A stretch of DNA of 64,000 nt, taken from Verrucomicrobiota bacterium. GTDB lineage: Bacteria; Verrucomicrobiota; Verrucomicrobiia; Chthoniobacterales; Terrimicrobiaceae. The notes below the pieces were generated by a model, which was not told the DNA's origin, did no database searches, and worked only from the letters and a program-made list of their open reading frames with translations. Location of the stretch: NCBI GenBank assembly GCA_026398255.1, contig JAPLTG010000032.1, positions 186,001 through 250,000 on the forward strand, written 5' to 3'. Below are positions 1 to 64,000 of the stretch, one piece after another. Made by a program: the position numbers and the translations under genes. Position 1 is the first letter of the stretch; every line of letters begins with the position of its first letter.

Positions 1-1031
1 ATCGAGGCGGCGGCGTCCAGACTGGCATTTCCCGGAAGGGGTGGGGGCGTGGATTCGGAGAGTTCGAGGTCCGGCGCGATTTGGGCGATGCGCTCTTTAA
101 TCGGCGGGTGGGTCGCGAAGAGGTTGAACCACGACTCGGCGAGGCCGTTTCCAAAAAACATGTGGCTCGCTTCCTGGGCTCGGGGATGGCGGAGGCGCGA
201 GGTGAGGTTTCCGATTTTAACCAGGGCGCCGGCGATGCCGTGCGGGCTGCGGGTGAATTGCACAGCGGAGGCGTCAGCGAGGAATTCGCGTTGGCGGCTG
301 ACGGCGGCCTGGATGAGCTTTGAGAAGAAAACTCCAATCCATCCGACGAGATACAAAACTGCGCCGGCCCCGAGGAGTAGTGCCACGATCGAGCCGCTGT
401 TTTTGTTGTCGCTGGACCGGCTCCTGGGCGAAGAGGCGGCGATACGCACGAGGACTCCGCCGAGGACGGCGAGGAAGAGGATTCCATTCAGTAGCCCCAT
501 CAAGCGGATGTTGAGCCGCATGTCGCCATTGAGGATATGGCTGAACTCGTGAGCGACCACGCCCTGCAACTCATCGCGGGTAAGATTTTCGATACAGCCG
601 CGAGTGACTCCGATAGCGGCATCGGTCGTTCCCCAGCCAGCGGCGAAGGCGTTGATCGAGTCTTCTTCGAGAATGTAAACGGAGGGAACAGGAGCTCCGG
701 AAGCGAGGGACATTTCCTCGACCACATTGCACAGGCGGCGTTCGGACGGATCGATGGTGGCGGGATCAACGGGCGATCCGCCGAGCATTTCGGCAACGGC
801 TTTTCCGCCTTTCGCGAGCTGGACGATTTTCACCAAACTCCCGATGCCGACCGAGATCACGACGCCAGCGGCGGTGACTCCGAGAAGTCCCCAGTCATCG
901 TAGGCTTGGCCGAAAATCGCACAGAATCCGAAGTGCAGCGCGGCAATGATCCCAAGAACCGCGAGCAGGAAATAAACCACGAGCCACTTCGTGCGGCGCC
1001 GGGCGAGTTCCTGTTTTTCGAAAAAATCCAT
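1..1031 (-). CDS. M48-family membrane metalloprotease (HtpX-like), C-terminus cut by window edge
   Basis: Zinc-dependent protease of the HtpX/Ste24 type, expected to act on membrane or secreted proteins at the cytoplasmic membrane. About 343 codons are visible from the ATG at 1031, and the stop lies outside the window. The zinc motif HEFSH is at residues 161-165, and the third-ligand region REFLADASA is near residue 249. Two hydrophobic segments precede the catalytic helix (about residues 17-65) and a hydrophobic pair follows it (about 178-225), matching HtpX topology. A Pro-rich tail (STPPPLPG) follows the conserved ATHPP motif. The gene lies 45 bases downstream of nuoA on the same strand. 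Family assignment is firm; whether it is a true HtpX orthologue is inference. Confidence 0.9.
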   Translation of the reverse strand, partial: MDFFEKQELARRRTKWLVVYFLLAVLGIIAALHFGFCAIFGQAYDDWGLLGVTAAGVVISVGIGSLVKIVQLAKGGKAVAEMLGGSPVDPATIDPSERRLCNVVEEMSLASGAPVPSVYILEEDSINAFAAGWGTTDAAIGVTRGCIENLTRDELQGVVAHEFSHILNGDMRLNIRLMGLLNGILFLAVLGGVLVRIAASSPRSRSSDNKNSGSIVALLLGAGAVLYLVGWIGVFFSKLIQAAVSRQREFLADASAVQFTRSPHGIAGALVKIGNLTSRLRHPRAQEASHMFFGNGLAESWFNLFATHPPIKERIAQIAPDLELSESTPPPLPGNASLDAAAS

Positions 1032-1076
1032 GCGCCTTGTCAGGTCACAGGCGGTCAGGAGGATTTCTGCCCAAGG

Positions 1077-1451
1077 TTAGCGCGACCAGTCGAGCGCGCC
1101 TTTTTTGATCGCGTAGACATAGCCGAAAAGCAGGATCAACACGAAGCTCAACATGCTCCAGAGGATGATGGTGCCGGATTCCGCGATGAAATCTTGATAC
1201 ACAACCGCCCAGGGATACATGAAGACGATTTCGATATCGAAAAGGATGAACAGCATCGCCACGAGGTAGAATTTCACGCTGAAGCGAGGCTGGCCGGCCA
1301 TCTCGGGCACCATGCCGCACTCGTAGACCGAGTCTTTCGTTGGGTTCCGCTTGCCGGTTCGACCGAGGACGATATTGGCAATCATGGCCACGGTGGCGAA
1401 TCCCACCGCGATGATCACATGAAGCAAAACGGGCGTGTAGTCTTGAAGCAT
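1077..1451 (-). CDS. nuoA: NADH-quinone oxidoreductase subunit A
   Basis: Membrane subunit of respiratory complex I. The 124-residue product has three hydrophobic helices and the family motifs KxxxYECGM and FDIEIVFMYPWA, with the conserved acidic pair in the second helix. The ATG at 1451 gives a normal NuoA length; an upstream in-frame start at 1487 would only add a polar 12-residue stretch. What is odd is the context: nuoB does not follow. The next gene is a protease and the upstream neighbour is divergent, so this copy stands alone. It may be a second copy, or the nuo genes may be split in this genome. Confidence 0.93.
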   Translation of the reverse strand: MLQDYTPVLLHVIIAVGFATVAMIANIVLGRTGKRNPTKDSVYECGMVPEMAGQPRFSVKFYLVAMLFILFDIEIVFMYPWAVVYQDFIAESGTIILWSMLSFVLILLFGYVYAIKKGALDWSR

Positions 1452-1504
1452 GGCGCGGAGACTAGTGGTTTGTGCTTCGCGCCGCAATTTGTAAAATGCT
1501 ACCC

Positions 1505-1942
1505 ATGAGCCTTCGTATTGCCGTCATCGCAGACACCCACGGCCACTTGCCGGAGAAAATCCTGCCCCACCTCGCGAAGGCCGATGAAATCTGGCATCTC
1601 GGGGATTTTTGCGATTTAAAATGTTTGAGCGCCTGTCTCGCGATCGGGCGTCCATTTTACGCCGTGCTCGGCAACAACGACCTCGGCCTCGACCTGCCTG
1701 AGAAGCTCACTCTCGAGCAACACGGCCGGAGTTTCTGTCTCATCCATATTCCTCCTCGCCACCTGCCAGCGTGTGATTTTTTGCTTCACGGCCACACCCA
1801 TGTGCCGCGCGACGAGCGGGTGGGGGACTGCCGGATTCTGAATCCCGGCTCGGTCGGAAAAGCCAACAAGGGCTCGCCGGCGAGTTGGGCTTGGCTGGAG
1901 ATCGGCGCTCGCGGGGTGCGCTGGAAAATCAATCTGCTTTGA
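1505..1942 (+). CDS. YfcE/MJ0936-type metallophosphoesterase
   Basis: Predicted cytosolic binuclear metallophosphoesterase acting on phosphodiesters; the natural substrate is unknown. The 145-residue protein shows the ordered metal motifs: DTHGH near residue 9, GDF near 36, GNND near 59 (GN[HD]), GHTHVP near 98 and NPGS near 115. The ATG at 1505 is preferred over an upstream in-frame start because the beta strand SLRIAVIADTHG then begins at the N-terminus as in the family. It is transcribed divergently from nuoA with about 50 bases between the starts, and ends about 50 bases before a toxin-antitoxin pair. Confidence 0.88.
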   Translation: MSLRIAVIADTHGHLPEKILPHLAKADEIWHLGDFCDLKCLSACLAIGRPFYAVLGNNDLGLDLPEKLTLEQHGRSFCLIHIPPRHLPACDFLLHGHTHVPRDERVGDCRILNPGSVGKANKGSPASWAWLEIGARGVRWKINLL

Positions 1943-1956
1943 GCGGAAGCCCGCCC

Positions 1957-1990
1957 TTGACCGAAAAAAACATCACAATATTGTGATGAT
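1957..1990 (+). promoter_or_regulatory. Promoter and 18-bp palindromic operator of a TA pair
   Basis: A perfect 18-bp palindrome CATCACAATATTGTGATG (1971-1988) ends two bases before the antitoxin ATG at 1991. A TTGACC hexamer (1957-1962) and TATTGT (1979-1984), 16 bases apart, could be the -35 and -10, so the palindrome overlaps the -10. This is the arrangement expected for autorepression by a Phd/YefM antitoxin. The palindrome is seen directly; its function is inference. Confidence 0.75.
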
Positions 1991-2245
1991 ATGAAGACCG
2001 CCACCATTCGCGATTTGCGTTACGATTTTCCCAAGCTCGAGGCGTGGCTCGCCGGGGGCGAGGAGATTCTCATTACAAAACATTCCAAGCCGGTTGCGAA
2101 AATCTCGCTTCCGACCACTGAGGTGGCCGACAATCTCCCGCCGCATCCGGATTACGCCGCACGCCGGAAGCGGATTTGGGGTGACCGGGTTTTTACTCGG
2201 GAGGAAGTCGAGGAGATGCGGGCTTTTGAAACCGGAGAACCGTGA
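1991..2245 (+). CDS. Phd/YefM-family antitoxin
   Basis: 84-residue predicted DNA-binding antitoxin. The N-terminal half (ATIRDLRYDFPKLEAWLAGGEEILITKHSKPVAKI) has the beta-alpha-alpha-beta pattern of the Phd/YefM fold, ending in the characteristic 'ITKHSKPVA' strand. The C-terminal half is charged and probably disordered until it binds the toxin. Its stop overlaps the GTG start of the PIN toxin by four bases (GTGA at 2242-2245), so the two are translationally coupled. There is no clear Shine-Dalgarno sequence because a palindromic operator fills the leader. Confidence 0.88.
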   Translation: MKTATIRDLRYDFPKLEAWLAGGEEILITKHSKPVAKISLPTTEVADNLPPHPDYAARRKRIWGDRVFTREEVEEMRAFETGEP

Positions 2246-2694
2246 TCGCTTATCCTGACACGAGTTTTCTTTGTTCGCTCTACCGGGAGCAGGAGCATTC
2301 ACCATTAGCCGACGACTATCGTGATGCCATGACCGAGCCACTTTATTTTACGCGGCTGCTGGAATTCGAATTTCTGCAATCCATCGAGCTGCAAGTCTGG
2401 CTTCACGCGGCAGATCGGAAAAAGGGTTATCCTCGCCATATCGCCGACCAAATGATCGCCGACTGGCAGGCTGATGTTGCAGCAGGTTTGAATCGAGTGG
2501 TTCCTTTCGATATGGATGCCGTGCTGGGTTTGGCGTCCACCTACTCGCGGCAAAAAACAGCGAAGGGCGGTCATCGCACCCTCGACATTCTTCATGTGGC
2601 GACGGCGGTGCATCTACGCGCCAGTGAATTTCTAACCTTCGACGGCCGTCAGAAAAAAATCGCCCGCCACGCGGGGCTGAAGGTTCCTTTCTAA
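2242..2694 (+). CDS. PIN-domain toxin (VapC-like ribonuclease)
   Basis: 150-residue predicted Mg-dependent endoribonuclease neutralised by the upstream Phd-type antitoxin. The acidic PIN residues are in place: PDTSFL (D6), the Glu-containing EFEFLQSIEL helix, LDILHVATA, and the C-terminal LTFDGRQ. All catalytic carboxylates appear intact, so the toxin is probably active. The GTG start at 2242 overlaps the antitoxin stop. The gene converges on trmD with only nine bases between the stops. Confidence 0.88.
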   Translation: MIAYPDTSFLCSLYREQEHSPLADDYRDAMTEPLYFTRLLEFEFLQSIELQVWLHAADRKKGYPRHIADQMIADWQADVAAGLNRVVPFDMDAVLGLASTYSRQKTAKGGHRTLDILHVATAVHLRASEFLTFDGRQKKIARHAGLKVPF

Positions 2695-2703
2695 AAATCG
2701 CCG

Positions 2704-3375
2704 TCAGCTTTCGAGCAGATCGGGACGGCGTTTTTTAGTCCCTTCCAGAGCGGCCTCGCGGCGCCATTTTTCAATCGCCGCGTGATTTCCTCCGAGCAAA
2801 ACCTCGGGAACTTTCCAACTTTTGTAGTCGGCTGGTCGCGTGTAGTGCGGGTGATCGAGAATCCCATCCGCAAAAGAATCCTGCTGCGCGGAGTCGTCGT
2901 CGCCAAGCACTCCCGGGATCAGGCGAACCACGGCGTCGGTCACGACCAGCGCGGGCAGAACGCCGCTGGTGAGCACATAGTCTCCGATGGAAATTTCATC
3001 ATCCACCAAGTGGTCTGAGACGCGTTGATCGATGCCTTCGTAGTGCCCGCAGAGGAGAATCAAATTCTTTTCCTGAGCAAGTTCACGGGCGATGGCATCG
3101 GAAAATTTCCGCCCCTGCGGAGTCATCAAAATCACCTTCGATTCCGGCGAACGAATCTGTGTCAGCGCCAGATCGATCGGCTCGATTTTCATCACCATTC
3201 CCGGCCCGCCGCCGTAGGGCGCGTCGTCCACCGTGCGGTGGCGGTCACTCGTCCAATCGCGCAAATCCACCGCCTCGAGCTGGGCGAGGTTTTTCTCCTG
3301 CGCCCTCTTCAGAATGCTCTCGGAAAGCACGCTTCGGCAGACTTCGGGAAAAATAGTGAGGATTTGGATTTTCAA
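2704..3375 (-). CDS. trmD: tRNA (guanine-N1)-methyltransferase
   Basis: Methylates G37 of tRNAs using S-adenosylmethionine, which prevents +1 frameshifting. Trefoil-knot SPOUT motifs are clear: LLCGHYEGIDQRV, SIGDYVLTSG, LPALVVTDAVVRLIPGVLG and the DSF/HPHYTRP region. No ATG lies near the expected N-terminus; the TTG at 3375 places LKIQILTIFPEV at the start exactly as in the family and gives about 224 residues. An ATG further upstream would run into the divergent penicillin-binding protein gene. Only 24 bases separate the two starts. The usual rimM/rplS neighbours are absent. Confidence 0.92.
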   Translation of the reverse strand: MKIQILTIFPEVCRSVLSESILKRAQEKNLAQLEAVDLRDWTSDRHRTVDDAPYGGGPGMVMKIEPIDLALTQIRSPESKVILMTPQGRKFSDAIARELAQEKNLILLCGHYEGIDQRVSDHLVDDEISIGDYVLTSGVLPALVVTDAVVRLIPGVLGDDDSAQQDSFADGILDHPHYTRPADYKSWKVPEVLLGGNHAAIEKWRREAALEGTKKRRPDLLES

Positions 3376-3399
3376 GCGGACCTGCTTTAATCCGCCGCC

Positions 3400-5337
3400 G
3401 TGGCCAAGTCCAGAATCAGCAAAAAAACCTCGCACCCCTCGCGCGGTTCGAAGCCGCTCGCTCGCGAAAGCCGCCACAAGCGCCATGTCCTGTGGGTCTC
3501 CCTGTTTAAGATCGGCTTCGTCACATTCCTCCTCTGGGCTGCGGTGGCAGGCGTCTACTACCTCTGGGCGCTTAATCTCGACCTGCGCCGCATCCACGAG
3601 ATGAGCGAGCGCTCGGTCGTTTATGATTATCAGGGAAAATACTACTCACGCCTTGCCGGCGAGAACCGCGAGGTCGTGCCGTTCGACAAAGTCTCGAACC
3701 ATTTCGTCAACGCCCTCATCAGCCGTGAGGACACTCGGTTCTACAGCCATCACGGCGTCGATCCGATCGGCGTCGCCCGCGCCGTTGTGCGCAACCTCAT
3801 GCTTGGCGGCTTCCGTGAGGGCGCCAGCACGCTGACACAGCAGCTTGCCAGAAACAGTTTTCCTCTCGGTGGAAAAAATCTCCACCGCAAGATCATCGAG
3901 GCCGCTCTGGCATTCCGCATCGAGACCGAGTTGACCAAAGAGGAAATCCTCGAGGCCTATGTGAACCGCATCTACTTCGGCTCGGGAACCTATGGTGTCG
4001 AGGCGGCGAGCCAGATTTATTTTGGCAAGCCAGCTTCGAAACTAAACCTCCAAGAGTCCGCGACGCTCGCCGGGTTGATCCGAAGCCCGAACCGCTTTTC
4101 TCCTCTCAACAACCCCGAGGGCTCGATCCGCGAGCGCAACACCGTCCTCGGCCGCATGCTCGAACTTGGCTTCATCACCCAATCCGAACACGACGAGTCC
4201 GCCGCGAGTCCGCTCGTCGCCATGCCCCGCACCAAAACCTCCCCGGAAGACAACTGGGCGATGGATGCCATTCTTCGCGAGCTCGAACTCGTCCTCGATG
4301 ACGGTCAGATGGATGGCGGGGGATTGAAAATTTACACCACCATCGACGGCCCGCTCCAACGCGCCGCCGAGGAATCCGTTGCCGCGCGGTTAGTCCAAGC
4401 CGAAGCCTTGCCGGGCTACCCGCACAAGCCTGCGGCGGATTTTAACGAATCCGTTCTCGATGCCGAAAAATCCGCGCCGTATTTGCAAGCTGCCGCGATT
4501 GCTTTGGAAAACCAATCCGGCGGAGTCCGTGCGATCGTCGGGGGGCGCGACTTCTCGAAGAGCAAATTCCAGCGCGCGTTGTTCGGAAAACGCCAAGCGG
4601 GCTCGGTCATCAAATCCTTCGTTTTCGCCAGCGCCTTCGAGGCGGGACTTTCTCCGAACGAATCTGTCTCCGACGACCGCATTCAGTCGGGCGAAATCCC
4701 GCGAAAGTTCGGATCCTACGATCCCGGAAATTCCGACGGCGAGTATCGTGGACTCCAGCCCGCCGGCGTCGGCTTGATCGATTCGCGCAACACAATGACC
4801 GTCCGCATCGGCATGCGCGCTGGGCTCGACCGCATCGCCAACATGATTCAGCGCGCCGGCATCGCCGAGGATCCGCCGAGGTTTCCCGCCCTCTGCCTCG
4901 GGGCATTTGAGACGAGCCTGAAAGACATCACTTCGGCCTACACCGCCTTTGCCACCGGCGGAGTGAAGTTGCAGCCCTACATCATCGACCGTGTTTTGGA
5001 TTCCTCCGGCAATGTCCTCTACAAATCCACTCGCGGAAGGATTCCTGTCATCAATCCCGCCGCCGCGCAAATGACCGCCTCGCTCCTCGAGCAAGTCGTG
5101 ACGCAAGGCACCGCCACTCGCGCCAGCACCCTTGGGCTTCGCGGCTACGGTGCGGGAAAAACTGGAACGACGAATAATTACCTCGATGCCTGGTTTGTCG
5201 GTTTCGACAAAAACCTTACCTGCGGCGTGTGGGTCGGCTTCGACAAGCCCCGCCCCATTATGAAAGGCGGCTACGGCGGCGCGCTCGCCCTGCCGATCTG
5301 GGTCGATATTATCGAAGCCTCGAAGCGCGGCTCGTAG
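3400..5337 (+). CDS. Class A penicillin-binding protein (transglycosylase/transpeptidase)
   Basis: Bifunctional peptidoglycan polymerase of 645 residues from a GTG start, with an N-terminal cytoplasmic basic segment and one membrane anchor (about residues 31-57). The GT51 domain shows the catalytic-Glu motif EDTRFYSHHG (E110) and GASTLTQQLARN (141-152). The transpeptidase domain has all three active-site motifs: SVIK (402-405), SRN (462-464) and KTG (587-589). The length fits PBP1a/2a-type enzymes without large insertions. It is divergent from trmD and is followed 68 bases later by purF on the same strand. Confidence 0.94.
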   Translation: MAKSRISKKTSHPSRGSKPLARESRHKRHVLWVSLFKIGFVTFLLWAAVAGVYYLWALNLDLRRIHEMSERSVVYDYQGKYYSRLAGENREVVPFDKVSNHFVNALISREDTRFYSHHGVDPIGVARAVVRNLMLGGFREGASTLTQQLARNSFPLGGKNLHRKIIEAALAFRIETELTKEEILEAYVNRIYFGSGTYGVEAASQIYFGKPASKLNLQESATLAGLIRSPNRFSPLNNPEGSIRERNTVLGRMLELGFITQSEHDESAASPLVAMPRTKTSPEDNWAMDAILRELELVLDDGQMDGGGLKIYTTIDGPLQRAAEESVAARLVQAEALPGYPHKPAADFNESVLDAEKSAPYLQAAAIALENQSGGVRAIVGGRDFSKSKFQRALFGKRQAGSVIKSFVFASAFEAGLSPNESVSDDRIQSGEIPRKFGSYDPGNSDGEYRGLQPAGVGLIDSRNTMTVRIGMRAGLDRIANMIQRAGIAEDPPRFPALCLGAFETSLKDITSAYTAFATGGVKLQPYIIDRVLDSSGNVLYKSTRGRIPVINPAAAQMTASLLEQVVTQGTATRASTLGLRGYGAGKTGTTNNYLDAWFVGFDKNLTCGVWVGFDKPRPIMKGGYGGALALPIWVDIIEASKRGS

Positions 5338-5405
5338 CAAAAAACTCGCTTGGGATTTCAAAAACCTTGAACCCGAGAACAGGGACGATATTTTCGCCGG
5401 CTCGC

Positions 5406-6860
5406 GTGAATAACAGACCGACCACTTCGCACAAGCCGACCCACGAATGCGGAGTGTTCGCGGCGTTTAATCATCCCGACGCCGCGATGCTGACCTACTA
5501 CGGACTCTTTGCTCTTCAACACCGCGGCCAGGAAAGCGCAGGCATCGTCGCAGGGGGAGGGGACGGCAAGCCATTCCGCACCCACAAAGGCATGGGCCTC
5601 GTCCCGCAGGTCTTCCAACCCGGCGACCTTGAAAAACTCCAGGGCAACCGCGCGATCGGCCATGTCCGCTACTCGACCACCGGCTCGAGCAATCTCAAAA
5701 ATGCCCAGCCCTTCCTCGTTGATACCGCCCGCGGCCAGCTCGCGATCGCTCACAACGGAAATCTCGTCAATGCCGCCTCGCTTCGCTCCGAACTTGAAGA
5801 GCGCGGGTCTATTTTTCAAACCACGGTCGATAGCGAGATCGTCCTGCACCTTTTGGCCCAACCTCCAGGCGACGGGGGAGGTCTTGCTTCGCTTCGCCGG
5901 CTTGAGGGCGCCTTTTCCATCGTGCTCATGGGCGAGAACGAAATTATTGGCTTCCGCGACCCGCACGGCTTTCGCCCCCTCTGCCTCGGAAAACTCGACG
6001 GCGGCTATGTGCTGGCCTCGGAGAGTTGCGCGTTTGATTTGATCCATGCCGAATTCGTCCGCGAACTCGAGCCGGGCGAGGTTTTGATCATTGATGAAAA
6101 CGGACTCCGGAGCGAGTGGCCCTTCCGCCGCGAACGCAAGGCATTGTGCGTCTTTGAGTATGTGTATTTCGCTCGGCCAGATAGCAATATCGACGGCCGC
6201 AATGTCAGCAAGGCCCGGGTTGAAATGGGACGCGAACTCGCGCGATTGCATCCCGTCGAGGCCGACCTCGTCGTTCCCGTGCCGGATTCCGGGATTTTCG
6301 CCGCGCTGGGCTTTTCCGAGGAGAGCGGGATTCCATATTACCCCGCTTTCGTTCGCAACCACTACATCGGCAGGACTTTCATTCAGCCGACTCAAATGAT
6401 CCGCGACTTCAATGTCCGCGTGAAGCTCAACCTCATCCGCTCCGCCGTCGAGGGCAAGCGCATCGTCGTGGTGGACGACTCGATCGTCCGTGGCACCACC
6501 GCCCGCTCACGAGTCGTCAACCTTCGCGAGAACGGCGCGACCGAGGTCCACATGCGCATCAGTTGCCCGCCGCACAAGAACGCCTGTTACTACGGAATCG
6601 ATTTTCCCGACCCCCAAAAACTCCTCGCCAACCAGTGCACCGCCGCCGAGATTTGCAAATACCTCGGCGCCGATTCCATCGGATACCTCAGCGCCGAGGG
6701 AATGGTTCGCGCAACGGGTCGACCCCAAAACGAATTCTGCCTCGCGTGTTTTAACGGAGACTACCCAGTTCCTTACGACGATAAGTTCGATAAACTCATC
6801 ATGGAGCAGCGCCAAGGCAAGGCCCGCCTCCTCGAAGAACCCACCAACCGATTGTTTTGA
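5406..6860 (+). CDS. purF: Amidophosphoribosyltransferase
   Basis: First committed step of purine synthesis: PRPP plus glutamine gives phosphoribosylamine. The 484-residue product has the N-terminal nucleophile glutaminase domain beginning HECGVFAAF (Cys15), followed by HRGQESAGI and GHVRYSTTG. The PRPP loop is VVDDSIVRGTT. The GTG at 5406 is chosen because it leaves only a short propeptide of the sort normally removed before the catalytic Cys; longer in-frame starts overlap the penicillin-binding protein gene. C-terminal Cys-containing segments (CPPHKNACYYG and FCLACFNGDYP) resemble the iron-sulfur-binding PurF class. It overlaps purM by four bases. Confidence 0.95.
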   Translation: MNNRPTTSHKPTHECGVFAAFNHPDAAMLTYYGLFALQHRGQESAGIVAGGGDGKPFRTHKGMGLVPQVFQPGDLEKLQGNRAIGHVRYSTTGSSNLKNAQPFLVDTARGQLAIAHNGNLVNAASLRSELEERGSIFQTTVDSEIVLHLLAQPPGDGGGLASLRRLEGAFSIVLMGENEIIGFRDPHGFRPLCLGKLDGGYVLASESCAFDLIHAEFVRELEPGEVLIIDENGLRSEWPFRRERKALCVFEYVYFARPDSNIDGRNVSKARVEMGRELARLHPVEADLVVPVPDSGIFAALGFSEESGIPYYPAFVRNHYIGRTFIQPTQMIRDFNVRVKLNLIRSAVEGKRIVVVDDSIVRGTTARSRVVNLRENGATEVHMRISCPPHKNACYYGIDFPDPQKLLANQCTAAEICKYLGADSIGYLSAEGMVRATGRPQNEFCLACFNGDYPVPYDDKFDKLIMEQRQGKARLLEEPTNRLF

Positions 6861-7876
6861 AAAAGCCCAAAAAAGCCTACGCCGCCGCCGGAGTTGATGT
6901 GGACCTCGGCAACCAAGTCAAAAAAGGAATCCACGCCCTCGTCAGCGCCACCCACGGCCCCGAGGTTTTGGGCAAAATCGGCGGCTTCGGCGGCCTCTTC
7001 CGCCCGAACTTCCGAGGCATGAAAGACCCCGTGCTCGTTTCGAGCGTGGACGGCGTTGGCACCAAGCTCAAAATCGCCTTCGCCACCAACCGCCACGACA
7101 CGATCGGCCAAGATCTCGTCAACCATTGCATCAACGACATCGCCGTCATCGGCGCCCGGCCCTTGTTTTTCCTCGACTACATCGGCGGTGAAAAACTCGA
7201 TCCCGTCGTCTTCAAGCAAATCCTCAAAGGCTTCGCCAAAGCCTGCCAAGAGGGAGGCTGTGCCCTGATCGGCGGCGAAACCGCCCAGATGCCCGGCATG
7301 TATCAAAAAGGCGAATACGATGTCGCCGGCACAATTGTCGGCGTCGTGGATCGACCCAAACTCCTCGATGGCTCAAAAATCCGCCCCGGCGATGTCATCA
7401 TCGGTCTCCGGGGCCACGGCCTCCACACCAACGGCTACTCGCTCGCCCGCAAGGTGCTCCTCGAAAAAATGCGCCTCCCGTTGGACAAGCCCGCCCCCGG
7501 CATGAAACTCCCCCTCGGCCGCGAATTGTTGAAGGTCCACCCGAATTACCAACCCCTCATGGCCTCCCTCCCGGCAGGCAGCCTCCACGGCGCTGCCCAC
7601 ATCACCGGCGGCGGCCTCCTCGACAATCTCCCCCGCGTCCTCCCGAAAACCTGCCGAGCCGCCATCCGCAAAGATTCCTGGCAAGTCCCCGAACTCTTCC
7701 GCCTCATCCAGAAAGGCGGCAAAATCCCCGAAGACGAAATGTATCAAGTCTTCAACATGGGCATCGGCATGACCCTCATCGTCCCTCGCGCCAAATCCAA
7801 AGAAGTCCTCGCCCAAACCAAAGGCCTCCTCATCGGCGAAATCACCGAAGGCCCCGGCGATGTCGTGTTAGTCTAA
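6857..7876 (+). CDS. purM: Phosphoribosylformylglycinamidine cyclo-ligase
   Basis: ATP-dependent AIR synthetase, fifth step of purine synthesis. The 339-residue product carries the family motifs SSVDGVGTKLK, IGGETAQMPGMY, GLHTNGYSLAR and AHITGGG. The start is a TTG at 6857 that overlaps the purF stop (TTGA), a coupling that explains the unusual codon and the absence of a separate ribosome-binding site. Coupling with purF is a sensible purine operon. The next 675 bases contain no gene. Confidence 0.95.
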   Translation: MKKPKKAYAAAGVDVDLGNQVKKGIHALVSATHGPEVLGKIGGFGGLFRPNFRGMKDPVLVSSVDGVGTKLKIAFATNRHDTIGQDLVNHCINDIAVIGARPLFFLDYIGGEKLDPVVFKQILKGFAKACQEGGCALIGGETAQMPGMYQKGEYDVAGTIVGVVDRPKLLDGSKIRPGDVIIGLRGHGLHTNGYSLARKVLLEKMRLPLDKPAPGMKLPLGRELLKVHPNYQPLMASLPAGSLHGAAHITGGGLLDNLPRVLPKTCRAAIRKDSWQVPELFRLIQKGGKIPEDEMYQVFNMGIGMTLIVPRAKSKEVLAQTKGLLIGEITEGPGDVVLV

Positions 7877-7887
7877 AGACCCTCCAT

Positions 7888-7912
7888 GGGAACGCCGACG
7901 CCCTCGTCGGCC
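7888..7912. repeat. REP-like palindrome, copy 1
   Basis: The sequence GGGAACGCCGACGCCCTCGTCGGCC contains a GCCGAC/GTCGGC stem around a short loop. It resembles the palindrome at 10708-10730 (GGAGCGCCAACGTCCCCGTTGGC), where compensating changes (GCCAAC/GTTGGC) keep the stem. Two copies in 3 kb suggest a dispersed palindromic family. Confidence 0.55.
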
Positions 7913-8144
7913 AGAGTAAAACCGGAATCTCACACGAAGTCGCAGAGCCACGAAGTGGAGGATTAGGACCCGCAAATCGACGCGAATAAGGGATGAGGGG
8001 CAAAGGCAATTTATCCAATATTGCATCGAACTTCTCTCTCCCGGTTCAAATTACCCGCGCACAGCAATTTTTTCCCACCCGAAGCCAATCAGTCGCTCCA
8101 TTCGGCAAAATTTACCCGCCCTTTAGAAAAAAATTTCAGATTTG

Positions 8145-8173
8145 ACCACAGAGGACACAGAGAGCACAGAGAG
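8145..8173 (+). repeat. Interspersed 'accacagaggacacagag' repeat, copy 1
   Basis: The sequence accacagaggacacagagagcacagagag recurs in inverted orientation at 8335-8358 and again at 48383-48412. All copies sit outside genes. No coding role is evident. Confidence 0.65.
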
Positions 8174-8180
8174 TAGGTCT

Positions 8181-8246
8181 ATGTAGGGCAGGCGTCCCGC
8201 CTGCCATCGAAAGAGTTACGCCGCAATCGGGACGCCTGCGCTACAT
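8181..8246. repeat. Imperfect inverted repeat / hairpin element
   Basis: Arms 8181-8198 (atgtagggcaggcgtccc) and 8229-8246 (gggacgcctgcgctacat) are complementary at 17 of 18 positions around a 30-base loop. The left arm overlaps a second, tighter hairpin GGCAGGC-N5-GCCTGCC (8187-8205). This has the look of a mobile palindromic unit. Confidence 0.6.
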
Positions 8247-8334
8247 TCCAGAAGCTCAAAAAACGATCGCTATTGGCGATATGATTTGTGTTTCTCTCTT
8301 GTCCAAAGCCGATCAATCTACTGCAACCCACTCC

Positions 8335-8358
8335 ATCTCTGTGCTCTCTGTGTCCTTT
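8335..8358 (-). repeat. Interspersed 'accacagaggacacagag' repeat, copy 2 (inverted)
   Basis: Contains tctctgtgctctctgtgtcc, the reverse complement of the core of the copy at 8145-8173. The two copies flank the hairpin element at 8181-8246. Confidence 0.6.
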
Positions 8359-8476
8359 GACTCGCTCGCTCCCGCTCGTCTCGCCCTTCGGGCCAACTTG
8401 CGTTGGTCTATCTCAAAGGCTCCCGCCTTTTCGATTTTGGTCAATCCTTCCGTTCTTCTCCCCTTGGCAATCCAAG

Positions 8477-8493
8477 TTGGCACGGAGTTTGCT
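8477..8493 (+). promoter_or_regulatory. Sigma-54 (-24/-12) promoter of the flagellin gene
   Basis: TTGGCACGGAGTTTGCT matches the RpoN consensus TTGGCACG-N4-TTGCW at every fixed position, with GG (8479-8480) and GC (8491-8492) exactly ten bases apart. Transcription would start near 8504, giving a leader of about 48 bases that contains the inverted repeat TGACCC-N6-GGGTCA (8516-8533). No strong Shine-Dalgarno sequence precedes the ATG at 8552. The match is direct observation; RpoN control is inference. Confidence 0.85.
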
Positions 8494-8551
8494 CTACAAC
8501 TTTCGCAGTGAAACCTGACCCAGGATAGGGTCACAACCCAAATATATCATT

Positions 8552-9718
8552 ATGATCTCGATCAATGTTAACCCCGCAGCCAGCGGTGCAGGCCTCAACC
8601 TCGGAAAAGCCAACGAAGCCCTCCAAAAGAGTCTCTCCCGACTCTCCAGCGGACGCCGCATCGTAACCTCCAGCGACGACGCCGGCGGCCTCGCCGTCTC
8701 CATGAAAATGGCAGCTGCCCAAAAGCGCACCGAAGCTACGGCTATCAACCTCCGCAACATGGTTTCTTTCTTGGATACACAAGATGGAGCCTTCAAGGTT
8801 GCTGATAAAGTGGTTAGCCGCATGTCGGAACTTGCTGCTCTCTCTCGCGATGTGTCTAAAAACTCGGGAGATATTGAGAATTACGACAAGGAATTCTCCA
8901 ACCTCAAGTTGCAAATGATGAGTTTGGCAACAGAGAAGTTTAATGGTGTGCCACTATTCGATGCATCCACAGAAGTTGGCAAAGTTTTTACTGTCCCTAC
9001 GTCCGAAGATGGGTCTCAAACTACATCTGTTACCCAAGCCGGACTCGCATCCGATCCTATGATTAAAATGATGAACGAGGGATTTCATACATTTGAGATT
9101 GAAGGAAATAAGTTTATAACACCATTTAGTTCAGATATTACCGCATCGACCGGCTTCACGGCTTATCAAATTCCTGGTGGTGTTCTGTCCCCTGTTGAGT
9201 TAACGGGAACTTTTGATACCACTGGAACGCCTTCTTTGACTGTCCAAGTTACAGGTATTATGACTGTTGCAGGGACCCCTCCAATTCCATCCCAGTCTAC
9301 GATAACATCTACCGGTGGTAGCGTTGCTATTTCAAGAGCTTCAACTTCTGTTCTTGATGCCACAGATATCGATGATTTTGTCCAAATTGAAAATTCTAGT
9401 GGCCAAACAGTTCGGAATACAACCCTAAACTATTCAAATTCTGACGAATATGCATTCCTCACTCAAGAGGCTCTTCAGCAGCTTGCCGATATGCGAGCAC
9501 AAAATGGTGCAGAAATGAGTCGTATCAACTTTGCTCAAGATCTCTTGAACATCAACGCTGTCAACCTTGAAGCCGCGAACAGCCGCATCATGGATGTGGA
9601 TGTCGCTGCCGAGAGCAGTCAACTCGCCCGCTTCCAGATTCTGCAGCAAGCCGGCACGGCGATGCTCGCCCAAGCGAACACTAGCCAGCAAAGCCTCGTC
9701 CGCCTGCTCCAAGGCTAA
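8552..9718 (+). CDS. fliC: Flagellin
   Basis: 388-residue filament subunit. The D0/D1 ends are conserved: the N-terminal segment has NEALQKSLSRLSSGRR and DDAGGLAVSMKM, and the C-terminal segment has NLEAANSRIMDVDVA followed by QQAGTAMLAQAN and a final RLLQG. 'SSGRRI' replaces the common 'SSGLRI'. The central region (about residues 140-300) is rich in Thr, Ser and Val, is AT-richer than the ends and is the expected variable surface domain. The gene has its own sigma-54 promoter and an intrinsic terminator, so it is monocistronic. FlgN-like and FlhF-like genes lie 1.2-1.7 kb downstream. Confidence 0.95.
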   Translation: MISINVNPAASGAGLNLGKANEALQKSLSRLSSGRRIVTSSDDAGGLAVSMKMAAAQKRTEATAINLRNMVSFLDTQDGAFKVADKVVSRMSELAALSRDVSKNSGDIENYDKEFSNLKLQMMSLATEKFNGVPLFDASTEVGKVFTVPTSEDGSQTTSVTQAGLASDPMIKMMNEGFHTFEIEGNKFITPFSSDITASTGFTAYQIPGGVLSPVELTGTFDTTGTPSLTVQVTGIMTVAGTPPIPSQSTITSTGGSVAISRASTSVLDATDIDDFVQIENSSGQTVRNTTLNYSNSDEYAFLTQEALQQLADMRAQNGAEMSRINFAQDLLNINAVNLEAANSRIMDVDVAAESSQLARFQILQQAGTAMLAQANTSQQSLVRLLQG

Positions 9719-9746
9719 TCGAAGCAAAAATCAAACTCAAAACCTG

Positions 9747-9778
9747 GAAGCCCGCCACCCGGCGGGCTTCTTTCTTTT
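9747..9778 (+). terminator. Intrinsic terminator of flagellin
   Basis: A perfect 10-bp stem GAAGCCCGCC / GGCGGGCTTC with loop ACCC (9747-9770), followed by TTTCTTTT. Confidence 0.9.
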
Positions 9779-9867
9779 AAAAGCATTAAAGGGCGAGAAA
9801 AGGGGCACGCCCTCAAATGTTTCCAAATCTTCCGGTTTGAATCTAGAGTTTTTGCCCTGATTTTCCC

Positions 9868-10188
9868 GTGACATACACAGATTCACAAAGACTGCTGGAA
9901 GCGCCAAAAGCGTTAGCATCGTTAACTATACTTGACAAACCCAAAATTATCAAGTATTTATGCCCATATGAAACGACAATTGAACTTCCTGACGCGATTT
10001 TGGAGCGAACAAAGGTGGCGGCTGCGCATCGCCGCACCTCGATGAAAAATTTGGTGATTCAAGGGCTTGAGATGGTTCTTCAAAATGAAGTGGTTCCTGC
10101 CCAGCCTGCTGAGGCGTTGGCTCGGCTCCGTGGAGGTTACCACTTGGGAGGCCGCCCAATGACCCGCGAGGAGATTCATGTCCGGTGA
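9868..10188 (+). CDS. VapB-like antitoxin with a disturbed start region
   Basis: The conserved part is TTIELPDAILERTKVAAAHRRTSMKNLVIQGLEMVL, a ribbon-helix-helix-like segment typical of VapB antitoxins. The only standard in-frame start is the GTG at 9868, which adds an unconserved 34-residue leader. The natural-looking start, ATG at 9968 (ATGAAACGACA), is one base out of frame: inserting one A would give the classical MKTTIELPD N-terminus. A strong promoter ends just before that ATG. The start may therefore be broken by a one-base deletion, or the base call may be wrong. The stop region overlaps the toxin start (10178). Confidence 0.65.
   Translation: MTYTDSQRLLEAPKALASLTILDKPKIIKYLCPYETTIELPDAILERTKVAAAHRRTSMKNLVIQGLEMVLQNEVVPAQPAEALARLRGGYHLGGRPMTREEIHVR
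9932..9960 (+). promoter_or_regulatory. Sigma-70-type promoter of the vapBC pair
   Basis: TTGACA (9932-9937), a 17-base spacer, then TATTTA (9955-9960). Transcription would begin at about the ATG at 9968, implying a leaderless message. The promoter lies inside the GTG-initiated frame, which argues against that long frame being the natural product. Confidence 0.6.
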
Positions 10189-10594
10189 TCGTTTTTTGGA
10201 TACGAATATTCTTCTTTACGCCTACGATCTGGATGCACTTGCTAAACGGTCTGGCGCGATGGCAATCGTCGAGGAGGCGTGGCGCCAGCCTGAGCGCATA
10301 GCCCTGAGCGTGCGGGTGCTGCAAGAATTTCATGTCAATTTTGTTCGAAGTGGTCGCCCGGTTGCTGAGGCGACATTGATTGTTGGAGATTTTAGTTCAT
10401 GGATTGTCATAGAAAATTCTCTAACTCTGTTTCAGCGGGGGCTATGGCTTCAGTCTCGGTGGCAAATTTCGCTCTGGGATGCCATGATCTTGGCGGCAGC
10501 CGAAAGTAGTGGTGCCCGCGAACTACTCTCAGAAGATCTCAACCATGGCCAGAAATATGGCCTAGTTTCTGTTATTAATCCATTTATCGCATAG
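10178..10594 (+). CDS. PIN-domain toxin (VapC)
   Basis: 138-residue predicted endoribonuclease. PIN carboxylates are intact: FLDTNILLYAYD (D8), RVLQEFHV (Glu), SLWDAMILAAA (Asp) and SEDLNHG (Asp). It overlaps the antitoxin reading frame by 11 bases. The pair is inserted between flagellin and the other two flagellar genes. If the antitoxin start really is broken, an intact toxin without a working antitoxin would be hard to tolerate, which favours either an alternative start or a base-call error upstream. Confidence 0.87.
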   Translation: MSGDRFLDTNILLYAYDLDALAKRSGAMAIVEEAWRQPERIALSVRVLQEFHVNFVRSGRPVAEATLIVGDFSSWIVIENSLTLFQRGLWLQSRWQISLWDAMILAAAESSGARELLSEDLNHGQKYGLVSVINPFIA

Positions 10595-10707
10595 ATATAT
10601 CAAAAGGGTCGGTCTCGCGCATTCACATATTTCGCAAGCCTTCTGGTGTGCATGTAGTGTTTTGATCCCCTTACACCGTTGCAGTCCGAAATTTACAACA
10701 TTTGCTA

Positions 10708-10730
10708 GGAGCGCCAACGTCCCCGTTGGC
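10708..10730. repeat. REP-like palindrome, copy 2
   Basis: GGAGCGCCAACGTCCCCGTTGGC, with stem GCCAAC (10713-10718) and GTTGGC (10725-10730). Related to the element at 7888-7912 with covarying stem bases. Confidence 0.55.
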
Positions 10731-10867
10731 ATCGATGATCCAACTCCCGCCGAGGCGCACCTCAGCGTTCCCATTTTCGAAAAAATGATTTTGTTTGTTG
10801 GGGGCGTGCTTGAAACTTTGTGCGTCGGGGATGAACGATGCGAATGGCAGAGAGGGATTCGATGATG

Positions 10868-10884
10868 CTGGCACAAGTCTTGCT
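10868..10884 (+). promoter_or_regulatory. Sigma-54-like promoter before the FlgN-like gene
   Basis: CTGGCACAAGTCTTGCT keeps GG (10870-10871) and GC (10882-10883) ten bases apart and matches TGGCAC-N5-TTGCT. The predicted start is near 10895, three bases before the ATG at 10898, so the message would be almost leaderless. This favours the ATG over the in-frame GTG at 10892. Confidence 0.7.
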
Positions 10885-10897
10885 GTGGTGAGTGCAA

Positions 10898-11320
10898 ATG
10901 AACACTCTTGCCGCTCTCGACCACTACAATTCGCTCTGCGATGAACTGGATAGCTTCATGCATGAGGAAAATTCCCAACTCCGGTTCCAACCGGCGGATG
11001 GGAATCAGTTATTGGAGCGCAAGCGGGGGATTCTTGAGAAGTTGGAGGGGGCTTTGCAGATGCTTCGGGTGGCAGGTCCGGTTCGGACGGCAGAGCATTC
11101 GGCGTCTTGCGAAACCCGCAAGCGGGTGATGGCAAAAATCCTGAAACTTCTTCTTCTCAGCCGCGAGAGCGAGCAGTTGCTTTTGAAACACTCGGTGATG
11201 ACGGCACCTCGCATGGAGCAGCCCAAAGCCAATCCAGCGCGGCTCGCGACTACTTATAAGACCCGGAAAACTCCGGCGAAGGGCACTTCGCAAGCGGAAG
11301 GTTCCTGGGTCGTTTGGTAA
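10898..11320 (+). CDS. FlgN-like flagellar chaperone candidate
   Basis: 140-residue mostly helical protein. The N-terminal half (ALDHYNSLCDELDSFMHEEN, then LLERKRGILEKLEGALQMLR) has the spacing and Leu/Glu pattern of FlgN-type export chaperones, which hold hook-filament junction proteins in the cytoplasm. A second helical stretch with AKILKLLLLSRESEQLL follows, then a basic Pro/Lys tail. Support comes from the sigma-54-like promoter directly upstream and the FlhF-like gene 50 bases downstream. Similarity is by pattern only, so the family name is tentative; an uncharacterised coiled-coil protein is the alternative. Confidence 0.6.
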   Translation: MNTLAALDHYNSLCDELDSFMHEENSQLRFQPADGNQLLERKRGILEKLEGALQMLRVAGPVRTAEHSASCETRKRVMAKILKLLLLSRESEQLLLKHSVMTAPRMEQPKANPARLATTYKTRKTPAKGTSQAEGSWVVW

Positions 11321-11370
11321 ATCCCGCGCCCTTGCGGCGGCGGAGGTTTGTGGTTTAATCCGGAAGTTCC

Positions 11371-12516
11371 ATGGCTCAAAAATCGCTTCCGATCACTCCT
11401 GGTCAAAAATACAAATTTGTCGTCAAGTCGGCTGAAGAAGCCGCTGCGATCATTCGCGACAAGCTCGGAGAAATGGCGCAGGTCATTTCGGTCCGTCAGG
11501 TCGAGGGGGAGGGGTTGGCCCGTTTCCTGAAATCCCCGAAGCTCGAAATCATCGCACAGGTCCCGGTGACTCCCGCCGAAAACACCGAGGCAAAAGTTTC
11601 CTCTGAGGCCCCGGCCGATTCTGCCGACCTGGGCGAGGAGTTGGAATCCCCGCAACGCCGCAAAGCCGTTCGCTCTCGCAAGCCTCGCGCGACTTCACCA
11701 TCTGCCGAGCCGCGCCGTGAAGAGACGGATTATGTTTCCGAGACTTTGGTCCGCGCGATGTTCAACAATCTCCCCACGGGCAGGCTGTGGACGATTTTGT
11801 CCAAGGCGGGCATCCCGACGGAATTTCTTGCCCAGATCGGCGAGCAACCCGAAACCCGCGGCCTGAATGACCAACCTCTCCAGACGGCGATTTCGCGCTT
11901 TGCGTTGTTGATGCGCGACCGCGCGCCGGGCCGCTCCCTTTCGCTTTCAAACCGCGTGGTGTTCTTTGGTTCGCCGGGCTCGGGATCGACCACCGCGCTT
12001 TGCAAGCAGCTATCCTCCGATGTTTTTCTGCGCGGTCGCCAGGCTTGTGTGATGAAGCTGGATGCCGACGAGCCGAATTCGAGCGAGGGTTTGGCGATGT
12101 TTTGCGAGGCGCTGGGCGTTCCGCTCCTCCGCACCACCGCCGAACTCCGCAAAATCCCCGAAGAGGCGGCGGTGTATTTTGACATGCCTGGCATGGTCCT
12201 GACGGGAAAAAATATCCGGCATATTCAGAAAATTTTCGATGAGCTCGGCATTTCGTCCCGCGTATTGGTGGTGAATGCCGCCTACGAGCGCCAACTCATC
12301 CAAGAGGCCTACACCCGCGCCAGCGCCATCGGGGCCACCCATGTCGTCTTCACGCATGTGGACGAGATTCCGCGTTGCGGCAAACTTTGGGAGTTCGTGC
12401 TCGATGACGGCTTGGTGCCGCTCTTTGCCAGCACGGGCCAAAACATCGCGAGCGATTTCGACCGTCACATCATTGACTTACTGGTGCGGAGAACGCTCAC
12501 CGCCGGTGACGAGTAA
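11371..12516 (+). CDS. FlhF-like SRP-type GTPase with degenerate nucleotide site
   Basis: 381 residues. The N-terminal B-domain resembles FlhF (SAEEAAAIIRDKLGEMAQVISV), followed by a Pro/Ser/Glu-rich linker (about 62-120), an N-domain and a G-domain. FlhF places flagella at the cell pole. Here the P-loop reads GSPGSGSTT (200-208), with Ser206 where the catalytic Lys should be. The G3 box reads DMPG (271-274), and the G4 box reads THVD (328-331) rather than TKLD. The rest of G4/G5 (FTHVDEIPRCGKLWEF, then PLFASTGQNIASDF) is clearly FlhF-like. It probably binds nucleotide poorly or not at all. It sits in the flagellar island. Confidence 0.8.
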   Translation: MAQKSLPITPGQKYKFVVKSAEEAAAIIRDKLGEMAQVISVRQVEGEGLARFLKSPKLEIIAQVPVTPAENTEAKVSSEAPADSADLGEELESPQRRKAVRSRKPRATSPSAEPRREETDYVSETLVRAMFNNLPTGRLWTILSKAGIPTEFLAQIGEQPETRGLNDQPLQTAISRFALLMRDRAPGRSLSLSNRVVFFGSPGSGSTTALCKQLSSDVFLRGRQACVMKLDADEPNSSEGLAMFCEALGVPLLRTTAELRKIPEEAAVYFDMPGMVLTGKNIRHIQKIFDELGISSRVLVVNAAYERQLIQEAYTRASAIGATHVVFTHVDEIPRCGKLWEFVLDDGLVPLFASTGQNIASDFDRHIIDLLVRRTLTAGDE

Positions 12517-12532
12517 AGGGGAGTAAAGGGGC

Positions 12533-13711
12533 ATGATTTCAAATCTATTTCGAGTTTCACTTTGCGCGCTGGTGGCACTTCTCGCCTTGGTGGGATGTGA
12601 TGATCCGCCGCAGATCATCGGGCCGAAAATTGAGACGCCGCCCTCATCGCCCACGCCGCCGTTGGTTCTGAATATTGGTGTGTATTTGCCTTTGCAGGGC
12701 GAAATGGCTGCGAGCGGCGACTCGATGCTAAATGGCCTGATCATCGCCGCCGAGCAGGCGAATGCCTCGGGCGGAGTCCTCGGGCGCCCGGTGCGGCTTG
12801 TCGTGCGTGACACAAAATCCCAACCCGACCGCGTGGCAAAAGCCGTCACCGACCTCATCACGGAGGATAATGTTTCCTGCTTGATCGGCGGGCTCACAGG
12901 TAGCGGATCCGAGGCTTCGGCTATCGCGGCAGAATATCAAATTCCGCTGATAGCGCCCGGATCTACGATGCCGGGGGTTCCGTCCAGCGAGCCTTGGACG
13001 ATTCGTTTGTGCTACACGGATTTTCTTTCCGGCCGTGTGATGGCGAAATTCGCCGACTCTCTCGATGCCACCCATGCGGTCGTTCTCTACGACCCCGGGA
13101 TCGATTATGCGAAGGCGTTAGCCATGGCTTTTGGAAAAGCCTTCAAGTCGAAGAGGGGCAACAAAATTGTCGGCGAGCCTTTTCAGACGGGCACCACCGA
13201 CTTCAGTGAGCACATTCAGGAGATCCAAAAGATCCGGCCCGATGTCGTTTTCCTGCCTGCCGATGCGCGTCTCGCTGCGGCGATTTTGGTGCAAGCCCGC
13301 GCGGCAGGGCTCGAGACCCCATTCCTCGGCACCGCGACTTGGGATACCGAGGAATTCCTGAATGACTCCGGTGAGGCGTCGAGGAATTGCTACATGCCGG
13401 GTCGTTACGCCCCGAGTGCGGAGACCGAATCAGCCCGCGCCTTTTTGTCAGGCTACTTGGAGAAATACAAAAAATCCCCGACCGCCATGGCGGCTCTCGG
13501 ATACGACTCCCTGCGCGTCTTTCTGGATGCCTACAAGAAAACCCAAGGCCAGGGCGGCGAGCCGCTGCGCGTGGCACTCACGGAAACGATGAATTTCGAG
13601 GGTGCCACCGGCCCGATCACTTTCGAGCCCGCGCTGGCGATCTCCAAGGCGGTTCCGATCTTGAAAGTCAAAGACGGCGACTTCGCGTTTGTCGAAACCC
13701 TCGTTCCTTAG
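12533..13711 (+). CDS. LivK-like periplasmic substrate-binding lipoprotein
   Basis: 392-residue type I periplasmic binding protein of the branched-chain amino acid (Peripla_BP_6) family. A lipoprotein signal ends in LALVGC (Cys22), followed by a Pro/Ser linker and then LNIGVYLPLQGEMAASGDSM, the typical opening strand and ligand loop. Later motifs GGLTGSGSEA and NDSGEASRN fit the family. No permease or ATPase genes adjoin it, so the ligand is open; orphan members can be sensory. It begins 16 bases after the flhF-like stop, behind a duplicated GAGTAAAGGGG whose second copy provides the ribosome-binding site. Confidence 0.88.
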   Translation: MISNLFRVSLCALVALLALVGCDDPPQIIGPKIETPPSSPTPPLVLNIGVYLPLQGEMAASGDSMLNGLIIAAEQANASGGVLGRPVRLVVRDTKSQPDRVAKAVTDLITEDNVSCLIGGLTGSGSEASAIAAEYQIPLIAPGSTMPGVPSSEPWTIRLCYTDFLSGRVMAKFADSLDATHAVVLYDPGIDYAKALAMAFGKAFKSKRGNKIVGEPFQTGTTDFSEHIQEIQKIRPDVVFLPADARLAAAILVQARAAGLETPFLGTATWDTEEFLNDSGEASRNCYMPGRYAPSAETESARAFLSGYLEKYKKSPTAMAALGYDSLRVFLDAYKKTQGQGGEPLRVALTETMNFEGATGPITFEPALAISKAVPILKVKDGDFAFVETLVP

Positions 13712-13765
13712 AAGGGCTCTTTTTCCTTGGAGGGATGGGCTTGGGTTTTTAGAGTCACCGGCCTT

Positions 13766-14749
13766 ATGAAACCCGCCATTCGCGTAGCCGTCACCGGTGC
13801 AGCCGGTCAAATCTCTTACTCTCTTCTACCCCGCATCGCCTCCGGCGCCATGTTCGGCCCCGATCAACCGGTGATCCTCCAGCTTCTTGAAGTGCCTGTG
13901 GAAAAAGCTATGAAAGCCCTCGAGGGCGTGGCGATGGAACTCGACGACTGCGCTTTCCCGCTCTTGCAAGGCATGGTGCTTGCCGACGACGCGAAGGTTG
14001 GTTTCAAAGATGCCAACTGGTGCCTGCTCGTCGGAGCCAAGCCCCGCGGCCCCGGCATGGAGCGCGCCGACCTCCTCAAGGACAACGGCAAAATTTTCAC
14101 CACCCAAGGCCGTATCATCGATGAAGTCGCTGCCGAGAACGCCCGCGTCGCTGTGGTCGGAAATCCCGCCAACACGAACGCCATGATCGCCGCCAGCATG
14201 GCCCGCCGCCTAACGCCCGACCGCTTCACCGCCATGGTCCGCCTCGACCAAAATCGCGCCCAGACCATGCTCGCCAAGAAAGCCGGCGTCGCGACCACTG
14301 AGGTCTCGGAGATTTTCATTTTCGGCAACCACAGTCCGACGATGTTCCCGGCTTTCAGCCACGCCAAAATCCAAGGTCAAGCCGCCGAGAAATTGGTCAA
14401 CGACCGCGCCTGGCTCGAAGGGGAATTCTGCGAGAAAGTCGGCAAGCGCGGAGCGGCGATCATCGCCGCCCGAGGCGCTTCATCAGCCACTTCGGCCGCG
14501 AACGCCCTCATCGACCATGTCCGTGATCTCGTGACTCCTGGCAAAATCCACTCGGTCGCCGTGAAGTCCGAAGGCCGCTACGGATTTGATCCGAATGTCT
14601 GGGCTGGTATGCCGGTCAAGACCACTTCTCCTGGTGCATTTGAGGTCATCACGGGCATCGAGATGGACGACTTCGCGAACTCGAAAATTGCCGCGACGAA
14701 CAAGGAACTCGTCGAAGAGCGCTCCTTCGTTGCCGAAATGCTCGGCTGA
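13766..14749 (+). CDS. mdh: Malate dehydrogenase
   Basis: Cytosolic NAD-dependent malate dehydrogenase of the TCA cycle. The 327-residue product has the Rossmann motif [13 protein letters not shown], the substrate arginines in the [13 protein letters not shown] region, VGNPANTNA, the MVRLDQNRA loop and the catalytic-His segment IFGNHSPTM. It belongs to the cytosolic/MDH2-type group rather than the LDH-like one. The ATG at 13766 is chosen so that the protein begins just before the NAD fold. It converges on the BrnTA pair with 13 bases between the stops. Confidence 0.95.
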
Positions 14750-14762
14750 GGAAACTTCGCCG

Positions 14763-15026
14763 CTACATTTCCTTCTCAAGCCGCTCGCCAAGCCACTGCT
14801 TGATCATGCTCTGGTAATTGAGATATCGAGAGCGGGCGAGCCGTTTGATTCGGGCGAGCATCTTGGGATCGAAGCGCAGCGTTACCGTCATGGACTCGCG
14901 GTTGTCGGTTTTTAACACCGAGGAATTCATCAGCCGCGGGTCGAGGCTCGTTTCGCTCCAAAACTCGCGCTCGAGTTCGGGCGTCTCGAAGTGGGGGATA
15001 TCCCGCCAGTTTTTAATCACACGCAT
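14763..15026 (-). CDS. BrnA/CopG-type antitoxin
   Basis: 87 residues. The N-terminal segment IPHFETPELEREFW and the C-terminal ribbon-helix-helix (MTVTLRFDPKMLARIKRLAR, then YQSMIKQWL) fit the CopG antitoxin family that partners BrnT toxins. It lies three bases after the toxin stop; the toxin-first order is normal for BrnTA. It is likely to autorepress the pair. Confidence 0.85.
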   Translation of the reverse strand: MRVIKNWRDIPHFETPELEREFWSETSLDPRLMNSSVLKTDNRESMTVTLRFDPKMLARIKRLARSRYLNYQSMIKQWLGERLEKEM

Positions 15027-15029
15027 CGG

Positions 15030-15314
15030 TTAGATCGAAGCCTCCTGGGTTTTGCGTTCGAGAAACACAATCTCCTCCTCCGTGGCGGGCCTGGAAAAAA
15101 TGACTCGGTGGCTTTTGCCATCTGTCCAGAAAACGGAAAACAGCGCCTTGCCCGCAACAGATCGCCCTAGGCAAAAATAGCGAGCCTCGCGGCCAGGCTC
15201 CAACTCGGTGTCTGGAAAAATCCGCAGGCTGAAAGGATCTTCAAACGATTCCTCGATCTCGCCGGAGGAAAGTTCATGCGGCTCAGGAAAGCCGCCTGTC
15301 CAGTCGAACTCCAT
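15030..15314 (-). CDS. BrnT-family toxin
   Basis: 94-residue predicted ribonuclease toxin with the RelE-like BrnT fold: MEFDWTGG at the N-terminus, FEDPFSLRIFPDTE, GREARYFCLGRS, and the C-terminal HRVIFSRPATEEEIVFLE resembling the RIISAR-AT-EE motif. The usual KHGVSF segment near residue 15 is replaced by HELSSGEIEESF, so this is a divergent member. Its ATG shares one base with the stop of the upstream glyoxalase (TGATG), which couples the toxin to a metabolic gene rather than giving it a free-standing TA promoter. Confidence 0.82.
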   Translation of the reverse strand: MEFDWTGGFPEPHELSSGEIEESFEDPFSLRIFPDTELEPGREARYFCLGRSVAGKALFSVFWTDGKSHRVIFSRPATEEEIVFLERKTQEASI

Positions 15315-15700
15315 CAGGCGTTCGGCGCGGGTTGGATCAATTCGATTTCGTAGCCCTCGGGCGCATCGATGAAGCCGATCACCGAACCCTTCGAGGTTTT
15401 CGTCGGACCGTCGCTGAATGGATATCCCAGAGCGGCGGAGTGTTTGGCGAAAGCCTCGATGTCATCCACCTCGAAAGCCAGATGCGTGAGATCCGGGCCG
15501 ACCACCACCGGTCCACTGCCGTCATATTTGCAAATCTCAATCTCCTGCTCGGTCCCCGGAGCTTGGAAGAAAACCAACTCGGAGCCTCGTCCGCTTTTGC
15601 TGCGGCGGGTTTCTTGAAGGCCGAGGACATCGCGGTAGAAGGCCACGGTTTTGTCGAGGTCGCTGACACGATAGCGGGTATGGAGGAGTCTTTTGATCAT
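15314..15700 (-). CDS. gloA: Glyoxalase I (lactoylglutathione lyase-like)
   Basis: 128-residue metalloenzyme of the vicinal-oxygen-chelate fold that converts the hemithioacetal of methylglyoxal. It shows LLHTRYRVSDLDKTVAFYRDVLG at the start, then ELVFF, THLAFEVDD and EGYEIELIQ, which carry the four expected metal ligands (His, Glu, His, Glu). The ATG at 15700 is chosen over an upstream start that would overlap the esterase gene. It overlaps the toxin gene by one base. The thiol cofactor cannot be told from sequence. Confidence 0.88.
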   Translation of the reverse strand: MIKRLLHTRYRVSDLDKTVAFYRDVLGLQETRRSKSGRGSELVFFQAPGTEQEIEICKYDGSGPVVVGPDLTHLAFEVDDIEAFAKHSAALGYPFSDGPTKTSKGSVIGFIDAPEGYEIELIQPAPNA

Positions 15701-15765
15701 GGGATTTCGAAGGGAGTTTATCCCTGTTTGAAATTCCCCCCGCAAGCCCCGATCGGTCCGGTCGT

Positions 15766-17097
15766 CTACAAACCACTCGGATAAGTTTCCTCCACCTCGC
15801 CAGCCTCCCAATCGACCGTGCGCTCGAGGGGTTCGACAGCACGCGTTTCATCGATATGGAAAATCCCGTCGAATTGCTCCGGTAGCGAGGCAGCGAAGTA
15901 GTGGCTCTGCCGCTCCGTCTCGGGATGGTAAACGACCCCAATCGCCCGCTCGAGTCGCATGGGTCGCAGATGCTCGGCCACGGAGGGATGCTCGTGGAAA
16001 TCCAACCAGAAATTTCCAAGGCCCGTTTGGTGCATGAGCATTTCGTAGCTCCTGGAAATCGCCGGGCGGATCGCTTTGTGTTCGGCAGGTCCGTCCCATT
16101 CGGATGCTGCGGTGACAGTTCCTGTAAAGGTGGTGAAGCCGATCAGGACGGCCTCGTCGCCGAAATGCTCACGACAAAGTTGCCCGATATTGAATTCGCC
16201 ATGGCGACCCATCTGAGTCGCGAGCGCATTTCCCACATGGGAATTGTGGGCCCAGACGACCACTCGCGAGTTTTCATGGATGCGGTTCATGTGGGTCATG
16301 AGGGCGAGGAGGGTATCCATCATGTGCCGGTCGCGGAGGTTCCAAGACTTCACATCTCCCCGCAGCATCGTGCGGTAGTAATTCTCCGAATTGGCGACCA
16401 CCATGGCGTTCTGCTCGGCGTGAAAAAAATCATCTTCCGCCTCTTCGCCGTCGAGTTGCAGGTAGGAGCCTTTTTTTCGGCGAAGCTCGGCGAGGGAGGC
16501 AACGACTTCCTCCTCGCAGCTGTGGGCGACCCCTGTGCCGGTGAAAAGCCCATATCGCCTCGAGTCCCCACCGAAATGCTCGAAGCAGGAATACCTCTTC
16601 GCAAAGCTGTGAGCGGTGGCGGGGTCATGTTTTTCAAGATACCCGAGCACCTCCTTGATCGACTCGTTCAAGCTGTAGAGATCGAGCCCGTGGAATCCGA
16701 CCTTCGCCCGGTTGTTTGAAAGCGAGTCGTTGTAATCCCGGAGCCAACCGACGAAATCCAGCACATCGGAATTCCGCCACATCCATTGGGGAAATCTCTT
16801 AAAGCCCCCGAGCGCATCGATCGCCGACTCGTCCTTCCCAATTCCTCGCGCGAATTGGTTCACACGCCACGAATCCGGCCAGTCCGCCTCGACCGCCACG
16901 GCGTTGAATCCGAGCTCCGTAATCAGCCGCTGGGTGATCGCCGAGCGAATGGAATAAAACTCATGCGTGCCGTGGGTTGATTCCCCGATCAGGACGAGCC
17001 TTGCATTCCGGCAACGCTCAAGCAGGGCATCGTAATCCGCCGATCCTCCGGTCAATGGCTGTGCGGCTTGGCGAATGGCTTGGATTTCCTCGTTCAT
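15766..17097 (-). CDS. Erythromycin esterase-like hydrolase
   Basis: 443-residue member of the EreA/EreB superfamily. It has the signature LVLIGESTHGTHEFY with the proposed catalytic His and Glu, AVAVEADWPDSWRVN, VVVWAHNSHVGNA and a C-terminal RAIGVVYHPETE segment. Such proteins are common in environmental bacteria, where the substrate is usually unknown; macrolide resistance should not be assumed. The start overlaps the stop of the phosphoribosyltransferase gene (ATGA at 17094-17097), so the three genes from 18493 leftwards form one coupled operon. Confidence 0.88.
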   Translation of the reverse strand: MNEEIQAIRQAAQPLTGGSADYDALLERCRNARLVLIGESTHGTHEFYSIRSAITQRLITELGFNAVAVEADWPDSWRVNQFARGIGKDESAIDALGGFKRFPQWMWRNSDVLDFVGWLRDYNDSLSNNRAKVGFHGLDLYSLNESIKEVLGYLEKHDPATAHSFAKRYSCFEHFGGDSRRYGLFTGTGVAHSCEEEVVASLAELRRKKGSYLQLDGEEAEDDFFHAEQNAMVVANSENYYRTMLRGDVKSWNLRDRHMMDTLLALMTHMNRIHENSRVVVWAHNSHVGNALATQMGRHGEFNIGQLCREHFGDEAVLIGFTTFTGTVTAASEWDGPAEHKAIRPAISRSYEMLMHQTGLGNFWLDFHEHPSVAEHLRPMRLERAIGVVYHPETERQSHYFAASLPEQFDGIFHIDETRAVEPLERTVDWEAGEVEETYPSGL

Positions 17098-17759
17098 AGT
17101 GCTCCCACTGGCTCGATTTTCGCTCCCATTTGAACGAGTTCGTAGATCGTGTCGTCGTCCATTTGGGCGAAATCCTCGTAGAATTGCCCCACGCCGTAGA
17201 AATCCGGAGGCAGGACCACGGCGATAAATTCATCCACTAGGGGTTCAATTTCCCATTTTGCCGAAGGCGGTGCGGCAGGAGTGGCCACGATGATTTTTTG
17301 CACATGCTGGGCACGGAGAAGTTGGATTGCCACTCGCATGGTGGATCCCGTCGCAATCCCATCATCGATGAGAATGACAATCCGACCTTCGACTTGAATC
17401 GGAGACCTGTTTCCTCGGTAGATCGCCTCGCGGCGCATGAGTTCCAGCGCCTCGCGCCGCTCCACAGCCTCGAGAGTCTCGGGAAGGATGCGGAGGCTTT
17501 CGATCACACTTCGATTGAGAAAACGAATCCCGCCGCTGGCGATCGCCCCCATGGCGAGTTCCTCGTGATTGGGCACGCCGAGTTTTCGGACGATCAAGAC
17601 GTCGAGCGGGAGGCCCAGTTCCTGAGCCACTTCGTAGGCCACAGGTACTCCTCCTCGAGGCAGGGCGAGGACGACGGCATTCGGGTGGTTTGTGTATTTG
17701 GAGAGTTTGTCGGCGAGGATTCGGCCGGCATCTTTTCGGTCTTTGAATCGAGCATTCAT
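17094..17759 (-). CDS. Phosphoribosyltransferase-domain protein
   Basis: 221-residue type I phosphoribosyltransferase fold. A PRPP-binding loop is present as VILIDDGIATGSTMR, and LPRGGVPVAYEVAQELG and DVLIVRKLGVPNHEELAMGAIA are typical of the family often found beside erythromycin-esterase and dienelactone-hydrolase-like genes. The substrate base is unknown. It overlaps the hydrolase stop upstream and the esterase start downstream by ATGA junctions. The ATG at 17759 was chosen because it gives exactly this overlap. Confidence 0.87.
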   Translation of the reverse strand: MNARFKDRKDAGRILADKLSKYTNHPNAVVLALPRGGVPVAYEVAQELGLPLDVLIVRKLGVPNHEELAMGAIASGGIRFLNRSVIESLRILPETLEAVERREALELMRREAIYRGNRSPIQVEGRIVILIDDGIATGSTMRVAIQLLRAQHVQKIIVATPAAPPSAKWEIEPLVDEFIAVVLPPDFYGVGQFYEDFAQMDDDTIYELVQMGAKIEPVGAL

Positions 17760-18493
17760 GCGTGGTGGATGGCAGGATGTGTGAGGGATTCGCTGGCTTG
17801 GGAGAGATGAACTTCGAACCAACGGGCGGCGAGATTGGCGACTTTTTCCAGGGCGCCCGGCTCTTCGAAAAGGTGGGTCGCGCCGGGGATGATCGCCATT
17901 TTGCGAATGCAGGTGAGGTGTTCGTAGGCGTCGCGGTTGAGTTGGAGAACGGCTTCGTCCTGCTCGCCGACAATCAGCAGGGTGGGGGCCTCGACTTCGG
18001 AGAGGTGTTCGTAAACCAAATCTGGCCGCCCGCCTCGGGAGACGACGGCGCTGATCTCGTCACCCAGAATGGCGGAGGCCCAGAGAGCCGCCGCGCCGCC
18101 GGTGCTGGCACCAAAGAAACCAAGCCGAGAATGGTTCGATCGCGGATGGCTCCTGACCCAATGAGTCGCCGCGATCAATCGGTCGGTAAGAAAATCAATA
18201 TCGAAGCGGTAGCGACCATCAGCCAAATCATCGGATTCCTCATCATTTGTGAGGAGGTCCAGCAACACCGTTCCGAGCCCTGCCTCGACCAATTTGGAAG
18301 CCACAAATTGGTTCCTCTTGCTGTGTCGACTACTCCCGCTCCCATGCGCGAAGAGAACGATCCCTTCGGCCTCGGCGGGCATGACCCAAGTGGCTTCGAG
18401 TTCCTTGGAATCGACCGGAATCTGAATGATTCCCGAAAAGCCGTCCTCGGCCTCGTGAAGTCGCGTTTGTTTTTTTGAGAGAAGTTTAACCAT
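17756..18493 (-). CDS. Alpha/beta hydrolase (dienelactone hydrolase-like)
   Basis: 245-residue serine hydrolase. The oxyanion segment is LFAHGSGSSRHSKRNQF, the nucleophile elbow is GFFGASTGGAAAL (Ser in GASTG), the acid is near LLIVGEQDEAV and the catalytic His is in GATHLFEEPG. Proteins of this exact type often carry the linked phosphoribosyltransferase beside them or fused. It heads the three-gene coupled operon, and the region upstream (18494-18604) separates it from tonB. Confidence 0.87.
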   Translation of the reverse strand: MVKLLSKKQTRLHEAEDGFSGIIQIPVDSKELEATWVMPAEAEGIVLFAHGSGSSRHSKRNQFVASKLVEAGLGTVLLDLLTNDEESDDLADGRYRFDIDFLTDRLIAATHWVRSHPRSNHSRLGFFGASTGGAAALWASAILGDEISAVVSRGGRPDLVYEHLSEVEAPTLLIVGEQDEAVLQLNRDAYEHLTCIRKMAIIPGATHLFEEPGALEKVANLAARWFEVHLSQASESLTHPAIHHA

Positions 18494-18604
18494 GGTGGAG
18501 TTTGTTTTTTTCGGGCTCGGCACAAGGGCTCGAATCCTTGCGGCAGGGAACTCCACACGGCGTGCCGCCTCAATGGGGTGATCGCCCCTCGAGTCGGCAA
18601 AAAA

Positions 18605-19255
18605 TCAGCGGTTCAGGGAGAAATTCACCGGCACCTCGACGCTTCCGGCGGAGGGAATTCCCGCGACGGTGCGGGGTTGGAAGCGCCAGGATTTGACGGC
18701 GCGGAGAGCGGATTGATCGAGGACGCCGAAGCCCGAACTTTGGGCGATGGTGGTGGAGATCGGGCGGCCTTCGGCGGAGACTTCGACTCGCACGAGCACA
18801 CGGCCTTCCCAGCCGTTGCGCCGGGCGAGGTCGGGGTAACTCGGCGGAGTGTTTTGAATCACAACCGGCTTGGGGATGTTCACGGCGGCGGCGGGCTTGG
18901 GCTTGGCGGCGCGTGGTTCGGGTTTCGGGGTCGGCTTGGGAGTTGGGGTGGCTTGGGGTGTTGGAACAGGGGTGGGGGCCGGAGTTGGCTCGGCGATTTC
19001 AGGGCTTTTTTCGGCGGTGACGATTTCTTCTGGCGTGGGCTCGGGAATTGGCTGGGGCGGGGGAGGAATTGGTTCTGGCGTGGGCTCGGGAGTGGGTGGG
19101 ATTTCTTCGATGAGGAGGATTTCCGTGGTGGAGGCCTGAACAAGATCGACGCGGGCGGGTTCGATTTTGGCCAGGCGGGTGTGGACGAACCACGCGTGCA
19201 GAAGCGCGGAGAGACCCAGGAGGGCGAGAAAGAGAATGGTGGAGCCGGACCTCAA
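18605..19255 (-). CDS. tonB: TonB energy transducer
   Basis: 216 residues: a membrane anchor at about residues 5-25, a long Pro/Glu/Thr-rich periplasm-spanning segment (about 50-118, repeated PTPEPTPEP), and a C-terminal TonB domain from about 125 with YPDLARRNGWEGRVLVRVEV and a final beta strand. It transmits the proton-motive force from ExbB/ExbD to outer-membrane receptors. It overlaps exbD by four bases and is the last gene of exbB-exbD-tonB, divergent from a TonB-dependent receptor, which is its obvious partner. Confidence 0.93.
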   Translation of the reverse strand: MRSGSTILFLALLGLSALLHAWFVHTRLAKIEPARVDLVQASTTEILLIEEIPPTPEPTPEPIPPPPQPIPEPTPEEIVTAEKSPEIAEPTPAPTPVPTPQATPTPKPTPKPEPRAAKPKPAAAVNIPKPVVIQNTPPSYPDLARRNGWEGRVLVRVEVSAEGRPISTTIAQSSGFGVLDQSALRAVKSWRFQPRTVAGIPSAGSVEVPVNFSLNR

Positions 19256-19653
19256 GGGTTCGAGGCGGGGTCGTGGACGAGATGGAACTGGCTCGCTCCG
19301 GCGTTCCTCGCACGGCTGATGAGTTTCAAGAACACGCCGTAGTCGAGCGAAGTGTCGCCCCGGAAATGCACGGTGGTGGTGGCGTTTTGATCCAGCGCAG
19401 CACGGAGGGCGGTTTCAAACTCGGACTCGGTGATAGGGTTTTCTGAAATCGCAATTCCTCCCGCTTGATCGAGCGAGACGACGACCTTGGCGGTCTCGGA
19501 GGGGGCTCCGGTGGCGGCTTTCGGCAGGGTGAGCGGGACCGCCGGTGGGGCGAAGCTCGAGGTGAGCATGAAAAAAATCAGTAGCAAAAAAACGACATCG
19601 ATCAACGGGGCCATGTCGATCGAGAGGGTGGGGCGTTTGGGTCGGGTGAACAT
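19252..19653 (-). CDS. exbD: ExbD biopolymer transport protein
   Basis: 133-residue stator subunit with one membrane helix (PLIDVVFLLLIFFMLTSSF), whose conserved proton-carrying Asp is D19, and a periplasmic domain. It is positioned three bases after exbB and overlaps tonB. It is a different paralogue from the ExbD at 51942-52340. Confidence 0.93.
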   Translation of the reverse strand: MFTRPKRPTLSIDMAPLIDVVFLLLIFFMLTSSFAPPAVPLTLPKAATGAPSETAKVVVSLDQAGGIAISENPITESEFETALRAALDQNATTTVHFRGDTSLDYGVFLKLISRARNAGASQFHLVHDPASNP

Positions 19654-19656
19654 GGG

Positions 19657-20349
19657 TCAGGCGACGGTGGGGTAGTCGTCCTTGAGCGGTTGCAGGGGCC
19701 CGATCTGGAATCCAGCCACCGGGCATTCGCGTCCGCAGCCCGGTTGCAGGGCGTCGTCGAGCGCGGTGATGGCAAGTTCCATGCGGCGGGCGATTTTGTC
19801 GGCGTGGCTCTCGAAGGCGTGGTAGGCGGCCATGCACGGAATAGCGACGACGAGGCCAAAGACGGTCGTGAGCAAAGCCTCCCAGATGCCGCCGGCGAGG
19901 TCCGAGGGTTTGGGTGCGCCGTCGATCGATTCGATTTGGGCGAAGGCGACGACCATGCCGGTCACAGTGCCGAGCAGGCCGACGAGCGGTGCGAGATGCG
20001 AAATCGCGGCGAGAATGCGCAGGCGTTTCTCCACTCGCTCGAGAACCAGAGCGCCTTCGCGTTTCACATTGTCGACGCGAACCTTCGCGGGACGGCTGAG
20101 GTTTTCGAGATAGACCTCCACAACACGCGCGACGGGGTGGCGGTTTTTGCGGGCCATGGCGAGCGCTTGATCGACGCGTCCGGCTTCAATCTCGGCTAGC
20201 ACGCGCTTGAGCCATTCGTCAGGACCGAAGCCGTAGGAAAGGTAGGTCGCCAGACGATCCAGAATCACGGCGACTCCGACGACCGAAAATCCGAGCAGGA
20301 CCCACATCAGCGAGCCCCCTTTTATCATGTAATCCATCAAGGTTTGCAT
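19657..20349 (-). CDS. exbB: ExbB proton channel protein
   Basis: 231-residue MotA/TolQ/ExbB family protein without any N-terminal extension. The helices include MWVLLGFSVVGVAVILDRL, HLAPLVGLLGTVTGMVVAF and ALLTTVFGLVVAIPCMAAY, with the conserved Thr residues of the proton pathway. The ATG at 20349 is used; longer in-frame starts would run across the two operators and into the receptor gene region. The C-terminus has an unusual Cys-containing tail (LQPGCGRECPVAG). It is first in the exbB-exbD-tonB operon. Confidence 0.92.
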   Translation of the reverse strand: MQTLMDYMIKGGSLMWVLLGFSVVGVAVILDRLATYLSYGFGPDEWLKRVLAEIEAGRVDQALAMARKNRHPVARVVEVYLENLSRPAKVRVDNVKREGALVLERVEKRLRILAAISHLAPLVGLLGTVTGMVVAFAQIESIDGAPKPSDLAGGIWEALLTTVFGLVVAIPCMAAYHAFESHADKIARRMELAITALDDALQPGCGRECPVAGFQIGPLQPLKDDYPTVA

Positions 20350-20392
20350 GGTGGTGATTTTCTCGATTTGGGATGAATTGTCAGCTAGAAAA

Positions 20393-20438
20393 TAAGACCT
20401 AGTCTCAAAACGATGCTTGCATATGAGACCTCGTCTCA
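20393..20438. promoter_or_regulatory. Paired TGAGAC-N3-GTCTCA operators
   Basis: A perfect inverted repeat TGAGAC-CTC-GTCTCA (20424-20438) and a one-mismatch copy TAAGAC-CTA-GTCTCA (20393-20407) have centres 31 bases apart, about three helical turns. They lie between the divergent exbB (20349) and receptor (20456) starts, where a metal-responsive repressor such as a Fur or DtxR family member would bind. The repeats are direct observation; the regulator is unknown. Confidence 0.75.
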
Positions 20439-20455
20439 CTAAAAAGCATGCTTTC

Positions 20456-22663
20456 ATGAAACTCAACTCTCTGACAATTCGTGCAGCGAAACTCGCCGTG
20501 ATCATGATGGCGGCGGGGCATTCGGCCAGTCCCTTGGCTGCCCAAGAAGCGGTGCAGCAACTCGAGGAGGTTCAAGTGCGCGCCGACTACGACCGTGCGG
20601 TCGATGGCGTTTTTCTCCCGGATGTGCAGGGAACGAAAATCCACGCTGGCAAAAAAACCTCGAACATCGATCTGGAGCAAATTCCGGAAATCAGCATGGA
20701 CAATTACCGGCAGGTGATCGCGAAGACGCCGGGGTTGATTTTGGCCGAGGAAAACACGCCGCTGCTGAGCATCGGGTATCGTGGCTACGACCCACACCGG
20801 ACTCAGTATTTCCAAGTCCTCGAGGATGGCATCCCAATCCACGCCGACATGATTGGCTATCCCGAGGCCTACTACACGCCGCCGCTGGATGCCGTGGAGA
20901 GCGTGGAAATCGTCCGTGGCGGTGCGGCGCTCATGTATGGCCCGCAGCCGGCGGGGGCGATCAACTTCGTGATGAAAAAGCCACCGCTCGACACGCCATT
21001 CACCATCGAATCCACGAACATCCTCGGCAGTTTCGACATGTATTCGAACTTCACCTCGTTCGGCGGCACGGTCGGGAAATTCGGCTACTACGGCTACTAC
21101 GACCACCAGCAAACACAGGGCTTCCGCGAGGCGAATAGCGACTTTTTCCTGAACGCCTGGGGCGGCACTTTCGCGCTGGATGCCACCGGGCCGTTCCGCA
21201 CTTACCTGAATATCACCGCGTATGACGAAACGCACGGCGAGCCCGGCGGCCTCACGCTGGAGGATGGACCGAATGCCGTGAACTACGAGACCGACCGTTA
21301 CGGCACCTCGCGCTTCCACGACCGCATGCGCGTGAGTCGCTACGCCACCTCGCTCATCAACGAGTGGGACATTTCCGAGACGACGCTGGCGACCTTCCGC
21401 ACTTGGTGGAATTACTACCTGCGCTTCAGCCGGCGCCAGAACGGCGGCGGCTTCGGCACGCTGCCCACCGGCCCGAAGTCCCAGACGAACGAAATCCAGA
21501 ACCAGCAATTCTACAACTTCGGCTTCGAGCCCCGCCTGAGCCACAACTGGGAATGGCTCGACAATACCCACACGCTCTCCGGCGGCATGATGTTCTACTA
21601 CGACTGGTCGCCCCGCACCGACCAGACCGGCAACTCGCCGACCGCCATGAGCGGCACGACCATCAACCAAAGCAACCGCGAGAGCGTTTACTACAGCCTC
21701 TTCGCCGAAAATCTCTTCCAGTTCGGCAACCTCTCGATCACGCCCGGCTTTCGCCTCGAGAACATTTGGCAAAGCGTGCGCGAACTCGTGAACACCTCGT
21801 CCTTCCAAACCGGAAACCCCCTGCAGGACGAGACGAACTACAACTTCGCCCCGCTCTTCGGCCTCGGCGTCGAGTATGACTTCACGCCCGAAGTCGCCAT
21901 TTACGCCAATGTCTCGCAGGCCTACCGTCCGCCGATCTTCACCCAGGCCGTCCCGACCTCGGCAAACACACAGGTCGCCGGAAACCTCGAAGAATCCACT
22001 ATCGTCAACTACGAGGTGGGCTTCCAAGGCGAGCCAACCTCTTGGCTCACTTGGGATACCAGTTTCTTCCTGATCGATAACTCCGACCAGATCGGCACCC
22101 GTGCGGTGGACCAAGGCCAGATCACGACGATCATCGAAAACGCCGGACGCTCAGTCGTGTATGGCTGGGACCTCTACACCGAGTTGGACTTCATCGGCCT
22201 CGCGGACGCCACATGGAATAAAGAAGTCGCCACCAAATCGGGCGCCAAAAAATCGGGATCCTGGGTGGACCGCTACGGTTCGCTCTCGGCCTTCACCGCC
22301 CTCACACTGCAAAGCGGTGAATTCATCAACGGTCCGAATCAGGGAAACACTCCGCAATACCTCTCCGACTACATCCTCCGTCTCGGCCTCACCTACAACT
22401 GGCGCGACCGCGTGAAGCTCGCCCTGCTCGGCAACTTCGTCGGCGACTCAAACGCCTCCGACAACAACGCTTCGAACCGCTTTATCCCCGCCTACAGCGT
22501 GTGGGATCTGACCGCCGAGGCCAAAGTCTGGCGCGACACGGTGAGTGTCATCGCCGGCGTGAACAACCTCTTCGGCGCCGACTACTACGCCCGCATCCGA
22601 GCCGACGGCATCGACCCCGCCGCCCCAACAAATTGGTATGCGGGCATCAAGGTAGAGTTCTAA
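20456..22663 (+). CDS. TonB-dependent outer-membrane receptor (FecA-like)
   Basis: 735-residue beta-barrel receptor. A signal peptide ends near SPLAAQ, then a TonB-box-like EEVQVRAD, a plug domain (GLILAEENTPLLSIGYRGYD, VESVEIVRGGAALMYGPQPAGAINFVMKKP) and a 22-strand type barrel ending in an aromatic strand (NWYAGIKVEF). Plug features resemble iron-chelate receptors of the FecA group. It is divergent from exbB-exbD-tonB across a double operator and is followed 33 bases later by a PhnD-like binding protein with its ABC transporter, so receptor and transporter probably handle the same ligand. The ligand (iron chelate or an organophosphorus compound) is unresolved. Confidence 0.9.
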   Translation: MKLNSLTIRAAKLAVIMMAAGHSASPLAAQEAVQQLEEVQVRADYDRAVDGVFLPDVQGTKIHAGKKTSNIDLEQIPEISMDNYRQVIAKTPGLILAEENTPLLSIGYRGYDPHRTQYFQVLEDGIPIHADMIGYPEAYYTPPLDAVESVEIVRGGAALMYGPQPAGAINFVMKKPPLDTPFTIESTNILGSFDMYSNFTSFGGTVGKFGYYGYYDHQQTQGFREANSDFFLNAWGGTFALDATGPFRTYLNITAYDETHGEPGGLTLEDGPNAVNYETDRYGTSRFHDRMRVSRYATSLINEWDISETTLATFRTWWNYYLRFSRRQNGGGFGTLPTGPKSQTNEIQNQQFYNFGFEPRLSHNWEWLDNTHTLSGGMMFYYDWSPRTDQTGNSPTAMSGTTINQSNRESVYYSLFAENLFQFGNLSITPGFRLENIWQSVRELVNTSSFQTGNPLQDETNYNFAPLFGLGVEYDFTPEVAIYANVSQAYRPPIFTQAVPTSANTQVAGNLEESTIVNYEVGFQGEPTSWLTWDTSFFLIDNSDQIGTRAVDQGQITTIIENAGRSVVYGWDLYTELDFIGLADATWNKEVATKSGAKKSGSWVDRYGSLSAFTALTLQSGEFINGPNQGNTPQYLSDYILRLGLTYNWRDRVKLALLGNFVGDSNASDNNASNRFIPAYSVWDLTAEAKVWRDTVSVIAGVNNLFGADYYARIRADGIDPAAPTNWYAGIKVEF

Positions 22664-22696
22664 TCTTCGAGGCCTGAGCTGTCTTTTTAATCTGTG

Positions 22697-23572
22697 ATGA
22701 ACCGAATCCTTCGCTCCATTTTTTTACTCGTGGCTCTCCTCTCGGGAGTGGCGACCACGATGGGTGGAAACCCGCTCCCTGAGTCCATCGTCGTGGCCCT
22801 CAAGCCAGACAAGAACCCCGACCAAATGCTCAAAGAGCGGGAGGCGCTGGCCCAATCCCTCTCGAAAATCCTCGGCCGCCCTGTGCGGGTGATCGTTCCT
22901 TTGTCGGCGACGGTTATCATCGAGGGACTGGCTAATGGCTCCATCGATCTAGGCTGGCTCAGCGCGACCGACATGGTTCACGCCCGCAAAGCCGATGCTG
23001 CCGAACTCCTTCTTGTTGGAGAAATCGACGGACGCCGCGACTACTCGAGTCTCTGGCTTTGCTTGAAAGAAAAACCCTACGAATCCCTTGAGCAACTCCG
23101 TGGAAAACCCGTCGCGTTTGCCAGTCCCACCAGCACTTCCGGCCACCTCATTCCCAGGCTGGACCTCAAAAAGCGGGGACTTATCGCGAAAGAGCCCGTC
23201 GAGTTTTTTGGCGCGGGCAATGTATGGTTCGGCACCGGCTACATGAGCGGCGTCGAGAGGGTTCTTTCCGGAGAAGCCGAGGCGGCGGCCGTCAGTGATT
23301 ATGTTTTCGAGAAAGACAAGCACATGACGCCCGAGCAAAAAAACCGCCTTCGCATCCTCGCGCGACAAGGCCCTGTGCCCACTCATACGCTCGCTGTTTC
23401 CGCGCGACTCGATCAAGCCGCCCGCGAAAAACTCCGTAATGCCTTGCTCGAATTCACCTCCGCCGATCCGAAGCTCTGCCAGACGGTTTTCACCTCGCCC
23501 CTTGTCCCTACGAAGGCCGACGAGCACCTCCAACCGATCGTCGAAGCGCTGGCCATCATCCCTCAGGAATGA
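22697..23572 (+). CDS. PhnD-like periplasmic substrate-binding protein
   Basis: 291 residues with a signal peptide (LLVALLSGVATTMGG) and the type II binding fold of the phosphonate/phosphite family: ESIVVALKPDKNPDQM, LANGSIDLGWLSATDMVHA, FASPTSTSGHLIPRL and the SGVERVLSGEAEAAAVSDYVFE segment. The ATG at 22697 is used; an adjacent GTG at 22694 is also possible. It overlaps the ATPase start by ATGA. Despite the family name, such proteins also serve other anions, and the neighbouring TonB receptor makes the ligand uncertain. Confidence 0.87.
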   Translation: MNRILRSIFLLVALLSGVATTMGGNPLPESIVVALKPDKNPDQMLKEREALAQSLSKILGRPVRVIVPLSATVIIEGLANGSIDLGWLSATDMVHARKADAAELLLVGEIDGRRDYSSLWLCLKEKPYESLEQLRGKPVAFASPTSTSGHLIPRLDLKKRGLIAKEPVEFFGAGNVWFGTGYMSGVERVLSGEAEAAAVSDYVFEKDKHMTPEQKNRLRILARQGPVPTHTLAVSARLDQAAREKLRNALLEFTSADPKLCQTVFTSPLVPTKADEHLQPIVEALAIIPQE

Positions 23573-24261
23573 CCCAGCTCTGTATCAATAGGCTGAATGT
23601 GGAGCGCGAGGGTCGCCCTGTGTTGCTCGGCCTCGACTTGAATCTTCCTCGGGGAACATTTCTCGCGGTCGAGGGTCGCTCGGGGGTTGGAAAAACTAGC
23701 CTGCTTTCCTGTCTTGCTGGAATGCTGGAACCCGCTCAGGGCCACATTTCCTATCGTGGATCACAAGGCCATGAACATTCGCCACGACAATTTCGCCGAC
23801 ACATCGGGTGTGTTTTTCAACATCTGGCCCTCACGCCGAATGCCAGCGTGAAAACTAATGTCCTCTGCGGTCTTTTGTCCCGCCACTCGGCCTGGCGCAC
23901 GCTTTTTGGATTTCCCCGCTCCGAGCAGGCACTCGCCCAAGAACTCCTTGCGCAACTGGGCCTCGAGCCCCTGGCGGATCAGCCGGTATCCCGGATTTCC
24001 GGCGGGGAGAGGCAACGAACTGCCGTGGCGAGAGCGATCATTTCCCAGCCCGAATTCCTGCTCGCGGATGAGCCGGTTTCGAACCTCAACCCCGAACTCG
24101 CCCGCCATGTCCTTCGACTCTTGCGGACGCTCTGTGATGACAAGGGGTGCACTGTCATCTGCGCCTTGCATGATCCCGAGCTGAGCGAGGAGTTCTCGGA
24201 CCTCCGCCTTCGCCTCGGTGGCGCCTCTGATTGGGAACTCACACCAACCCAGACGAAGTGA
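23569..24261 (+). CDS. ABC transporter ATPase (PhnC-like)
   Basis: 230-residue ABC ATPase: Walker A GRSGVGKTS, Q-loop CVFQHLALTP, signature ISGGERQR, Walker B FLLADEP, and the H-loop in ALHDPEL. It sits between the PhnD-like and PhnE-like genes with four-base overlaps on both sides, so all three are translated as one unit. Confidence 0.93.
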   Translation: MTQLCINRLNVEREGRPVLLGLDLNLPRGTFLAVEGRSGVGKTSLLSCLAGMLEPAQGHISYRGSQGHEHSPRQFRRHIGCVFQHLALTPNASVKTNVLCGLLSRHSAWRTLFGFPRSEQALAQELLAQLGLEPLADQPVSRISGGERQRTAVARAIISQPEFLLADEPVSNLNPELARHVLRLLRTLCDDKGCTVICALHDPELSEEFSDLRLRLGGASDWELTPTQTK

Positions 24262-25028
24262 AACTCCCCCGCCTCGATGCGCCCCGCGTGGCGTCCCTTC
24301 TGCTCCTTTTGGCGGTTCTCTTTTCCCTGCCAGTCATCCAGTCCTCGGGGCGCGAACTCGACTACGCCGCGAATCTCAGCCGTTTTCTCTCTCGCTTCTG
24401 GCCTCCGGATTTTTCGATTCTGCCCACCATTTTCCCATCGCTCGTCGAGACCTTCCAAATCGCAGTTCTCGGCACGGTCCTCGCCTGCCTCGTCGGTATT
24501 CCCGTTGCCGCCGCCGCCTCTAAAAATATCGCCCCCCGTGCCCTGGTGCTCGTTGTCCGCCTGCTGCTGAATGGCATTCGTTCCATCCCTGGCTTGATTT
24601 GGGCACTCATCGCCGTCGCGGTTTTGGGTGCCAATGCCGGGGCGGGCGTGACAGCACTCGCGATTTACTCGCTAGGGTATCTGGGGAAATTCTTTAGCGA
24701 CGCCTTCGAGAGTGCCGACCCCGCAGTGAGCGAGGCCCTGCGTGCCGGTGGCGCCTCGCGCATTCAAGCTTTCCAATACGGCATCTGGCCCCACGCGGCC
24801 CCTCTGGCTTGGAGTCACACCCTGTGGATGCTCGAATACAATATTCGCTCGGCCTCCATCGTTGGATATGTCGGCGCCGGAGGGATCGGGGCTTGGCTTC
24901 ACACCTACCAGGAATTCTATCAGTGGGACAAATTCTCGGCCGTTCTAGCCTGCATTCTCGTGGCCGTGATCCTGCTCGACATCGGCGGATCCCACCTCCG
25001 AAGAACCCTCGCTCCCACCGCGCCTTGA
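24258..25028 (+). CDS. ABC transporter permease (PhnE-like)
   Basis: About 256 residues from a GTG at 24258, which forms a GTGA overlap with the ATPase stop and matches the coupling pattern of this operon. It has six or so hydrophobic helices and the permease EAA loop EALRAGGASRIQAFQYGIWPHAAP. NIRSASIVGYVGAGGIGAWL is characteristic of the phosphonate/methionine-type permease group. It completes the uptake locus that begins with the TonB receptor. Confidence 0.9.
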   Translation: MKLPRLDAPRVASLLLLLAVLFSLPVIQSSGRELDYAANLSRFLSRFWPPDFSILPTIFPSLVETFQIAVLGTVLACLVGIPVAAAASKNIAPRALVLVVRLLLNGIRSIPGLIWALIAVAVLGANAGAGVTALAIYSLGYLGKFFSDAFESADPAVSEALRAGGASRIQAFQYGIWPHAAPLAWSHTLWMLEYNIRSASIVGYVGAGGIGAWLHTYQEFYQWDKFSAVLACILVAVILLDIGGSHLRRTLAPTAP

Positions 25029-25042
25029 GGGCATTTGGGGCT

Positions 25043-25123
25043 ATCGCACAAGCGCGCATCTCCGAAGAAAAAATAAAAGATCCGACTAATCCGTCCGATC
25101 CTACAGATCTAAAAAACATGCTC
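25043..25123 (+). repeat. Left arm of an ~80-bp inverted repeat pair
   Basis: This arm is matched, in reverse complement, by 25913-25990. The longest identical block is AGATCCGACTAATCCGTCC; both ends (atcgc...caagcg and catgctc) also match. Together the arms bracket the SLOG-family gene. Confidence 0.8.
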
Positions 25124-25272
25124 AAAACCATCGTAATAATCAAATTCTAGAACCTAATAAAGAACGCTATAAAGTTAGTTTTTACTTATTGGTAAACGGC
25201 GCGGTTTTGCTTGAAAACCGAGGATTTCGCTGTCTTTTCGCACCCCAAAACCACCCGCTGCCGACCCAAACT

Positions 25273-25881
25273 TCAGCCACCCCTGGATTGCATCCACCGC
25301 AGCCAATCGTTTTGAAACACCACGGGCACGGACTCCTGCTGGCAAACCCGAATCGTATGGCCCGTTCCGCCGGCCATCGGGTCGGAGGGATCAATAAAAA
25401 AGATCCCGCACACCGGCTTGGGAAATTCCTCCGAGTGGCCAAGCACCTTCATCGAATCTCGCAGGAGATAGGTCGCCTTGGCCGCAAGCGCGCCGCCATC
25501 TTTCCATCGGCTCAAAAGCCTTTCCACCTTCGGGCTGGCCGCCGCCGTCTTTTTGATGACTTCGGCGACTTGCTCCGGCGACAAATCATCCGGCGATGAG
25601 AAAGCAACGGCCGGATTGCGGCTTTTCTTACGATGCGAGGCATAGGGCGCCACGATTTGCAACCGCCCCGCATCCACCCTCGCCACGCCATCAGAAAATG
25701 CCTGATCCGCCCCCTCCGCATTTCCAGATCGAAAACGCAGGGCCGGAAATCTCCGCGCCAAAAACTCCCCGAAATCCCTCGCTGCCATCGTATCCGCCTC
25801 CGAAATCCCCCTCCGTCCCTCCAGCAAAACAACCGCGTTTGGAGACCCGACCACCATGATTTCAAAGTCCTGAATGTTCAT
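25273..25881 (-). CDS. SLOG-superfamily (YpsA/DUF2493-like) nucleotide-binding protein
   Basis: 202-residue cytosolic protein with a Rossmann-like SLOG fold: VVLLEGRRGISEADTMAARDF, FRSGNAEGADQAFSDGV (the GxAxGAD phosphate loop) and, near the C-terminus, GGTGHTIRVCQQ. SLOG proteins bind nucleotides or nucleotide derivatives, often in stress or conflict settings; no effector domain is fused here, so its role is unknown. It has no partner on either side and is enclosed by a ~80-bp inverted repeat pair, which suggests it may have arrived as a unit. Confidence 0.72.
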   Translation of the reverse strand: MNIQDFEIMVVGSPNAVVLLEGRRGISEADTMAARDFGEFLARRFPALRFRSGNAEGADQAFSDGVARVDAGRLQIVAPYASHRKKSRNPAVAFSSPDDLSPEQVAEVIKKTAAASPKVERLLSRWKDGGALAAKATYLLRDSMKVLGHSEEFPKPVCGIFFIDPSDPMAGGTGHTIRVCQQESVPVVFQNDWLRWMQSRGG

Positions 25882-25912
25882 TTCAAATACCGATCATGAG
25901 CCGGAATTTGTG

Positions 25913-25990
25913 GAGCATGGTTTTTTAGATCGGTCGGCTAGGACGGATTAGTCGGATCTTTTTTTCTTCAGAGATGCACGCTTGGGCGAT
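25913..25990 (-). repeat. Right arm of an ~80-bp inverted repeat pair
   Basis: Reverse complement of 25043-25123 at roughly 80% identity, with a small indel in the A-run. It ends 31 bases upstream of the SLOG gene start and 45 bases from the peptide-binding protein stop. Confidence 0.8.
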
Positions 25991-26034
25991 CTCGAGGTGG
26001 CCGGAGTTCGGGCGAGCTTTGTGCGTGTGGGGCT

Positions 26035-28098
26035 TCATTTCGGCAGGCGGTCCGAGAATTCAGGGCGATAGAACCAATCCGACCAATACGCCCAGCCGGC
26101 CTTGGTCATTTCCACCGGCGAGTCGATCCAACCGCCTTTACCATCAGGTCGGCGGATGCGGTAGGCGTCCTTCCACATGACGCTCGTGCCTTCGGGGACA
26201 TAAAGGAAGAGGTAGGGCTGGTCGTCGTAGATGGTGCGCTGGAGGTCGGCGGCCATTTGGATGATTTTCTCGCGGTTGTATTCCTGGCGGATCTCGTCGA
26301 GCAGGCGGTCGGCCTTGGGGTTTTTGTAGCCCACGACATTGAGCTGCTCGGGATTCGCTTGGGAGGAGTGCCAGATCTGGAATTGGTCGTAACTGTTGCC
26401 GAGCGACCAGCCGAGCACCATGGCGTCAAAGTCGCGCTTGTTGATGTGGTTTTTTAAAAACACGGCCCACTCGTAGAGTTCGACCTTCACCTCGATGCCG
26501 AGTTTTTTCAGGCCGTCCTGCGCGAGCGTGGCGATGTCGCGGCGGACTTCGTTTCCGTTGTTGGTGATAAGGGTGAAGGAAAATCGTTCGCCGTTCTTCT
26601 CGAGGATTCCGTCGGCTCCGGGCTTCCAGCCAGCTTCGGCGAGGAGTTGGCGGGCCTTTTCGAGATCATGGGCGAGGGGAGTGATTGAGGGATCGAAAAA
26701 CCACATCTGGGGCGTGAAGATGCCGGTGCTCTGGAGGCCGTGCCCGTAAAGAATGTAGCGCACCATCGAGGGCACATCGACGGCGTGGGCCAGGGCGCGG
26801 CGGACGAGGGGATCCTGAAACAGCGGGCGCTGGAGGTTCCAGCCGATGTAGGTGTAGCTGCTCGTCGGGCTCGTGAAGACCTCGAAGCGTGGATCGCCGA
26901 CGAACGCCGTAACGGTCCAGGGTTCGGCGCTCCAAAAATCCACCTGCCGCGTCTCGAAGGCGAGACGAAGCGTGAGTTGGTCGGGCATGAAGCGGTAAAC
27001 GATCCCGTCGAGCCAAGGCCCTGGCGCATCGAAGTAATCGGGGTTTTTCTCCACGCGGAGGAATTCATTTGTGCGCCACTCGGCGAACTTGAACGCACCG
27101 GTGCCGATGGGGGTGCGGTTGAAATTTCGCACCCACCAGTCCTGAGGTTTTCCCTCGAGCAGGTGCGCGGGCAAAAGCGGGATCATCCAGCTCTCCAAGG
27201 CGGGAGAGTAGGGCTTGCGGTAAACGACCCGGAAGGTGTGCTCGTCGGGCGTTTCTACCCGCAGGATCAAATCGAAGTCCGGCTTGCGCGGGGAGGCAGT
27301 CGCATCGTCCATGATCGCGGCATAGGTGAACGCCGCATCGCGCGAGGTTAATGCTGCGCCGTCGTGCCAGCGCACATCGTCACGAAGCGAGAACACCACC
27401 TCGGGCTCGGCGAGGAATTCCACAGGCTCGACGACCGTCACACTCCCGCCGCCATTGGCTGCGAGCCATGACTCAATTTGAGGCTTCAGAGCCGGATCTG
27501 CGCTGATTTCCAAGGCCGCGCCGCTCTCGACCCATTCACGGAGAATCGAGTCTGAGGAGAGCGATTGCCTCAAGGCGGGGAGGAGTTCTCGGGTGTTGTT
27601 TTTAGTTTCAATCCGAAGGTTGGCGAGGGGAGCGAGGGTGGAGGCTTCAAAGAGGGCCCGGATTTTTTTACTGGCATCGAGACCCGGCTCGCGGAGTTGC
27701 AATATCAACTCCCGTCCGCGCGTCGTGACTCTCTCTAGACTCCAGGCGGGCCAGTCTTTTTTGGCGTTCTGGAGAATCGCCGCCGCCGCTTCGGTGGTTG
27801 GGGCGTCGCGAAAGACAAAAGTGGTCGTCTGGTGAAGCGTCCAGGATTTAGCCAAATCACCGATAATTTCGAGGTCGGGGCTGTATTTGAGGAGGCCATT
27901 AAAAATCGAGCCCGTTACCTGCGAGGAGGCGCTGTCAGCCTGCTGGATGGGATTCAGCGTGGACGGCTCGCCAAGCAAGCCCAGCGACATCTCGTTTTTC
28001 TTGTCCGCTGAAAGGCGCGAGGCGTTCCAATACGACAAGCCGAACAAAAGCAGCAGGGCAACAGGCAGACCATATATGAACCAGCGGGCAATTCGCAT
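26035..28098 (-). CDS. Peptide/oligopeptide-binding protein (SBP_bac_5 family)
   Basis: 687-residue extracytoplasmic solute-binding protein of the DppA/OppA family with an N-terminal hydrophobic segment (about residues 8-26) and no lipobox, so it is either secreted or membrane-anchored. The opening LLGEPSTLNPIQQADSAS is separated from the usual FSLRDDVRWHDGAALTS by an extra block of about 140 residues (roughly 90-235) with no family match that I recognise. The remainder (FNRTPIGTGAFKFAEW, then VRRALAHAVD) is typical. No permease genes adjoin it. It is divergent from manA with about 85 bases between the starts. Confidence 0.88.
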   Translation of the reverse strand: MRIARWFIYGLPVALLLLFGLSYWNASRLSADKKNEMSLGLLGEPSTLNPIQQADSASSQVTGSIFNGLLKYSPDLEIIGDLAKSWTLHQTTTFVFRDAPTTEAAAAILQNAKKDWPAWSLERVTTRGRELILQLREPGLDASKKIRALFEASTLAPLANLRIETKNNTRELLPALRQSLSSDSILREWVESGAALEISADPALKPQIESWLAANGGGSVTVVEPVEFLAEPEVVFSLRDDVRWHDGAALTSRDAAFTYAAIMDDATASPRKPDFDLILRVETPDEHTFRVVYRKPYSPALESWMIPLLPAHLLEGKPQDWWVRNFNRTPIGTGAFKFAEWRTNEFLRVEKNPDYFDAPGPWLDGIVYRFMPDQLTLRLAFETRQVDFWSAEPWTVTAFVGDPRFEVFTSPTSSYTYIGWNLQRPLFQDPLVRRALAHAVDVPSMVRYILYGHGLQSTGIFTPQMWFFDPSITPLAHDLEKARQLLAEAGWKPGADGILEKNGERFSFTLITNNGNEVRRDIATLAQDGLKKLGIEVKVELYEWAVFLKNHINKRDFDAMVLGWSLGNSYDQFQIWHSSQANPEQLNVVGYKNPKADRLLDEIRQEYNREKIIQMAADLQRTIYDDQPYLFLYVPEGTSVMWKDAYRIRRPDGKGGWIDSPVEMTKAGWAYWSDWFYRPEFSDRLPK

Positions 28099-28183
28099 CG
28101 ATGAATGCAGTGACTGGCACTATGGCGGCGTTCTTCGGAAAAATCCATTGCCTTCGGCGACGCATCGACCGGATGGTGACGGC

Positions 28184-29131
28184 ATGAATGAGCCGATTTC
28201 ATTTGAGTCGATTGCCATGGAACGCGTCTGGGGTGGCACCAGCTTGGCGCGATTCGGGAAAAAACTCCCGCCCGGTGCGCCGATTGGGGAAGTCTGGGAG
28301 ATGGTCGATCGCGAGGATGCGCAGAGCGTCGTGACTAGCAGGGAGTTTGAAGGAAAAACCCTGAACGACCTCTGGCGCCATCAACGCGAGGAGGTTTTCG
28401 GTTCGGCCTACATCACACATCGCTCGAAGAGATTTCCGATTTTGGTGAAACTCCTCGACGCCGCCGACAAACTCTCCGTCCAAGTGCACCCGCCGACCCA
28501 CAAAGCTCAGGAACTTGGCGGCGAGCCGAAGACCGAGGTTTGGTATTTCTTAGACTGCACGGGAGACGCGAATATTTACGCGGGGCTCAAAAAGGGGATC
28601 ACGCGTGAGGTATTTCAAAAACTCCTCGAAACCGGCGGGGTGGAAACCGCTCTTCACGAAATTCCAGTCCGCGCCGGGGAGAGTATCTTCATTCCCAGTG
28701 GCCGCCTCCACGCGATTGGCGCCGGAAATGTGATCATCGAAATCCAGCAGAACAGCGACACGACCTACCGGGTGTTCGACTGGAACCGCACCGGCCTCGA
28801 CGGCAAGGCCCGTGCGCTCCACATCGCCGAATCCCTGGCCTCGATCGACTTTGAGGATTTCGAGCCCGTCGTAAAACCCTCCGTCGATCCCCTCGTGGCG
28901 GACTGCGAGTTTTTCCATGTCGAAAAAATCTCCCTCTCGACGAGCCGTGATCTTCGCCCCCAATCAGCCTTCGCCCTAGCTGTCTCGTTGGATCACCCCG
29001 TAACCTGTGGCGGCCGCACCTTAGCCCCCGCCGAGTTTTTCCTGATTCCAGCCTGTGGAAGCGGGATGAATGTTTCGCCAACAGCAGCGGAGACCCATCT
29101 GCTCGTCTGCACCTTGCCGACTAAAAGTTAA
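28184..29131 (+). CDS. manA: Mannose-6-phosphate isomerase (class I)
   Basis: 315-residue zinc enzyme interconverting fructose-6-P and mannose-6-P for GDP-mannose synthesis. Metal and active-site motifs are present: LSVQVHPPTHKAQ, TEVWYFLDC, and IFIPSGRLHAIGAGNVIIEIQQNSD. Its length matches the short class resembling Bacillus ManA rather than the longer E. coli type. The ATG at 28184 is chosen because the family N-terminus (PISFESIAMERVWGGTSL) starts there. Confidence 0.92.
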   Translation: MNEPISFESIAMERVWGGTSLARFGKKLPPGAPIGEVWEMVDREDAQSVVTSREFEGKTLNDLWRHQREEVFGSAYITHRSKRFPILVKLLDAADKLSVQVHPPTHKAQELGGEPKTEVWYFLDCTGDANIYAGLKKGITREVFQKLLETGGVETALHEIPVRAGESIFIPSGRLHAIGAGNVIIEIQQNSDTTYRVFDWNRTGLDGKARALHIAESLASIDFEDFEPVVKPSVDPLVADCEFFHVEKISLSTSRDLRPQSAFALAVSLDHPVTCGGRTLAPAEFFLIPACGSGMNVSPTAAETHLLVCTLPTKS

Positions 29132-29187
29132 AATTCCGCTTGAAAACACGGAGACGAAAGGTTTCTATCTCTCACTCGTTTTTCGAG

Positions 29188-29262
29188 TCCTGAGTAGCTC
29201 AGTGGTAGAGCGGTCGGCTGTTAACCGATTGGTCGTAGGTTCGAGTCCTACCTCAGGAGCCA
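29188..29262 (+). tRNA. tRNA-Asn (anticodon GTT)
   Basis: A full cloverleaf can be drawn: acceptor TCCTGAG (29188-29194) pairs with CTCAGGA (29252-29258), discriminator G at 29259, and CCA is encoded (29260-29262). The D arm is GCTC...GAGC, the anticodon loop is CTGTTAA with anticodon GTT, and the T arm is GTAGG-TTCGAGT-CCTAC. Anticodon GTT reads Asn codons. Confidence 0.97.
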
Positions 29263-29412
29263 CTTCCCCTTTTCTCTCCCACCAAAAATCACCGCTCGCT
29301 TGAAGCACGAGGGTGTATCCGCTTTTTACCAGCAGGGAAATTGGCGCAATAGAACTCTGCGCCCGCACGAGCGAGTCGGCGGGGCTCCTGGCAGGATCGC
29401 GAGGTGGGAGGA

Positions 29413-30177
29413 TTACTTCCCGACGGCGGCTTTGACGATTTCGGAGAAGCCGTGGGCTTCGAGGCTGGCACCGCCGACGAGGGCGCCGTCGATGTCGGGC
29501 TGGCTGAGGAGGACGGCTGCATTGGCGGGTTTCACGCTGCCGCCGTATTGAATTCGGACTTTGTTCGCGGTTTCCGCATCGGAGATTTCTGCGAGAACTT
29601 TGCGGACATGGGCGTGGGCATCCTGGGCCTGCTCCGGGGTGGCATTGCGGCCGGTGCCGATAGCCCAGACGGGTTCATAGGCGATGACGATGCTGGAGAT
29701 TTTTTCGGCAGGCACGCCGGCCAGACTGCCGCGGAGTTGGGTGGTGAGAATTTCGGTTTCGCGACCTGCATCGCGCTCTTCGAGGGTCTCGCCGACACAG
29801 ACGATCGGCTTGAGACCACAGGCGAGGGCGGTGTGGACTTTTTTGTTAATCAGCGCGTCGGTCTCGCCGAAAATCTGGCGGCGTTCGCTGTGGCCCAGAA
29901 TCACGAAGCGGACGAAAAGCTCGCGCAGCATGGCGGGGCTGATCTCGCCGGTGAAGGCTCCCGACATTTCGAAATACATATTCTGCGCGCCGAGGCTGAT
30001 TTTTTGGGAGCCACCGAGGAGTTCCGAGAGTTTGGCGATGGCGGTGAAGGGCGGGGCAATCACGATTTCGACTCCGTTCACGGCTTCGACATTGGTGCGG
30101 AAGCTCTCGAGGTAGCTGACCGTTTCGGCGACGGTCATGTTCATCTTCCAGTTGGCGGCGATAATTTTTTTGCGCAT
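29413..30177 (-). CDS. tpiA: Triosephosphate isomerase
   Basis: 254-residue TIM barrel of glycolysis. AANWKMN (catalytic Lys), GHSERRQIFGE (catalytic His), AYEPVWAIGTG (catalytic Glu) and GGASLEAHGF (phosphate loop) are all present. The ATG at 30177 is preferred to an upstream start because MRKKIIAANWKMN is the normal N-terminus. It stands alone on the minus strand and faces the tRNA gene. Confidence 0.96.
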   Translation of the reverse strand: MRKKIIAANWKMNMTVAETVSYLESFRTNVEAVNGVEIVIAPPFTAIAKLSELLGGSQKISLGAQNMYFEMSGAFTGEISPAMLRELFVRFVILGHSERRQIFGETDALINKKVHTALACGLKPIVCVGETLEERDAGRETEILTTQLRGSLAGVPAEKISSIVIAYEPVWAIGTGRNATPEQAQDAHAHVRKVLAEISDAETANKVRIQYGGSVKPANAAVLLSQPDIDGALVGGASLEAHGFSEIVKAAVGK

Positions 30178-30283
30178 GGGTTTTAAAATCAGGTCGGATT
30201 TGTTAGCCGCTGCTGCCCACTTCGGCAATACCGATCAAGATGGGCCTCTTGATTTTCGGCGCAGGCCGTGAAGAATCTCCCAC

Positions 30284-30793
30284 ATGTGGAACTGGCATCC
30301 TTGCGTTCTCCTCCTCGCCATGGCTTTTCTTCCCGTGGTTGATGTCCGTGCAGACGATTCGATCCGCTTAGTTCAAAAAAAACTCCAAGCTCTGGGTTAT
30401 TACAATGGCAAGGTGGACGGGGCCTCAGGCAGCATGACGAACGCCGCAATTCGGCGGTTCCAACTCGCCCAAAATCTTAAGGTCACCGGCGAACTCAACC
30501 ATCAAACCCTCGCCAAGCTCGGTGTGGATCGCCCGGCGCCTGCTCCAGATTACAACGCCATCGGGCGCTTTTTTGCTGGTGGTCCGTTCGCACGAGCCGA
30601 GGCGAATTCGCAGGTCGAAACCCTGCGCCAAATTCAGCAAATTCTCGCCGCTGGCGGATTCTACGCCGGCCCGCACAACGGAATGCCCAGCCCCACATTT
30701 GTTGCTGCTTTGAAGGAGTGGCAAGTCGCCCAAGGAATCAGCCCCAGCGGCCGCATGGACTCCTCCACAGCCACCAAAATGGCGCTGCACTAA
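30284..30793 (+). CDS. Secreted protein with two peptidoglycan-binding domains
   Basis: 169 residues with a cleavable signal (ending near VRADD). It carries two PG_binding_1 modules: residues about 28-80 (VQKKLQALGYYNGKVDGASGSMTNAAIRRFQ) and about 112-165 (QQILAAGGFYAGPHNGMPSPTFVAALKEWQ). There is no catalytic domain, so it probably anchors to or senses peptidoglycan in the periplasm. The partner is unknown. Confidence 0.85.
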   Translation: MWNWHPCVLLLAMAFLPVVDVRADDSIRLVQKKLQALGYYNGKVDGASGSMTNAAIRRFQLAQNLKVTGELNHQTLAKLGVDRPAPAPDYNAIGRFFAGGPFARAEANSQVETLRQIQQILAAGGFYAGPHNGMPSPTFVAALKEWQVAQGISPSGRMDSSTATKMALH

Positions 30794-30844
30794 ATCGCAA
30801 CTAAAGTCATCATTCTGACTCATCAGATTTCCGCGCTTTTGCCT

Positions 30845-31561
30845 ATGACTCCCTTCACTTTGCCAACCGACTACCCACGCGTGCGGTGTGTGCACAGCTT
30901 TGCCGAATTGGTGGGCACGCCATTCCACTCCGGCGTCAATGCCATTTGCTGGGAACGCACCCTCCCCGGTGACTTTGCCGAGGTAGTCGCAGCGCTGGGT
31001 GAGGGCGATGGCGAGCCGATCATGGCTCTGGACGCAGAGCGGTTGCGTGCGCTTCGCCTCAGCCATGCAGGCCGCACGGCCGTTGAGCAGATGCTTGCCG
31101 ACTGGCAACTCCTGCGCGATCAGGCCCTCGATCCGGCACTAAACTGCATCTATGGCTACCCGTGCGATGAGGACCCCGGCGTGGTGGCGACAGATGTCTT
31201 TTCGTTTCACGCCGATAGCGCGCCCTTCGAAGCTTCGACCTATCTTTGCACCTACTACGGTCCACCGAGCGAGGGTCTCCGCCACGAGGATTCCTGTAAA
31301 CGAATCGATCTCCCTGAAACTCGGGAGGCTCTGCTCGCGGCTTTTGGTGGAGGGGAGGGACCCGGCTTTCGCGAGTTTCTGGCCGAGCATTGCTACGACC
31401 TGCATTACGCCCCGACTCCTGAAGCTCAGCCTTTTTCCTTCGGCCTTTTCAATCTTTGGCGCCTTGCCACTGACTACCCGGACAGCCCCGTCCCGCCGTG
31501 CGTGCATCGCGCTCCACTGACCCAGCCCGGAGATTCCCCGCGCCTGCTGTTGATCAGTTAA
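30845..31561 (+). CDS. Conserved hypothetical protein (possible DUF1826 relative)
   Basis: 238 residues, no signal peptide or membrane helix, presumably cytosolic. The stretch VFSFHADSAPFEASTYLCTYYGPPSEGLRHED recalls the His-containing centre of DUF1826 proteins ('H-D...LLCTYRGPGT'), and ICWERTLPGDF fits the start of that family, but I am not certain of the match. The ATG at 30845 is preferred over an in-frame TTG at 30839. It is followed by a strong bidirectional terminator. Confidence 0.6.
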   Translation: MTPFTLPTDYPRVRCVHSFAELVGTPFHSGVNAICWERTLPGDFAEVVAALGEGDGEPIMALDAERLRALRLSHAGRTAVEQMLADWQLLRDQALDPALNCIYGYPCDEDPGVVATDVFSFHADSAPFEASTYLCTYYGPPSEGLRHEDSCKRIDLPETREALLAAFGGGEGPGFREFLAEHCYDLHYAPTPEAQPFSFGLFNLWRLATDYPDSPVPPCVHRAPLTQPGDSPRLLLIS

Positions 31562-31628
31562 GGCATGAGCCACTTAAGGGGACTCATCTGCGAGCCACCG
31601 TCGGATCAGCGCTTCCATTTCAGAAATA

Positions 31629-31656
31629 AAAAAACGCGGCCGGAGCCGCGTTTTTT
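31629..31656. terminator. Bidirectional intrinsic terminator
   Basis: A perfect 12-bp stem AAAAAACGCGGC / GCCGCGTTTTTT around CGGA works on both strands, serving the plus-strand hypothetical gene and the minus-strand pstS. A second hairpin CCGCCGGG-N7-CCCGGCGG (31663-31685) lies between it and the pstS stop. Confidence 0.9.
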
Positions 31657-31701
31657 GGGGTGCCGCCGGGTGGGTTGCCCGGCGGTGGTTGTCTTCGATT
31701 T

Positions 31702-32664
31702 TTACTTAGTGATGGCTTCGAGGGTTTCGTCCACCGCTGTTTTTGGAAGCGGGAAGTAACCGTCTTTCACCACGACCTCCTGGCCTTCTTTGGAGATCAC
31801 GAATTTGAGGAATTCGCTGGTGAGTGAATCGAGCGTGGCGTCGGGCTTTTTGTTAATGTAAACATAGAGGAAGCGGGCGAGGGGATACTCGCCGTTTACG
31901 CAATTTTCGTAGCTGGGCTCAACGAATTTGTCGGTTTCCTCGCCAAGGGCGACGGTGTGGACATCAGAGGTTTTGTAGCCAATGCCGGAGTAACCGATCG
32001 CGCCTAGGTCGCTGGCGATGCCTTGCACAACGGCGGACGAGCCGGGTTGCTCCTTCACCGTGGGTTTGAAGTCGCCTTTCTGGAGCGCCTCGTCCTTGAA
32101 GAATCCGTAGGTGCCCGAGGCGCTGTTGCGGCCGTAGATCGAGAATGGCTTTTTGGCCCAATCGCCGGTGAGGCCGACTTGGCCCCAGTTCGCGATGTCT
32201 TCCGAACCGCTCTTGCGCGAGCTGGAAAAAATTCCGTCTACTTGTGCCATCGTGAGGCCTTTGATCGGATTGTCCTTGTTCACGAACACCGCGAGAGCAT
32301 CAACTGCGACGGGGATTTCCGTTGGCTTGTAGCCGAATTTTTTCTCGAAGGCATCGATCTCCGCGCTCTTCATCGGGCGGCTCATTGGCCCAAGCTGGGC
32401 AGTGCCCTCGATCAAGGCTGGAGGCGCGGTGGACGAGCCCTTGCCTTCGACCTGGATATTCACATTCGGGTAGGCTTTTTTGAAACCCTCGGCCCAAAGT
32501 GTCATGAGGTTGTTCAGCGTGTCCGACCCGATCGAGTTCAGGTTTCCGCTGATGCCGCTGACCGGTGCGTAAACGGGGATGGCAGGATCCACCTGGACTT
32601 TCTCAGCCCGCGCGGAGGCGGCGAGGAAGGCCAAAGTGGACAGGAGAAGGATGGTTTTTTTCAT
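31702..32664 (-). CDS. pstS: Phosphate-binding protein PstS
   Basis: 320-residue periplasmic phosphate receptor. A signal peptide ends at ASARA, followed by [42 protein letters not shown] (phosphate contacts), and [12 protein letters not shown] (the Arg/Ser/Gly/Thr phosphate-binding loop). A Pho-box-like site (32717-32734) lies 53 bases upstream of the ATG, as expected for a phosphate-starvation gene. pstCAB are not in the window. A strong terminator follows. Confidence 0.95.
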
Positions 32665-32716
32665 TCAGCCGCTCTCCATAAATTCGAAAGCGGCATAAGG
32701 CGAGGACGAACATAAA

Positions 32717-32734
32717 TGTTACAAATCTGTAACA
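32717..32734. promoter_or_regulatory. Pho-box-like site upstream of pstS
   Basis: TGTTACA-AATC-TGTAACA: two seven-base units at 11-base period. Shifted by one, ATGTTAC-AAAT-CTGTAAC matches the PhoB consensus CTGTCAT-AAAT-CTGTCAT at 13 of 18 positions. It lies 53 bases from pstS and 48 bases from the divergent Sel1 gene, so it could serve both. Confidence 0.78.
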
Positions 32735-32782
32735 AAACTTTTCTAGATTGCAGGCACGGTAGCGCCTCCAAATTTTCGGGTG

Positions 32783-33595
32783 ATGATTCGATTTGCGACA
32801 TTTTTAGCCTGTTTTCTAGCTGTCCATTTTTGCCTGGCGGAGGCTCCTCTAGGAAAAACGGAATACCAAGCGGGAGTGGAGCTTTTGAAGGCTGGTGATG
32901 AGGTTTCGGCTTTTGATCAATTCAAAAAAGCCATGGGCTCGGGGTATCCGGATGCCTTCAGTGCGGCCGGTTTTTTTTATGCAAACGGACGGGGCGGTGT
33001 TGATAAGGATGAAGCCAAAGCTCTCGATTTTTTTTTGGGTTCGCAGGCAGCCCAAGTAAATTTGGCTAGGTTTTATTTGGAGGGGCGTGGCGTGGAGGCC
33101 GATAGAGAGAAAGGTCTCGCTTTGATGGAGTCTGCTGCTTCTACGGGGTCAGAAGATGCCCATGCATCTCTCGCAGAGATTTATTTTCTGGGTCTCTACG
33201 ATCCGGAGTCCAAGCCCAATTTTGAAAAAGCCCTTCCACATGTGGAAGCGAGTGCGAATGGTGGTAACCCTTCAGCAACCAATATGCTGGGGGTGATGTA
33301 TCGTGAGGGACATGCTGTGGAGGTGGATCCAAAAAAAGCAGAGGAGCTGTTTCGCCAGGCAGCGCGGAAAGGAAATTTCAAGGCGCAAAGCAATCTTGGG
33401 CATTTGCTCGATCCTTCATCAAAAAAACGCTCGCGCCGACTTGAGGCGGTGGCTTGGTTGTCTCTTGCTGCCGATCAAGGGGAGCCGCTTGCCGTATACA
33501 AAATGAATGAGTTGCGCGTTTACTTGCCTTCCAAGGAACTTGAGGCAGCCAATCAGTTGGCCGAAAAACTCAGAGCGGAAATCGCCGCTGATTGA
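32783..33595 (+). CDS. Secreted Sel1-repeat (TPR-like) protein
   Basis: 270 residues with a signal peptide (LACFLAVHFCLAEA) and a series of Sel1-like repeats of about 36 residues, e.g. AAGFFYANGRGGVDKDEAKALDFF, LARFYLEGRGVEADREKGLALME and LGVMYREGHAVEVDPKKAEELFRQAA. Such alpha-solenoids mediate protein contacts in the periplasm. It is divergent from pstS across the Pho-box-like site. ATG 32783 is preferred over GTG 32780; the two differ by one residue. Confidence 0.85.
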   Translation: MIRFATFLACFLAVHFCLAEAPLGKTEYQAGVELLKAGDEVSAFDQFKKAMGSGYPDAFSAAGFFYANGRGGVDKDEAKALDFFLGSQAAQVNLARFYLEGRGVEADREKGLALMESAASTGSEDAHASLAEIYFLGLYDPESKPNFEKALPHVEASANGGNPSATNMLGVMYREGHAVEVDPKKAEELFRQAARKGNFKAQSNLGHLLDPSSKKRSRRLEAVAWLSLAADQGEPLAVYKMNELRVYLPSKELEAANQLAEKLRAEIAAD

Positions 33596-33611
33596 GCTTT
33601 TCAAGGCCAGG

Positions 33612-34136
33612 CTACTGATTTGTTTTCCAGTCTGTTCTGGCGTCTTCCGCAGAGAGATTCAAGGCTTCGAGGTAGGCTTCTTGCCCAAACAGGGCCTGAT
33701 AGCGTTCGTCGGACTTTGATCTGGCGTTTTCCCAGGCGTCCTCGGGAGTAAGCCCTTTGCGCGATTCCGTTCCATACTCCTCCTGAAATTCTTTTTCGAG
33801 CGATAGGAGTAATTCTTTCACCCCTTCGCTGTCTTCTGGGTTGCCTTCATCCATAAATGCCGCTGGTAGCTTGGCTCCTTGCGGGATCGAAATTTGGAGT
33901 TCCGCATCTGAGGAGTGAATATCCGATTTTTGGATGGGTCCCGAAGGTTGCTCTAAAGGTTTCGCATTATTTTTTTCAGAAAATCCGAAGTCGCTTTGGC
34001 GTTTTTTTATTTTCGTTTCGTATTCTTGGTAAGAATTTAAAGAAAGATTATTGCTTGAGGGGACGAGTAAAAAGACTGCGAATCCCAAGACGATTATCGC
34101 AAGTGCCAAATAGGTTCTTTTTCTGATTAGAAGCAT
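33612..34136 (-). CDS. Hypothetical membrane-anchored protein
   Basis: 174 residues; I do not recognise a family. There is one N-terminal membrane helix (LALAIIVLGFAVFLLVP, about residues 10-27), then a soluble, charged, largely helical region rich in Glu, Asp and Ser. The base composition is AT-richer than most neighbours. It converges on the Sel1 gene with 16 bases between the stops and lies between the two phosphate-binding genes. Confidence 0.7.
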   Translation of the reverse strand: MLLIRKRTYLALAIIVLGFAVFLLVPSSNNLSLNSYQEYETKIKKRQSDFGFSEKNNAKPLEQPSGPIQKSDIHSSDAELQISIPQGAKLPAAFMDEGNPEDSEGVKELLLSLEKEFQEEYGTESRKGLTPEDAWENARSKSDERYQALFGQEAYLEALNLSAEDARTDWKTNQ

Positions 34137-34217
34137 AGGGGCAGACCGCTTGCCATTATTCGAATTTTGAAATCAACAATGGCACTTTTGAGATTAAAAA
34201 ATCAACCAGCTTTAACG

Positions 34218-34253
34218 AAAAAAAAAGACTGGCACTGCAAGGCAGTGCCAGTC
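34218..34253 (-). terminator. Intrinsic terminator of the pstS-like gene
   Basis: A perfect 12-bp stem GACTGGCACTGC (34227-34238) / GCAGTGCCAGTC (34242-34253) with a 3-base loop, followed on the minus strand by nine T residues. Confidence 0.92.
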
Positions 34254-34276
34254 CGATTTTAAACTATTGAATTGTA

Positions 34277-35521
34277 TTATTTGGGGGCAATTACGCTTCC
34301 ATCTGTGGTGCGGGTCACTTTGAAGGAAGAATCATTCGCGACACCGGCAGATCCCAGATTGGAAGGAATAGTTGATACGAGCTTGTCGTAAACAACTTTA
34401 TTATTTCCTGTTAAGGTGCCTTTGGTGAAAAGATTTTCAAAATTCCAAGCAGAGTATTTGCCAAGGCGAATCTTGTTACGATCGGCTTCGGAGAAAGATC
34501 CCGCTGCAACACCTTCCAACTTCTCGCCATTGTAGGAAAGCACGCGGCCGCCGGTGCCGGAATTGTAGGCGGTAATTGCATCGGATGTGCCCAACCAGCT
34601 AACGATGTTAAAATCTCCGGAAGAAGGAAGCCTCATCCAGGTGGCGATTGTTCCACCGCTCTGGTAACCACCGTTTCCGATTACTGCTTTCTTTGCAAAA
34701 TCAGTTGAAAGAACATAACCAGGGTAGGTGGTCGAATTCGCAGTGATTGGTGCTAATACTGGAGTCGCGAGATCTGTGATGCTGGTAGTTGCGTTGATCA
34801 CATATTGTTTCACAGCGTTCGCCGCTCCATGACCGACCTCCGATAAGAAGGCAACTCGCGTTCCTGAACCATCATTTCTTCCTGTTACATATATCGTTCC
34901 GTTGGAGGTCGTGTTACCGGTCAGCATCGACTCGGGAATTGTTCCGTTGGAGAGAAGACGGCGCAGTTGAAGGTTGGTGATATTTGTGATCTCTGCCTCG
35001 GCTCCTTTATTGATGACTGGAGCAAAAGCGATCACGCCAACAGGTCCTCCGCCCAGTTTAGGAGATTTATAGGGTGTGTTCAATTGAGCAACATCGGAGA
35101 AAGCCATGACGGCTGTTCTTAGGCCTGTGGTTGTCGCAGTGACATTAGCAGTCACCCCTGTGCCTACCGATGCTTCTGGAATAAAGGTGTCGGGTGTGGC
35201 TTTGGAGCTGGCCAATGAGCGAACGCCTTCCACAGAACCTGTCCAGCTTACGCGAATAACAGTTGTGCCTGTAATGCCGGGAAATGTTCCCTTGTAGGTT
35301 GCGCGGCTGGCGCTGGTGGGCGTGCTGGCGTGATTGTGGGAGTAATTCCAGGTCGTGCCGAGAGCGCCAGATTCAGTGAATGCTGCCACGATTGAGTTAT
35401 GAGCCGCAGAGCGAAACGCAGTCGCTCCTACGATATCAATCGTTGTTTGAGCCTGGGCGGTGAGGCCAAGCCCGAGGGCCGCCGCGCCGATCAGCAGTGA
35501 TTTGGTTTGGATTTTAAACAT
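34277..35521 (-). CDS. Secreted PstS-like (PBP-superfamily) substrate-binding protein
   Basis: 414 residues with a signal peptide (LGLGLTAQAQ). Fold-diagnostic segments are IDIVGATAFRSAAHNSIVAAF (opening strand and phosphate-type loop), AVMAFSDVAQ and YVTGRNDGSGTRVAFLSEVG, the last resembling the GRxxGSGT loop of PstS. It is longer and more Ser/Thr-rich than classical PstS, which suggests exposure outside the cell. A Pho-box-like site lies 107 bases upstream and a strong terminator follows. Phosphate or phosphorylated compounds are the likely ligand, by motif and context. Confidence 0.82.
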   Translation of the reverse strand: MFKIQTKSLLIGAAALGLGLTAQAQTTIDIVGATAFRSAAHNSIVAAFTESGALGTTWNYSHNHASTPTSASRATYKGTFPGITGTTVIRVSWTGSVEGVRSLASSKATPDTFIPEASVGTGVTANVTATTTGLRTAVMAFSDVAQLNTPYKSPKLGGGPVGVIAFAPVINKGAEAEITNITNLQLRRLLSNGTIPESMLTGNTTSNGTIYVTGRNDGSGTRVAFLSEVGHGAANAVKQYVINATTSITDLATPVLAPITANSTTYPGYVLSTDFAKKAVIGNGGYQSGGTIATWMRLPSSGDFNIVSWLGTSDAITAYNSGTGGRVLSYNGEKLEGVAAGSFSEADRNKIRLGKYSAWNFENLFTKGTLTGNNKVVYDKLVSTIPSNLGSAGVANDSSFKVTRTTDGSVIAPK

Positions 35522-35627
35522 GAGATGTCTTGGAATTGATTTATGGATTTGTGATGCGCCACACGGTGAATCCGAGTGATTGCGGTCCGAAAATCGCGGG
35601 GGCGGTAACGATCTGCGAGGGGTTTAG

Positions 35628-35645
35628 TGTCACAATTTCGTAACA
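35628..35645. promoter_or_regulatory. Pho-box-like site upstream of the pstS-like gene
   Basis: TGTCACA-ATTT-CGTAACA, the same two-unit, 11-base-period pattern as at 32717-32734 and 55992-56009. It lies 107 bases before the start at 35521 and 65 bases beyond the stop of the giant adhesin. Confidence 0.72.
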
Positions 35646-35709
35646 CTATACTATTTTAGAAATGCTCGATCTGCCTTGTTGAGCGGCTCTGGCAAAGGCC
35701 TGAGCGTTT

Positions 35710-36708
35710 TTAGCCTGCGTCCTGCTCTTCCTCTTCTGCAGAGTCACCGCCGCCGTAGCCGAGGACTTCCACGGTGATTAGTGATGGTTTTTCCTCGGTT
35801 GTCTCAGGGCGTTCCTGAGCCTGATTGGCCATGCTCTGCGCGGCGGAGGAAGAGGCTGCAGTGCTGCTCGACGCGGACGGGGCAACCGAGACCGGGGCTG
35901 CTGCTGCGGGTGCCGAGGAAGGGACGCCGGCTGAGGTTCCGCCAGTGGAAATGTTATCGGCATTGATCACGGAGACGGCAGCGATATTCAAGTTTCCTGT
36001 GCTTTGGATGCCGGCGTCTCCCGCATCCACGGTTCCTTCGGGAGCGAGGAGGTAGACATTGCCAGGTTCGACATCCTCGACAGCGGCGAGAACGCCGATG
36101 CCACCGCCTGTGGCTAGGCCGCCGAGGTCGGTTTTCACATCCGCGCTGGGTGAGTCGATGACGACACGGGTGGGAGGAGCTGTGACGACGGTTTTAGGGG
36201 ATGTGCCCGCAGCGATGTCGCCCGTGGTGGACCAGATCGTCATATCGCCTCCGCGAAGCGTGAAGATACGGGCGCGACCGATATCCACATCGCCATCTGT
36301 GAGAATAGAGACTCCGCCACCAAACTCCGTGACGATGCCCGGTGGCGTAAGAGGATTTCCAAAAATGTCCGAGGCCATGGTGAGGCCGCCGCGCGGAGCA
36401 GCCAAAGCGATCGAACCCCCGCTCACAGTCCGGATGTCACGCGAGCGGGTGAAAATGTCGCCTGTCCCATCGAGTGCCGCAAAGACAGTCTCCACGGCCT
36501 CCAAAGCGGGTTCGTAGCTGGAAGTCTCTGGATACGCTTCGCCTGTGGCCGCGATAATGGAATACAGGGTTTGCAAACCAGCGATCGCGATGTGCTCTGG
36601 ATCGTCAGAGAGCGGTTCCACTATTGAGCCGCTCGGGGCGATGGCTTCGAGATTCTCAAAATCCAAATTGCTACCAGCGAGGCCGAGAGCCGGAGCGCCC
36701 CCCGCCCC
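35710..36708 (-). CDS. C-terminal part of the TpsA adhesin, out of frame with the main part
   Basis: About 330 codons continue the adhesin without a start of their own: PALGLAGSNLDFENLEAIAPSG, then beta-solenoid-like segments (GGLTMASDIFGNPLTPPG, VNSGDVDIGRARIFTLRGGD-type repeats) and a Ser/Ala/Pro-rich then acidic tail ending ITVEVLGYGGGDSAEEEEQ. The frame differs by one base from the upstream part. Removing one G from the G6 tract at 36698-36703 joins the two into one protein of about 3,896 residues. Either the tract is phase variable, the gene is truncated, or one base is miscalled. Confidence 0.75.
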   Translation of the reverse strand, partial: GAGGAPALGLAGSNLDFENLEAIAPSGSIVEPLSDDPEHIAIAGLQTLYSIIAATGEAYPETSSYEPALEAVETVFAALDGTGDIFTRSRDIRTVSGGSIALAAPRGGLTMASDIFGNPLTPPGIVTEFGGGVSILTDGDVDIGRARIFTLRGGDMTIWSTTGDIAAGTSPKTVVTAPPTRVVIDSPSADVKTDLGGLATGGGIGVLAAVEDVEPGNVYLLAPEGTVDAGDAGIQSTGNLNIAAVSVINADNISTGGTSAGVPSSAPAAAAPVSVAPSASSSTAASSSAAQSMANQAQERPETTEEKPSLITVEVLGYGGGDSAEEEEQDAG

Positions 36709-39700
36709 ACCTATGCAGCGAAATGATCGAGGCGCCTTCAAATGGCAGGTTGGGATTGCGGGAATTGCCGATGCTGATGATGCCCGTGCCGGTGCCATCG
36801 GACAGATTTTCTCCCGTGCCGAGATCCAGATTCGCGCCAGCCAAGACCTCAAGGAATCCCGGGCCTGAAATCTGGATGTCACCGGCAAGCGCAGTCACTG
36901 CTTTGTTATTCGCTGTGATGCGTGGTGCATCGAGAACGACATTTCCGGCGAGAATGTTCGATGCCTCGGTGCGAAGTGTCGCTGCTTCGTTGTAGGGGAT
37001 GATGTCGCCTGCCGCCGAGACGATGGAGATATCGTTGGCATCAAGATTCTGGAGGTAAAATGCCACATCGGAGATCGAACCTCCGCTGGTGATTTTTGAG
37101 AACTTGGGCGCGTAGAGGACGAGGCCGGAGATATCGCCGTTGCCTGTGTAAACTCGGACGGGTTCGGTGTCGCCCGCATGGAGTAGCGAGTCTCCATGTC
37201 GAAGCCTCTTCAGATCGATAGCCGCATCGTTGCCAGCATAGGAGCCGGTTTCGCCAAGGGCTTTGTCGATGTTTGCGAGGAAGTTTGCGGAGGACTCGTA
37301 AAGGACGCCCGATTCACCTGCATATCCGTAGTAGCTGAGAGGAGCGGTTGTTCCTGGTATTGCGGCGGGATTGGCGTCCGAGAGGTTGATAGTCGAGGAA
37401 ATCCACCCCATGAGCGAGTAGAGATTGCCCGCTTCGTCCTGAAACTCCGTTTTGCCTGCAGGTTGAAGGCCATTAACCGATTCCGCCGCGACGATTTCAA
37501 GATTCCCACGCGAGGCAGGAGAAAGGATTAGGGATCCAATAGTGTTCACACTTCCAGCAAAGGCACCAACTTTCAGCGTCGGAGGAATGAGATTCATCAC
37601 ACTGCCGAAGCCCTCGAGCGTGGATTCCGAGAGTCGTGTCCAAGGCTGCGAGTTTGAAGAATAAATATCCGCGCCTTCGACATTGAAGAGGTTCTGCTGC
37701 TGGATCCAAGCGGTGAGGATCGGTTTTGCTCCGAACTCCAAGGGCAGGATTGTGGATGACCGGAAGGTGACATCGCCGCCGAGCGACTTCACATCCACGC
37801 TGGAGTCTGGAGAGAAGGTGCTGAAGTAGGATTTATACCAGAACTTGTTTCCCAACCCAGCCGGCATGAGGAAGGCGTTGGCGATTGGGCCGAGCAGGAT
37901 GTCTTGTTTTGCGGAAACCTCGAACGAACCCTTGCCAACAAAGAGAGCCGTGGGCAGCCAGGTTTCTGGCAGGAAAATTTCCGGCTCGGTGCTGGTCAAC
38001 AAAGACTCGCTGTAGGCACCGAGTGCTCCCAATAGTCCCAAAGAGGGCGAGCGGGCCGCATTCGTCTTCACCTCGCCACCGGCCTGCAAGATGCCTTGTC
38101 CACGCTCGGCGTAGTAGAGGCCTCCATCAATATTTCTGCCGGCTTCGATCTTCAAATCGCCACCACCGAACTCGATGAGATTTGCTAAGTCGGGTGCTAG
38201 ATTTTCCTCGGCACCAATTCCAGCCATGCGGGCATTGGTGGGGGAGACTGCATCGGCATTGACGATGTCGTTTTTCGCGACAAGCGCGATGTCACCGCCA
38301 GCGAGGGTTCCAAAGCCTTGGAAGAAGTTGCTGTAATCGATCCACCAAGCGGTGGAAGCGGAGGAGTCCACGATTGTATCGCCATTACTGTCTTGGAATT
38401 CGATCGCACCGAATTTGCCTGTCGCGGGATCGACATGGCCGCGGCGATACAGCCAGTTAGAAGTGAACTGGTGGCTGGAATCCGGAATGATCGAGATGTT
38501 GTCTTCGGAGTCTGTGAACTGAGTCACCCTGGCAATGTCGTTACCCGCGAAAATTTGAAGGTTGCCACCTGCCATGGCCCACTGAGGTGTAAATGCTTGA
38601 GAAGGGCGGCCCATAGATCCCTGCTCAGGATGCGAGGTTGGGTCGAAAGCCACAATCGGTGTGGAAAAATCCCCGTCTGCAAGAACCCTCGTTGCATCGG
38701 GAACCGCAACGCCTGCCGTGTAGATGGTGGCAAATTGGTTCCGGAGCTGGACATCCCGTCCGGCATTGACCTCGATATCCCCGGTGCCGGTGCGAACGAC
38801 CTCATAGCGTGTTCCCTTGTCTTTGAGGAGACCTGTTCCCTCGGTAATGACATTGCCCTCTTCGTCGTAGGTTCCCTCATCGATTTCGGTGAGGTTGATG
38901 CGGAGATGGTTTGCCGTGGTTGCATATTGTCCAGCACCAGCATCAACTTGCGGAACATCGGGGTTTGTATCGGGGTTGTTTGAGTTCGCAACGGCTGGAT
39001 AAAACTCTCCTACAACCACAGAGCCTTTGCCTTCCTCTAGGAGGTCTTCGGATAAGATGGATTTCGCGTTGGCCGAAGCCAAATCCGATCCTGCAGTGAT
39101 TGTGTAGCTCCAGGATTGGAAGTTGGTCGGAAGGTTCGAATTGATCGTCTGGAGTTGTGCCAACCATAGTCGCGAGTGGCCGTTTTCCTCGAAGCTCAAG
39201 TTGTTGGTGTAGATAGCCGGGTCTTCCGCGCCAGGCTGGACCGAAACAAAACCGTCGCTGAGGGAGTTGTTAAAAACGATGTCTCCCGAGGCGCGTAGGG
39301 TGAGAAGGCCCGGAGCGTTTTTGCTGCCGTAACGCATTGCGGAGAGATCCCAATCGGCGGCGCTTTTGCCTTCGATATCGTCCGAGCCCGTGGGATTCGC
39401 GAGGCCGAGAGTCAGGTCGCCTGTCCTATTGATGATTTCAAAACCTGGCGCAACCACGGTTTGGGCGGAGAGGTCATCACTTCTGCCAGCGAGCAAGCGG
39501 GATTGGATAGTGGCTTCGTTGGTCATGAAGCTCTGGGCGTCTGCGTGGATGGCATCGCGCAGGGCGATATTCATTACTCCCCCCAGTGCCGTTCGGTCGA
39601 ATAGACGGTAACCCTCGAAAATAATGGCCGATGCCCCCTCGATCGTGCCGGCGAGAGGATCGATCAAAAGATCAGTGTTGCCATCGTTCCTCGGAGCGCG

Positions 39701-42700
39701 GAGATGGAGTCTGCCTTGGAATTTACCCAGCGAGGCGCTGCTGCCGGTATCAAGGTAGCCACCAGCGACATAGTCATCTACGCCAAGAAGAATTTGGGAT
39801 CCGGCTCGAATGGAAAGCAGTGCCGTAGGATCGATGGCGCCATTGATTTGCGAACCGGCAAACAGCTCAACCATCCCACCTTTGCCTGCGGAGTTGAAAT
39901 TTTCCCCCTCCACGGAAAGGAGGGCCGATTCCGCGAGTGTCAGGCTGCCAGAGGCTGCCAGCGAAATTGTTCCGCCGGTTTTTCCGGACGCGTCGATCCC
40001 TGCAGAAACCCTAATGGATCCGGCATCCGTGCTAAGTCGGAACTCTCTTGATGTGACTTGCTGATCCACCAAAACATCGCCGGATCGAACGCGAAGGCTT
40101 CTCAGCTCATTAAAGCCGCCATCTTCCAGAGGGGTGTTGATCTCCGCAAAATCACCGGTCGTTCCGACATCAAGAATGAACGATCCTCCTTTGAATCCTG
40201 TCGCCGATTGGCCGAGCAGGGTTCCTTGATTGGTGAACGATCCAGCGCTTGCGGTGATCTCCAGAGTTCCCGCGCGACCCCCGTCATCATCTCCCTTGAC
40301 CGAGAGACTCGATCCTTCGGTGAGCAGGATGTCGCCGTTGTCCGAAGTGATGCGGATGTTACCTGCGTCAGCAAACTTTACGACATCGTAGAAGGTTCGT
40401 GAGCTGCCGGCCACGCTCAAAGCCGAGCTGATGGTGACATCCCCGTTCTTGGCGCGGATATCGAGTTCGCCGCTCGGAAGTGTGATTTCGGAGCCAATGG
40501 TGACGGAGCTACCGAAGAGGGAGAGTTTGGCGCCGAGTTCGCTGGCCACATCGCCCGCTGCCTCGGAGTAATTGATATTGAGGCTGCCATCGGACTCGAT
40601 GAGGTAATCGGAGAGCCGGAATGAGGCGATGGTGGGCGTGAGAAAATCCAAGTCACCAGTTCCACGCAGTGTGCCGCTATTGGTTATGATCGTTCCCTTC
40701 TCGGACTCAAATCGGGCAAGATCGTAGCCCGCGACAGTGAACTCTCCCTTGCCAAGTCGAAGGTGATTCGATTGGAAGGAAATCTGTCCCGCCCGGGAGG
40801 TCTCGGCAGGCGCAGCGACCGCATTCGGGTTCGAGAGCAGCAGGTTTTTTGCTTTAACCGCAACCTCACCGCCGTTGCCGAGAATGCCGCCGGATTCAAG
40901 CGAGAGGGTGGTGAGATTTTCCGAACCAAGTATTCCCGAGCCAGCGATTGTGAGGGAAGAATAGGCTTTGAGGGTTAGTGAATCGGATTGGTTTAACAGG
41001 TCTAAAAAACCGCCGCCGAGTCGGAGAATATCGGCATTGTCGGGTTCGGTTCCCTCGAGATCCACGAGCAGGGTTCCTGAACCAATCGAAATCCGGCGTG
41101 AGTCGATGAGTGCTGATTCAGAAATCAAAGCGCGACGGGAAGAGTCCAGCGAGATCGAACCTCCGGAGAGCGCGACATCGTCTCCGATGGTGAGAGAGGC
41201 TTCATTTTCCTCAATGCTGCCAGTTCTGCTTAGGCTGGAGGAGTTATTGGCGTCCACACGAACGAAAGCACTCGAGCCCTCTGTCGTGAGGTCGCGGGGT
41301 GCGGAGGAGGGGTTCTTAGTTTGGATAGAGCTACCCGCGCCAAGGGTGAGACTGTTTTTTGCTGCAAGAATAATGTCGCTGCCTTCCAGAACAGCCCCGT
41401 CCAGCAAGAGGGAATCGGCTTTGACATCCACCCGTGTGCCGGAAGCGGTTCTTACGCGTTGGCCACCTACCAGCAAGCTTTCCGCTTTCCAGGAATTCAG
41501 AATGGCGGCATTCAGGAAAACCTCCGAGGCCGCCTCTGGATCATTGCCAATCGTGATTCCCGCCAGGCTGCTAATGTCGATCGCTGCGCCCTTGCCCCCG
41601 GCGGAAGCGGTTTGCACCTGACCGAGAAGGGAAAGGGTGCTTTCGCCGTGGATGGAAAGTGAGCCGGAGTCCATCGGCAATGGTTGATTAACGCTGGTGC
41701 GCGCAGCGGCAGCGGCGGATTTAATGAAATCATTCGCAGAGTAAACGGCATATTCCGCGCGATTCGCCAAAACATCGGGAGAGAGGATTTCGTAGCTGCT
41801 CCGCATTGGTGTCGCTTGATCCGGCTTCGTGAAGAAATTCGAACGATAACCGGAGGCGAAGGACGCTCCCTCGGCATTTACGAATCCTGCAGATTTGGAT
41901 GAGGTCGGCGTAACAAGTCGCGCACCCGGCAGCAAAGCGTAGCGTCGCGGCAGCAGGGTGTAAGTGCCCGCCGGAAGGCCATAACCACTGTCGAGAGTGA
42001 TTCGGTCACCAATTTTCAAGCCCGAGGTGTAGCCAATGTCTCCTCCCAGAGAACTGGCGTAGTCGCTGGAATTGAAGAGCGCGTAGGGCGCAAGAGGAGC
42101 TTTGAACCCAGGAATGACGGCGAAAGACTCGGGCACTTCCACCCAATAGGCCGTGCGACCCGGAGTCGGGATGCTCCCGTTAAAATCCTGAGGACTTAGG
42201 GCCATTCGTGCCGAGTATTGCCGTGCATTGTGTGAAACCAGATCACCCGCCGAGTAGTCCGCTCCCGAGTTCCATGCCACCGGGCTGCCAAGAATATCCA
42301 CGCTGCCACCGGTTCCGGAGACCCAGCGGTAGGCCATCAAATCCCCGCCGCCGCGAAGGTCGATAAGCGAGCCAGCCTCTTGATTGATTCCCTGTCCGGA
42401 GACAGTGATTGTCTTTTCAGGCATGCCGGTTGAGGTAACATTCACGCCCCGAGGATCGACCCAGGTATTTCCGTCAGGGCTTATTCCAAATGGGATTACA
42501 ACTCCTTGGCCGGTTGCGGGATCAATGGCCGAGACTGATGTGGTGCTGCCAGCAAGAAGGTTGATTTCAGAGGCAACCGGAGTGGCCGTTTCCGCACCTG
42601 CGACTTGGTTCACCGGGCCGTCGATATCCTCGGTCGCTGTGTTCAAGTCAGAGCCATCCCATCCCAGAGTGATCGAGCCGAATGGTGCGCGCAGGGTTCC

Positions 42701-45700
42701 GCCTTGGGAAATATTGGTTGCAAAAATGCGCAAGTTGCCTCCTGCGGAAAGAGGAACTCCGGCGAGCCCTGATTGGGTAATTGCCACGCTGCCTATGGCG
42801 TCATCCGTGTCATAGGCAAAGATGTCGAACTTCCCAAGAGTGGTGGGATAAACTTGGGCGGACTCCAGCGTAATGCTTCCTGCTACGCTCAAAGTTCCGC
42901 TGCCCCGGATATCGCCATTATTCGCCGTGATATGGAGTGATCCTGTATCCATCATAACCAATGTGCCGACATCCACATGACTGGCTCTAAGCGAAAGGCT
43001 TCCCGGCCCGGTAGTTGGCGTTACAGACAGTTTGCCACTCGCATCGTTGAAGGGGCTGAAGGTTTCGGAAGGATGGAGTGGGGGGCGGAACTCCTGACCG
43101 ATCGCAATATAGGGAGCAGAAATGGAAACCTGATCGTCGGTCTGAACAATCCCACCTGCCGCAATGCGAACATAGCCATCCGCTTGGATGTTCACAGGGC
43201 CGATGAATTTGACATTTCCGCCGTGCGGAATCGTAGCCGAGGGGAAATACTCGTAACCCAAATCCAACGCGGAAAAGCCTCCCGACTTGAATCGATCGAT
43301 GGCAAAAAAACCACCCCCGGTAATTTCGGAGCCCTCCGAATCCAATACGCTGGATCCAACACCCAAATTCGTATTTTCCGCTCCGATCAAATTGCCGGAT
43401 TGTTGCACCGAAAGGGTGATATCCGCCCCCGATTGCAGGTTGAATGCATCCGAGGAGACCACCAACAAACCGCCAACGGCTGTCGGGCCTCCGGATTTTC
43501 CAAGCAGTGTCGCATCCGAAAGCAGGAGCTGGGAGCCGAGAAGCCTGATCGTGCCGCCGTTGCTGTCCACTCCAACGCGCACGGATTGTTGGCCCCAAGG
43601 CTTTGTAACCAAACCATGCCGGTGCGAGGGTCTCTGCGCGGTATTCAGAGAGGAGGGGTGAATGTCCAATTCATTTGAAATGCCTGACACATCGAGGACA
43701 GCTCCGGATTCCGCTACGATGTTGCCAGCCAAACGGATCGAGCCACCTCCGAGAACTTCTCCCATGTTTCTCCCGAAGGAATCAGGCATTTCCCGCGTCG
43801 CTCCACGGGCAAGCAAACGGGCTGTTGGGGCGATATAGACAGTGGTGAGTGCCGATGTTGAGGAGGCCGCCTGCTGGGCGGCGAGAGGAAATCTGCTTCC
43901 GCCCTCGATGGAGATGCTCCCGGCGGGAGTTTCGATGGAACCGAAAACAGAAACAGTCTGCCCCTTCAGTGAGACAGCACCGCCAATGTCGGTTTTGATT
44001 TTGGCACCTGCACCAAGGACAATCGAACCGATCGCTTCCACCTCTTCATCCGTGAAGGAATCATCCACACCAAGTGCGGTAAGTGAAAGTCCCGCCGCAG
44101 AGCGAATACCCTCGGGAAGCAGCATTTTGACAAGTCCCAAGCCGCTATTCAGAACATGCGGCCGGACGACTACAGATTCAGTGATGGGTTCGATGGTGGT
44201 TCCAGGCAGAACATGGAGAGCAGGCTCATCCGATCCCGGTTGCCCAATCGCGCGGATGGAGAAATTGGAAAAGCCACCTTTTTGGAAAAAGCCAGGGCTT
44301 AAATCGAGTGTGGTGCCGCCACGATCCGTTGTCGCTCCAAGTCTCGCACGCATCGCTTGAAGAGTGAGGGAGCCGCCGGTGCTCGAGGAATAGGCCTCGA
44401 GGATGGATGGCAGCCCCAAAGTCCCCCCGACTGATGTGCTCAAAAGAGGATCCTTGCCAGCCAACAGTGAAATCGAGCCGCCTTTTCCCTTAGTGTATTT
44501 ACCCCTGCCATTCATCGCTACCCCGCCCGATGCGCGGATGGCAGTTTCTGAACCGGCAAAGATCGAAAATCCCTCCAACTTCACACTGCCGCCGTCGATG
44601 GCCCGTCGCGAGTTGTGTGCCAAGGCGGAGGTGAGTCGCTCATCTGAAATGGTTCCAGCAACATTCAATTCCACTCCTGGCCCAATACGAATGATACCAG
44701 TGCCCTCGACGACCTCTGGTGCTGGTTGTCCCACCAATTCCTCGGTGGCAGTTTGCTCGGCATAGAGGAATGGCGAGTAGTTATAGGCCGTAGCAGATAG
44801 CGAACCTCCGGGAATCAAGACGGAGGAAAGAATCGAAATATTAGTGGCCTGGAGCGTCAGAGAGCCGCCAGCGGCCATTTTAACCGGCTCCCCCGCGACC
44901 TGTATCGTGCCTCCTTTGTTTTCGAGTGTGACATGGCCAAAGCCTCCTTCTTCTTCCTCAAGAATTGATGACGGAATCGTGAGTGTTTGCCCCATCTCCA
45001 AACCGGGGATGCTGACTCCCGCACCAGTGCCAAGAACCAGCGCAGGTGGAGCAGAGATTTGATCCAAATAAACTGTGCCTGTCGGAGTTTCGACCGGTTT
45101 CTGATTGCGAAAACGAAGAGCCAAAGAAGAGTGCCCAGCGGGTGTGTTGAGTTGTTTCGGCCCAGTAACTGTTCGACCGCTCAATTCTCCCGAGATGTCA
45201 ACGGCTGGGGCGGCGATATCGATGGAGCCGCCCGAAGCGCCAGCAATGTATTCTTTTTCGGTGTAAGCACCCGTTGGAGCCAACGCATGGCGATAGGTTT
45301 TGGGGTTTCCCCATTTGGCCGAGACTTTTTCGGAGCCTCCGGTGTGGATTCCATCGTAAACAACATCCGGAGTCGCATCTGCGATGTTGATCAAATTGCC
45401 ATTTCGTAGAAGCCGCGTCGTTTGAATCAATCCGCCTTCGTTCCGGGTGTAGCCGCCGGATACATTCAATTCGGCGCCGGATGCCACAGCTACCGATTCA
45501 CCGGCTTGGATGGCAATCGTGCCGCCCCGTATTGTGAGTTGGGCGGCGTTTCTTTCGATGATATTTGCCAAGCCGTTAGCATCGCCCAGAGGTGTTCCCA
45601 TCCAAAAACGCCCTCCGTAAACACCTGTTTTGCGGAGATCGATTCGGAGGTTCTTTCCACGCAGATCGCTGTCCCTTTGTAATGGGGAATCCGCCAGTTC

Positions 45701-47401
45701 GTTTCCACGCAACTGGACATCCATGACATGATGCGAAAGAGGCACAAAAACATCCGGAGTTCCCGAGACATCAAGAATTGCGCCAGATGAGAAGTTTACT
45801 GTGCCACCAGTGTAAATAAATGGCGTGCGGAGCGCGGATTGGAGGGTCTCTTCAATTTCGCCATCTGCGTTGAAGATCGTGCGATTCAAACTTTCGTCAT
45901 CCTTGTAGCTCCATGTGCCCGCGCGAATTCCGACATCGCCGGAAGGAGCAAGCAGAGTGGATCCGGCAGAAAAAGATATGGCATTTCCTTGAAAATTGAT
46001 TTGCGAGTTTTGAGAGAGTTTTGTGCCGGGAATCGACTTGGTAGAGGCATAGTCCGGAAGGATGCGGGTGAGGCTTTTAGAACCCATCACGACTTCGCCA
46101 GCAAACTGGTTGATAAACATCGGAGCGCCATCGCCAAGAGTTCCTGAATTGTCAAAATTCGGGTTGGCTACAGCCCCGTAGTTGGCGAGGAGATCAATCC
46201 GACCGTTCAAGTTTACGGAAGTCGTGCTTTCCAAAACACCGCTTTGCTCAATCCTTTTTCCCGCAACAACAATCGAGCCGGTTGGAGATTCAATGATCCC
46301 AGAATTTTGAACAGTTCCCGCGTAGGGATCGACGCCATCGAGATCAACTGCACCCACCCATACATCTAGTCCTCGTAGGCTAGGGTCGGAGCCGTCGTGT
46401 TCACGCATTCCTACCTGCAAACCGGCGGCGAGGATGGTTTGGCCGGCGGGGGTGGAGATTTCGCCTTCGTTGCGGACATTGGCTCCGACGAGCATGATGC
46501 GGCCGCCGTTGCCGCCGGTGAGTTCGGGGCTTGATATTTTTGCCCCGCGCTCGACGACAATATCGCCCAAAACCTCGGGGACATCTGTGGGAGTGAAGGT
46601 TGGTGTGCCGTCGGAACCTCCGGGGACTTCCAAGGCACTGAAAAGAAACTGGGCGTCTTTGTTGTTGAGGAGGCCGTTGGTGATGAGGTTGTCGTTGATC
46701 GGGAGGGTGGAGGCAACGAGGGCGCGGGTGTTGATTTGGGAGCCGGCGCCGAAGACGATACCGTTTTGGTTGATGATGTAGACTTGGCCCTGGGCGTTGA
46801 TTTTTCCACGAATTTCGGAGGGTTTGGCGGTGGGGTCGAAGACTTTGTTAAAGGCGATCCATTTGCCGGAATCGGCTCCGCCGGCGGATTGGTCGAAATT
46901 GACGGTGGTTTGGCTGCCGACATTGAAGGTTTCCCAGTGGAGGAGGGCTTGGGAGGCGGTTTGGGTGATGTTGACATTGTTGCCGGAGGCGGTGGGGGCG
47001 TTGGCGCCTTGCCACTTGGCGTTGGCGCCGGTGAGGACTTTGAGGCCGCCTTCGGCGAGTCCATTGGGGATGGTGCCAGCTCCGGCGGCGGCGCGGGCGG
47101 CGGCTTGGAGGGCTCGCATGTCGTTGACGGCCTTTGTGGTGCGGGCGAGGCGGTCTTGGGCGCGGACCTTGGCGGCTTGGGCGGCTTCGGCTCCCGCGTT
47201 GGCGCGGGCCTCGGCGTTGCGGGGGGCGTTTTTCGCGGAGGCTCCGCCGCGAAGGATGTCGCCTGCGTAGAGTGAGGAGGGGGCGCCGAGGGCCATGGCG
47301 GCGAGGAGGAGTGCGGAGACTCCGGCTCGGAAGCGGTGGAGGCGGGCCAGCGGCTGGAAGGCGCGGATACGGTGGCGTGATGGTCTGCGAAACTCGGACA
47401 T
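36671..47401 (-). CDS. Giant filamentous-haemagglutinin-type TpsA adhesin
   Basis: 3,576 residues in this frame (about 3,896 with the out-of-frame tail). A long signal (about residues 1-47, ending SLYAG) precedes the TPS secretion domain: NVNITQTASQALLHWETFNVGSQTTVNF, FNKVFDPTAKPSEIRGKINAQGQVYIINQNGIVFGAGSQINT. The bulk is right-handed beta-helix repeats built of short strands (IxVxxGAxL, GGSIxLxA). Around residues 1705-1760 there is a CBM5/12-like motif with AWNSGADYSAGDLVSHNARQY and TAYWVEVP. The last third resembles the DUF3739-type tail of FHA-family proteins. It ends the operon that begins with its TpsB transporter, 78 bases after ppiC. Confidence 0.9.
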   Translation of the reverse strand: MSEFRRPSRHRIRAFQPLARLHRFRAGVSALLLAAMALGAPSSLYAGDILRGGASAKNAPRNAEARANAGAEAAQAAKVRAQDRLARTTKAVNDMRALQAAARAAAGAGTIPNGLAEGGLKVLTGANAKWQGANAPTASGNNVNITQTASQALLHWETFNVGSQTTVNFDQSAGGADSGKWIAFNKVFDPTAKPSEIRGKINAQGQVYIINQNGIVFGAGSQINTRALVASTLPINDNLITNGLLNNKDAQFLFSALEVPGGSDGTPTFTPTDVPEVLGDIVVERGAKISSPELTGGNGGRIMLVGANVRNEGEISTPAGQTILAAGLQVGMREHDGSDPSLRGLDVWVGAVDLDGVDPYAGTVQNSGIIESPTGSIVVAGKRIEQSGVLESTTSVNLNGRIDLLANYGAVANPNFDNSGTLGDGAPMFINQFAGEVVMGSKSLTRILPDYASTKSIPGTKLSQNSQINFQGNAISFSAGSTLLAPSGDVGIRAGTWSYKDDESLNRTIFNADGEIEETLQSALRTPFIYTGGTVNFSSGAILDVSGTPDVFVPLSHHVMDVQLRGNELADSPLQRDSDLRGKNLRIDLRKTGVYGGRFWMGTPLGDANGLANIIERNAAQLTIRGGTIAIQAGESVAVASGAELNVSGGYTRNEGGLIQTTRLLRNGNLINIADATPDVVYDGIHTGGSEKVSAKWGNPKTYRHALAPTGAYTEKEYIAGASGGSIDIAAPAVDISGELSGRTVTGPKQLNTPAGHSSLALRFRNQKPVETPTGTVYLDQISAPPALVLGTGAGVSIPGLEMGQTLTIPSSILEEEEGGFGHVTLENKGGTIQVAGEPVKMAAGGSLTLQATNISILSSVLIPGGSLSATAYNYSPFLYAEQTATEELVGQPAPEVVEGTGIIRIGPGVELNVAGTISDERLTSALAHNSRRAIDGGSVKLEGFSIFAGSETAIRASGGVAMNGRGKYTKGKGGSISLLAGKDPLLSTSVGGTLGLPSILEAYSSSTGGSLTLQAMRARLGATTDRGGTTLDLSPGFFQKGGFSNFSIRAIGQPGSDEPALHVLPGTTIEPITESVVVRPHVLNSGLGLVKMLLPEGIRSAAGLSLTALGVDDSFTDEEVEAIGSIVLGAGAKIKTDIGGAVSLKGQTVSVFGSIETPAGSISIEGGSRFPLAAQQAASSTSALTTVYIAPTARLLARGATREMPDSFGRNMGEVLGGGSIRLAGNIVAESGAVLDVSGISNELDIHPSSLNTAQRPSHRHGLVTKPWGQQSVRVGVDSNGGTIRLLGSQLLLSDATLLGKSGGPTAVGGLLVVSSDAFNLQSGADITLSVQQSGNLIGAENTNLGVGSSVLDSEGSEITGGGFFAIDRFKSGGFSALDLGYEYFPSATIPHGGNVKFIGPVNIQADGYVRIAAGGIVQTDDQVSISAPYIAIGQEFRPPLHPSETFSPFNDASGKLSVTPTTGPGSLSLRASHVDVGTLVMMDTGSLHITANNGDIRGSGTLSVAGSITLESAQVYPTTLGKFDIFAYDTDDAIGSVAITQSGLAGVPLSAGGNLRIFATNISQGGTLRAPFGSITLGWDGSDLNTATEDIDGPVNQVAGAETATPVASEINLLAGSTTSVSAIDPATGQGVVIPFGISPDGNTWVDPRGVNVTSTGMPEKTITVSGQGINQEAGSLIDLRGGGDLMAYRWVSGTGGSVDILGSPVAWNSGADYSAGDLVSHNARQYSARMALSPQDFNGSIPTPGRTAYWVEVPESFAVIPGFKAPLAPYALFNSSDYASSLGGDIGYTSGLKIGDRITLDSGYGLPAGTYTLLPRRYALLPGARLVTPTSSKSAGFVNAEGASFASGYRSNFFTKPDQATPMRSSYEILSPDVLANRAEYAVYSANDFIKSAAAAARTSVNQPLPMDSGSLSIHGESTLSLLGQVQTASAGGKGAAIDISSLAGITIGNDPEAASEVFLNAAILNSWKAESLLVGGQRVRTASGTRVDVKADSLLLDGAVLEGSDIILAAKNSLTLGAGSSIQTKNPSSAPRDLTTEGSSAFVRVDANNSSSLSRTGSIEENEASLTIGDDVALSGGSISLDSSRRALISESALIDSRRISIGSGTLLVDLEGTEPDNADILRLGGGFLDLLNQSDSLTLKAYSSLTIAGSGILGSENLTTLSLESGGILGNGGEVAVKAKNLLLSNPNAVAAPAETSRAGQISFQSNHLRLGKGEFTVAGYDLARFESEKGTIITNSGTLRGTGDLDFLTPTIASFRLSDYLIESDGSLNINYSEAAGDVASELGAKLSLFGSSVTIGSEITLPSGELDIRAKNGDVTISSALSVAGSSRTFYDVVKFADAGNIRITSDNGDILLTEGSSLSVKGDDDGGRAGTLEITASAGSFTNQGTLLGQSATGFKGGSFILDVGTTGDFAEINTPLEDGGFNELRSLRVRSGDVLVDQQVTSREFRLSTDAGSIRVSAGIDASGKTGGTISLAASGSLTLAESALLSVEGENFNSAGKGGMVELFAGSQINGAIDPTALLSIRAGSQILLGVDDYVAGGYLDTGSSASLGKFQGRLHLRAPRNDGNTDLLIDPLAGTIEGASAIIFEGYRLFDRTALGGVMNIALRDAIHADAQSFMTNEATIQSRLLAGRSDDLSAQTVVAPGFEIINRTGDLTLGLANPTGSDDIEGKSAADWDLSAMRYGSKNAPGLLTLRASGDIVFNNSLSDGFVSVQPGAEDPAIYTNNLSFEENGHSRLWLAQLQTINSNLPTNFQSWSYTITAGSDLASANAKSILSEDLLEEGKGSVVVGEFYPAVANSNNPDTNPDVPQVDAGAGQYATTANHLRINLTEIDEGTYDEEGNVITEGTGLLKDKGTRYEVVRTGTGDIEVNAGRDVQLRNQFATIYTAGVAVPDATRVLADGDFSTPIVAFDPTSHPEQGSMGRPSQAFTPQWAMAGGNLQIFAGNDIARVTQFTDSEDNISIIPDSSHQFTSNWLYRRGHVDPATGKFGAIEFQDSNGDTIVDSSASTAWWIDYSNFFQGFGTLAGGDIALVAKNDIVNADAVSPTNARMAGIGAEENLAPDLANLIEFGGGDLKIEAGRNIDGGLYYAERGQGILQAGGEVKTNAARSPSLGLLGALGAYSESLLTSTEPEIFLPETWLPTALFVGKGSFEVSAKQDILLGPIANAFLMPAGLGNKFWYKSYFSTFSPDSSVDVKSLGGDVTFRSSTILPLEFGAKPILTAWIQQQNLFNVEGADIYSSNSQPWTRLSESTLEGFGSVMNLIPPTLKVGAFAGSVNTIGSLILSPASRGNLEIVAAESVNGLQPAGKTEFQDEAGNLYSLMGWISSTINLSDANPAAIPGTTAPLSYYGYAGESGVLYESSANFLANIDKALGETGSYAGNDAAIDLKRLRHGDSLLHAGDTEPVRVYTGNGDISGLVLYAPKFSKITSGGSISDVAFYLQNLDANDISIVSAAGDIIPYNEAATLRTEASNILAGNVVLDAPRITANNKAVTALAGDIQISGPGFLEVLAGANLDLGTGENLSDGTGTGIISIGNSRNPNLPFEGASIISLHRWGGGRSGSRPRW

Positions 47402-47479
47402 GCGGCGAATCCCCTTAAAATCGGCAACTGGTGGCCGGTATGGAGGGGCGGTTTTGTGAAAAAACTGTCGCTTGCAATC

Positions 47480-48346
47480 TCACTTTTTCGTGTCTGTTGA
47501 GAGAAGGCCGGGGAGGGCGATTTCGTTAATGGTCACGGGTGACTTGGCTTGGAGGCGCTCGAGGTAGGCTTGGCGGTTGAGGGCGGCGCGTTCCTGGCGA
47601 AGGGCGGCAGTGAGTTGGGGACGGACTTCCTCGAGGGTGGCGGTGCGGGGTTCGCGGACATCGAGGATTTTTACGAAATAAAATCCGTCACCGAGTTCGA
47701 TCGGGCCAGCAATGGAATCCTTGACCGCGCCGGTGAGCGCTTGGCGGATGGCGGGCTGGATGGATTCCTCGGCGAGCCAACCGACTTCTCCGCCCTTGGC
47801 GGCGCTGCGGGGTTCGTTGCTGTTGGATTTCGCAAGCGCGGCGAAGTCGCCCGATTTGACCTGCTTGGCGAGGGCATCGGCTTTGGACTTGGCTTTCGCC
47901 TTGTCGTCGGCAGAGGCGATGAAGATTTGGGCGAGGCGATATTCGCGGGGAAGGCGCAGGGAGTCTTTGCGGGATTCGTAGAGAGCGGTGATTTCCTCGT
48001 CGCCGGGATAGTTGGCGGGAACGGCGGTGACAGATTCGAGGAAACTCTCGGCGATCGCGGCGTCGCGCACGCGGGCGAGCAGGGCCTGGGTCTCCGGGTT
48101 TTTCTGCCAGTCGGCGGCTTTGGCTTCGTCGAGGAGTTGGCGCTGGAGAAGGACGGCGCGGACGGCGCGGCTGAGGGCAGCGGGGTTTTGGAGGAGGGCG
48201 TCGCGCTCGGAGGGCGAGACTTTGGCGAGGTAGGGTTGGACCTGCGAGGCGGTGATGTCCTTGTCCCCGGCGCGGGCGATGACGGGGTCGGCGGCTTGCA
48301 AGGGGAGGGCGGCGAGGAGGGTGAGGATGGCGGTGCGTGCTAGCAT
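47480..48346 (-). CDS. Periplasmic parvulin-type peptidyl-prolyl isomerase
   Basis: 288 residues with a signal peptide (LTLLAALPLQAA), an N-terminal SurA/PrsA-like chaperone segment (ARAGDKDITASQVQPYLAKVS, DALLQNPAALSRAVRAVLLQRQLLDEA) and one parvulin domain from about 140 to 235 (YRLAQIFIASADD, GDFAALAKSNSNEPRSAAKGGEVGWLAEE, GDGFYFVKILD). It is likely to help outer-membrane or secreted proteins fold. Its place directly before the giant adhesin points to that client. Confidence 0.9.
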   Translation of the reverse strand: MLARTAILTLLAALPLQAADPVIARAGDKDITASQVQPYLAKVSPSERDALLQNPAALSRAVRAVLLQRQLLDEAKAADWQKNPETQALLARVRDAAIAESFLESVTAVPANYPGDEEITALYESRKDSLRLPREYRLAQIFIASADDKAKAKSKADALAKQVKSGDFAALAKSNSNEPRSAAKGGEVGWLAEESIQPAIRQALTGAVKDSIAGPIELGDGFYFVKILDVREPRTATLEEVRPQLTAALRQERAALNRQAYLERLQAKSPVTINEIALPGLLSTDTKK

Positions 48347-48382
48347 GGGATTAGTTTTCTGGTTTCAGCGGAGAGGAATCTC

Positions 48383-48412
48383 CTCAGTGTTCTCTGTGTC
48401 CTCTGTGGTTAA
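48383..48412 (-). repeat. Interspersed 'accacagaggacacagag' repeat, copy 3
   Basis: ctcagtgttctctgtgtcctctgtggttaa, the reverse complement of the family at 8145-8173, here lying between the ppiC-like and coiled-coil genes of the adhesin operon. Confidence 0.65.
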
Positions 48413-49032
48413 TTCTGCTTTGGCTGATCGGCGGGGATGCGGGCGTCGGTGATTTGGTCAGCGAAGTCCTGGACGAGGCTTTGGAATTTCACGCGCTGGG
48501 CGGCTGTGAAGGGTTCGCGGGCGAGGATGGCGTCGCCGAGGCCGAATTTCTCGTAGCGTTCGAGCGTGGCCATCGAGGCCTTATACATCTCGATGTTTTT
48601 GAATTGCTGGTCCTGGACCTTGCGCTCGAGGCCGAGCGATTTGGCCTCGAGTTCGCGGCGTTGCATTTCGCGTTTCACGGCGAGCTTGCCGATCTCATCG
48701 TAGGATTTTTTCCATTTGGCGAGGGTGGCTTCCTGCTCGGCAATCGTGGCCTCGCGCTCGGCGAGGTTTTTTTTGAGGCCCGAGATGAGGTTGGTCGAGG
48801 TGTTGCGCTCGTCGGCGAGTTCCTTGGCGAGGGATTTGGATTTTTCCTCGAACTCCTGCGCCTTGGCCTCGGCGGCGTATTGAGAGGCCTGGGCTGCGGC
48901 GAGCTGGTTTTGGGCGTCGCGCAGTTTGAGCATGGTGTTTTTGAGGGCCTCGCGGAATTTCTCGGTGGGGTCCTCCTCGGCGGCGTGGAGGGAGGTGGCG
49001 GCTAGGAGCAGGATGAGGGCTGTTTTTTTCAT
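48409..49032 (-). CDS. Secreted coiled-coil protein
   Basis: 207 residues with a signal peptide (LILLLAATSLHAA), then an almost continuous coiled coil (about residues 25-150; heptads rich in Ala, Glu, Lys, Leu), and a short C-terminal region. I do not recognise a named family. Its location six bases after the porin gene within the adhesin operon suggests a periplasmic spacer or chaperone role similar to OmpH/Skp, but that is inference. Confidence 0.78.
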   Translation of the reverse strand: MKKTALILLLAATSLHAAEEDPTEKFREALKNTMLKLRDAQNQLAAAQASQYAAEAKAQEFEEKSKSLAKELADERNTSTNLISGLKKNLAEREATIAEQEATLAKWKKSYDEIGKLAVKREMQRRELEAKSLGLERKVQDQQFKNIEMYKASMATLERYEKFGLGDAILAREPFTAAQRVKFQSLVQDFADQITDARIPADQPKQN

Positions 49033-49038
49033 GTGGCG

Positions 49039-51234
49039 TCAGAACTTCGAGTTGATCTCGGCATAGATGATGTTGGTGTTGTATTGGGGGCCGGCGATGC
49101 TGTCCGAGCCCATCCAGCGCAGGCCGAGGTAGACATTTTCCGAGAGGGAGTAGAACCCGCCGATGGTGAAGCCTTGCATGTTCGTGCCGCCACCGCCGAA
49201 GTCGGAGTCGGTGAAGCCGTCGACCACCGCGTCAGAGCCGATCCAGCGGTAGCCGGTGTAGAGGAGCCAGTCGCCGCGTTTCTTGAGGGCCGGGGTGCCG
49301 ACGCGCAGATCGACATACCAACCGTAGGCGTCGCCTTCGAAGCCGCCGATGTCTGTGAGTTCGTTGGCATCCACAGGGCCGCGGTTGTTGACGGCGATGG
49401 CTTCGATATCGCCGTCGTTGAAGGCAAGGTTCTGGACGAACTCGCCGACGAGCGAGACGCGGACGGGTTCGAAGCCGTCGTAGTCGAGTTGGGAAGTGAG
49501 GGCGAGTTCGGTGAACTTCGTGGCGAGGCCGTAGTATTGCCACTGGTTGGTGGCGCCGTAGTCGTTACTGGCATCAGGCACGATATCGCGGATGGCCATG
49601 TAGGTATTGCCCTTCTGAGCGAAGGAGGGACGGCTGTTATCCGTGTCGCTCGCGTCGTTGACGGTGAGCGGGGTGTAAGGCGTCGAGAGTTGGCCCTCGA
49701 TGTTGTGGAACCAGTAAATGGCGGCGCCGGTTTTCCAAGTCCAGTCGTCCGCAAATTCCCATTCGAAGCCGGTCTGGGCGGCGAAGAGGTATTTGTCGTA
49801 GCTGGCGAATTTCTCGGGCTGGTTCGAGGAGAAATTGAAGTCGGTGTTGTAAACAACGAATGCGCCGCCGGTCAGGTAGGGCTGGAAGGTTTCGGTGACA
49901 TCGGCCTTGAGGGTGAAGGCGGTGCCGTCGAAGCCGAGGTCGTCATCCCAAGTGAGGCGGGTCGAGAAGAACGGATTGTCGAAACGGCCGACCCAGGCAG
50001 TGAGGCCGAGGATTTCCTCGTATTCGAAGTCGTAGCGCAGGAAGGCGCGGTCGAGCCAGATGGCATATTTGGCGAAATTGCCGCCCTGGTTTTGGGTGGC
50101 GGAGTTCGCAACGCCCATGCCTTGGTTGGTGGAGACGGGGGTGTTGTTGTTGCCGGTGGCGATGCGGAAGCCGCTGGTGAAATTTTCGCCCATGTCGAAG
50201 TCGAGGGCGAAGCGCATGCGCAACAGGTATTGGTTGCGGTTCTCATTAACATTGAGCTGGGGCGCGAATTGGTTGCCGGTGGTGTCGAAGGGAGTGCTGG
50301 TGTTGATCGCGTTGAAATTCGGGAACGCGCCAGTGGCATCGTTGCCGTTCGGGAAGTAGGTGCCGGCGTAGCGGAAGCGCAGGTCGAAGGTCGGGTCGGC
50401 TTTTTCCACCCAAGGGGGGAGTTTGAAAGTGTTCGCGATCTTTGCGCCAACACGGTCGGTGGCGAGTTCGAGTTTGATCTCTTCTTTGATCTGCTGCCTG
50501 ACTGGCTCTGGGATGTGGGTCACACGGATGTCGGAGGGCGAGGCGGGATTCGGATCGGTGGCGGGCGTGCTGCTGGCGACGACCTGAACGGCGGCGGCCT
50601 CGGCGATGGCGACCATTTCGGTCTGGGATTGCGCGCGGACGGCCATGGCCTCGGCCTCGGCTTGGCGGATCATCTCGCTGGCTTCGTCCTTGGTAAGGAT
50701 TCCGCGCTCAACGAGTTTGTTGATGAGGTTGATCGTGACATTGCCGGTGGGGGTGTGGGTTGCCGGGCCCGAGCCGAGCGGGGGTTCGGTCTCAGCGGGA
50801 ACGGGAGCCTTCGACTCGGAGGGGAGGGGAGCGATGCCTTGGGTCTCCTGCATGGAGACTTCGGATTCGCCCTTGTCGGCGTTGAGCGGCATGGGCGGGC
50901 GGTCGGCGGTGGGCTGGGATTTTTCAGGCTCTGGCGCGGCGGGTGCTGGAGTTGGCGCAGGGGCGGGTGCGTTTTTTTCCTCAGCGGCAGTCGGAGCGAT
51001 GCCCTGGGTCTCTTGCATGGAGACTTCGGATTCGCCCTTGTCGGCATTGAGCGGCATGGGCGGGCGGTCTTTCGCCGGTGTGGGAGCGGGTTCGGCGGCG
51101 GCGTATTCGAAGACGATTTGTTTTTTCGAACCCTCCTGCGATTGGGAGACGGTGTAGTCTTGGGCGATGGCCGCGGCGGGAATCAGGAGATAGGCGAGGG
51201 CGCGGAGGATGGTGGTTTTTTTTGGGACGAGCAT
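49039..51234 (-). CDS. Putative outer-membrane porin with periplasmic N-terminal region
   Basis: 731 residues. After a signal peptide (LLIPAAAIAQ) comes a Pro/Ala/Glu-rich linker holding a near-perfect 26-residue duplication (DRPPMPLNADKGESEVSMQE...). A helical segment (INKLVERGILTKDEASEMIRQAEAEAMA) resembling the 'putative porin' family comes next, then a beta barrel from about residue 275 (FDLRFRYAGTYFPNG, QYLLRMRFALDFDMGENFTSGFRIATG, FTIGGFYSLSENVYLGLRWMGSD) ending in a terminal Phe. The barrel fits PF16930-type porins. It lies four bases downstream of the TonB-like gene. Confidence 0.88.
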   Translation of the reverse strand: MLVPKKTTILRALAYLLIPAAAIAQDYTVSQSQEGSKKQIVFEYAAAEPAPTPAKDRPPMPLNADKGESEVSMQETQGIAPTAAEEKNAPAPAPTPAPAAPEPEKSQPTADRPPMPLNADKGESEVSMQETQGIAPLPSESKAPVPAETEPPLGSGPATHTPTGNVTINLINKLVERGILTKDEASEMIRQAEAEAMAVRAQSQTEMVAIAEAAAVQVVASSTPATDPNPASPSDIRVTHIPEPVRQQIKEEIKLELATDRVGAKIANTFKLPPWVEKADPTFDLRFRYAGTYFPNGNDATGAFPNFNAINTSTPFDTTGNQFAPQLNVNENRNQYLLRMRFALDFDMGENFTSGFRIATGNNNTPVSTNQGMGVANSATQNQGGNFAKYAIWLDRAFLRYDFEYEEILGLTAWVGRFDNPFFSTRLTWDDDLGFDGTAFTLKADVTETFQPYLTGGAFVVYNTDFNFSSNQPEKFASYDKYLFAAQTGFEWEFADDWTWKTGAAIYWFHNIEGQLSTPYTPLTVNDASDTDNSRPSFAQKGNTYMAIRDIVPDASNDYGATNQWQYYGLATKFTELALTSQLDYDGFEPVRVSLVGEFVQNLAFNDGDIEAIAVNNRGPVDANELTDIGGFEGDAYGWYVDLRVGTPALKKRGDWLLYTGYRWIGSDAVVDGFTDSDFGGGGTNMQGFTIGGFYSLSENVYLGLRWMGSDSIAGPQYNTNIIYAEINSKF
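50829..51070. repeat. Internal direct repeat in the porin gene
   Basis: Two copies of about 75 bases (50829-50903 and 50995-51070) encode DRPPMPLNADKGESEVSMQE plus TQGIAP. They differ by a few silent or near-silent changes and flank a Pro/Ala linker, indicating duplication within the exported N-terminal region. Confidence 0.85.
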
Positions 51235-51238
51235 GGGA

Positions 51239-51934
51239 TCAGTTGGGTCGAGTGGCTTTCAGTCGCATGACAATGGGCATCGGCATGCCGTCTGGTGGGG
51301 GCGCTTGGAATTGCAAGCCGGTCAAAATCTCCTCGCGGATGGCGGCATCGCGCGCGGAGTCGCCGGAGGAGCCAGTGAGCGTGGCGCGGGTAACGCGGCC
51401 CGAGGCGTCGAGCCAAATGCGGGCGGTGATATTCATCGAGGCGGATTTTGTTTTTGTGTGGGAGCGGAGGGCCTGAACGACGCTGGTTTGGACCTTTGCG
51501 GCGTAGGCGCCGTATTTGGAGCCTTTCTTGCCGCCGCCGCCCTTGCCGCCGATGAGGCCACCGCCGCCGCCTTTGGCGAGACCAAAGGCGTCGGGGCCGT
51601 TGCCTTCGATGTTGGTGCCCATGGGAGCTGGTTCCGGATCGGCAGCTTGCGGTTCGGGTTCAGCGGCCTCCTCGGGTTGGAAGTTTTCCTCCTGTTGCTC
51701 GGTCTCGGGTGGTTGCTCCTTGGGCGGCGGAGGAGGTGGTGGTGGCGGGGGAGGAGGCGGTGGTGGCGGAAGGCTGATACTGACGACTGGGGAGGATTTC
51801 TTCTTCGGGGGCTGCGTTGGCGACATGAAAAACCAAACGGCGATGGCGACCAAGACGCCGACACCGACCAAGATGGCCATTTTGTTTTTCTGGAAAAAGG
51901 AGGGCTGGGCCTCGTTGTCCTCGAAGTCGGGCAT
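51239..51934 (-). CDS. TonB-like energy transducer of the adhesin operon
   Basis: 231 residues: a short cytosolic start (PDFEDNEAQPSFFQKNK), one membrane helix (about residues 20-37), a run of 16 consecutive Pro residues, an acidic Glu/Pro segment, a Gly-rich hinge (KGGGGGLIGGKGGGGKKG) and a C-terminal domain with SMNITARIWLDASGRVTRATLTGSS of the TonB/TolA C-terminal type. The ATG at 51934 is chosen over an upstream start because it places the helix near the N-terminus. It is co-transcribed with ExbB and ExbD. Confidence 0.87.
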   Translation of the reverse strand: MPDFEDNEAQPSFFQKNKMAILVGVGVLVAIAVWFFMSPTQPPKKKSSPVVSISLPPPPPPPPPPPPPPPPKEQPPETEQQEENFQPEEAAEPEPQAADPEPAPMGTNIEGNGPDAFGLAKGGGGGLIGGKGGGGKKGSKYGAYAAKVQTSVVQALRSHTKTKSASMNITARIWLDASGRVTRATLTGSSGDSARDAAIREEILTGLQFQAPPPDGMPMPIVMRLKATRPN

Positions 51935-51941
51935 GGGAAAT

Positions 51942-52340
51942 TTACTTCGGCGGTTGGGTGGCCAGACCGATCTGGGTGATGCCGACGCGACCAATGACAT
52001 CGAGCACATTCATGACCATCTGGTATTGCGTGGAGCTGTCGCCGCGCACGACGACGGGAAATTCCGGAAACTGGGCCTTGTGGGCGTTGAGCTTCGCCTC
52101 GAGCTCCTCGAGACTGACGGGGACGGTGTCGAGGAAAACCTTGCCCTCATTGTTTACGGTGATCGCCTTGCTTTTGGGGCCGCCAATGGCTGGGGCTTTG
52201 CTGCCTTTCGGGAGGTCGACTTTGGTGCCCTGAACGCCCGCCGTTGTCATGATGATGAAAATCAGGAGCAGCACGAGGTAGAGGTCTACCATCGGGGTCA
52301 CATTGATGTCGTCGAAGGATTTGTCGTCGCCGGCGTCCAT
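51942..52340 (-). CDS. exbD: ExbD biopolymer transport protein (adhesin operon)
   Basis: 132-residue ExbD/TolR with the helix NVTPMVDLYLVLLLIFIIMTT (conserved Asp19) and the periplasmic domain with VVVRGDSSTQYQMVMNVLD. It is distinct from the ExbD at 19252-19653, consistent with a dedicated motor for this operon. The gaps to the genes on either side are six or seven bases. Confidence 0.93.
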   Translation of the reverse strand: MDAGDDKSFDDINVTPMVDLYLVLLLIFIIMTTAGVQGTKVDLPKGSKAPAIGGPKSKAITVNNEGKVFLDTVPVSLEELEAKLNAHKAQFPEFPVVVRGDSSTQYQMVMNVLDVIGRVGITQIGLATQPPK

Positions 52341-52346
52341 AGTTGA

Positions 52347-54287
52347 TTATTTGCGTTTGATGAGGCCGTCCATGATGGCGGCGTTCTCATCGCCTTTGGT
52401 TTCCTCGTAGCGGGCGGCCTCCTCTGGGGTGCGGATTTGGCGAATGGGAACCGTAAGGGCCGAATCTCCAGGTGTGGGGTAGAATTCGGCGACTTTGGCG
52501 ACGAACTCGTCGATGAACACCTGCATGGCTGAGACGGTGTGTTTGATGCTGGTATTTAGGAAGCTATACATGAAAAGCGCAGGAATCGCGACCAGCAGGC
52601 CGACTGTCGTGGCGAGGAGCGCACTGGCGATACCGGGAGCGATCGAGTTCACATCCACCTCGCCGGATTTTGCGATGATGGCGAAGGTGATCATAACACC
52701 TACGACGGTTCCAAGCAGACCGACATAGGGGCCGCCGGCGATGCTGGTGGTGAGGTAAACAAGGCCGTTGCCCAGGCGGTGTTGTTCGTGCACGAGGGCG
52801 GCATCCAACGAGGCGCGGATGGCTTGGATCGAGCGGGCGGAGAGGCCTTGGCCCTTGTTTTTTCCAAAGCCGAGGCGGTGGCGGATTTCCTCCGAGCCGA
52901 CATGGTAGATGTGGTAGAGGGGTGAGTCGGCGAGGAGGGTGAGGCCTTTTTTGCCAATCTTGCCGCCGAAGGTTTTTGAGGATTCGGGGTTGTCGAGATC
53001 CATCGCCGTGAGGTCAGTAGCGACATCCTTCCAGAGGCGCTGGAATTCATCGTTGCCTTTTTTGATTTTGCCGAGATTGATGAATTTGACGACGGCAACG
53101 GTCCATCCAGCAAACATCATGATCACGCAGACGCCGATAGCGATCCAGCCGTCGAACATCATGTTCTTGGCGATATCGCCGAAGAGCATGACATGCTCCA
53201 TCGCGCCGCTGTGGCCACCGCCGCCACCGCCTTCGGCGGCTTGGGTGTTGATCAACTTTGTGCTGGCGTCGTTGCCGGCCTGACCTGTGTAGGAAAGCTG
53301 AATCCAGCCTGGCGAGCGGGCGGTTTTGGCGAGAACGAATTCATCCATTTCCCCGACGAGGCCGTTTTTTCCGGCGGCGTCGGCTCCGAGCGTGGCCTCG
53401 GCGGAGAGGGCTGGCATGGCGGCGGAAATGGAGGAGTATTCCTTGCCGTCCACGAAGAGTTTGGTGGCCGTGCCGTCCGAGACGACGGTGAGGTGTTTCC
53501 AGACATTCGGGGCGAGGGCCTCGCCTGGGGTGGACTTTAAGGAACCGATGGAAATGGTCGGCGAGCCGTTCTGAAATTCCAGGGCGAAGCGGTCGGCGCC
53601 CGTGCCCCAATCGAAGAGGACGCCTTTGGGATTGATCGTGGCTTGTTTGAGCCAGACGGAGAGGGTGAAAGGCTCACCCGCATTGGTTTTGAAGGTGTCC
53701 GAGGCGGGGATTTTGATGGCGGTGTTGCCAAGAAGTCGCATGCCAGGGCCGATGAGAGCACCCTCGGAGAGCGTGCCGCCGGAGGAGGCGGTGTTTTTGT
53801 TTTTCGTGCCGTCGGAGGGAGTGGGCGCGCCGAAGTTGTAGGCGAGGATCGTAGTGTCGTCATAGGCGGCCTTCGGATCAGCGGCCTCATCGGCGGTGAT
53901 CTCGGGGTTGCCGCTGTAGAGCCAGAATTTCGCCTGAGCCTTGTTTTGAACATTCGGAACACTGATCCAGACGAAGGCCTCGCCCATCAGGGGATCCCAT
54001 TTTTCCACGCGGTGCTCGTAGGTGGTTTTGTCATCCTCGGAGACGAATCGGAGGTCGGTGCCGTCTTCCTTGGCGAGGGAGAAGTCGAAGTTGCCGGAGT
54101 GGAGGCGGAGGAGGACGAGGGCGTCGCCAGCATTGTCGCCGATCTCGAATCCGGTGGCGGAGGTGTCGAGAACGACTGGCGTGCGGGCGGTCCAGGATTT
54201 GTTCCACCAAGCGCTGGCATCGGTGGCGCCGAGGGCCAAGAGGCTGGCCGAGGCGAGGAGGAGTTTGACGAGTCGTGAGGTTTTCAT
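52347..54287 (-). CDS. ExbB proton channel fused to secreted DUF2341/LamG-type domains
   Basis: 646 residues. A signal peptide (ASLLALGATDASA) is followed by a DUF2341-like domain (WWNKSWTARTPVVLDTSA, EKWDPLMGEAFVWISVPNV; about 27-135). A LamG/concanavalin-like domain comes next (FTLSVWLKQATINPKGVLFDW, WKHLTVVSDGTATKLFVDGKE, MDEFVLAKTARSPGWIQLSY; about 160-350), then a Gly-rich linker. The ExbB core starts at about 375 (AIGVCVIMMFAGWTVAVVKFI, GGPYVGLLGTVVGVMITFAII, ASALLATTVGLLVAIPALFMY). A periplasmic glycan- or protein-binding head on a proton channel is unusual. The ATG at 54287 gives the signal peptide. Confidence 0.9.
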   Translation of the reverse strand: MKTSRLVKLLLASASLLALGATDASAWWNKSWTARTPVVLDTSATGFEIGDNAGDALVLLRLHSGNFDFSLAKEDGTDLRFVSEDDKTTYEHRVEKWDPLMGEAFVWISVPNVQNKAQAKFWLYSGNPEITADEAADPKAAYDDTTILAYNFGAPTPSDGTKNKNTASSGGTLSEGALIGPGMRLLGNTAIKIPASDTFKTNAGEPFTLSVWLKQATINPKGVLFDWGTGADRFALEFQNGSPTISIGSLKSTPGEALAPNVWKHLTVVSDGTATKLFVDGKEYSSISAAMPALSAEATLGADAAGKNGLVGEMDEFVLAKTARSPGWIQLSYTGQAGNDASTKLINTQAAEGGGGGGHSGAMEHVMLFGDIAKNMMFDGWIAIGVCVIMMFAGWTVAVVKFINLGKIKKGNDEFQRLWKDVATDLTAMDLDNPESSKTFGGKIGKKGLTLLADSPLYHIYHVGSEEIRHRLGFGKNKGQGLSARSIQAIRASLDAALVHEQHRLGNGLVYLTTSIAGGPYVGLLGTVVGVMITFAIIAKSGEVDVNSIAPGIASALLATTVGLLVAIPALFMYSFLNTSIKHTVSAMQVFIDEFVAKVAEFYPTPGDSALTVPIRQIRTPEEAARYEETKGDENAAIMDGLIKRK

Positions 54288-54295
54288 GGTGTGGA

Positions 54296-55936
54296 TCAAA
54301 GCTCCGCGGAGATGCGGAAGGTGAAGAGCGGGGAACCTGCTTTGCAGGGTTCCTGGGTGATTTGGGGAACTCCGATGAGGAATTCGCCATTGATGTGGCC
54401 GACGAGACGGAGGCTGGTGCCCACGCCGTAGCTCCAGAGGGTGAAAGTGGATTCCTGCTCGGGGAGGGGATCGGCAAGGGCCGCATAGCCGCCATCGACG
54501 AAGACGAAAAACCGCCATTCGTTGCCCTCGGGCAGCCAGCCCAGGAGCGAAGGGGTTTGGAATTGGAGCGTGCCGCTGATCGCGTTGTCGCCGACAACGG
54601 TGGACTCAAGGTAACCGCGCACGGTGTTGAGTCCGCCGAGGCTGAATTGCTCGGTGTCCACGAGCGGATTGGCTGTCGCCTGGCCCTGAACGGCGCCGAG
54701 GAGTTGGAAATCCCAGGGGAGTTTTTGGGTGTGGTCGATCCCGCCCCGGAAGTAGAAAAAGTTCGCGCTGGAGTTGTAGCGGCGATTGTCGAAATCAATC
54801 GCCTCCTGCTCGCTGGTGCCTCGGAAGGAAAAGGTCACGCCGCCCGAGAATCCGGTCTCGTAATGTTTTCCGGCCGAGCTGGCGTTGTAATTGATGCTGA
54901 AAGGCCAGTATTGGAGCGGCGAGGAGATGGTCTGATTGCCGACCACGAGGTCCTGCGCGAAGTCCTTGTAGTCGATCCCGAGGCTGGCGGAGTGGAAGAA
55001 GCCTTTTTTCGACGGCAGGTTGAAAAGCAGGCGCCCGCCGTAGATTTCGCCGTTTCCGAGCGAGTCGGTGCCACCGAGGGTCGAGACTTCGCTGTTCTGG
55101 CGCGTGGCTTGGAGCATGAGCGAGGCCCAATCGATTGCCTCGGTGCGCGCGATGTAATACCCGGAGTAAACCAACGCATCACTCGGGCGCTGCGGGGCGA
55201 CTTGAAAAGCCGCGCCGATCGTGTGGCCGCGCTGCCAGAGGTTGTCGTAGCGCACGGCGGCATCCAAACGAAGCGGGGTGGTGTTCGCGCTGTAGCGGTT
55301 GTTGAGTTCGATCGACCCGTGAAGCGGAAACTTGTCCTTCACCGCAAGCTCCACATCCACGGTGTCGGGTTCGACGCCTGGGGCGAGGGACGGGGTGATT
55401 TGGAGGTCGCCGCTTTGGTTGAGGGCGATGATGTCGCGCTGGACATCATTGAGATTCGGCACGCTCCCCTCTGTCAGCGCGGGGGCGAGTCGTTTGATTT
55501 TTTCGATATCAAAAAACCTCGAGCCTTTGACCCGCAAACGGCCAACTGTCGCCTCGGTGACCTTCAGCACGATGACGCCGGAGTTGACGCTTTGCGGTGG
55601 AATCGCGACCGAGACGGTTTGATAACCCTCTTCGTGATATGCTTTTTCGAGGGCGGTCCGGGCGTTTTCGACATCCTCGGGCGTCCGGCCTTTGCCAAGA
55701 TGGCCGTAGACCGCCTTGTCCACCGCGTCGCGCGGGAGGGTCTTCGAGCCGATGATCCGGTATTCGCGGATGAGGAAAGTCTCACTCGGCGGGGCATCCT
55801 GAAAAGGCGGGGGCTCCTCGAAGGCGGTCTGGGGGCTATTCCCCATGGCAGCGGAGGCCGCCGAGAGCAAAATGGCAAAAACCACCCATTGGGCCAAAGC
55901 CCCGCCCGACCGCTGGAATGCCAGTTTTTTTCTCAT
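54296..55936 (-). CDS. TpsB two-partner secretion transporter (FhaC/ShlB family)
   Basis: 546 residues: a signal peptide (FAILLSAASAAMG), an N-terminal linker, two POTRA domains (FLIREYRIIGSKTLPRDAVDKAV, about 54-130, and TVGRLRVKGSRFFD, about 131-205) and a 16-stranded barrel with the family motif FSLGGLNTVRGYLESTVVGDNAISG. It exports the TpsA adhesin at the far end of the operon. It is the first gene of the operon, 56 bases from a Pho-box-like site and divergent from an OprB-like porin. Confidence 0.93.
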   Translation of the reverse strand: MRKKLAFQRSGGALAQWVVFAILLSAASAAMGNSPQTAFEEPPPFQDAPPSETFLIREYRIIGSKTLPRDAVDKAVYGHLGKGRTPEDVENARTALEKAYHEEGYQTVSVAIPPQSVNSGVIVLKVTEATVGRLRVKGSRFFDIEKIKRLAPALTEGSVPNLNDVQRDIIALNQSGDLQITPSLAPGVEPDTVDVELAVKDKFPLHGSIELNNRYSANTTPLRLDAAVRYDNLWQRGHTIGAAFQVAPQRPSDALVYSGYYIARTEAIDWASLMLQATRQNSEVSTLGGTDSLGNGEIYGGRLLFNLPSKKGFFHSASLGIDYKDFAQDLVVGNQTISSPLQYWPFSINYNASSAGKHYETGFSGGVTFSFRGTSEQEAIDFDNRRYNSSANFFYFRGGIDHTQKLPWDFQLLGAVQGQATANPLVDTEQFSLGGLNTVRGYLESTVVGDNAISGTLQFQTPSLLGWLPEGNEWRFFVFVDGGYAALADPLPEQESTFTLWSYGVGTSLRLVGHINGEFLIGVPQITQEPCKAGSPLFTFRISAEL

Positions 55937-55991
55937 CCGGAAAAGAGCGGGTCAGAAGAGAGAAGAGGCTGGGTATCGGCAAACGCTCGAT

Positions 55992-56009
55992 TGTTACAAA
56001 ACCGTCACA
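55992..56009. promoter_or_regulatory. Pho-box-like site between tpsB and the OprB-like porin
   Basis: TGTTACA-AAAC-CGTCACA, the same pattern as the sites at 32717 and 35628. It is 56 bases from the tpsB start on one side and 104 bases from the porin start on the other, so it may control both. Confidence 0.75.
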
Positions 56010-56112
56010 CTTGATCTTTTTGCGCCTATCAGGGCAATCTTGGCACCGACAAGCCCGATCAAGACAGAAAGCACCCCATGCAAACAGACAAGTCATACAA
56101 ATAAAACATATA

Positions 56113-57621
56113 ATGAATAAAAAATCCCTACTTAAAAACCTCAAAGCGCCGACCGCGCTTTGCCTCGCTGGCCTCATCGCCGGCCACGCCATGGCGCAAA
56201 CCTCGGGCCCGCGTCCGGTCCCGGCTCAAGGCCCCGCGGAGCCGAGCTCCGGCTACTTTTTCACCGGAACGACCGGCACGGCTAGTGGTCGCCAATCTAG
56301 TCCGGCCACGACCCCGGGCGAGAGCCACACCGAAAAATGGTGGAATGGCAAAGGTCTCCTCCAAGGCAGCGGCAACCTGATTTTTGACGGCCGCAAATCG
56401 CTTGAGGAGCGCGGGCTCAAATTCACCGGAAATTACCAAGGCGCGTTTTTCGGCGTCATCGCCAGCGAGAAAGGTTCGCGCGGTTTCTGGGACCAGCAGA
56501 TCAATTTCGGCTCGGAGCTGAATTTCGGGAAACTTCTCGATATCGAGATGCTCGAGGGCACAACAGCTTTCGGCAACTTCCGCTACCGCGATTCCTGGCC
56601 GCAATCGAATCCAAACGAATTCGTCGAGGCGAATTCGATGTTCAATCCTTCGAATTGGCAGTCCGGAACGCAATTTCGCGTGACGAGTTTCGGTTTGGAG
56701 ATCGGCACGGAAAACCTGCTTCCGATCGAGGACATGGTGACTCTGCGGGCCGGTTGGCTCCAGCCTCAGCGCGAGTTTATCGAGCAACCGCTCTCGAAGC
56801 TCTTCCTTAACAATGCCGTGAACAGCGCCAAGGGCGTGGGTGGAAATATCCCCTTCAGCTCAAGCTTCACTACCTGGGGCGGCACGCTGAAAATCAACCT
56901 CCACGAAACCGTCTATCTTAAGAACGGGCTCTTCATGTCCTACCCCGAGGCCACCTCTTCGACGAACCACGGCCTTGCCTACCAAGGTTTCGCGCCGAAT
57001 ACAGATCTTAATGGTCTTTTCTACATGGGCGAACTCGGCTTCACCCCGAAGATCAGCGAGGTGAAACTCGAGGGCAAATACGCCTTCGGCGGTTATTTCT
57101 ACGGCACGCCGGAAAATCAGACCCGCACCTGGAGCAATAATTATGTCGACGGCCGCTATGGCTTCTATTTCCAGGCTGACCAAATGCTCTACCGTGAGCC
57201 CTCCGCTCCCGCCAAATCCACTGCGGCCTCTGATGGCAAGACATTCAAAGAGGTCGTCTCGACGGAAAAACCCAAGCTCTCCAAGCAAGGCCTGAGCACC
57301 TTCAACCTCATCACGATGGCCCCCGGCTATGCCCGCTCTAACAACTACCCGTTCTACTTCCAGACGGGCTTGGTTTACACGGGCCTCATTCCTGGCCGCG
57401 ACGCGGATCTCACCATGATCTCCCTCGGCTACGGGGCGTATCAGGGCGATGTTTACAATCCCTCGCGCTCCTACACCGCCGTGCTCGAAGGCGGCTACCG
57501 TTTCCAACTGAACGGCTGGTCCTATGTGCAGCCGTTCATCCAATACTTCTCGCGCCCGAACGGCACCGAGGAAGTGGCGAATGCCGCCGTGCTCGGTTTC
57601 CTGACCGGGCTCGTATTTTAA
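56113..57621 (+). CDS. OprB-family carbohydrate-type porin
   Basis: 502 residues with a signal peptide (LCLAGLIAGHAMAQ) and an OprB-like barrel: EKWWNGKGLLQGSGNLIFDGRK at the start, LKFTGNYQGAFFGVIASEKG, SFGLEIGTENLLPIEDMVTLRAGWLQP, and a C-terminal strand ending in Phe (FLTGLVF). OprB-type porins favour sugars or other small anions and neutral solutes. The ATG at 56113 follows an A-rich leader. The gene is divergent from tpsB across a Pho-box-like site and ends in a terminator. Confidence 0.85.
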   Translation: MNKKSLLKNLKAPTALCLAGLIAGHAMAQTSGPRPVPAQGPAEPSSGYFFTGTTGTASGRQSSPATTPGESHTEKWWNGKGLLQGSGNLIFDGRKSLEERGLKFTGNYQGAFFGVIASEKGSRGFWDQQINFGSELNFGKLLDIEMLEGTTAFGNFRYRDSWPQSNPNEFVEANSMFNPSNWQSGTQFRVTSFGLEIGTENLLPIEDMVTLRAGWLQPQREFIEQPLSKLFLNNAVNSAKGVGGNIPFSSSFTTWGGTLKINLHETVYLKNGLFMSYPEATSSTNHGLAYQGFAPNTDLNGLFYMGELGFTPKISEVKLEGKYAFGGYFYGTPENQTRTWSNNYVDGRYGFYFQADQMLYREPSAPAKSTAASDGKTFKEVVSTEKPKLSKQGLSTFNLITMAPGYARSNNYPFYFQTGLVYTGLIPGRDADLTMISLGYGAYQGDVYNPSRSYTAVLEGGYRFQLNGWSYVQPFIQYFSRPNGTEEVANAAVLGFLTGLVF

Positions 57622-57669
57622 GTAAAACTAATCCGTCTCTTTGAAATCAAAGAGCGGTTGTAAGAAACT

Positions 57670-57707
57670 GGGCGGCTCCGATGTGGTGGGGCCGCCCGGA
57701 CGTTTTT
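57670..57707 (+). terminator. Intrinsic terminator of the OprB-like gene
   Basis: Stem GGGCGGC (57670-57676) / GCCGCCC (57691-57697), followed by GGACG and a T-rich stretch TTTTTATT. Confidence 0.8.
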
Positions 57708-57879
57708 ATTAGGGTGGGGGGCATGAGCCCGTGCTGGAAAGACGGCCAAGATTGAACTCACAAAGCACCCCACTGCCCAATTCAAGTATTGATGAGCACC
57801 CATACATGGTATTAGAAAAACTCTCAGCCTGCAGTCAGGGGCCAATTTCCCGTAATGCAGGTTCTTTAAATTGATATTC

Positions 57880-58437
57880 ATGGATAATTCACTTCCTGCC
57901 GCCGGCATCATTGCCAACCTTCCTGACGAAGATCGTGCCATTTTGGCTTCATATGGGGCGTTTGACTTGCTTCCCGCAGGTGGCGGTCTCATCAAACAGG
58001 GCAAACCACACGGGAAACTCTTTTGCGTCATCAGCGGGCGATTTGAAGCCCGTAGAGAATACGATGGTTCCCACGATGTTCTTGGACCGATTTTCCCGGG
58101 CGATTGGATCGGGGAGGTTGATATTTTTGATCCAAGCACCGCCATTTGCTCGGTTGTGGCTTCTGAGCCATCTCAATACTGGTCGATTTCGCGGGATAAG
58201 CTGGAGGAATACCTGAATAGCCATAATTTGCCTGCAGTCGTTCTTTTGATCGGGCTGGCTTCGACTCTTGGCCAGCGGATTCGCGGGATCACCAAGAAAC
58301 TCGCAGAGCAGACCGAGAAGGCAAAATATGGTGCCCGAGGCTTTGAAGACCCGGTTATTGAGGATGACTCCATCCGAAGCGCTGCCGATCTAGCCGCTGC
58401 CTTCTTGCGGCAAAAGGATTCATCGAAGCGCAAGTAG
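57880..58437 (+). CDS. Cyclic nucleotide-binding-fold (CRP-like) protein without DNA-binding domain
   Basis: 185 residues. The N-terminal half is a cNMP-binding beta-roll: LLPAGGGLIKQGKPHGKLFCVISGRFEA, then FPGDWIGEVDIF. The phosphate-binding cassette lacks the Arg that contacts cAMP (after GEVDIF there is no R-x-A), so it may not bind cAMP. A helix (LPAVVLLIGLASTLGQRIRGITKKLAEQTEKA) follows, then a charged tail; no helix-turn-helix is present, so it is not a classical CRP regulator. ATG 57880 is used; a TTG at 57871 is in frame upstream. Confidence 0.85.
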   Translation: MDNSLPAAGIIANLPDEDRAILASYGAFDLLPAGGGLIKQGKPHGKLFCVISGRFEARREYDGSHDVLGPIFPGDWIGEVDIFDPSTAICSVVASEPSQYWSISRDKLEEYLNSHNLPAVVLLIGLASTLGQRIRGITKKLAEQTEKAKYGARGFEDPVIEDDSIRSAADLAAAFLRQKDSSKRK

Positions 58438-58844
58438 CCGTCTGCGGGATTTTTTAAGCTGGAATTGATTCCAGAATTATTTCCCCATATTTCTATTACC
58501 CTCTACATGCATTATCGGAAGTTATATTTATCCATAAACAGGCCACTTGATTGAGTGCATGTGAACAAGTTTGGGATAAATGAGCCCTCTTGAAAATCTC
58601 AGGGGCCTTCGGAGACAGGGCCAGGAGTTGTTCGCAAGGAAGCGAACCAGTGCTCGCAAATTAAAATGCAGCTTGCCCGGCAAGTTGGCATCTGGGGTGG
58701 TTTTTCTGGAGGAAGCCCAGAAATATTGAAATCAAACTTTGAAAACGACGCCTGAGTATCGACCACCGAGCTAATTTGGAGATGAGCTCGATAAACTACT
58801 GCGATTTCCCGAAAATTAATGTGTTTCTACAAAGTGTAGAAACA
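58438..58844. other. Intergenic spacer with several hairpins
   Basis: About 400 bases with no credible gene. Hairpins visible include GTTCGC-N6-GCGAAC (58630-58647), CTTGC-CCG-GCAAG (58672-58684), an imperfect pair around gagctaatttgg...gagctc near 58770, and an 11-bp stem at 58821-58845. The cluster could be a small RNA or a degraded repeat. I see no known riboswitch pattern. Confidence 0.55.
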
Positions 58845-58845
58845 C
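58821..58845 (-). terminator. 11-bp perfect hairpin at the end of obgE
   Basis: GTGTTTCTACA-AAG-TGTAGAAACAC begins within the last base of the obgE stop region and is followed on the minus strand by ATTAATTTTC. A terminator role is likely, but the tail is only weakly T-rich, so an operator is possible. Confidence 0.55.
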
Positions 58846-59858
58846 TATATTAAAACCTGTTTATCAATGTATTGTTTGATATCGTCGATGCCCTCACTGA
58901 GTTCGGCGCAGACTGGGATGACATGGACCTTGGGAAATCGGGTTTTGAAGGCTTTCAGATTTTCGGCAGCCGTAGGCATGTCCATCTTGTTCGCGATGAT
59001 GCACGAGGGCTTTGCCACCAAAGTCGGGTCATAGAGCCTCAATTCCTTGCGGAGATTTTGATAGTCATCAATGGGGTGCCGCTCCTCGCTCCCCGCCATA
59101 TCCAAGACATAGAAAAGCGTTTTGCAGCGAACGATATGCCGTAGGAATTCGTGGCCTAGACCACGGTTTTCATGGGCGCCCTCGATCAAGCCCGGGATGT
59201 CGGCCATGGTGGCGCGGTTGTATTCCGGCAGATCAATTACTCCCACAAGAGGATGCAATGTCGTAAAGGGATAAGCCGCTGTTTTTGGCTTCGCGGCGGA
59301 AATCGCCCGTAAGAGTGTGGATTTGCCAGCATTTGGGTAGCCTACGAGCCCTACATCGGCAATCGTGCGAAGCTCCATGAGGAACCATCCCTCCTCGCCG
59401 GGATATCCTTTGGTGTGCTGCCGAGGCACTCGGTTTGTCGAGGATTTGAAATGGGTATTCCCTTTGCCGCCGTCACCCCCTGTGCAGAGCAAAAAACTCT
59501 GGCCCGACTCGGAGAGGTCCGCGATGGGTTCCTCCTCGACCTCGTCCCGCTGGTCTTGACCAGCCCGGTAAATCACCGTGCCGATCGGGACTTTCACGAT
59601 AGTGGGTTCGGCGCTACGGCCGAGTTTATCCTTTCCCTTGCCATGGGCGCCGCGCTTGGAGCGGATCAATGGTTCAAAAAACAGAGCGACCAAGCTGGCG
59701 GTATCATGATCCGCAACGAGAAGGATATCCCCGCCCCGTCCGCCATCCCCACCATCCGGTCCCCCATGCGGGATGAATTTTTCTCTGCGAAAACTACAGC
59801 ACCCGTTGCCGCCATCGCCGGCTTTGGCATGAACGCGGATTTGGTCGACAAACTTCAT
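58845..59858 (-). CDS. obgE: Obg-family GTPase
   Basis: 337 residues: the Gly-rich Obg fold (FVDQIRVHAKAGDGGNGCCSFRREKF, GPDGGDGGRGGDI), then the G domain with GLVGYPNAGKSTL, DIPGLIEGAHENRGLG and NKMD. It has a role in late 50S assembly and growth control. It lacks the C-terminal OCT domain found in Bacillus. The ATG at 59858 is the start of the conserved MKFVDQ. It is divergent from the aminotransferase at 59949. Confidence 0.95.
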   Translation of the reverse strand: MKFVDQIRVHAKAGDGGNGCCSFRREKFIPHGGPDGGDGGRGGDILLVADHDTASLVALFFEPLIRSKRGAHGKGKDKLGRSAEPTIVKVPIGTVIYRAGQDQRDEVEEEPIADLSESGQSFLLCTGGDGGKGNTHFKSSTNRVPRQHTKGYPGEEGWFLMELRTIADVGLVGYPNAGKSTLLRAISAAKPKTAAYPFTTLHPLVGVIDLPEYNRATMADIPGLIEGAHENRGLGHEFLRHIVRCKTLFYVLDMAGSEERHPIDDYQNLRKELRLYDPTLVAKPSCIIANKMDMPTAAENLKAFKTRFPKVHVIPVCAELSEGIDDIKQYIDKQVLI

Positions 59859-59948
59859 CCGAGGAAAGTGCCAGCCAGCCCAGCTCAAGTCGAATCCGAA
59901 TTGTTTCCAAGATGGCGCAACGGGCCGATTGGTGTTATAAATTTCCTC

Positions 59949-61298
59949 ATGAATCACGACCCCTCCACTTCAGAACTGCGTGAATTGGATCGTCAATTTC
60001 ACCTCCATCCCTTCACGCATCACACCGACATGCACAAGTCCGGGACGCAACTCATCAAGTCCGGTGATGGATGTTTTCTGATCGATCAGGATGACCGCCG
60101 ACTCCTCGATGGCTTGGCCGGTCTGTGGTGCGTGAATGTCGGCTACAACTGCGCCGCGATTGTCGAGGCCGTGCACCGGCAAATGCGTCAACTCCCCTAC
60201 TACCCGTCGTTTTTCAACACGACGACAGAGCCGCCAGTGCGCGTCGCCGAGTTTCTTGCAAAAAAATCCCCGGCCCGCCTGAACCGCACGATCTTCTCGA
60301 ATTCCGGATCGGAGGCCAACGAGAGCGCATTGAAAATCATCCGCTCCTATCACCACACACGCGGCCAGTCTGGAAAATACAAGATTCTCTCCCGCTCCTT
60401 TTCTTATCATGGAGTGACCCTCGCCGCCTCGAGCATGACCGGCCTGCCCATCTGCTACGAACCCTTCGACTTGCCGTTGCCAGGTTTTATCCATGTCCCC
60501 GGGCCGCATCCCTACGCCGTTCAATCGCCACTCGACCCCGAGGCTTATGGCAAGTGGTGCCTCGAAGAAACCGCCAAAACAATCCAGCGCGAGGGTGCCG
60601 ATACCATCGCTGCGATGTTTGTGGAGCCGATCCAGGGAGCCGGCGGAGTCATTCCCCCACCCCCCGGATATTTGGCGGAACTGAGAGACCTGCTGCGCAA
60701 AAATAATATCCTATTCGTGGCTGACGAAGTCATCACGGCCTTCGGTCGCCTGGGACATTGGTTCGCGAGCAATCTCTGGGATCTCGATCCCGACATCATC
60801 ACGCTGGCGAAGGGAATCACCAGCGGCTACCTGCCTCTTGGCGCAACGATGGTGAGTGACGAAATTTCCGAAACGATTTTCTCAGCCGGGTATTTCGCCC
60901 ATGGCTACACCTACTCAGCCCATCCCACCAGCGCCGCCGCTGCTTTGGCCAATTTGGAAACCATCGAATCCCTTGGTCTCGTCGAGCGCGTGCGCGATGA
61001 CACCGGCCCATATTTCCAACAAAAACTCCACGAATTTGCAGCCCATCCTGCAGTCAGCGAAGTCCGCGGCCACGGCTTGATAGGGGCGCTGGAAGTCATT
61101 CCTCGCTTGGGCCGTTCCGGATTGGCCTCGGAACCTACGATTGGAATCCGCGCCGCCGGGCTGATTCGCGAAGAAGGATCCATCGTTCGAGGCATCCGCA
61201 CGCTCATCGCCATGGCTCCGCCGCTCATCATTTCCCGCGAGGAAATTGACCAGCTTTTCTCCTGCGTGAAGCGCGGTTTGGACCGCTTGTGGGATTGA
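59949..61298 (+). CDS. Class III (omega-type) PLP-dependent aminotransferase
   Basis: 449 residues. PLP-site motifs: FSNSGSEANESALKIIRSYH (phosphate cup), FVADEVITAFGRLG (Asp259/Glu260 region) and TLAKGITSGYLPLGA (Lys288 Schiff base). LAGLWCVNVGYNC at about 56-68 fits omega-amino acid:pyruvate aminotransferases. The amino donor is not determined. The ATG at 59949 is used because upstream in-frame extension overlaps obgE. It converges on the DUF2062 gene with seven bases between the stops. Confidence 0.9.
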   Translation: MNHDPSTSELRELDRQFHLHPFTHHTDMHKSGTQLIKSGDGCFLIDQDDRRLLDGLAGLWCVNVGYNCAAIVEAVHRQMRQLPYYPSFFNTTTEPPVRVAEFLAKKSPARLNRTIFSNSGSEANESALKIIRSYHHTRGQSGKYKILSRSFSYHGVTLAASSMTGLPICYEPFDLPLPGFIHVPGPHPYAVQSPLDPEAYGKWCLEETAKTIQREGADTIAAMFVEPIQGAGGVIPPPPGYLAELRDLLRKNNILFVADEVITAFGRLGHWFASNLWDLDPDIITLAKGITSGYLPLGATMVSDEISETIFSAGYFAHGYTYSAHPTSAAAALANLETIESLGLVERVRDDTGPYFQQKLHEFAAHPAVSEVRGHGLIGALEVIPRLGRSGLASEPTIGIRAAGLIREEGSIVRGIRTLIAMAPPLIISREEIDQLFSCVKRGLDRLWD

Positions 61299-61305
61299 TC
61301 GAGCC

Positions 61306-61779
61306 TCAAGTCTGCCGACGCTGCTCGCGTCGGCGGAAGATTGGCAGAGTCAGAAAGTAGGCGACAAGCGCTGCGGGGATGGAAAGGAACATCGACCCGA
61401 CGAGGAGCGGCAATCCGATCGTAAAGAAAGTCGTCCATTTCATCACATCTTGAATGTGAAAATGCATTGACTGAACCTCCGGGGGCGACTCATGAAGCCA
61501 GTGAAGAAACTCCCAGCCGATTTTGTATTCCGCCTCCAGAAGCACCGGCCAAAATGGCGTCACCACATCGTGCAAGGACACCGAAATCACCGCGGCGATC
61601 GGATTGCATCGCAGGACAAATGCGAGGCCCAGACAAAGGAGAGTTTTCAACCCGAAGAGCGGCGTGAAACCGATGAACATCCCAATCGCCACCCCGCCCG
61701 CCAAGGCATGCGGAGCGTCCCGCAAATTCAAAAGCTTCTCGCGGAGCGCACCGAAATAATTGAGCAGCCTTTTAAACAC
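61306..61779 (-). CDS. DUF2062 membrane protein
   Basis: 157 residues with DUF2062 features: ALAGGVAIGMFIGFTPLFGLKTLLCLGLAFVLRCNPIAAVIS, then LHDVVTPFWPVLLEAEYKIG, and three to four hydrophobic helices, the last LLVGSMFLSIPAALVAYFLTLPIF. The function is unknown; relatives occur near lipid A or glycosyltransferase genes, which are not visible here. It is on the minus strand just downstream of the AsmA/TamB-like gene. Confidence 0.85.
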   Translation of the reverse strand: MFKRLLNYFGALREKLLNLRDAPHALAGGVAIGMFIGFTPLFGLKTLLCLGLAFVLRCNPIAAVISVSLHDVVTPFWPVLLEAEYKIGWEFLHWLHESPPEVQSMHFHIQDVMKWTTFFTIGLPLLVGSMFLSIPAALVAYFLTLPIFRRREQRRQT

Positions 61780-61832
61780 AACTAGCCCTTATCAGCCCTC
61801 CCCCTTGCGCTCCAAATCAAATTCGATCGTTC

Positions 61833-64000
61833 TCAAAATGCAGAAATCCAGCGCCACTGAAATCCCTGCTCGAAGCTGCCCGCAGGCAAAAGCCCCCCGC
61901 GAAGGCTGAAATCCATACTGTCCTGAAATCGCATTCCGCCGCCGACGAGCGTTTGGTCTTCGATGCGAAGCGCCACGGGTTGCAGGGAGCGCTTTGGATT
62001 TTCAGTCACTAGGAAAAACTCGGATGGCCCCAGCAAACCAGCAGGCATCAAAAATACCGGGGCGCCTCCACGCAGGAGCATCGTGAGGGCCTGAGGCAAC
62101 AGCGGATCCGGATCCATCGAGCGGAGGCACCATTTACCCTCCGAGAGAGGGCCAAAGGCCGTTGCCTCCACAATGGATCCTGCAAAAAATCCCGTGCCTC
62201 GTGCGTAAATAAACGGCTGCCATGGCTGATCGGGGTAAAAACAAATTTCCGCCCGCTCGCTGAAAAGAGGCCCCCCGGGTGTTTTTACCTCCAAACCCGC
62301 CACAGAAATTGTTCCCACGGGAACCAGACGATCCACAGTCCCCAAAATGGCCAAGTCTGGAAAAATCAAGCCGGCGAGATTTTGGCCCGTTAGCCGGATC
62401 GGATCCTCGCCTCCGATTTTGAGTTGGATCGACCAATGCGGATACGGCGCGAGGTTTTGAATGATTGCCGCATGAGACTCCAAGCCCAAGCTTGGTGAGC
62501 CTGTCGCAGAGAAAAGCGGCAGAACCTCGATCTGGCGGCGAACTACAGAATCTACAAAACGGCATTCTCCGGTGATGCTGCCGGACTCCGCGGTGCCACT
62601 CGCCTGCAACTCTCCTTCGACAAGGAGTGTCGAAAGGCTGTCCACGAGGACAGGAATTCCTTCGGCGCGCAGAGTCAGATTCCAAGCGGGTTTCCATGGC
62701 GCTGGAAAATGACAGACGCCGGAAAGCTCAAAACGGCCGGGCTCAATTTCACCAGCGAGGCTTTTGATTTGGAGTGAGGAATTCTCGATCTGAAGTTGCC
62801 CTGTGACGAATTCAGCAGACGACCCCAGGGATCCGAGATGAAACGAAGCGTTGCGGATTTCCATCGAGCCATCCGCCTTCGGATCATTGAGCGAACCTGT
62901 GATATTCAATCGCCCGGAGAGTTCGCCCGAGAGGTCTTGCAGGTTGGAGAGAAATGGGCGGAGCAACGCTAAATCCGCGCGAGGAAAATCCAGGAGCACC
63001 TGAATGGAAGCATCCCCAGGAATCCACTGCATACTCCCCTCCCCGGTTTTTTGAAGCGCCAAGGGGAATGACGCCGTGAGGCGAAGCGGATTCATGCTCG
63101 GATTCAAAACCTCCCCCTCCAAGGTCGCTCGGCCTGCCGAGGTATCCACGGTGACGCGCAGATTGGAGGGATTCGTTGCGGGATATTTTCCAAAGAAGAC
63201 TTCGCGGGCATCAAGCGAGAGCTTGCCCGTGATTTCCTCAGCGGGACCGTAGGCTTCGAGTTTCATTTTCAGGAAACCGCGAACCGGCCAATTCTGGCCG
63301 GCCAATTTCACCAAATCCTCGACGGCCAACTCGCCGGGTGTGTTCGCTTCAAAGTAAGTCGCATGGCTCGCAAGAATCGCCGATTTCCAATCGGTCTGTG
63401 CGGAAATCGTGAAGGGGTTCAGCGGCAGAAAAACCTTACCTTGAAGGAGAGTTTTTTCGTTCGCGTTGAGTTGGAGGTCTTCAAAATTCAAGCCTGACGA
63501 GGAGAGGGTGATCCGCGATTGCATCCGGAGGTTGCCATTCTCGAGAAGGGCCTTCGAGAAATGGATATTTTCCGGCGAGTAGGTCCCGGCGAAATGCCCG
63601 GTAAGTCCGACCGGAGTGTAGGTGGTTACAAATTTCGAGAGGCTCGTCTGGAACTCACCAGAGTGCCCGTTGATGCTCCCCTCGCCTTTCCAAGCGACCT
63701 TCAAGGCACCGCTCGACACCACTCCACCGCCGAGTTTTGGAAATGGACGCAACCAAGTGGCGAGGTCGCTCAGTGAGGCATCAAGCGAGGCGCTGTAGGG
63801 GTGCGGAGAGGAAATGCCGATGCTTCCCGTGGCCTGGAGTTTGTCGTTCCGCGATGTCATTTCGCACTTCACGATCTCCGCCGTTTTTTTGCGGAAGAGA
63901 ATTTCTAGAGCGGCTTGGTCCACCGTAGCTCCACGAAATTCGATGCCCTTGGCTTGGATCCCGACGAAACCATCCAGACTCCCCAACCGTCCGCTGAGGG
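61833..64000 (-). CDS. AsmA/TamB-like or DUF3971-type repetitive protein, N-terminus cut by window edge
   Basis: More than 717 residues are visible and the reading frame stays open to the right edge, so the start lies outside the window. Long runs of alternating beta strands of the kind GLNFEDLQLNANEKTLLQGKVFLP, LSGELSGRLNITGSLNDPKADGSMEIRNASF (this last segment is typical of AsmA/TamB repeats) indicate an elongated beta-groove protein bridging the envelope and involved in lipid transport or outer-membrane assembly. A TTG at 63986 could start a shorter product, but the codons upstream (LSGRLG) continue the same pattern. Exact subfamily is uncertain. Confidence 0.75.
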   Translation of the reverse strand, partial: LSGRLGSLDGFVGIQAKGIEFRGATVDQAALEILFRKKTAEIVKCEMTSRNDKLQATGSIGISSPHPYSASLDASLSDLATWLRPFPKLGGGVVSSGALKVAWKGEGSINGHSGEFQTSLSKFVTTYTPVGLTGHFAGTYSPENIHFSKALLENGNLRMQSRITLSSSGLNFEDLQLNANEKTLLQGKVFLPLNPFTISAQTDWKSAILASHATYFEANTPGELAVEDLVKLAGQNWPVRGFLKMKLEAYGPAEEITGKLSLDAREVFFGKYPATNPSNLRVTVDTSAGRATLEGEVLNPSMNPLRLTASFPLALQKTGEGSMQWIPGDASIQVLLDFPRADLALLRPFLSNLQDLSGELSGRLNITGSLNDPKADGSMEIRNASFHLGSLGSSAEFVTGQLQIENSSLQIKSLAGEIEPGRFELSGVCHFPAPWKPAWNLTLRAEGIPVLVDSLSTLLVEGELQASGTAESGSITGECRFVDSVVRRQIEVLPLFSATGSPSLGLESHAAIIQNLAPYPHWSIQLKIGGEDPIRLTGQNLAGLIFPDLAILGTVDRLVPVGTISVAGLEVKTPGGPLFSERAEICFYPDQPWQPFIYARGTGFFAGSIVEATAFGPLSEGKWCLRSMDPDPLLPQALTMLLRGGAPVFLMPAGLLGPSEFFLVTENPKRSLQPVALRIEDQTLVGGGMRFQDSMDFSLRGGLLPAGSFEQGFQWRWISAF

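What the first reader, a model, noticed from the sequence alone, without database searches (positions are those of the whole stretch)
8477..8493. Consensus sigma-54 promoter in front of flagellin
TTGGCACG-N4-TTGCT matches all fixed positions, with the correct 10-base GG-GC distance, and ends 58 bases before the ATG. The promoter predicts RpoN plus an enhancer-binding activator governing late flagellar expression in a group where flagellar regulation is poorly known.
Basis: partly seen in the sequence, partly recalled or inferred. Interest (0 to 1): 0.6.

Follow-up and report, generated by a model that had tools for sequence, protein, structure and literature searches.

The report
Sigma-54 flagellar switch in Verrucomicrobia
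The stretch in front of this flagellin gene is a conserved sigma-54 promoter, and following it up reveals a flagellar control circuit found across a class of Verrucomicrobia in which rod operons appear to start transcription almost exactly at their start codons.

Summary
The site is present before the orthologous flagellin in all 10 other genomes of the genus examined.

The genome has one rpoN and three sigma-54 activators. Only one, E18 (1.4 kb right of the window), follows flagella: 15/16 genomes of the flagellated genus, 0/10 non-flagellated genomes of the family. Its likely enhancer, GGCA-N5-TGCC, is helically phased upstream of flgB (36/81 regions; shuffles 0.4).

(1) Sigma-54 sites of the flgB, flgF and flhF operons end 13-16 nt before the ATG, predicting leaderless mRNAs. 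For flgB, 38 of 56 genera across the class have gaps of 11-16 nt, with a sharp edge at 11.
(2) The flagellin leader has a GGA-loop hairpin like a CsrA site. Such hairpins occur in 37/51 verrucomicrobial flagellin leaders (shuffles 2.4), with compensatory changes; csrA and fliW are adjacent.
(3) Other flagellins lack canonical sigma-54 sites; several show sigma-28-like promoters.

All of this is sequence evidence; no transcript or binding was measured.

The parts
8477..8493 (+). Sigma-54 (-24/-12) promoter of the flagellin gene
   Evidence: Exact match with GG-N10-GC; 0.0025 expected; conserved in 10 other genomes of the genus
8504..8551 (+). Predicted 48-nt flagellin leader; predicted +1 at 8504 (8504-8507)
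   Evidence: 12 nt downstream of the C of GC; leader conserved almost base for base in the genus. Start not mapped
8516..8533 (+). Leader hairpin UGACCC-AGGAUA-GGGUCA with GGA in the loop, candidate CsrA site
   Evidence: Conserved in the genus; GGA-loop hairpins in 37 of 51 verrucomicrobial flagellin leaders vs 2.4 in shuffles; covariation in the hexaloop type
8552..9718 (+). Flagellin gene (388 aa)
   Evidence: Pfam Flagellin_N and Flagellin_C
8104..8116 (.). Enhancer-like palindrome GGCAAAATTTACC (one base off GGCA-N5-TGCC), 373 nt upstream of the promoter
   Evidence: Related motif lies at -43/-44 before the orthologous flagellins
8149..8359 (.). Inverted-repeat element (24-nt arms, 96% complementary) between the enhancer-like site and the promoter, probably an insertion
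   Evidence: spacing compared with relatives
10868..10884 (+). Second sigma-54 site, 13 nt before the ATG of a flgN-like gene upstream of flhF; predicts a leaderless mRNA
   Evidence: CTGGCACAAGTCTTGCT; gap of 13-14 nt conserved in L088, L095, L097, L113
10898..11320 (+). Small helical protein, FlgN/FliT-like by appearance only
   Evidence: No Pfam or NCBIfam match
11371..12516 (+). flhF
   Evidence: NCBIfam FlhF 3.7e-14 (below its cut-off), Pfam SRP54 GTPase 2.7e-8

Best explanation
The site is the working sigma-54 promoter of one flagellin gene and belongs to an RpoN flagellar regulon. RpoN-polymerase waits at -24/-12. The activator E18 binds GGCA-N5-TGCC enhancers on the promoter's helical face and opens the complex on a flagellar assembly signal, as FlrC, FlgR and FlbD do in other bacteria. 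The rod operons flgB and flgF and the flhF operon have sigma-54 sites so close to the ATG that their mRNAs are leaderless. The flagellin instead has a 48-nt leader whose GGA-loop hairpin lets CsrA control translation, with FliW as the likely CsrA antagonist. Several other flagellins in the group are left to sigma-28. Shown by sequence: the site and its conservation, rpoN, the activator's distribution, the enhancer motif, the spacing, the hairpin, the csrA-fliW pair. Inferred: binding, start sites, signal and direction of control.
For: Exact and conserved promoter. rpoN with three domains. E18 in 15/16 genomes of the flagellated genus and 0/10 of the non-flagellated relatives, unlike E20 and E21. 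GGCA-N5-TGCC in 36 of 81 upstream regions vs 0.4 in shuffles, only at N5 and with helical phasing. flgB sigma-54 site in all 60 class-level loci examined, 54 at a score reached by 1.9% of shuffles. Genus-level gaps 11-16 in 38 of 56, none below 11. Codon periodicity begins at the flgB ATG. GGA-loop hairpins 37/51 vs 2.4 with covariation. csrA and fliW adjacent.
Against: No transcript, binding or genetic data. E18 was picked by distribution, not by binding. In this genome the enhancer-like site is 373 nt away and one base off consensus, and none was found near the flhF-operon site. The window leader has no clear Shine-Dalgarno, so how CsrA would block translation is unclear. The leader alone does not fold better than shuffles. 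Related genomes are not independent samples.
Confidence: 0.8

Rival explanations
1. The flagellin is driven mainly by sigma-28 (FliA), as in enteric bacteria, and the sigma-54-like sequence is minor or accidental.
For: A FliA-family sigma factor is present next to motA and motB, and several other flagellins of the group have TAAAG-N15-GCCGAT-like sites.
Against: No sigma-28-like site was seen within 160 nt of this flagellin or its sigma-54 orthologs. The sigma-54 site is conserved at its fixed positions while its spacer varies.
Confidence: 0.06
2. The sigma-54 promoter is real, but the activator is E20 or E21 rather than E18.
For: All three have receiver, AAA+ and Fis-type HTH domains.
Against: E20 and E21 have 68-80% orthologs in family members without flagella; E18 has none closer than about 45% there.
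Confidence: 0.12
3. The short flgB gaps do not mean leaderless mRNAs: transcription also starts further upstream, or translation starts at a later codon.
For: Own flgB has GAGG just before the ATG, which a longer transcript could use. 17 of 56 genera have gaps of 22-32 nt.
Against: Codon periodicity starts at the ATG; a conserved M-I-[DE] N-terminus sits there across the class; most short-gap loci show no Shine-Dalgarno; gaps stop sharply at 11, where the start site would lie.
Confidence: 0.25
4. The leader hairpin is a stability or attenuation element, or a site for another RNA-binding protein, not a CsrA site.
For: The window leader lacks the second GGA at a Shine-Dalgarno that classic CsrA targets have.
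Against: The loop is fixed as GGA, often ANGGA, while the stem varies with compensation; csrA and fliW are adjacent in the genome; the same motif type is the proven CsrA site in C. jejuni flaA (PMC4894983).
Confidence: 0.2

Closest known systems
Polar-flagellate RpoN programme with FlgR/FlrC/FleR/FlbD activators (PMC7064773; PMC3096577)
   Same: RpoN plus an NtrC-family activator for rod genes and some flagellins
   Different: E18 is below the cut-off of all named equivalog models; enhancer GGCA-N5-TGCC; predicted leaderless rod operons; the paper does not mention Verrucomicrobia
Campylobacter/Helicobacter split of flagellins: flaA by sigma-28, flaB by sigma-54 (PMC4894983, PMC3372290)
   Same: One flagellin behind sigma-54, others sigma-28-like; CsrA and FliW present; the sigma-54 flaB leader of C. 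jejuni also has GGA motifs and binds CsrA
   Different: Unrelated phylum; here the sigma-54 flagellin leader is itself a conserved hairpin and lacks a Shine-Dalgarno
C. jejuni flaA leader, CsrA-FliW control (PMC4894983)
   Same: ANGGA in hairpin loops of a flagellin leader, supported by compensatory changes; csrA and fliW
   Different: Single hairpin in the window gene; CsrA binding not tested
Leaderless mRNAs of C. jejuni/H. pylori (PMC3847290)
   Same: Start codon at or next to +1 without a Shine-Dalgarno
   Different: Those are reported behind sigma-70 promoters and are poorly conserved; here the promoter is sigma-54 and the spacing recurs across a class

Membership tests
Sigma-54-dependent promoter | TGGCAC-N5-TTGC-type element with GG-N10-GC | tested here: met
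Sigma-54-dependent promoter | rpoN in the genome | tested here: met
Sigma-54-dependent promoter | Enhancer upstream for an activator | tested here: inconclusive
   Clear in relatives (-43/-44) and before flgB and flgF; in the window one base off consensus and 373 nt away
Sigma-54-dependent promoter | Transcription start 12 nt after GC and RpoN-dependent | not testable with these tools
   Needs RNA and a mutant
Flagellar NtrC-family activator (FlrC/FlgR/FlbD type) | Receiver, sigma-54 AAA+ and Fis-type HTH domains | tested here: met
   loop GSFTGA, a variant of GAFTGA
Flagellar NtrC-family activator (FlrC/FlgR/FlbD type) | Equivalog-level match to FlbD | tested here: not met
   389 bits against a cut-off of 750; FlgR domain model 331 against 750. 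Filed as similar in working, not as FlbD
Flagellar NtrC-family activator (FlrC/FlgR/FlbD type) | Occurs with flagella | tested here: met
   15/16 vs 0/10 genomes
CsrA-regulated flagellin leader | GGA in the loop of a leader hairpin | tested here: met
   8516-8533
CsrA-regulated flagellin leader | csrA and fliW in the genome | tested here: met
   C42:99302-99851
CsrA-regulated flagellin leader | Second GGA at the Shine-Dalgarno | tested here: not met
   No Shine-Dalgarno in 8534-8551
CsrA-regulated flagellin leader | CsrA binding | not testable with these tools
   Needs a gel shift
Leaderless mRNA (flgB, flgF, flgN-like/flhF operons) | Promoter spacing that puts +1 within about 5 nt of the ATG | tested here: met
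Leaderless mRNA (flgB, flgF, flgN-like/flhF operons) | Mapped 5' end at the start codon | not testable with these tools
   No transcriptome available

The most novel reading that the evidence does not exclude
Across this class of Verrucomicrobiota the middle flagellar operons are transcribed by RpoN as leaderless mRNAs, with the start codon held against the sigma-54 start site, while flagellins keep a structured CsrA leader. Rod parts would escape CsrA and filament parts obey it, sorted by leader alone.
Probability: 0.5. Interest if true: 0.68.

Novelty: new variant of a known kind. Interest (0 to 1): 0.52.

Why it matters
I found no paper on flagellar gene regulation in Verrucomicrobiota in the library searched. 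The sequence evidence gives a testable circuit for a whole class: activator, enhancer motif, promoter and leader control. Conserved leaderless spacing behind sigma-54 promoters would tie promoter architecture to the mode of translation in a way I did not find described.

Tried and rejected
Relaxed -24/-12 searches with 1-2 mismatches are near background and were not used. The exact sites on C7, C37 (79929) and C39 (62638) have no clear gene start just downstream and may be chance. Folding the window leader alone gave no signal, so the hairpin rests on comparison. GGCAN5TGCC genome-wide is at background (54 vs 49 per strand), so it means something only next to sigma-54 sites. I first read the 10898 ORF as FlgN; the true FlgN (Pfam 6.6e-18) is in the flg operon. 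No sigma-28 site was found for the own genome's C5 flagellins with a simple pattern.

Full report
OBSERVATION. The 17-mer TTGGCACG-GAGT-TTGCT is at 8477-8493 as described, 58 nt before the ATG (8552) of a flagellin gene. GG-N10-GC spacing is correct. The chance expectation in the window is 0.0025 for the whole motif. Allowing mismatches destroys the signal (54 found, 62 expected), so the claim rests on the exactness of the site and on conservation.

ORGANISM. The window is C42:186001-250000 of a 2.6-Mb assembly in 44 contigs. The nearest named relatives are Spartobacteria/Terrimicrobiaceae MAGs of Verrucomicrobiota. In its genus (g1) 14 of 16 genomes have flgB; none of the 10 genomes from other genera of the family does.

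CONSERVATION OF THE PROMOTER. Orthologous flagellins in 10 further genomes of the genus all carry the site, 53-59 nt before the ATG. In 9 of the 11 genomes, own included, every fixed position is identical, while the four spacer bases differ among most of them. Flagellins of other families of the order and of Opitutae, and the further flagellins of the own genome (cluster on C5, L147), show no canonical sigma-54 site; one further flagellin (L038) has TGGCATAGAATCTGC. Several of the flagellins without a sigma-54 site, two of them in the same genus (L105, L106), have TAAAG-N15-GCCGAT-like sigma-28 sites. The genome encodes a FliA-family sigma factor next to motA and motB. So flagellins appear to be divided between two sigma factors, as in Campylobacter, where flaA is FliA-dependent and flaB RpoN-dependent (PMC4894983).

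RPON AND THE ACTIVATOR. One rpoN with all three Pfam domains is present. Three proteins are full sigma-54 activators. The one called E18 here (C42:251391-252806, 1.4 kb right of the window) has 75-99% identical orthologs in 15 of 16 genomes of the flagellated genus. The non-flagellated genomes of the family have nothing closer than about 45% over most of the protein. E20 and E21 do have 68-80% orthologs there. E18 is therefore the flagellar candidate. It lies below the cut-off of every named NCBIfam equivalog, so I call it similar to FlrC, FlgR and FlbD, not a member of those families. Its sequence shows the usual receiver residues (VVDD, IFLDMEL) and GSFTGA in place of GAFTGA.

ENHANCER. Upstream of the sigma-54 sites of flgB and flgF lies a palindrome GGCA-N5-TGCC. 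It occurs in 36 of 81 upstream regions against 0.4 in shuffles, and other spacings give 0-2. The centres cluster near -50, -60, -81, -93, -102 and -114, a period of about 10.5-11 bp (Rayleigh p about 1e-8, optimistic because sequences are related). Before the sigma-54 flagellins of the genus a variant GGCA-N5-6-T[T/G]CC sits at -43/-44. In the window the matching GGCAAAATTTACC is at 8104-8116, 373 nt away. A 211-bp inverted-repeat element (8149-8359) lies between and looks like an insertion. Activators of this class can act at a distance, so the promoter may still work; that, and binding of E18 to the palindrome, are inference.

LEADERLESS ROD OPERONS. In the own genome the sigma-54 sites of four flagellar units end 13-16 nt before the ATG: flgB, the ORF upstream of flgB, flgF, and the flgN-like/flhF operon in the window (10868-10884). 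The flagellin (58 nt) and non-flagellar sites such as amtB (about 44 nt) have longer leaders. For flgB this was followed outward. Of 30 loci in the order, 26 have a site and 25 of these have gaps of 11-15 nt (L132 read from the second of two in-frame ATGs). Of 60 further loci in the class all have a sigma-54-like site, 54 with a score reached by 1.9% of shuffled sequences. Grouped by genus, 38 of 56 have gaps of 11-16 nt, one has 18 and 17 have 22-32; ten genera sit exactly at 11 and none below (L264 was read from an in-frame GTG because its nearest ATG lies inside the motif). With +1 twelve bases after the C of GC, a gap of 11 means a one-base leader. Codon periodicity (variability 0.10/0.05/0.21 by codon position against about 0.5 upstream) begins at that ATG. 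The natural reading is that the start codon is pressed against the transcription start. In C. jejuni the leaderless mRNAs are described as preceded by sigma-70 promoters and poorly conserved between species (PMC3847290). I found no report of conserved sigma-54 leaderless flagellar operons, in a library that lacks most subscription journals.

LEADER HAIRPIN. The flagellin leader (about 8504-8551) is conserved almost base for base in the genus and contains UGACCC-AGGAUA-GGGUCA (8516-8533). GGA-loop hairpins occur in 37 of 51 verrucomicrobial flagellin leaders against 2.4 in shuffles, and A.GGA loops in 27 against 0.4; CCT, TCC and GAG loops stay near background. In 15 hexaloop examples all five stem pairs show changes on both sides, exceeding shuffled and slid controls. 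I chose these examples because they form the hairpin, so the percentage paired is by construction; the changes on both sides are less affected. csrA and fliW lie side by side at the end of the flg operon. CsrA sites of this type, ANGGA in loops with compensatory changes, control C. jejuni flaA (PMC4894983). The window leader differs from classic targets in lacking a Shine-Dalgarno with a second GGA.

MECHANISM PROPOSED. RpoN with E18 switches on the rod operons, flhF and one flagellin. Rod mRNAs are leaderless and so should be beyond CsrA. The flagellin mRNA carries a hairpin so that its translation can be held until FliW removes CsrA. Shown: the sequences, their conservation and distribution. 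Inferred: protein-DNA and protein-RNA binding, start sites and order of events.

VERDICT. As a single promoter it is a new member of a known kind. The class-wide leaderless spacing behind sigma-54 is a new variant that an RNA experiment could settle.

Noticed in passing
L147 (G000:C5), about 1690-5574: Cluster of at least four further flagellin genes with GGA-loop leader hairpins; the first two are broken after about 42 codons, either by assembly collapse of repeats or as pseudogenes.
   Followed up: partly
Window 8149-8359 and 48383-48407: CACAGAGGACACAGAG-type repeats; the first pair forms an inverted-repeat element in front of the flagellin promoter.
   Followed up: partly
L105, L106, L101, L103, L109, L110 and L147 flagellin leaders: A further shared block GGTGAGGTC(A/G)AACACC...GGCCCG lies upstream of the GGA hairpin and could be a second leader structure.
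   Followed up: no
Window 9868-10594 and 2242-2694: Two PIN-domain genes; the first, with a small partner ORF, looks like a toxin-antitoxin pair between the flagellin and the flhF operon.
   Followed up: no
Window 36671-47401, - strand: A 3576-aa ORF with a TPS secretion domain (1.1e-18), a giant two-partner-secreted protein.
   Followed up: no
L025:5493-7449 (G000:C34): Sigma-54 site before an amtB gene followed by a PII gene, the expected nitrogen branch of the RpoN regulon.
   Followed up: partly
L024:4505-5831 (G000:C33): Sigma-54 site 65 nt before a gene with a FlgT_N match (1.2e-6), a family known from Vibrio flagellar motors.
   Followed up: no
L023:6066-6581 (G000:C28): A 171-aa protein without family match, with its own sigma-54 site 16 nt before the ATG, directly upstream of flgB; possibly an unrecognised flagellar protein.
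   Followed up: no
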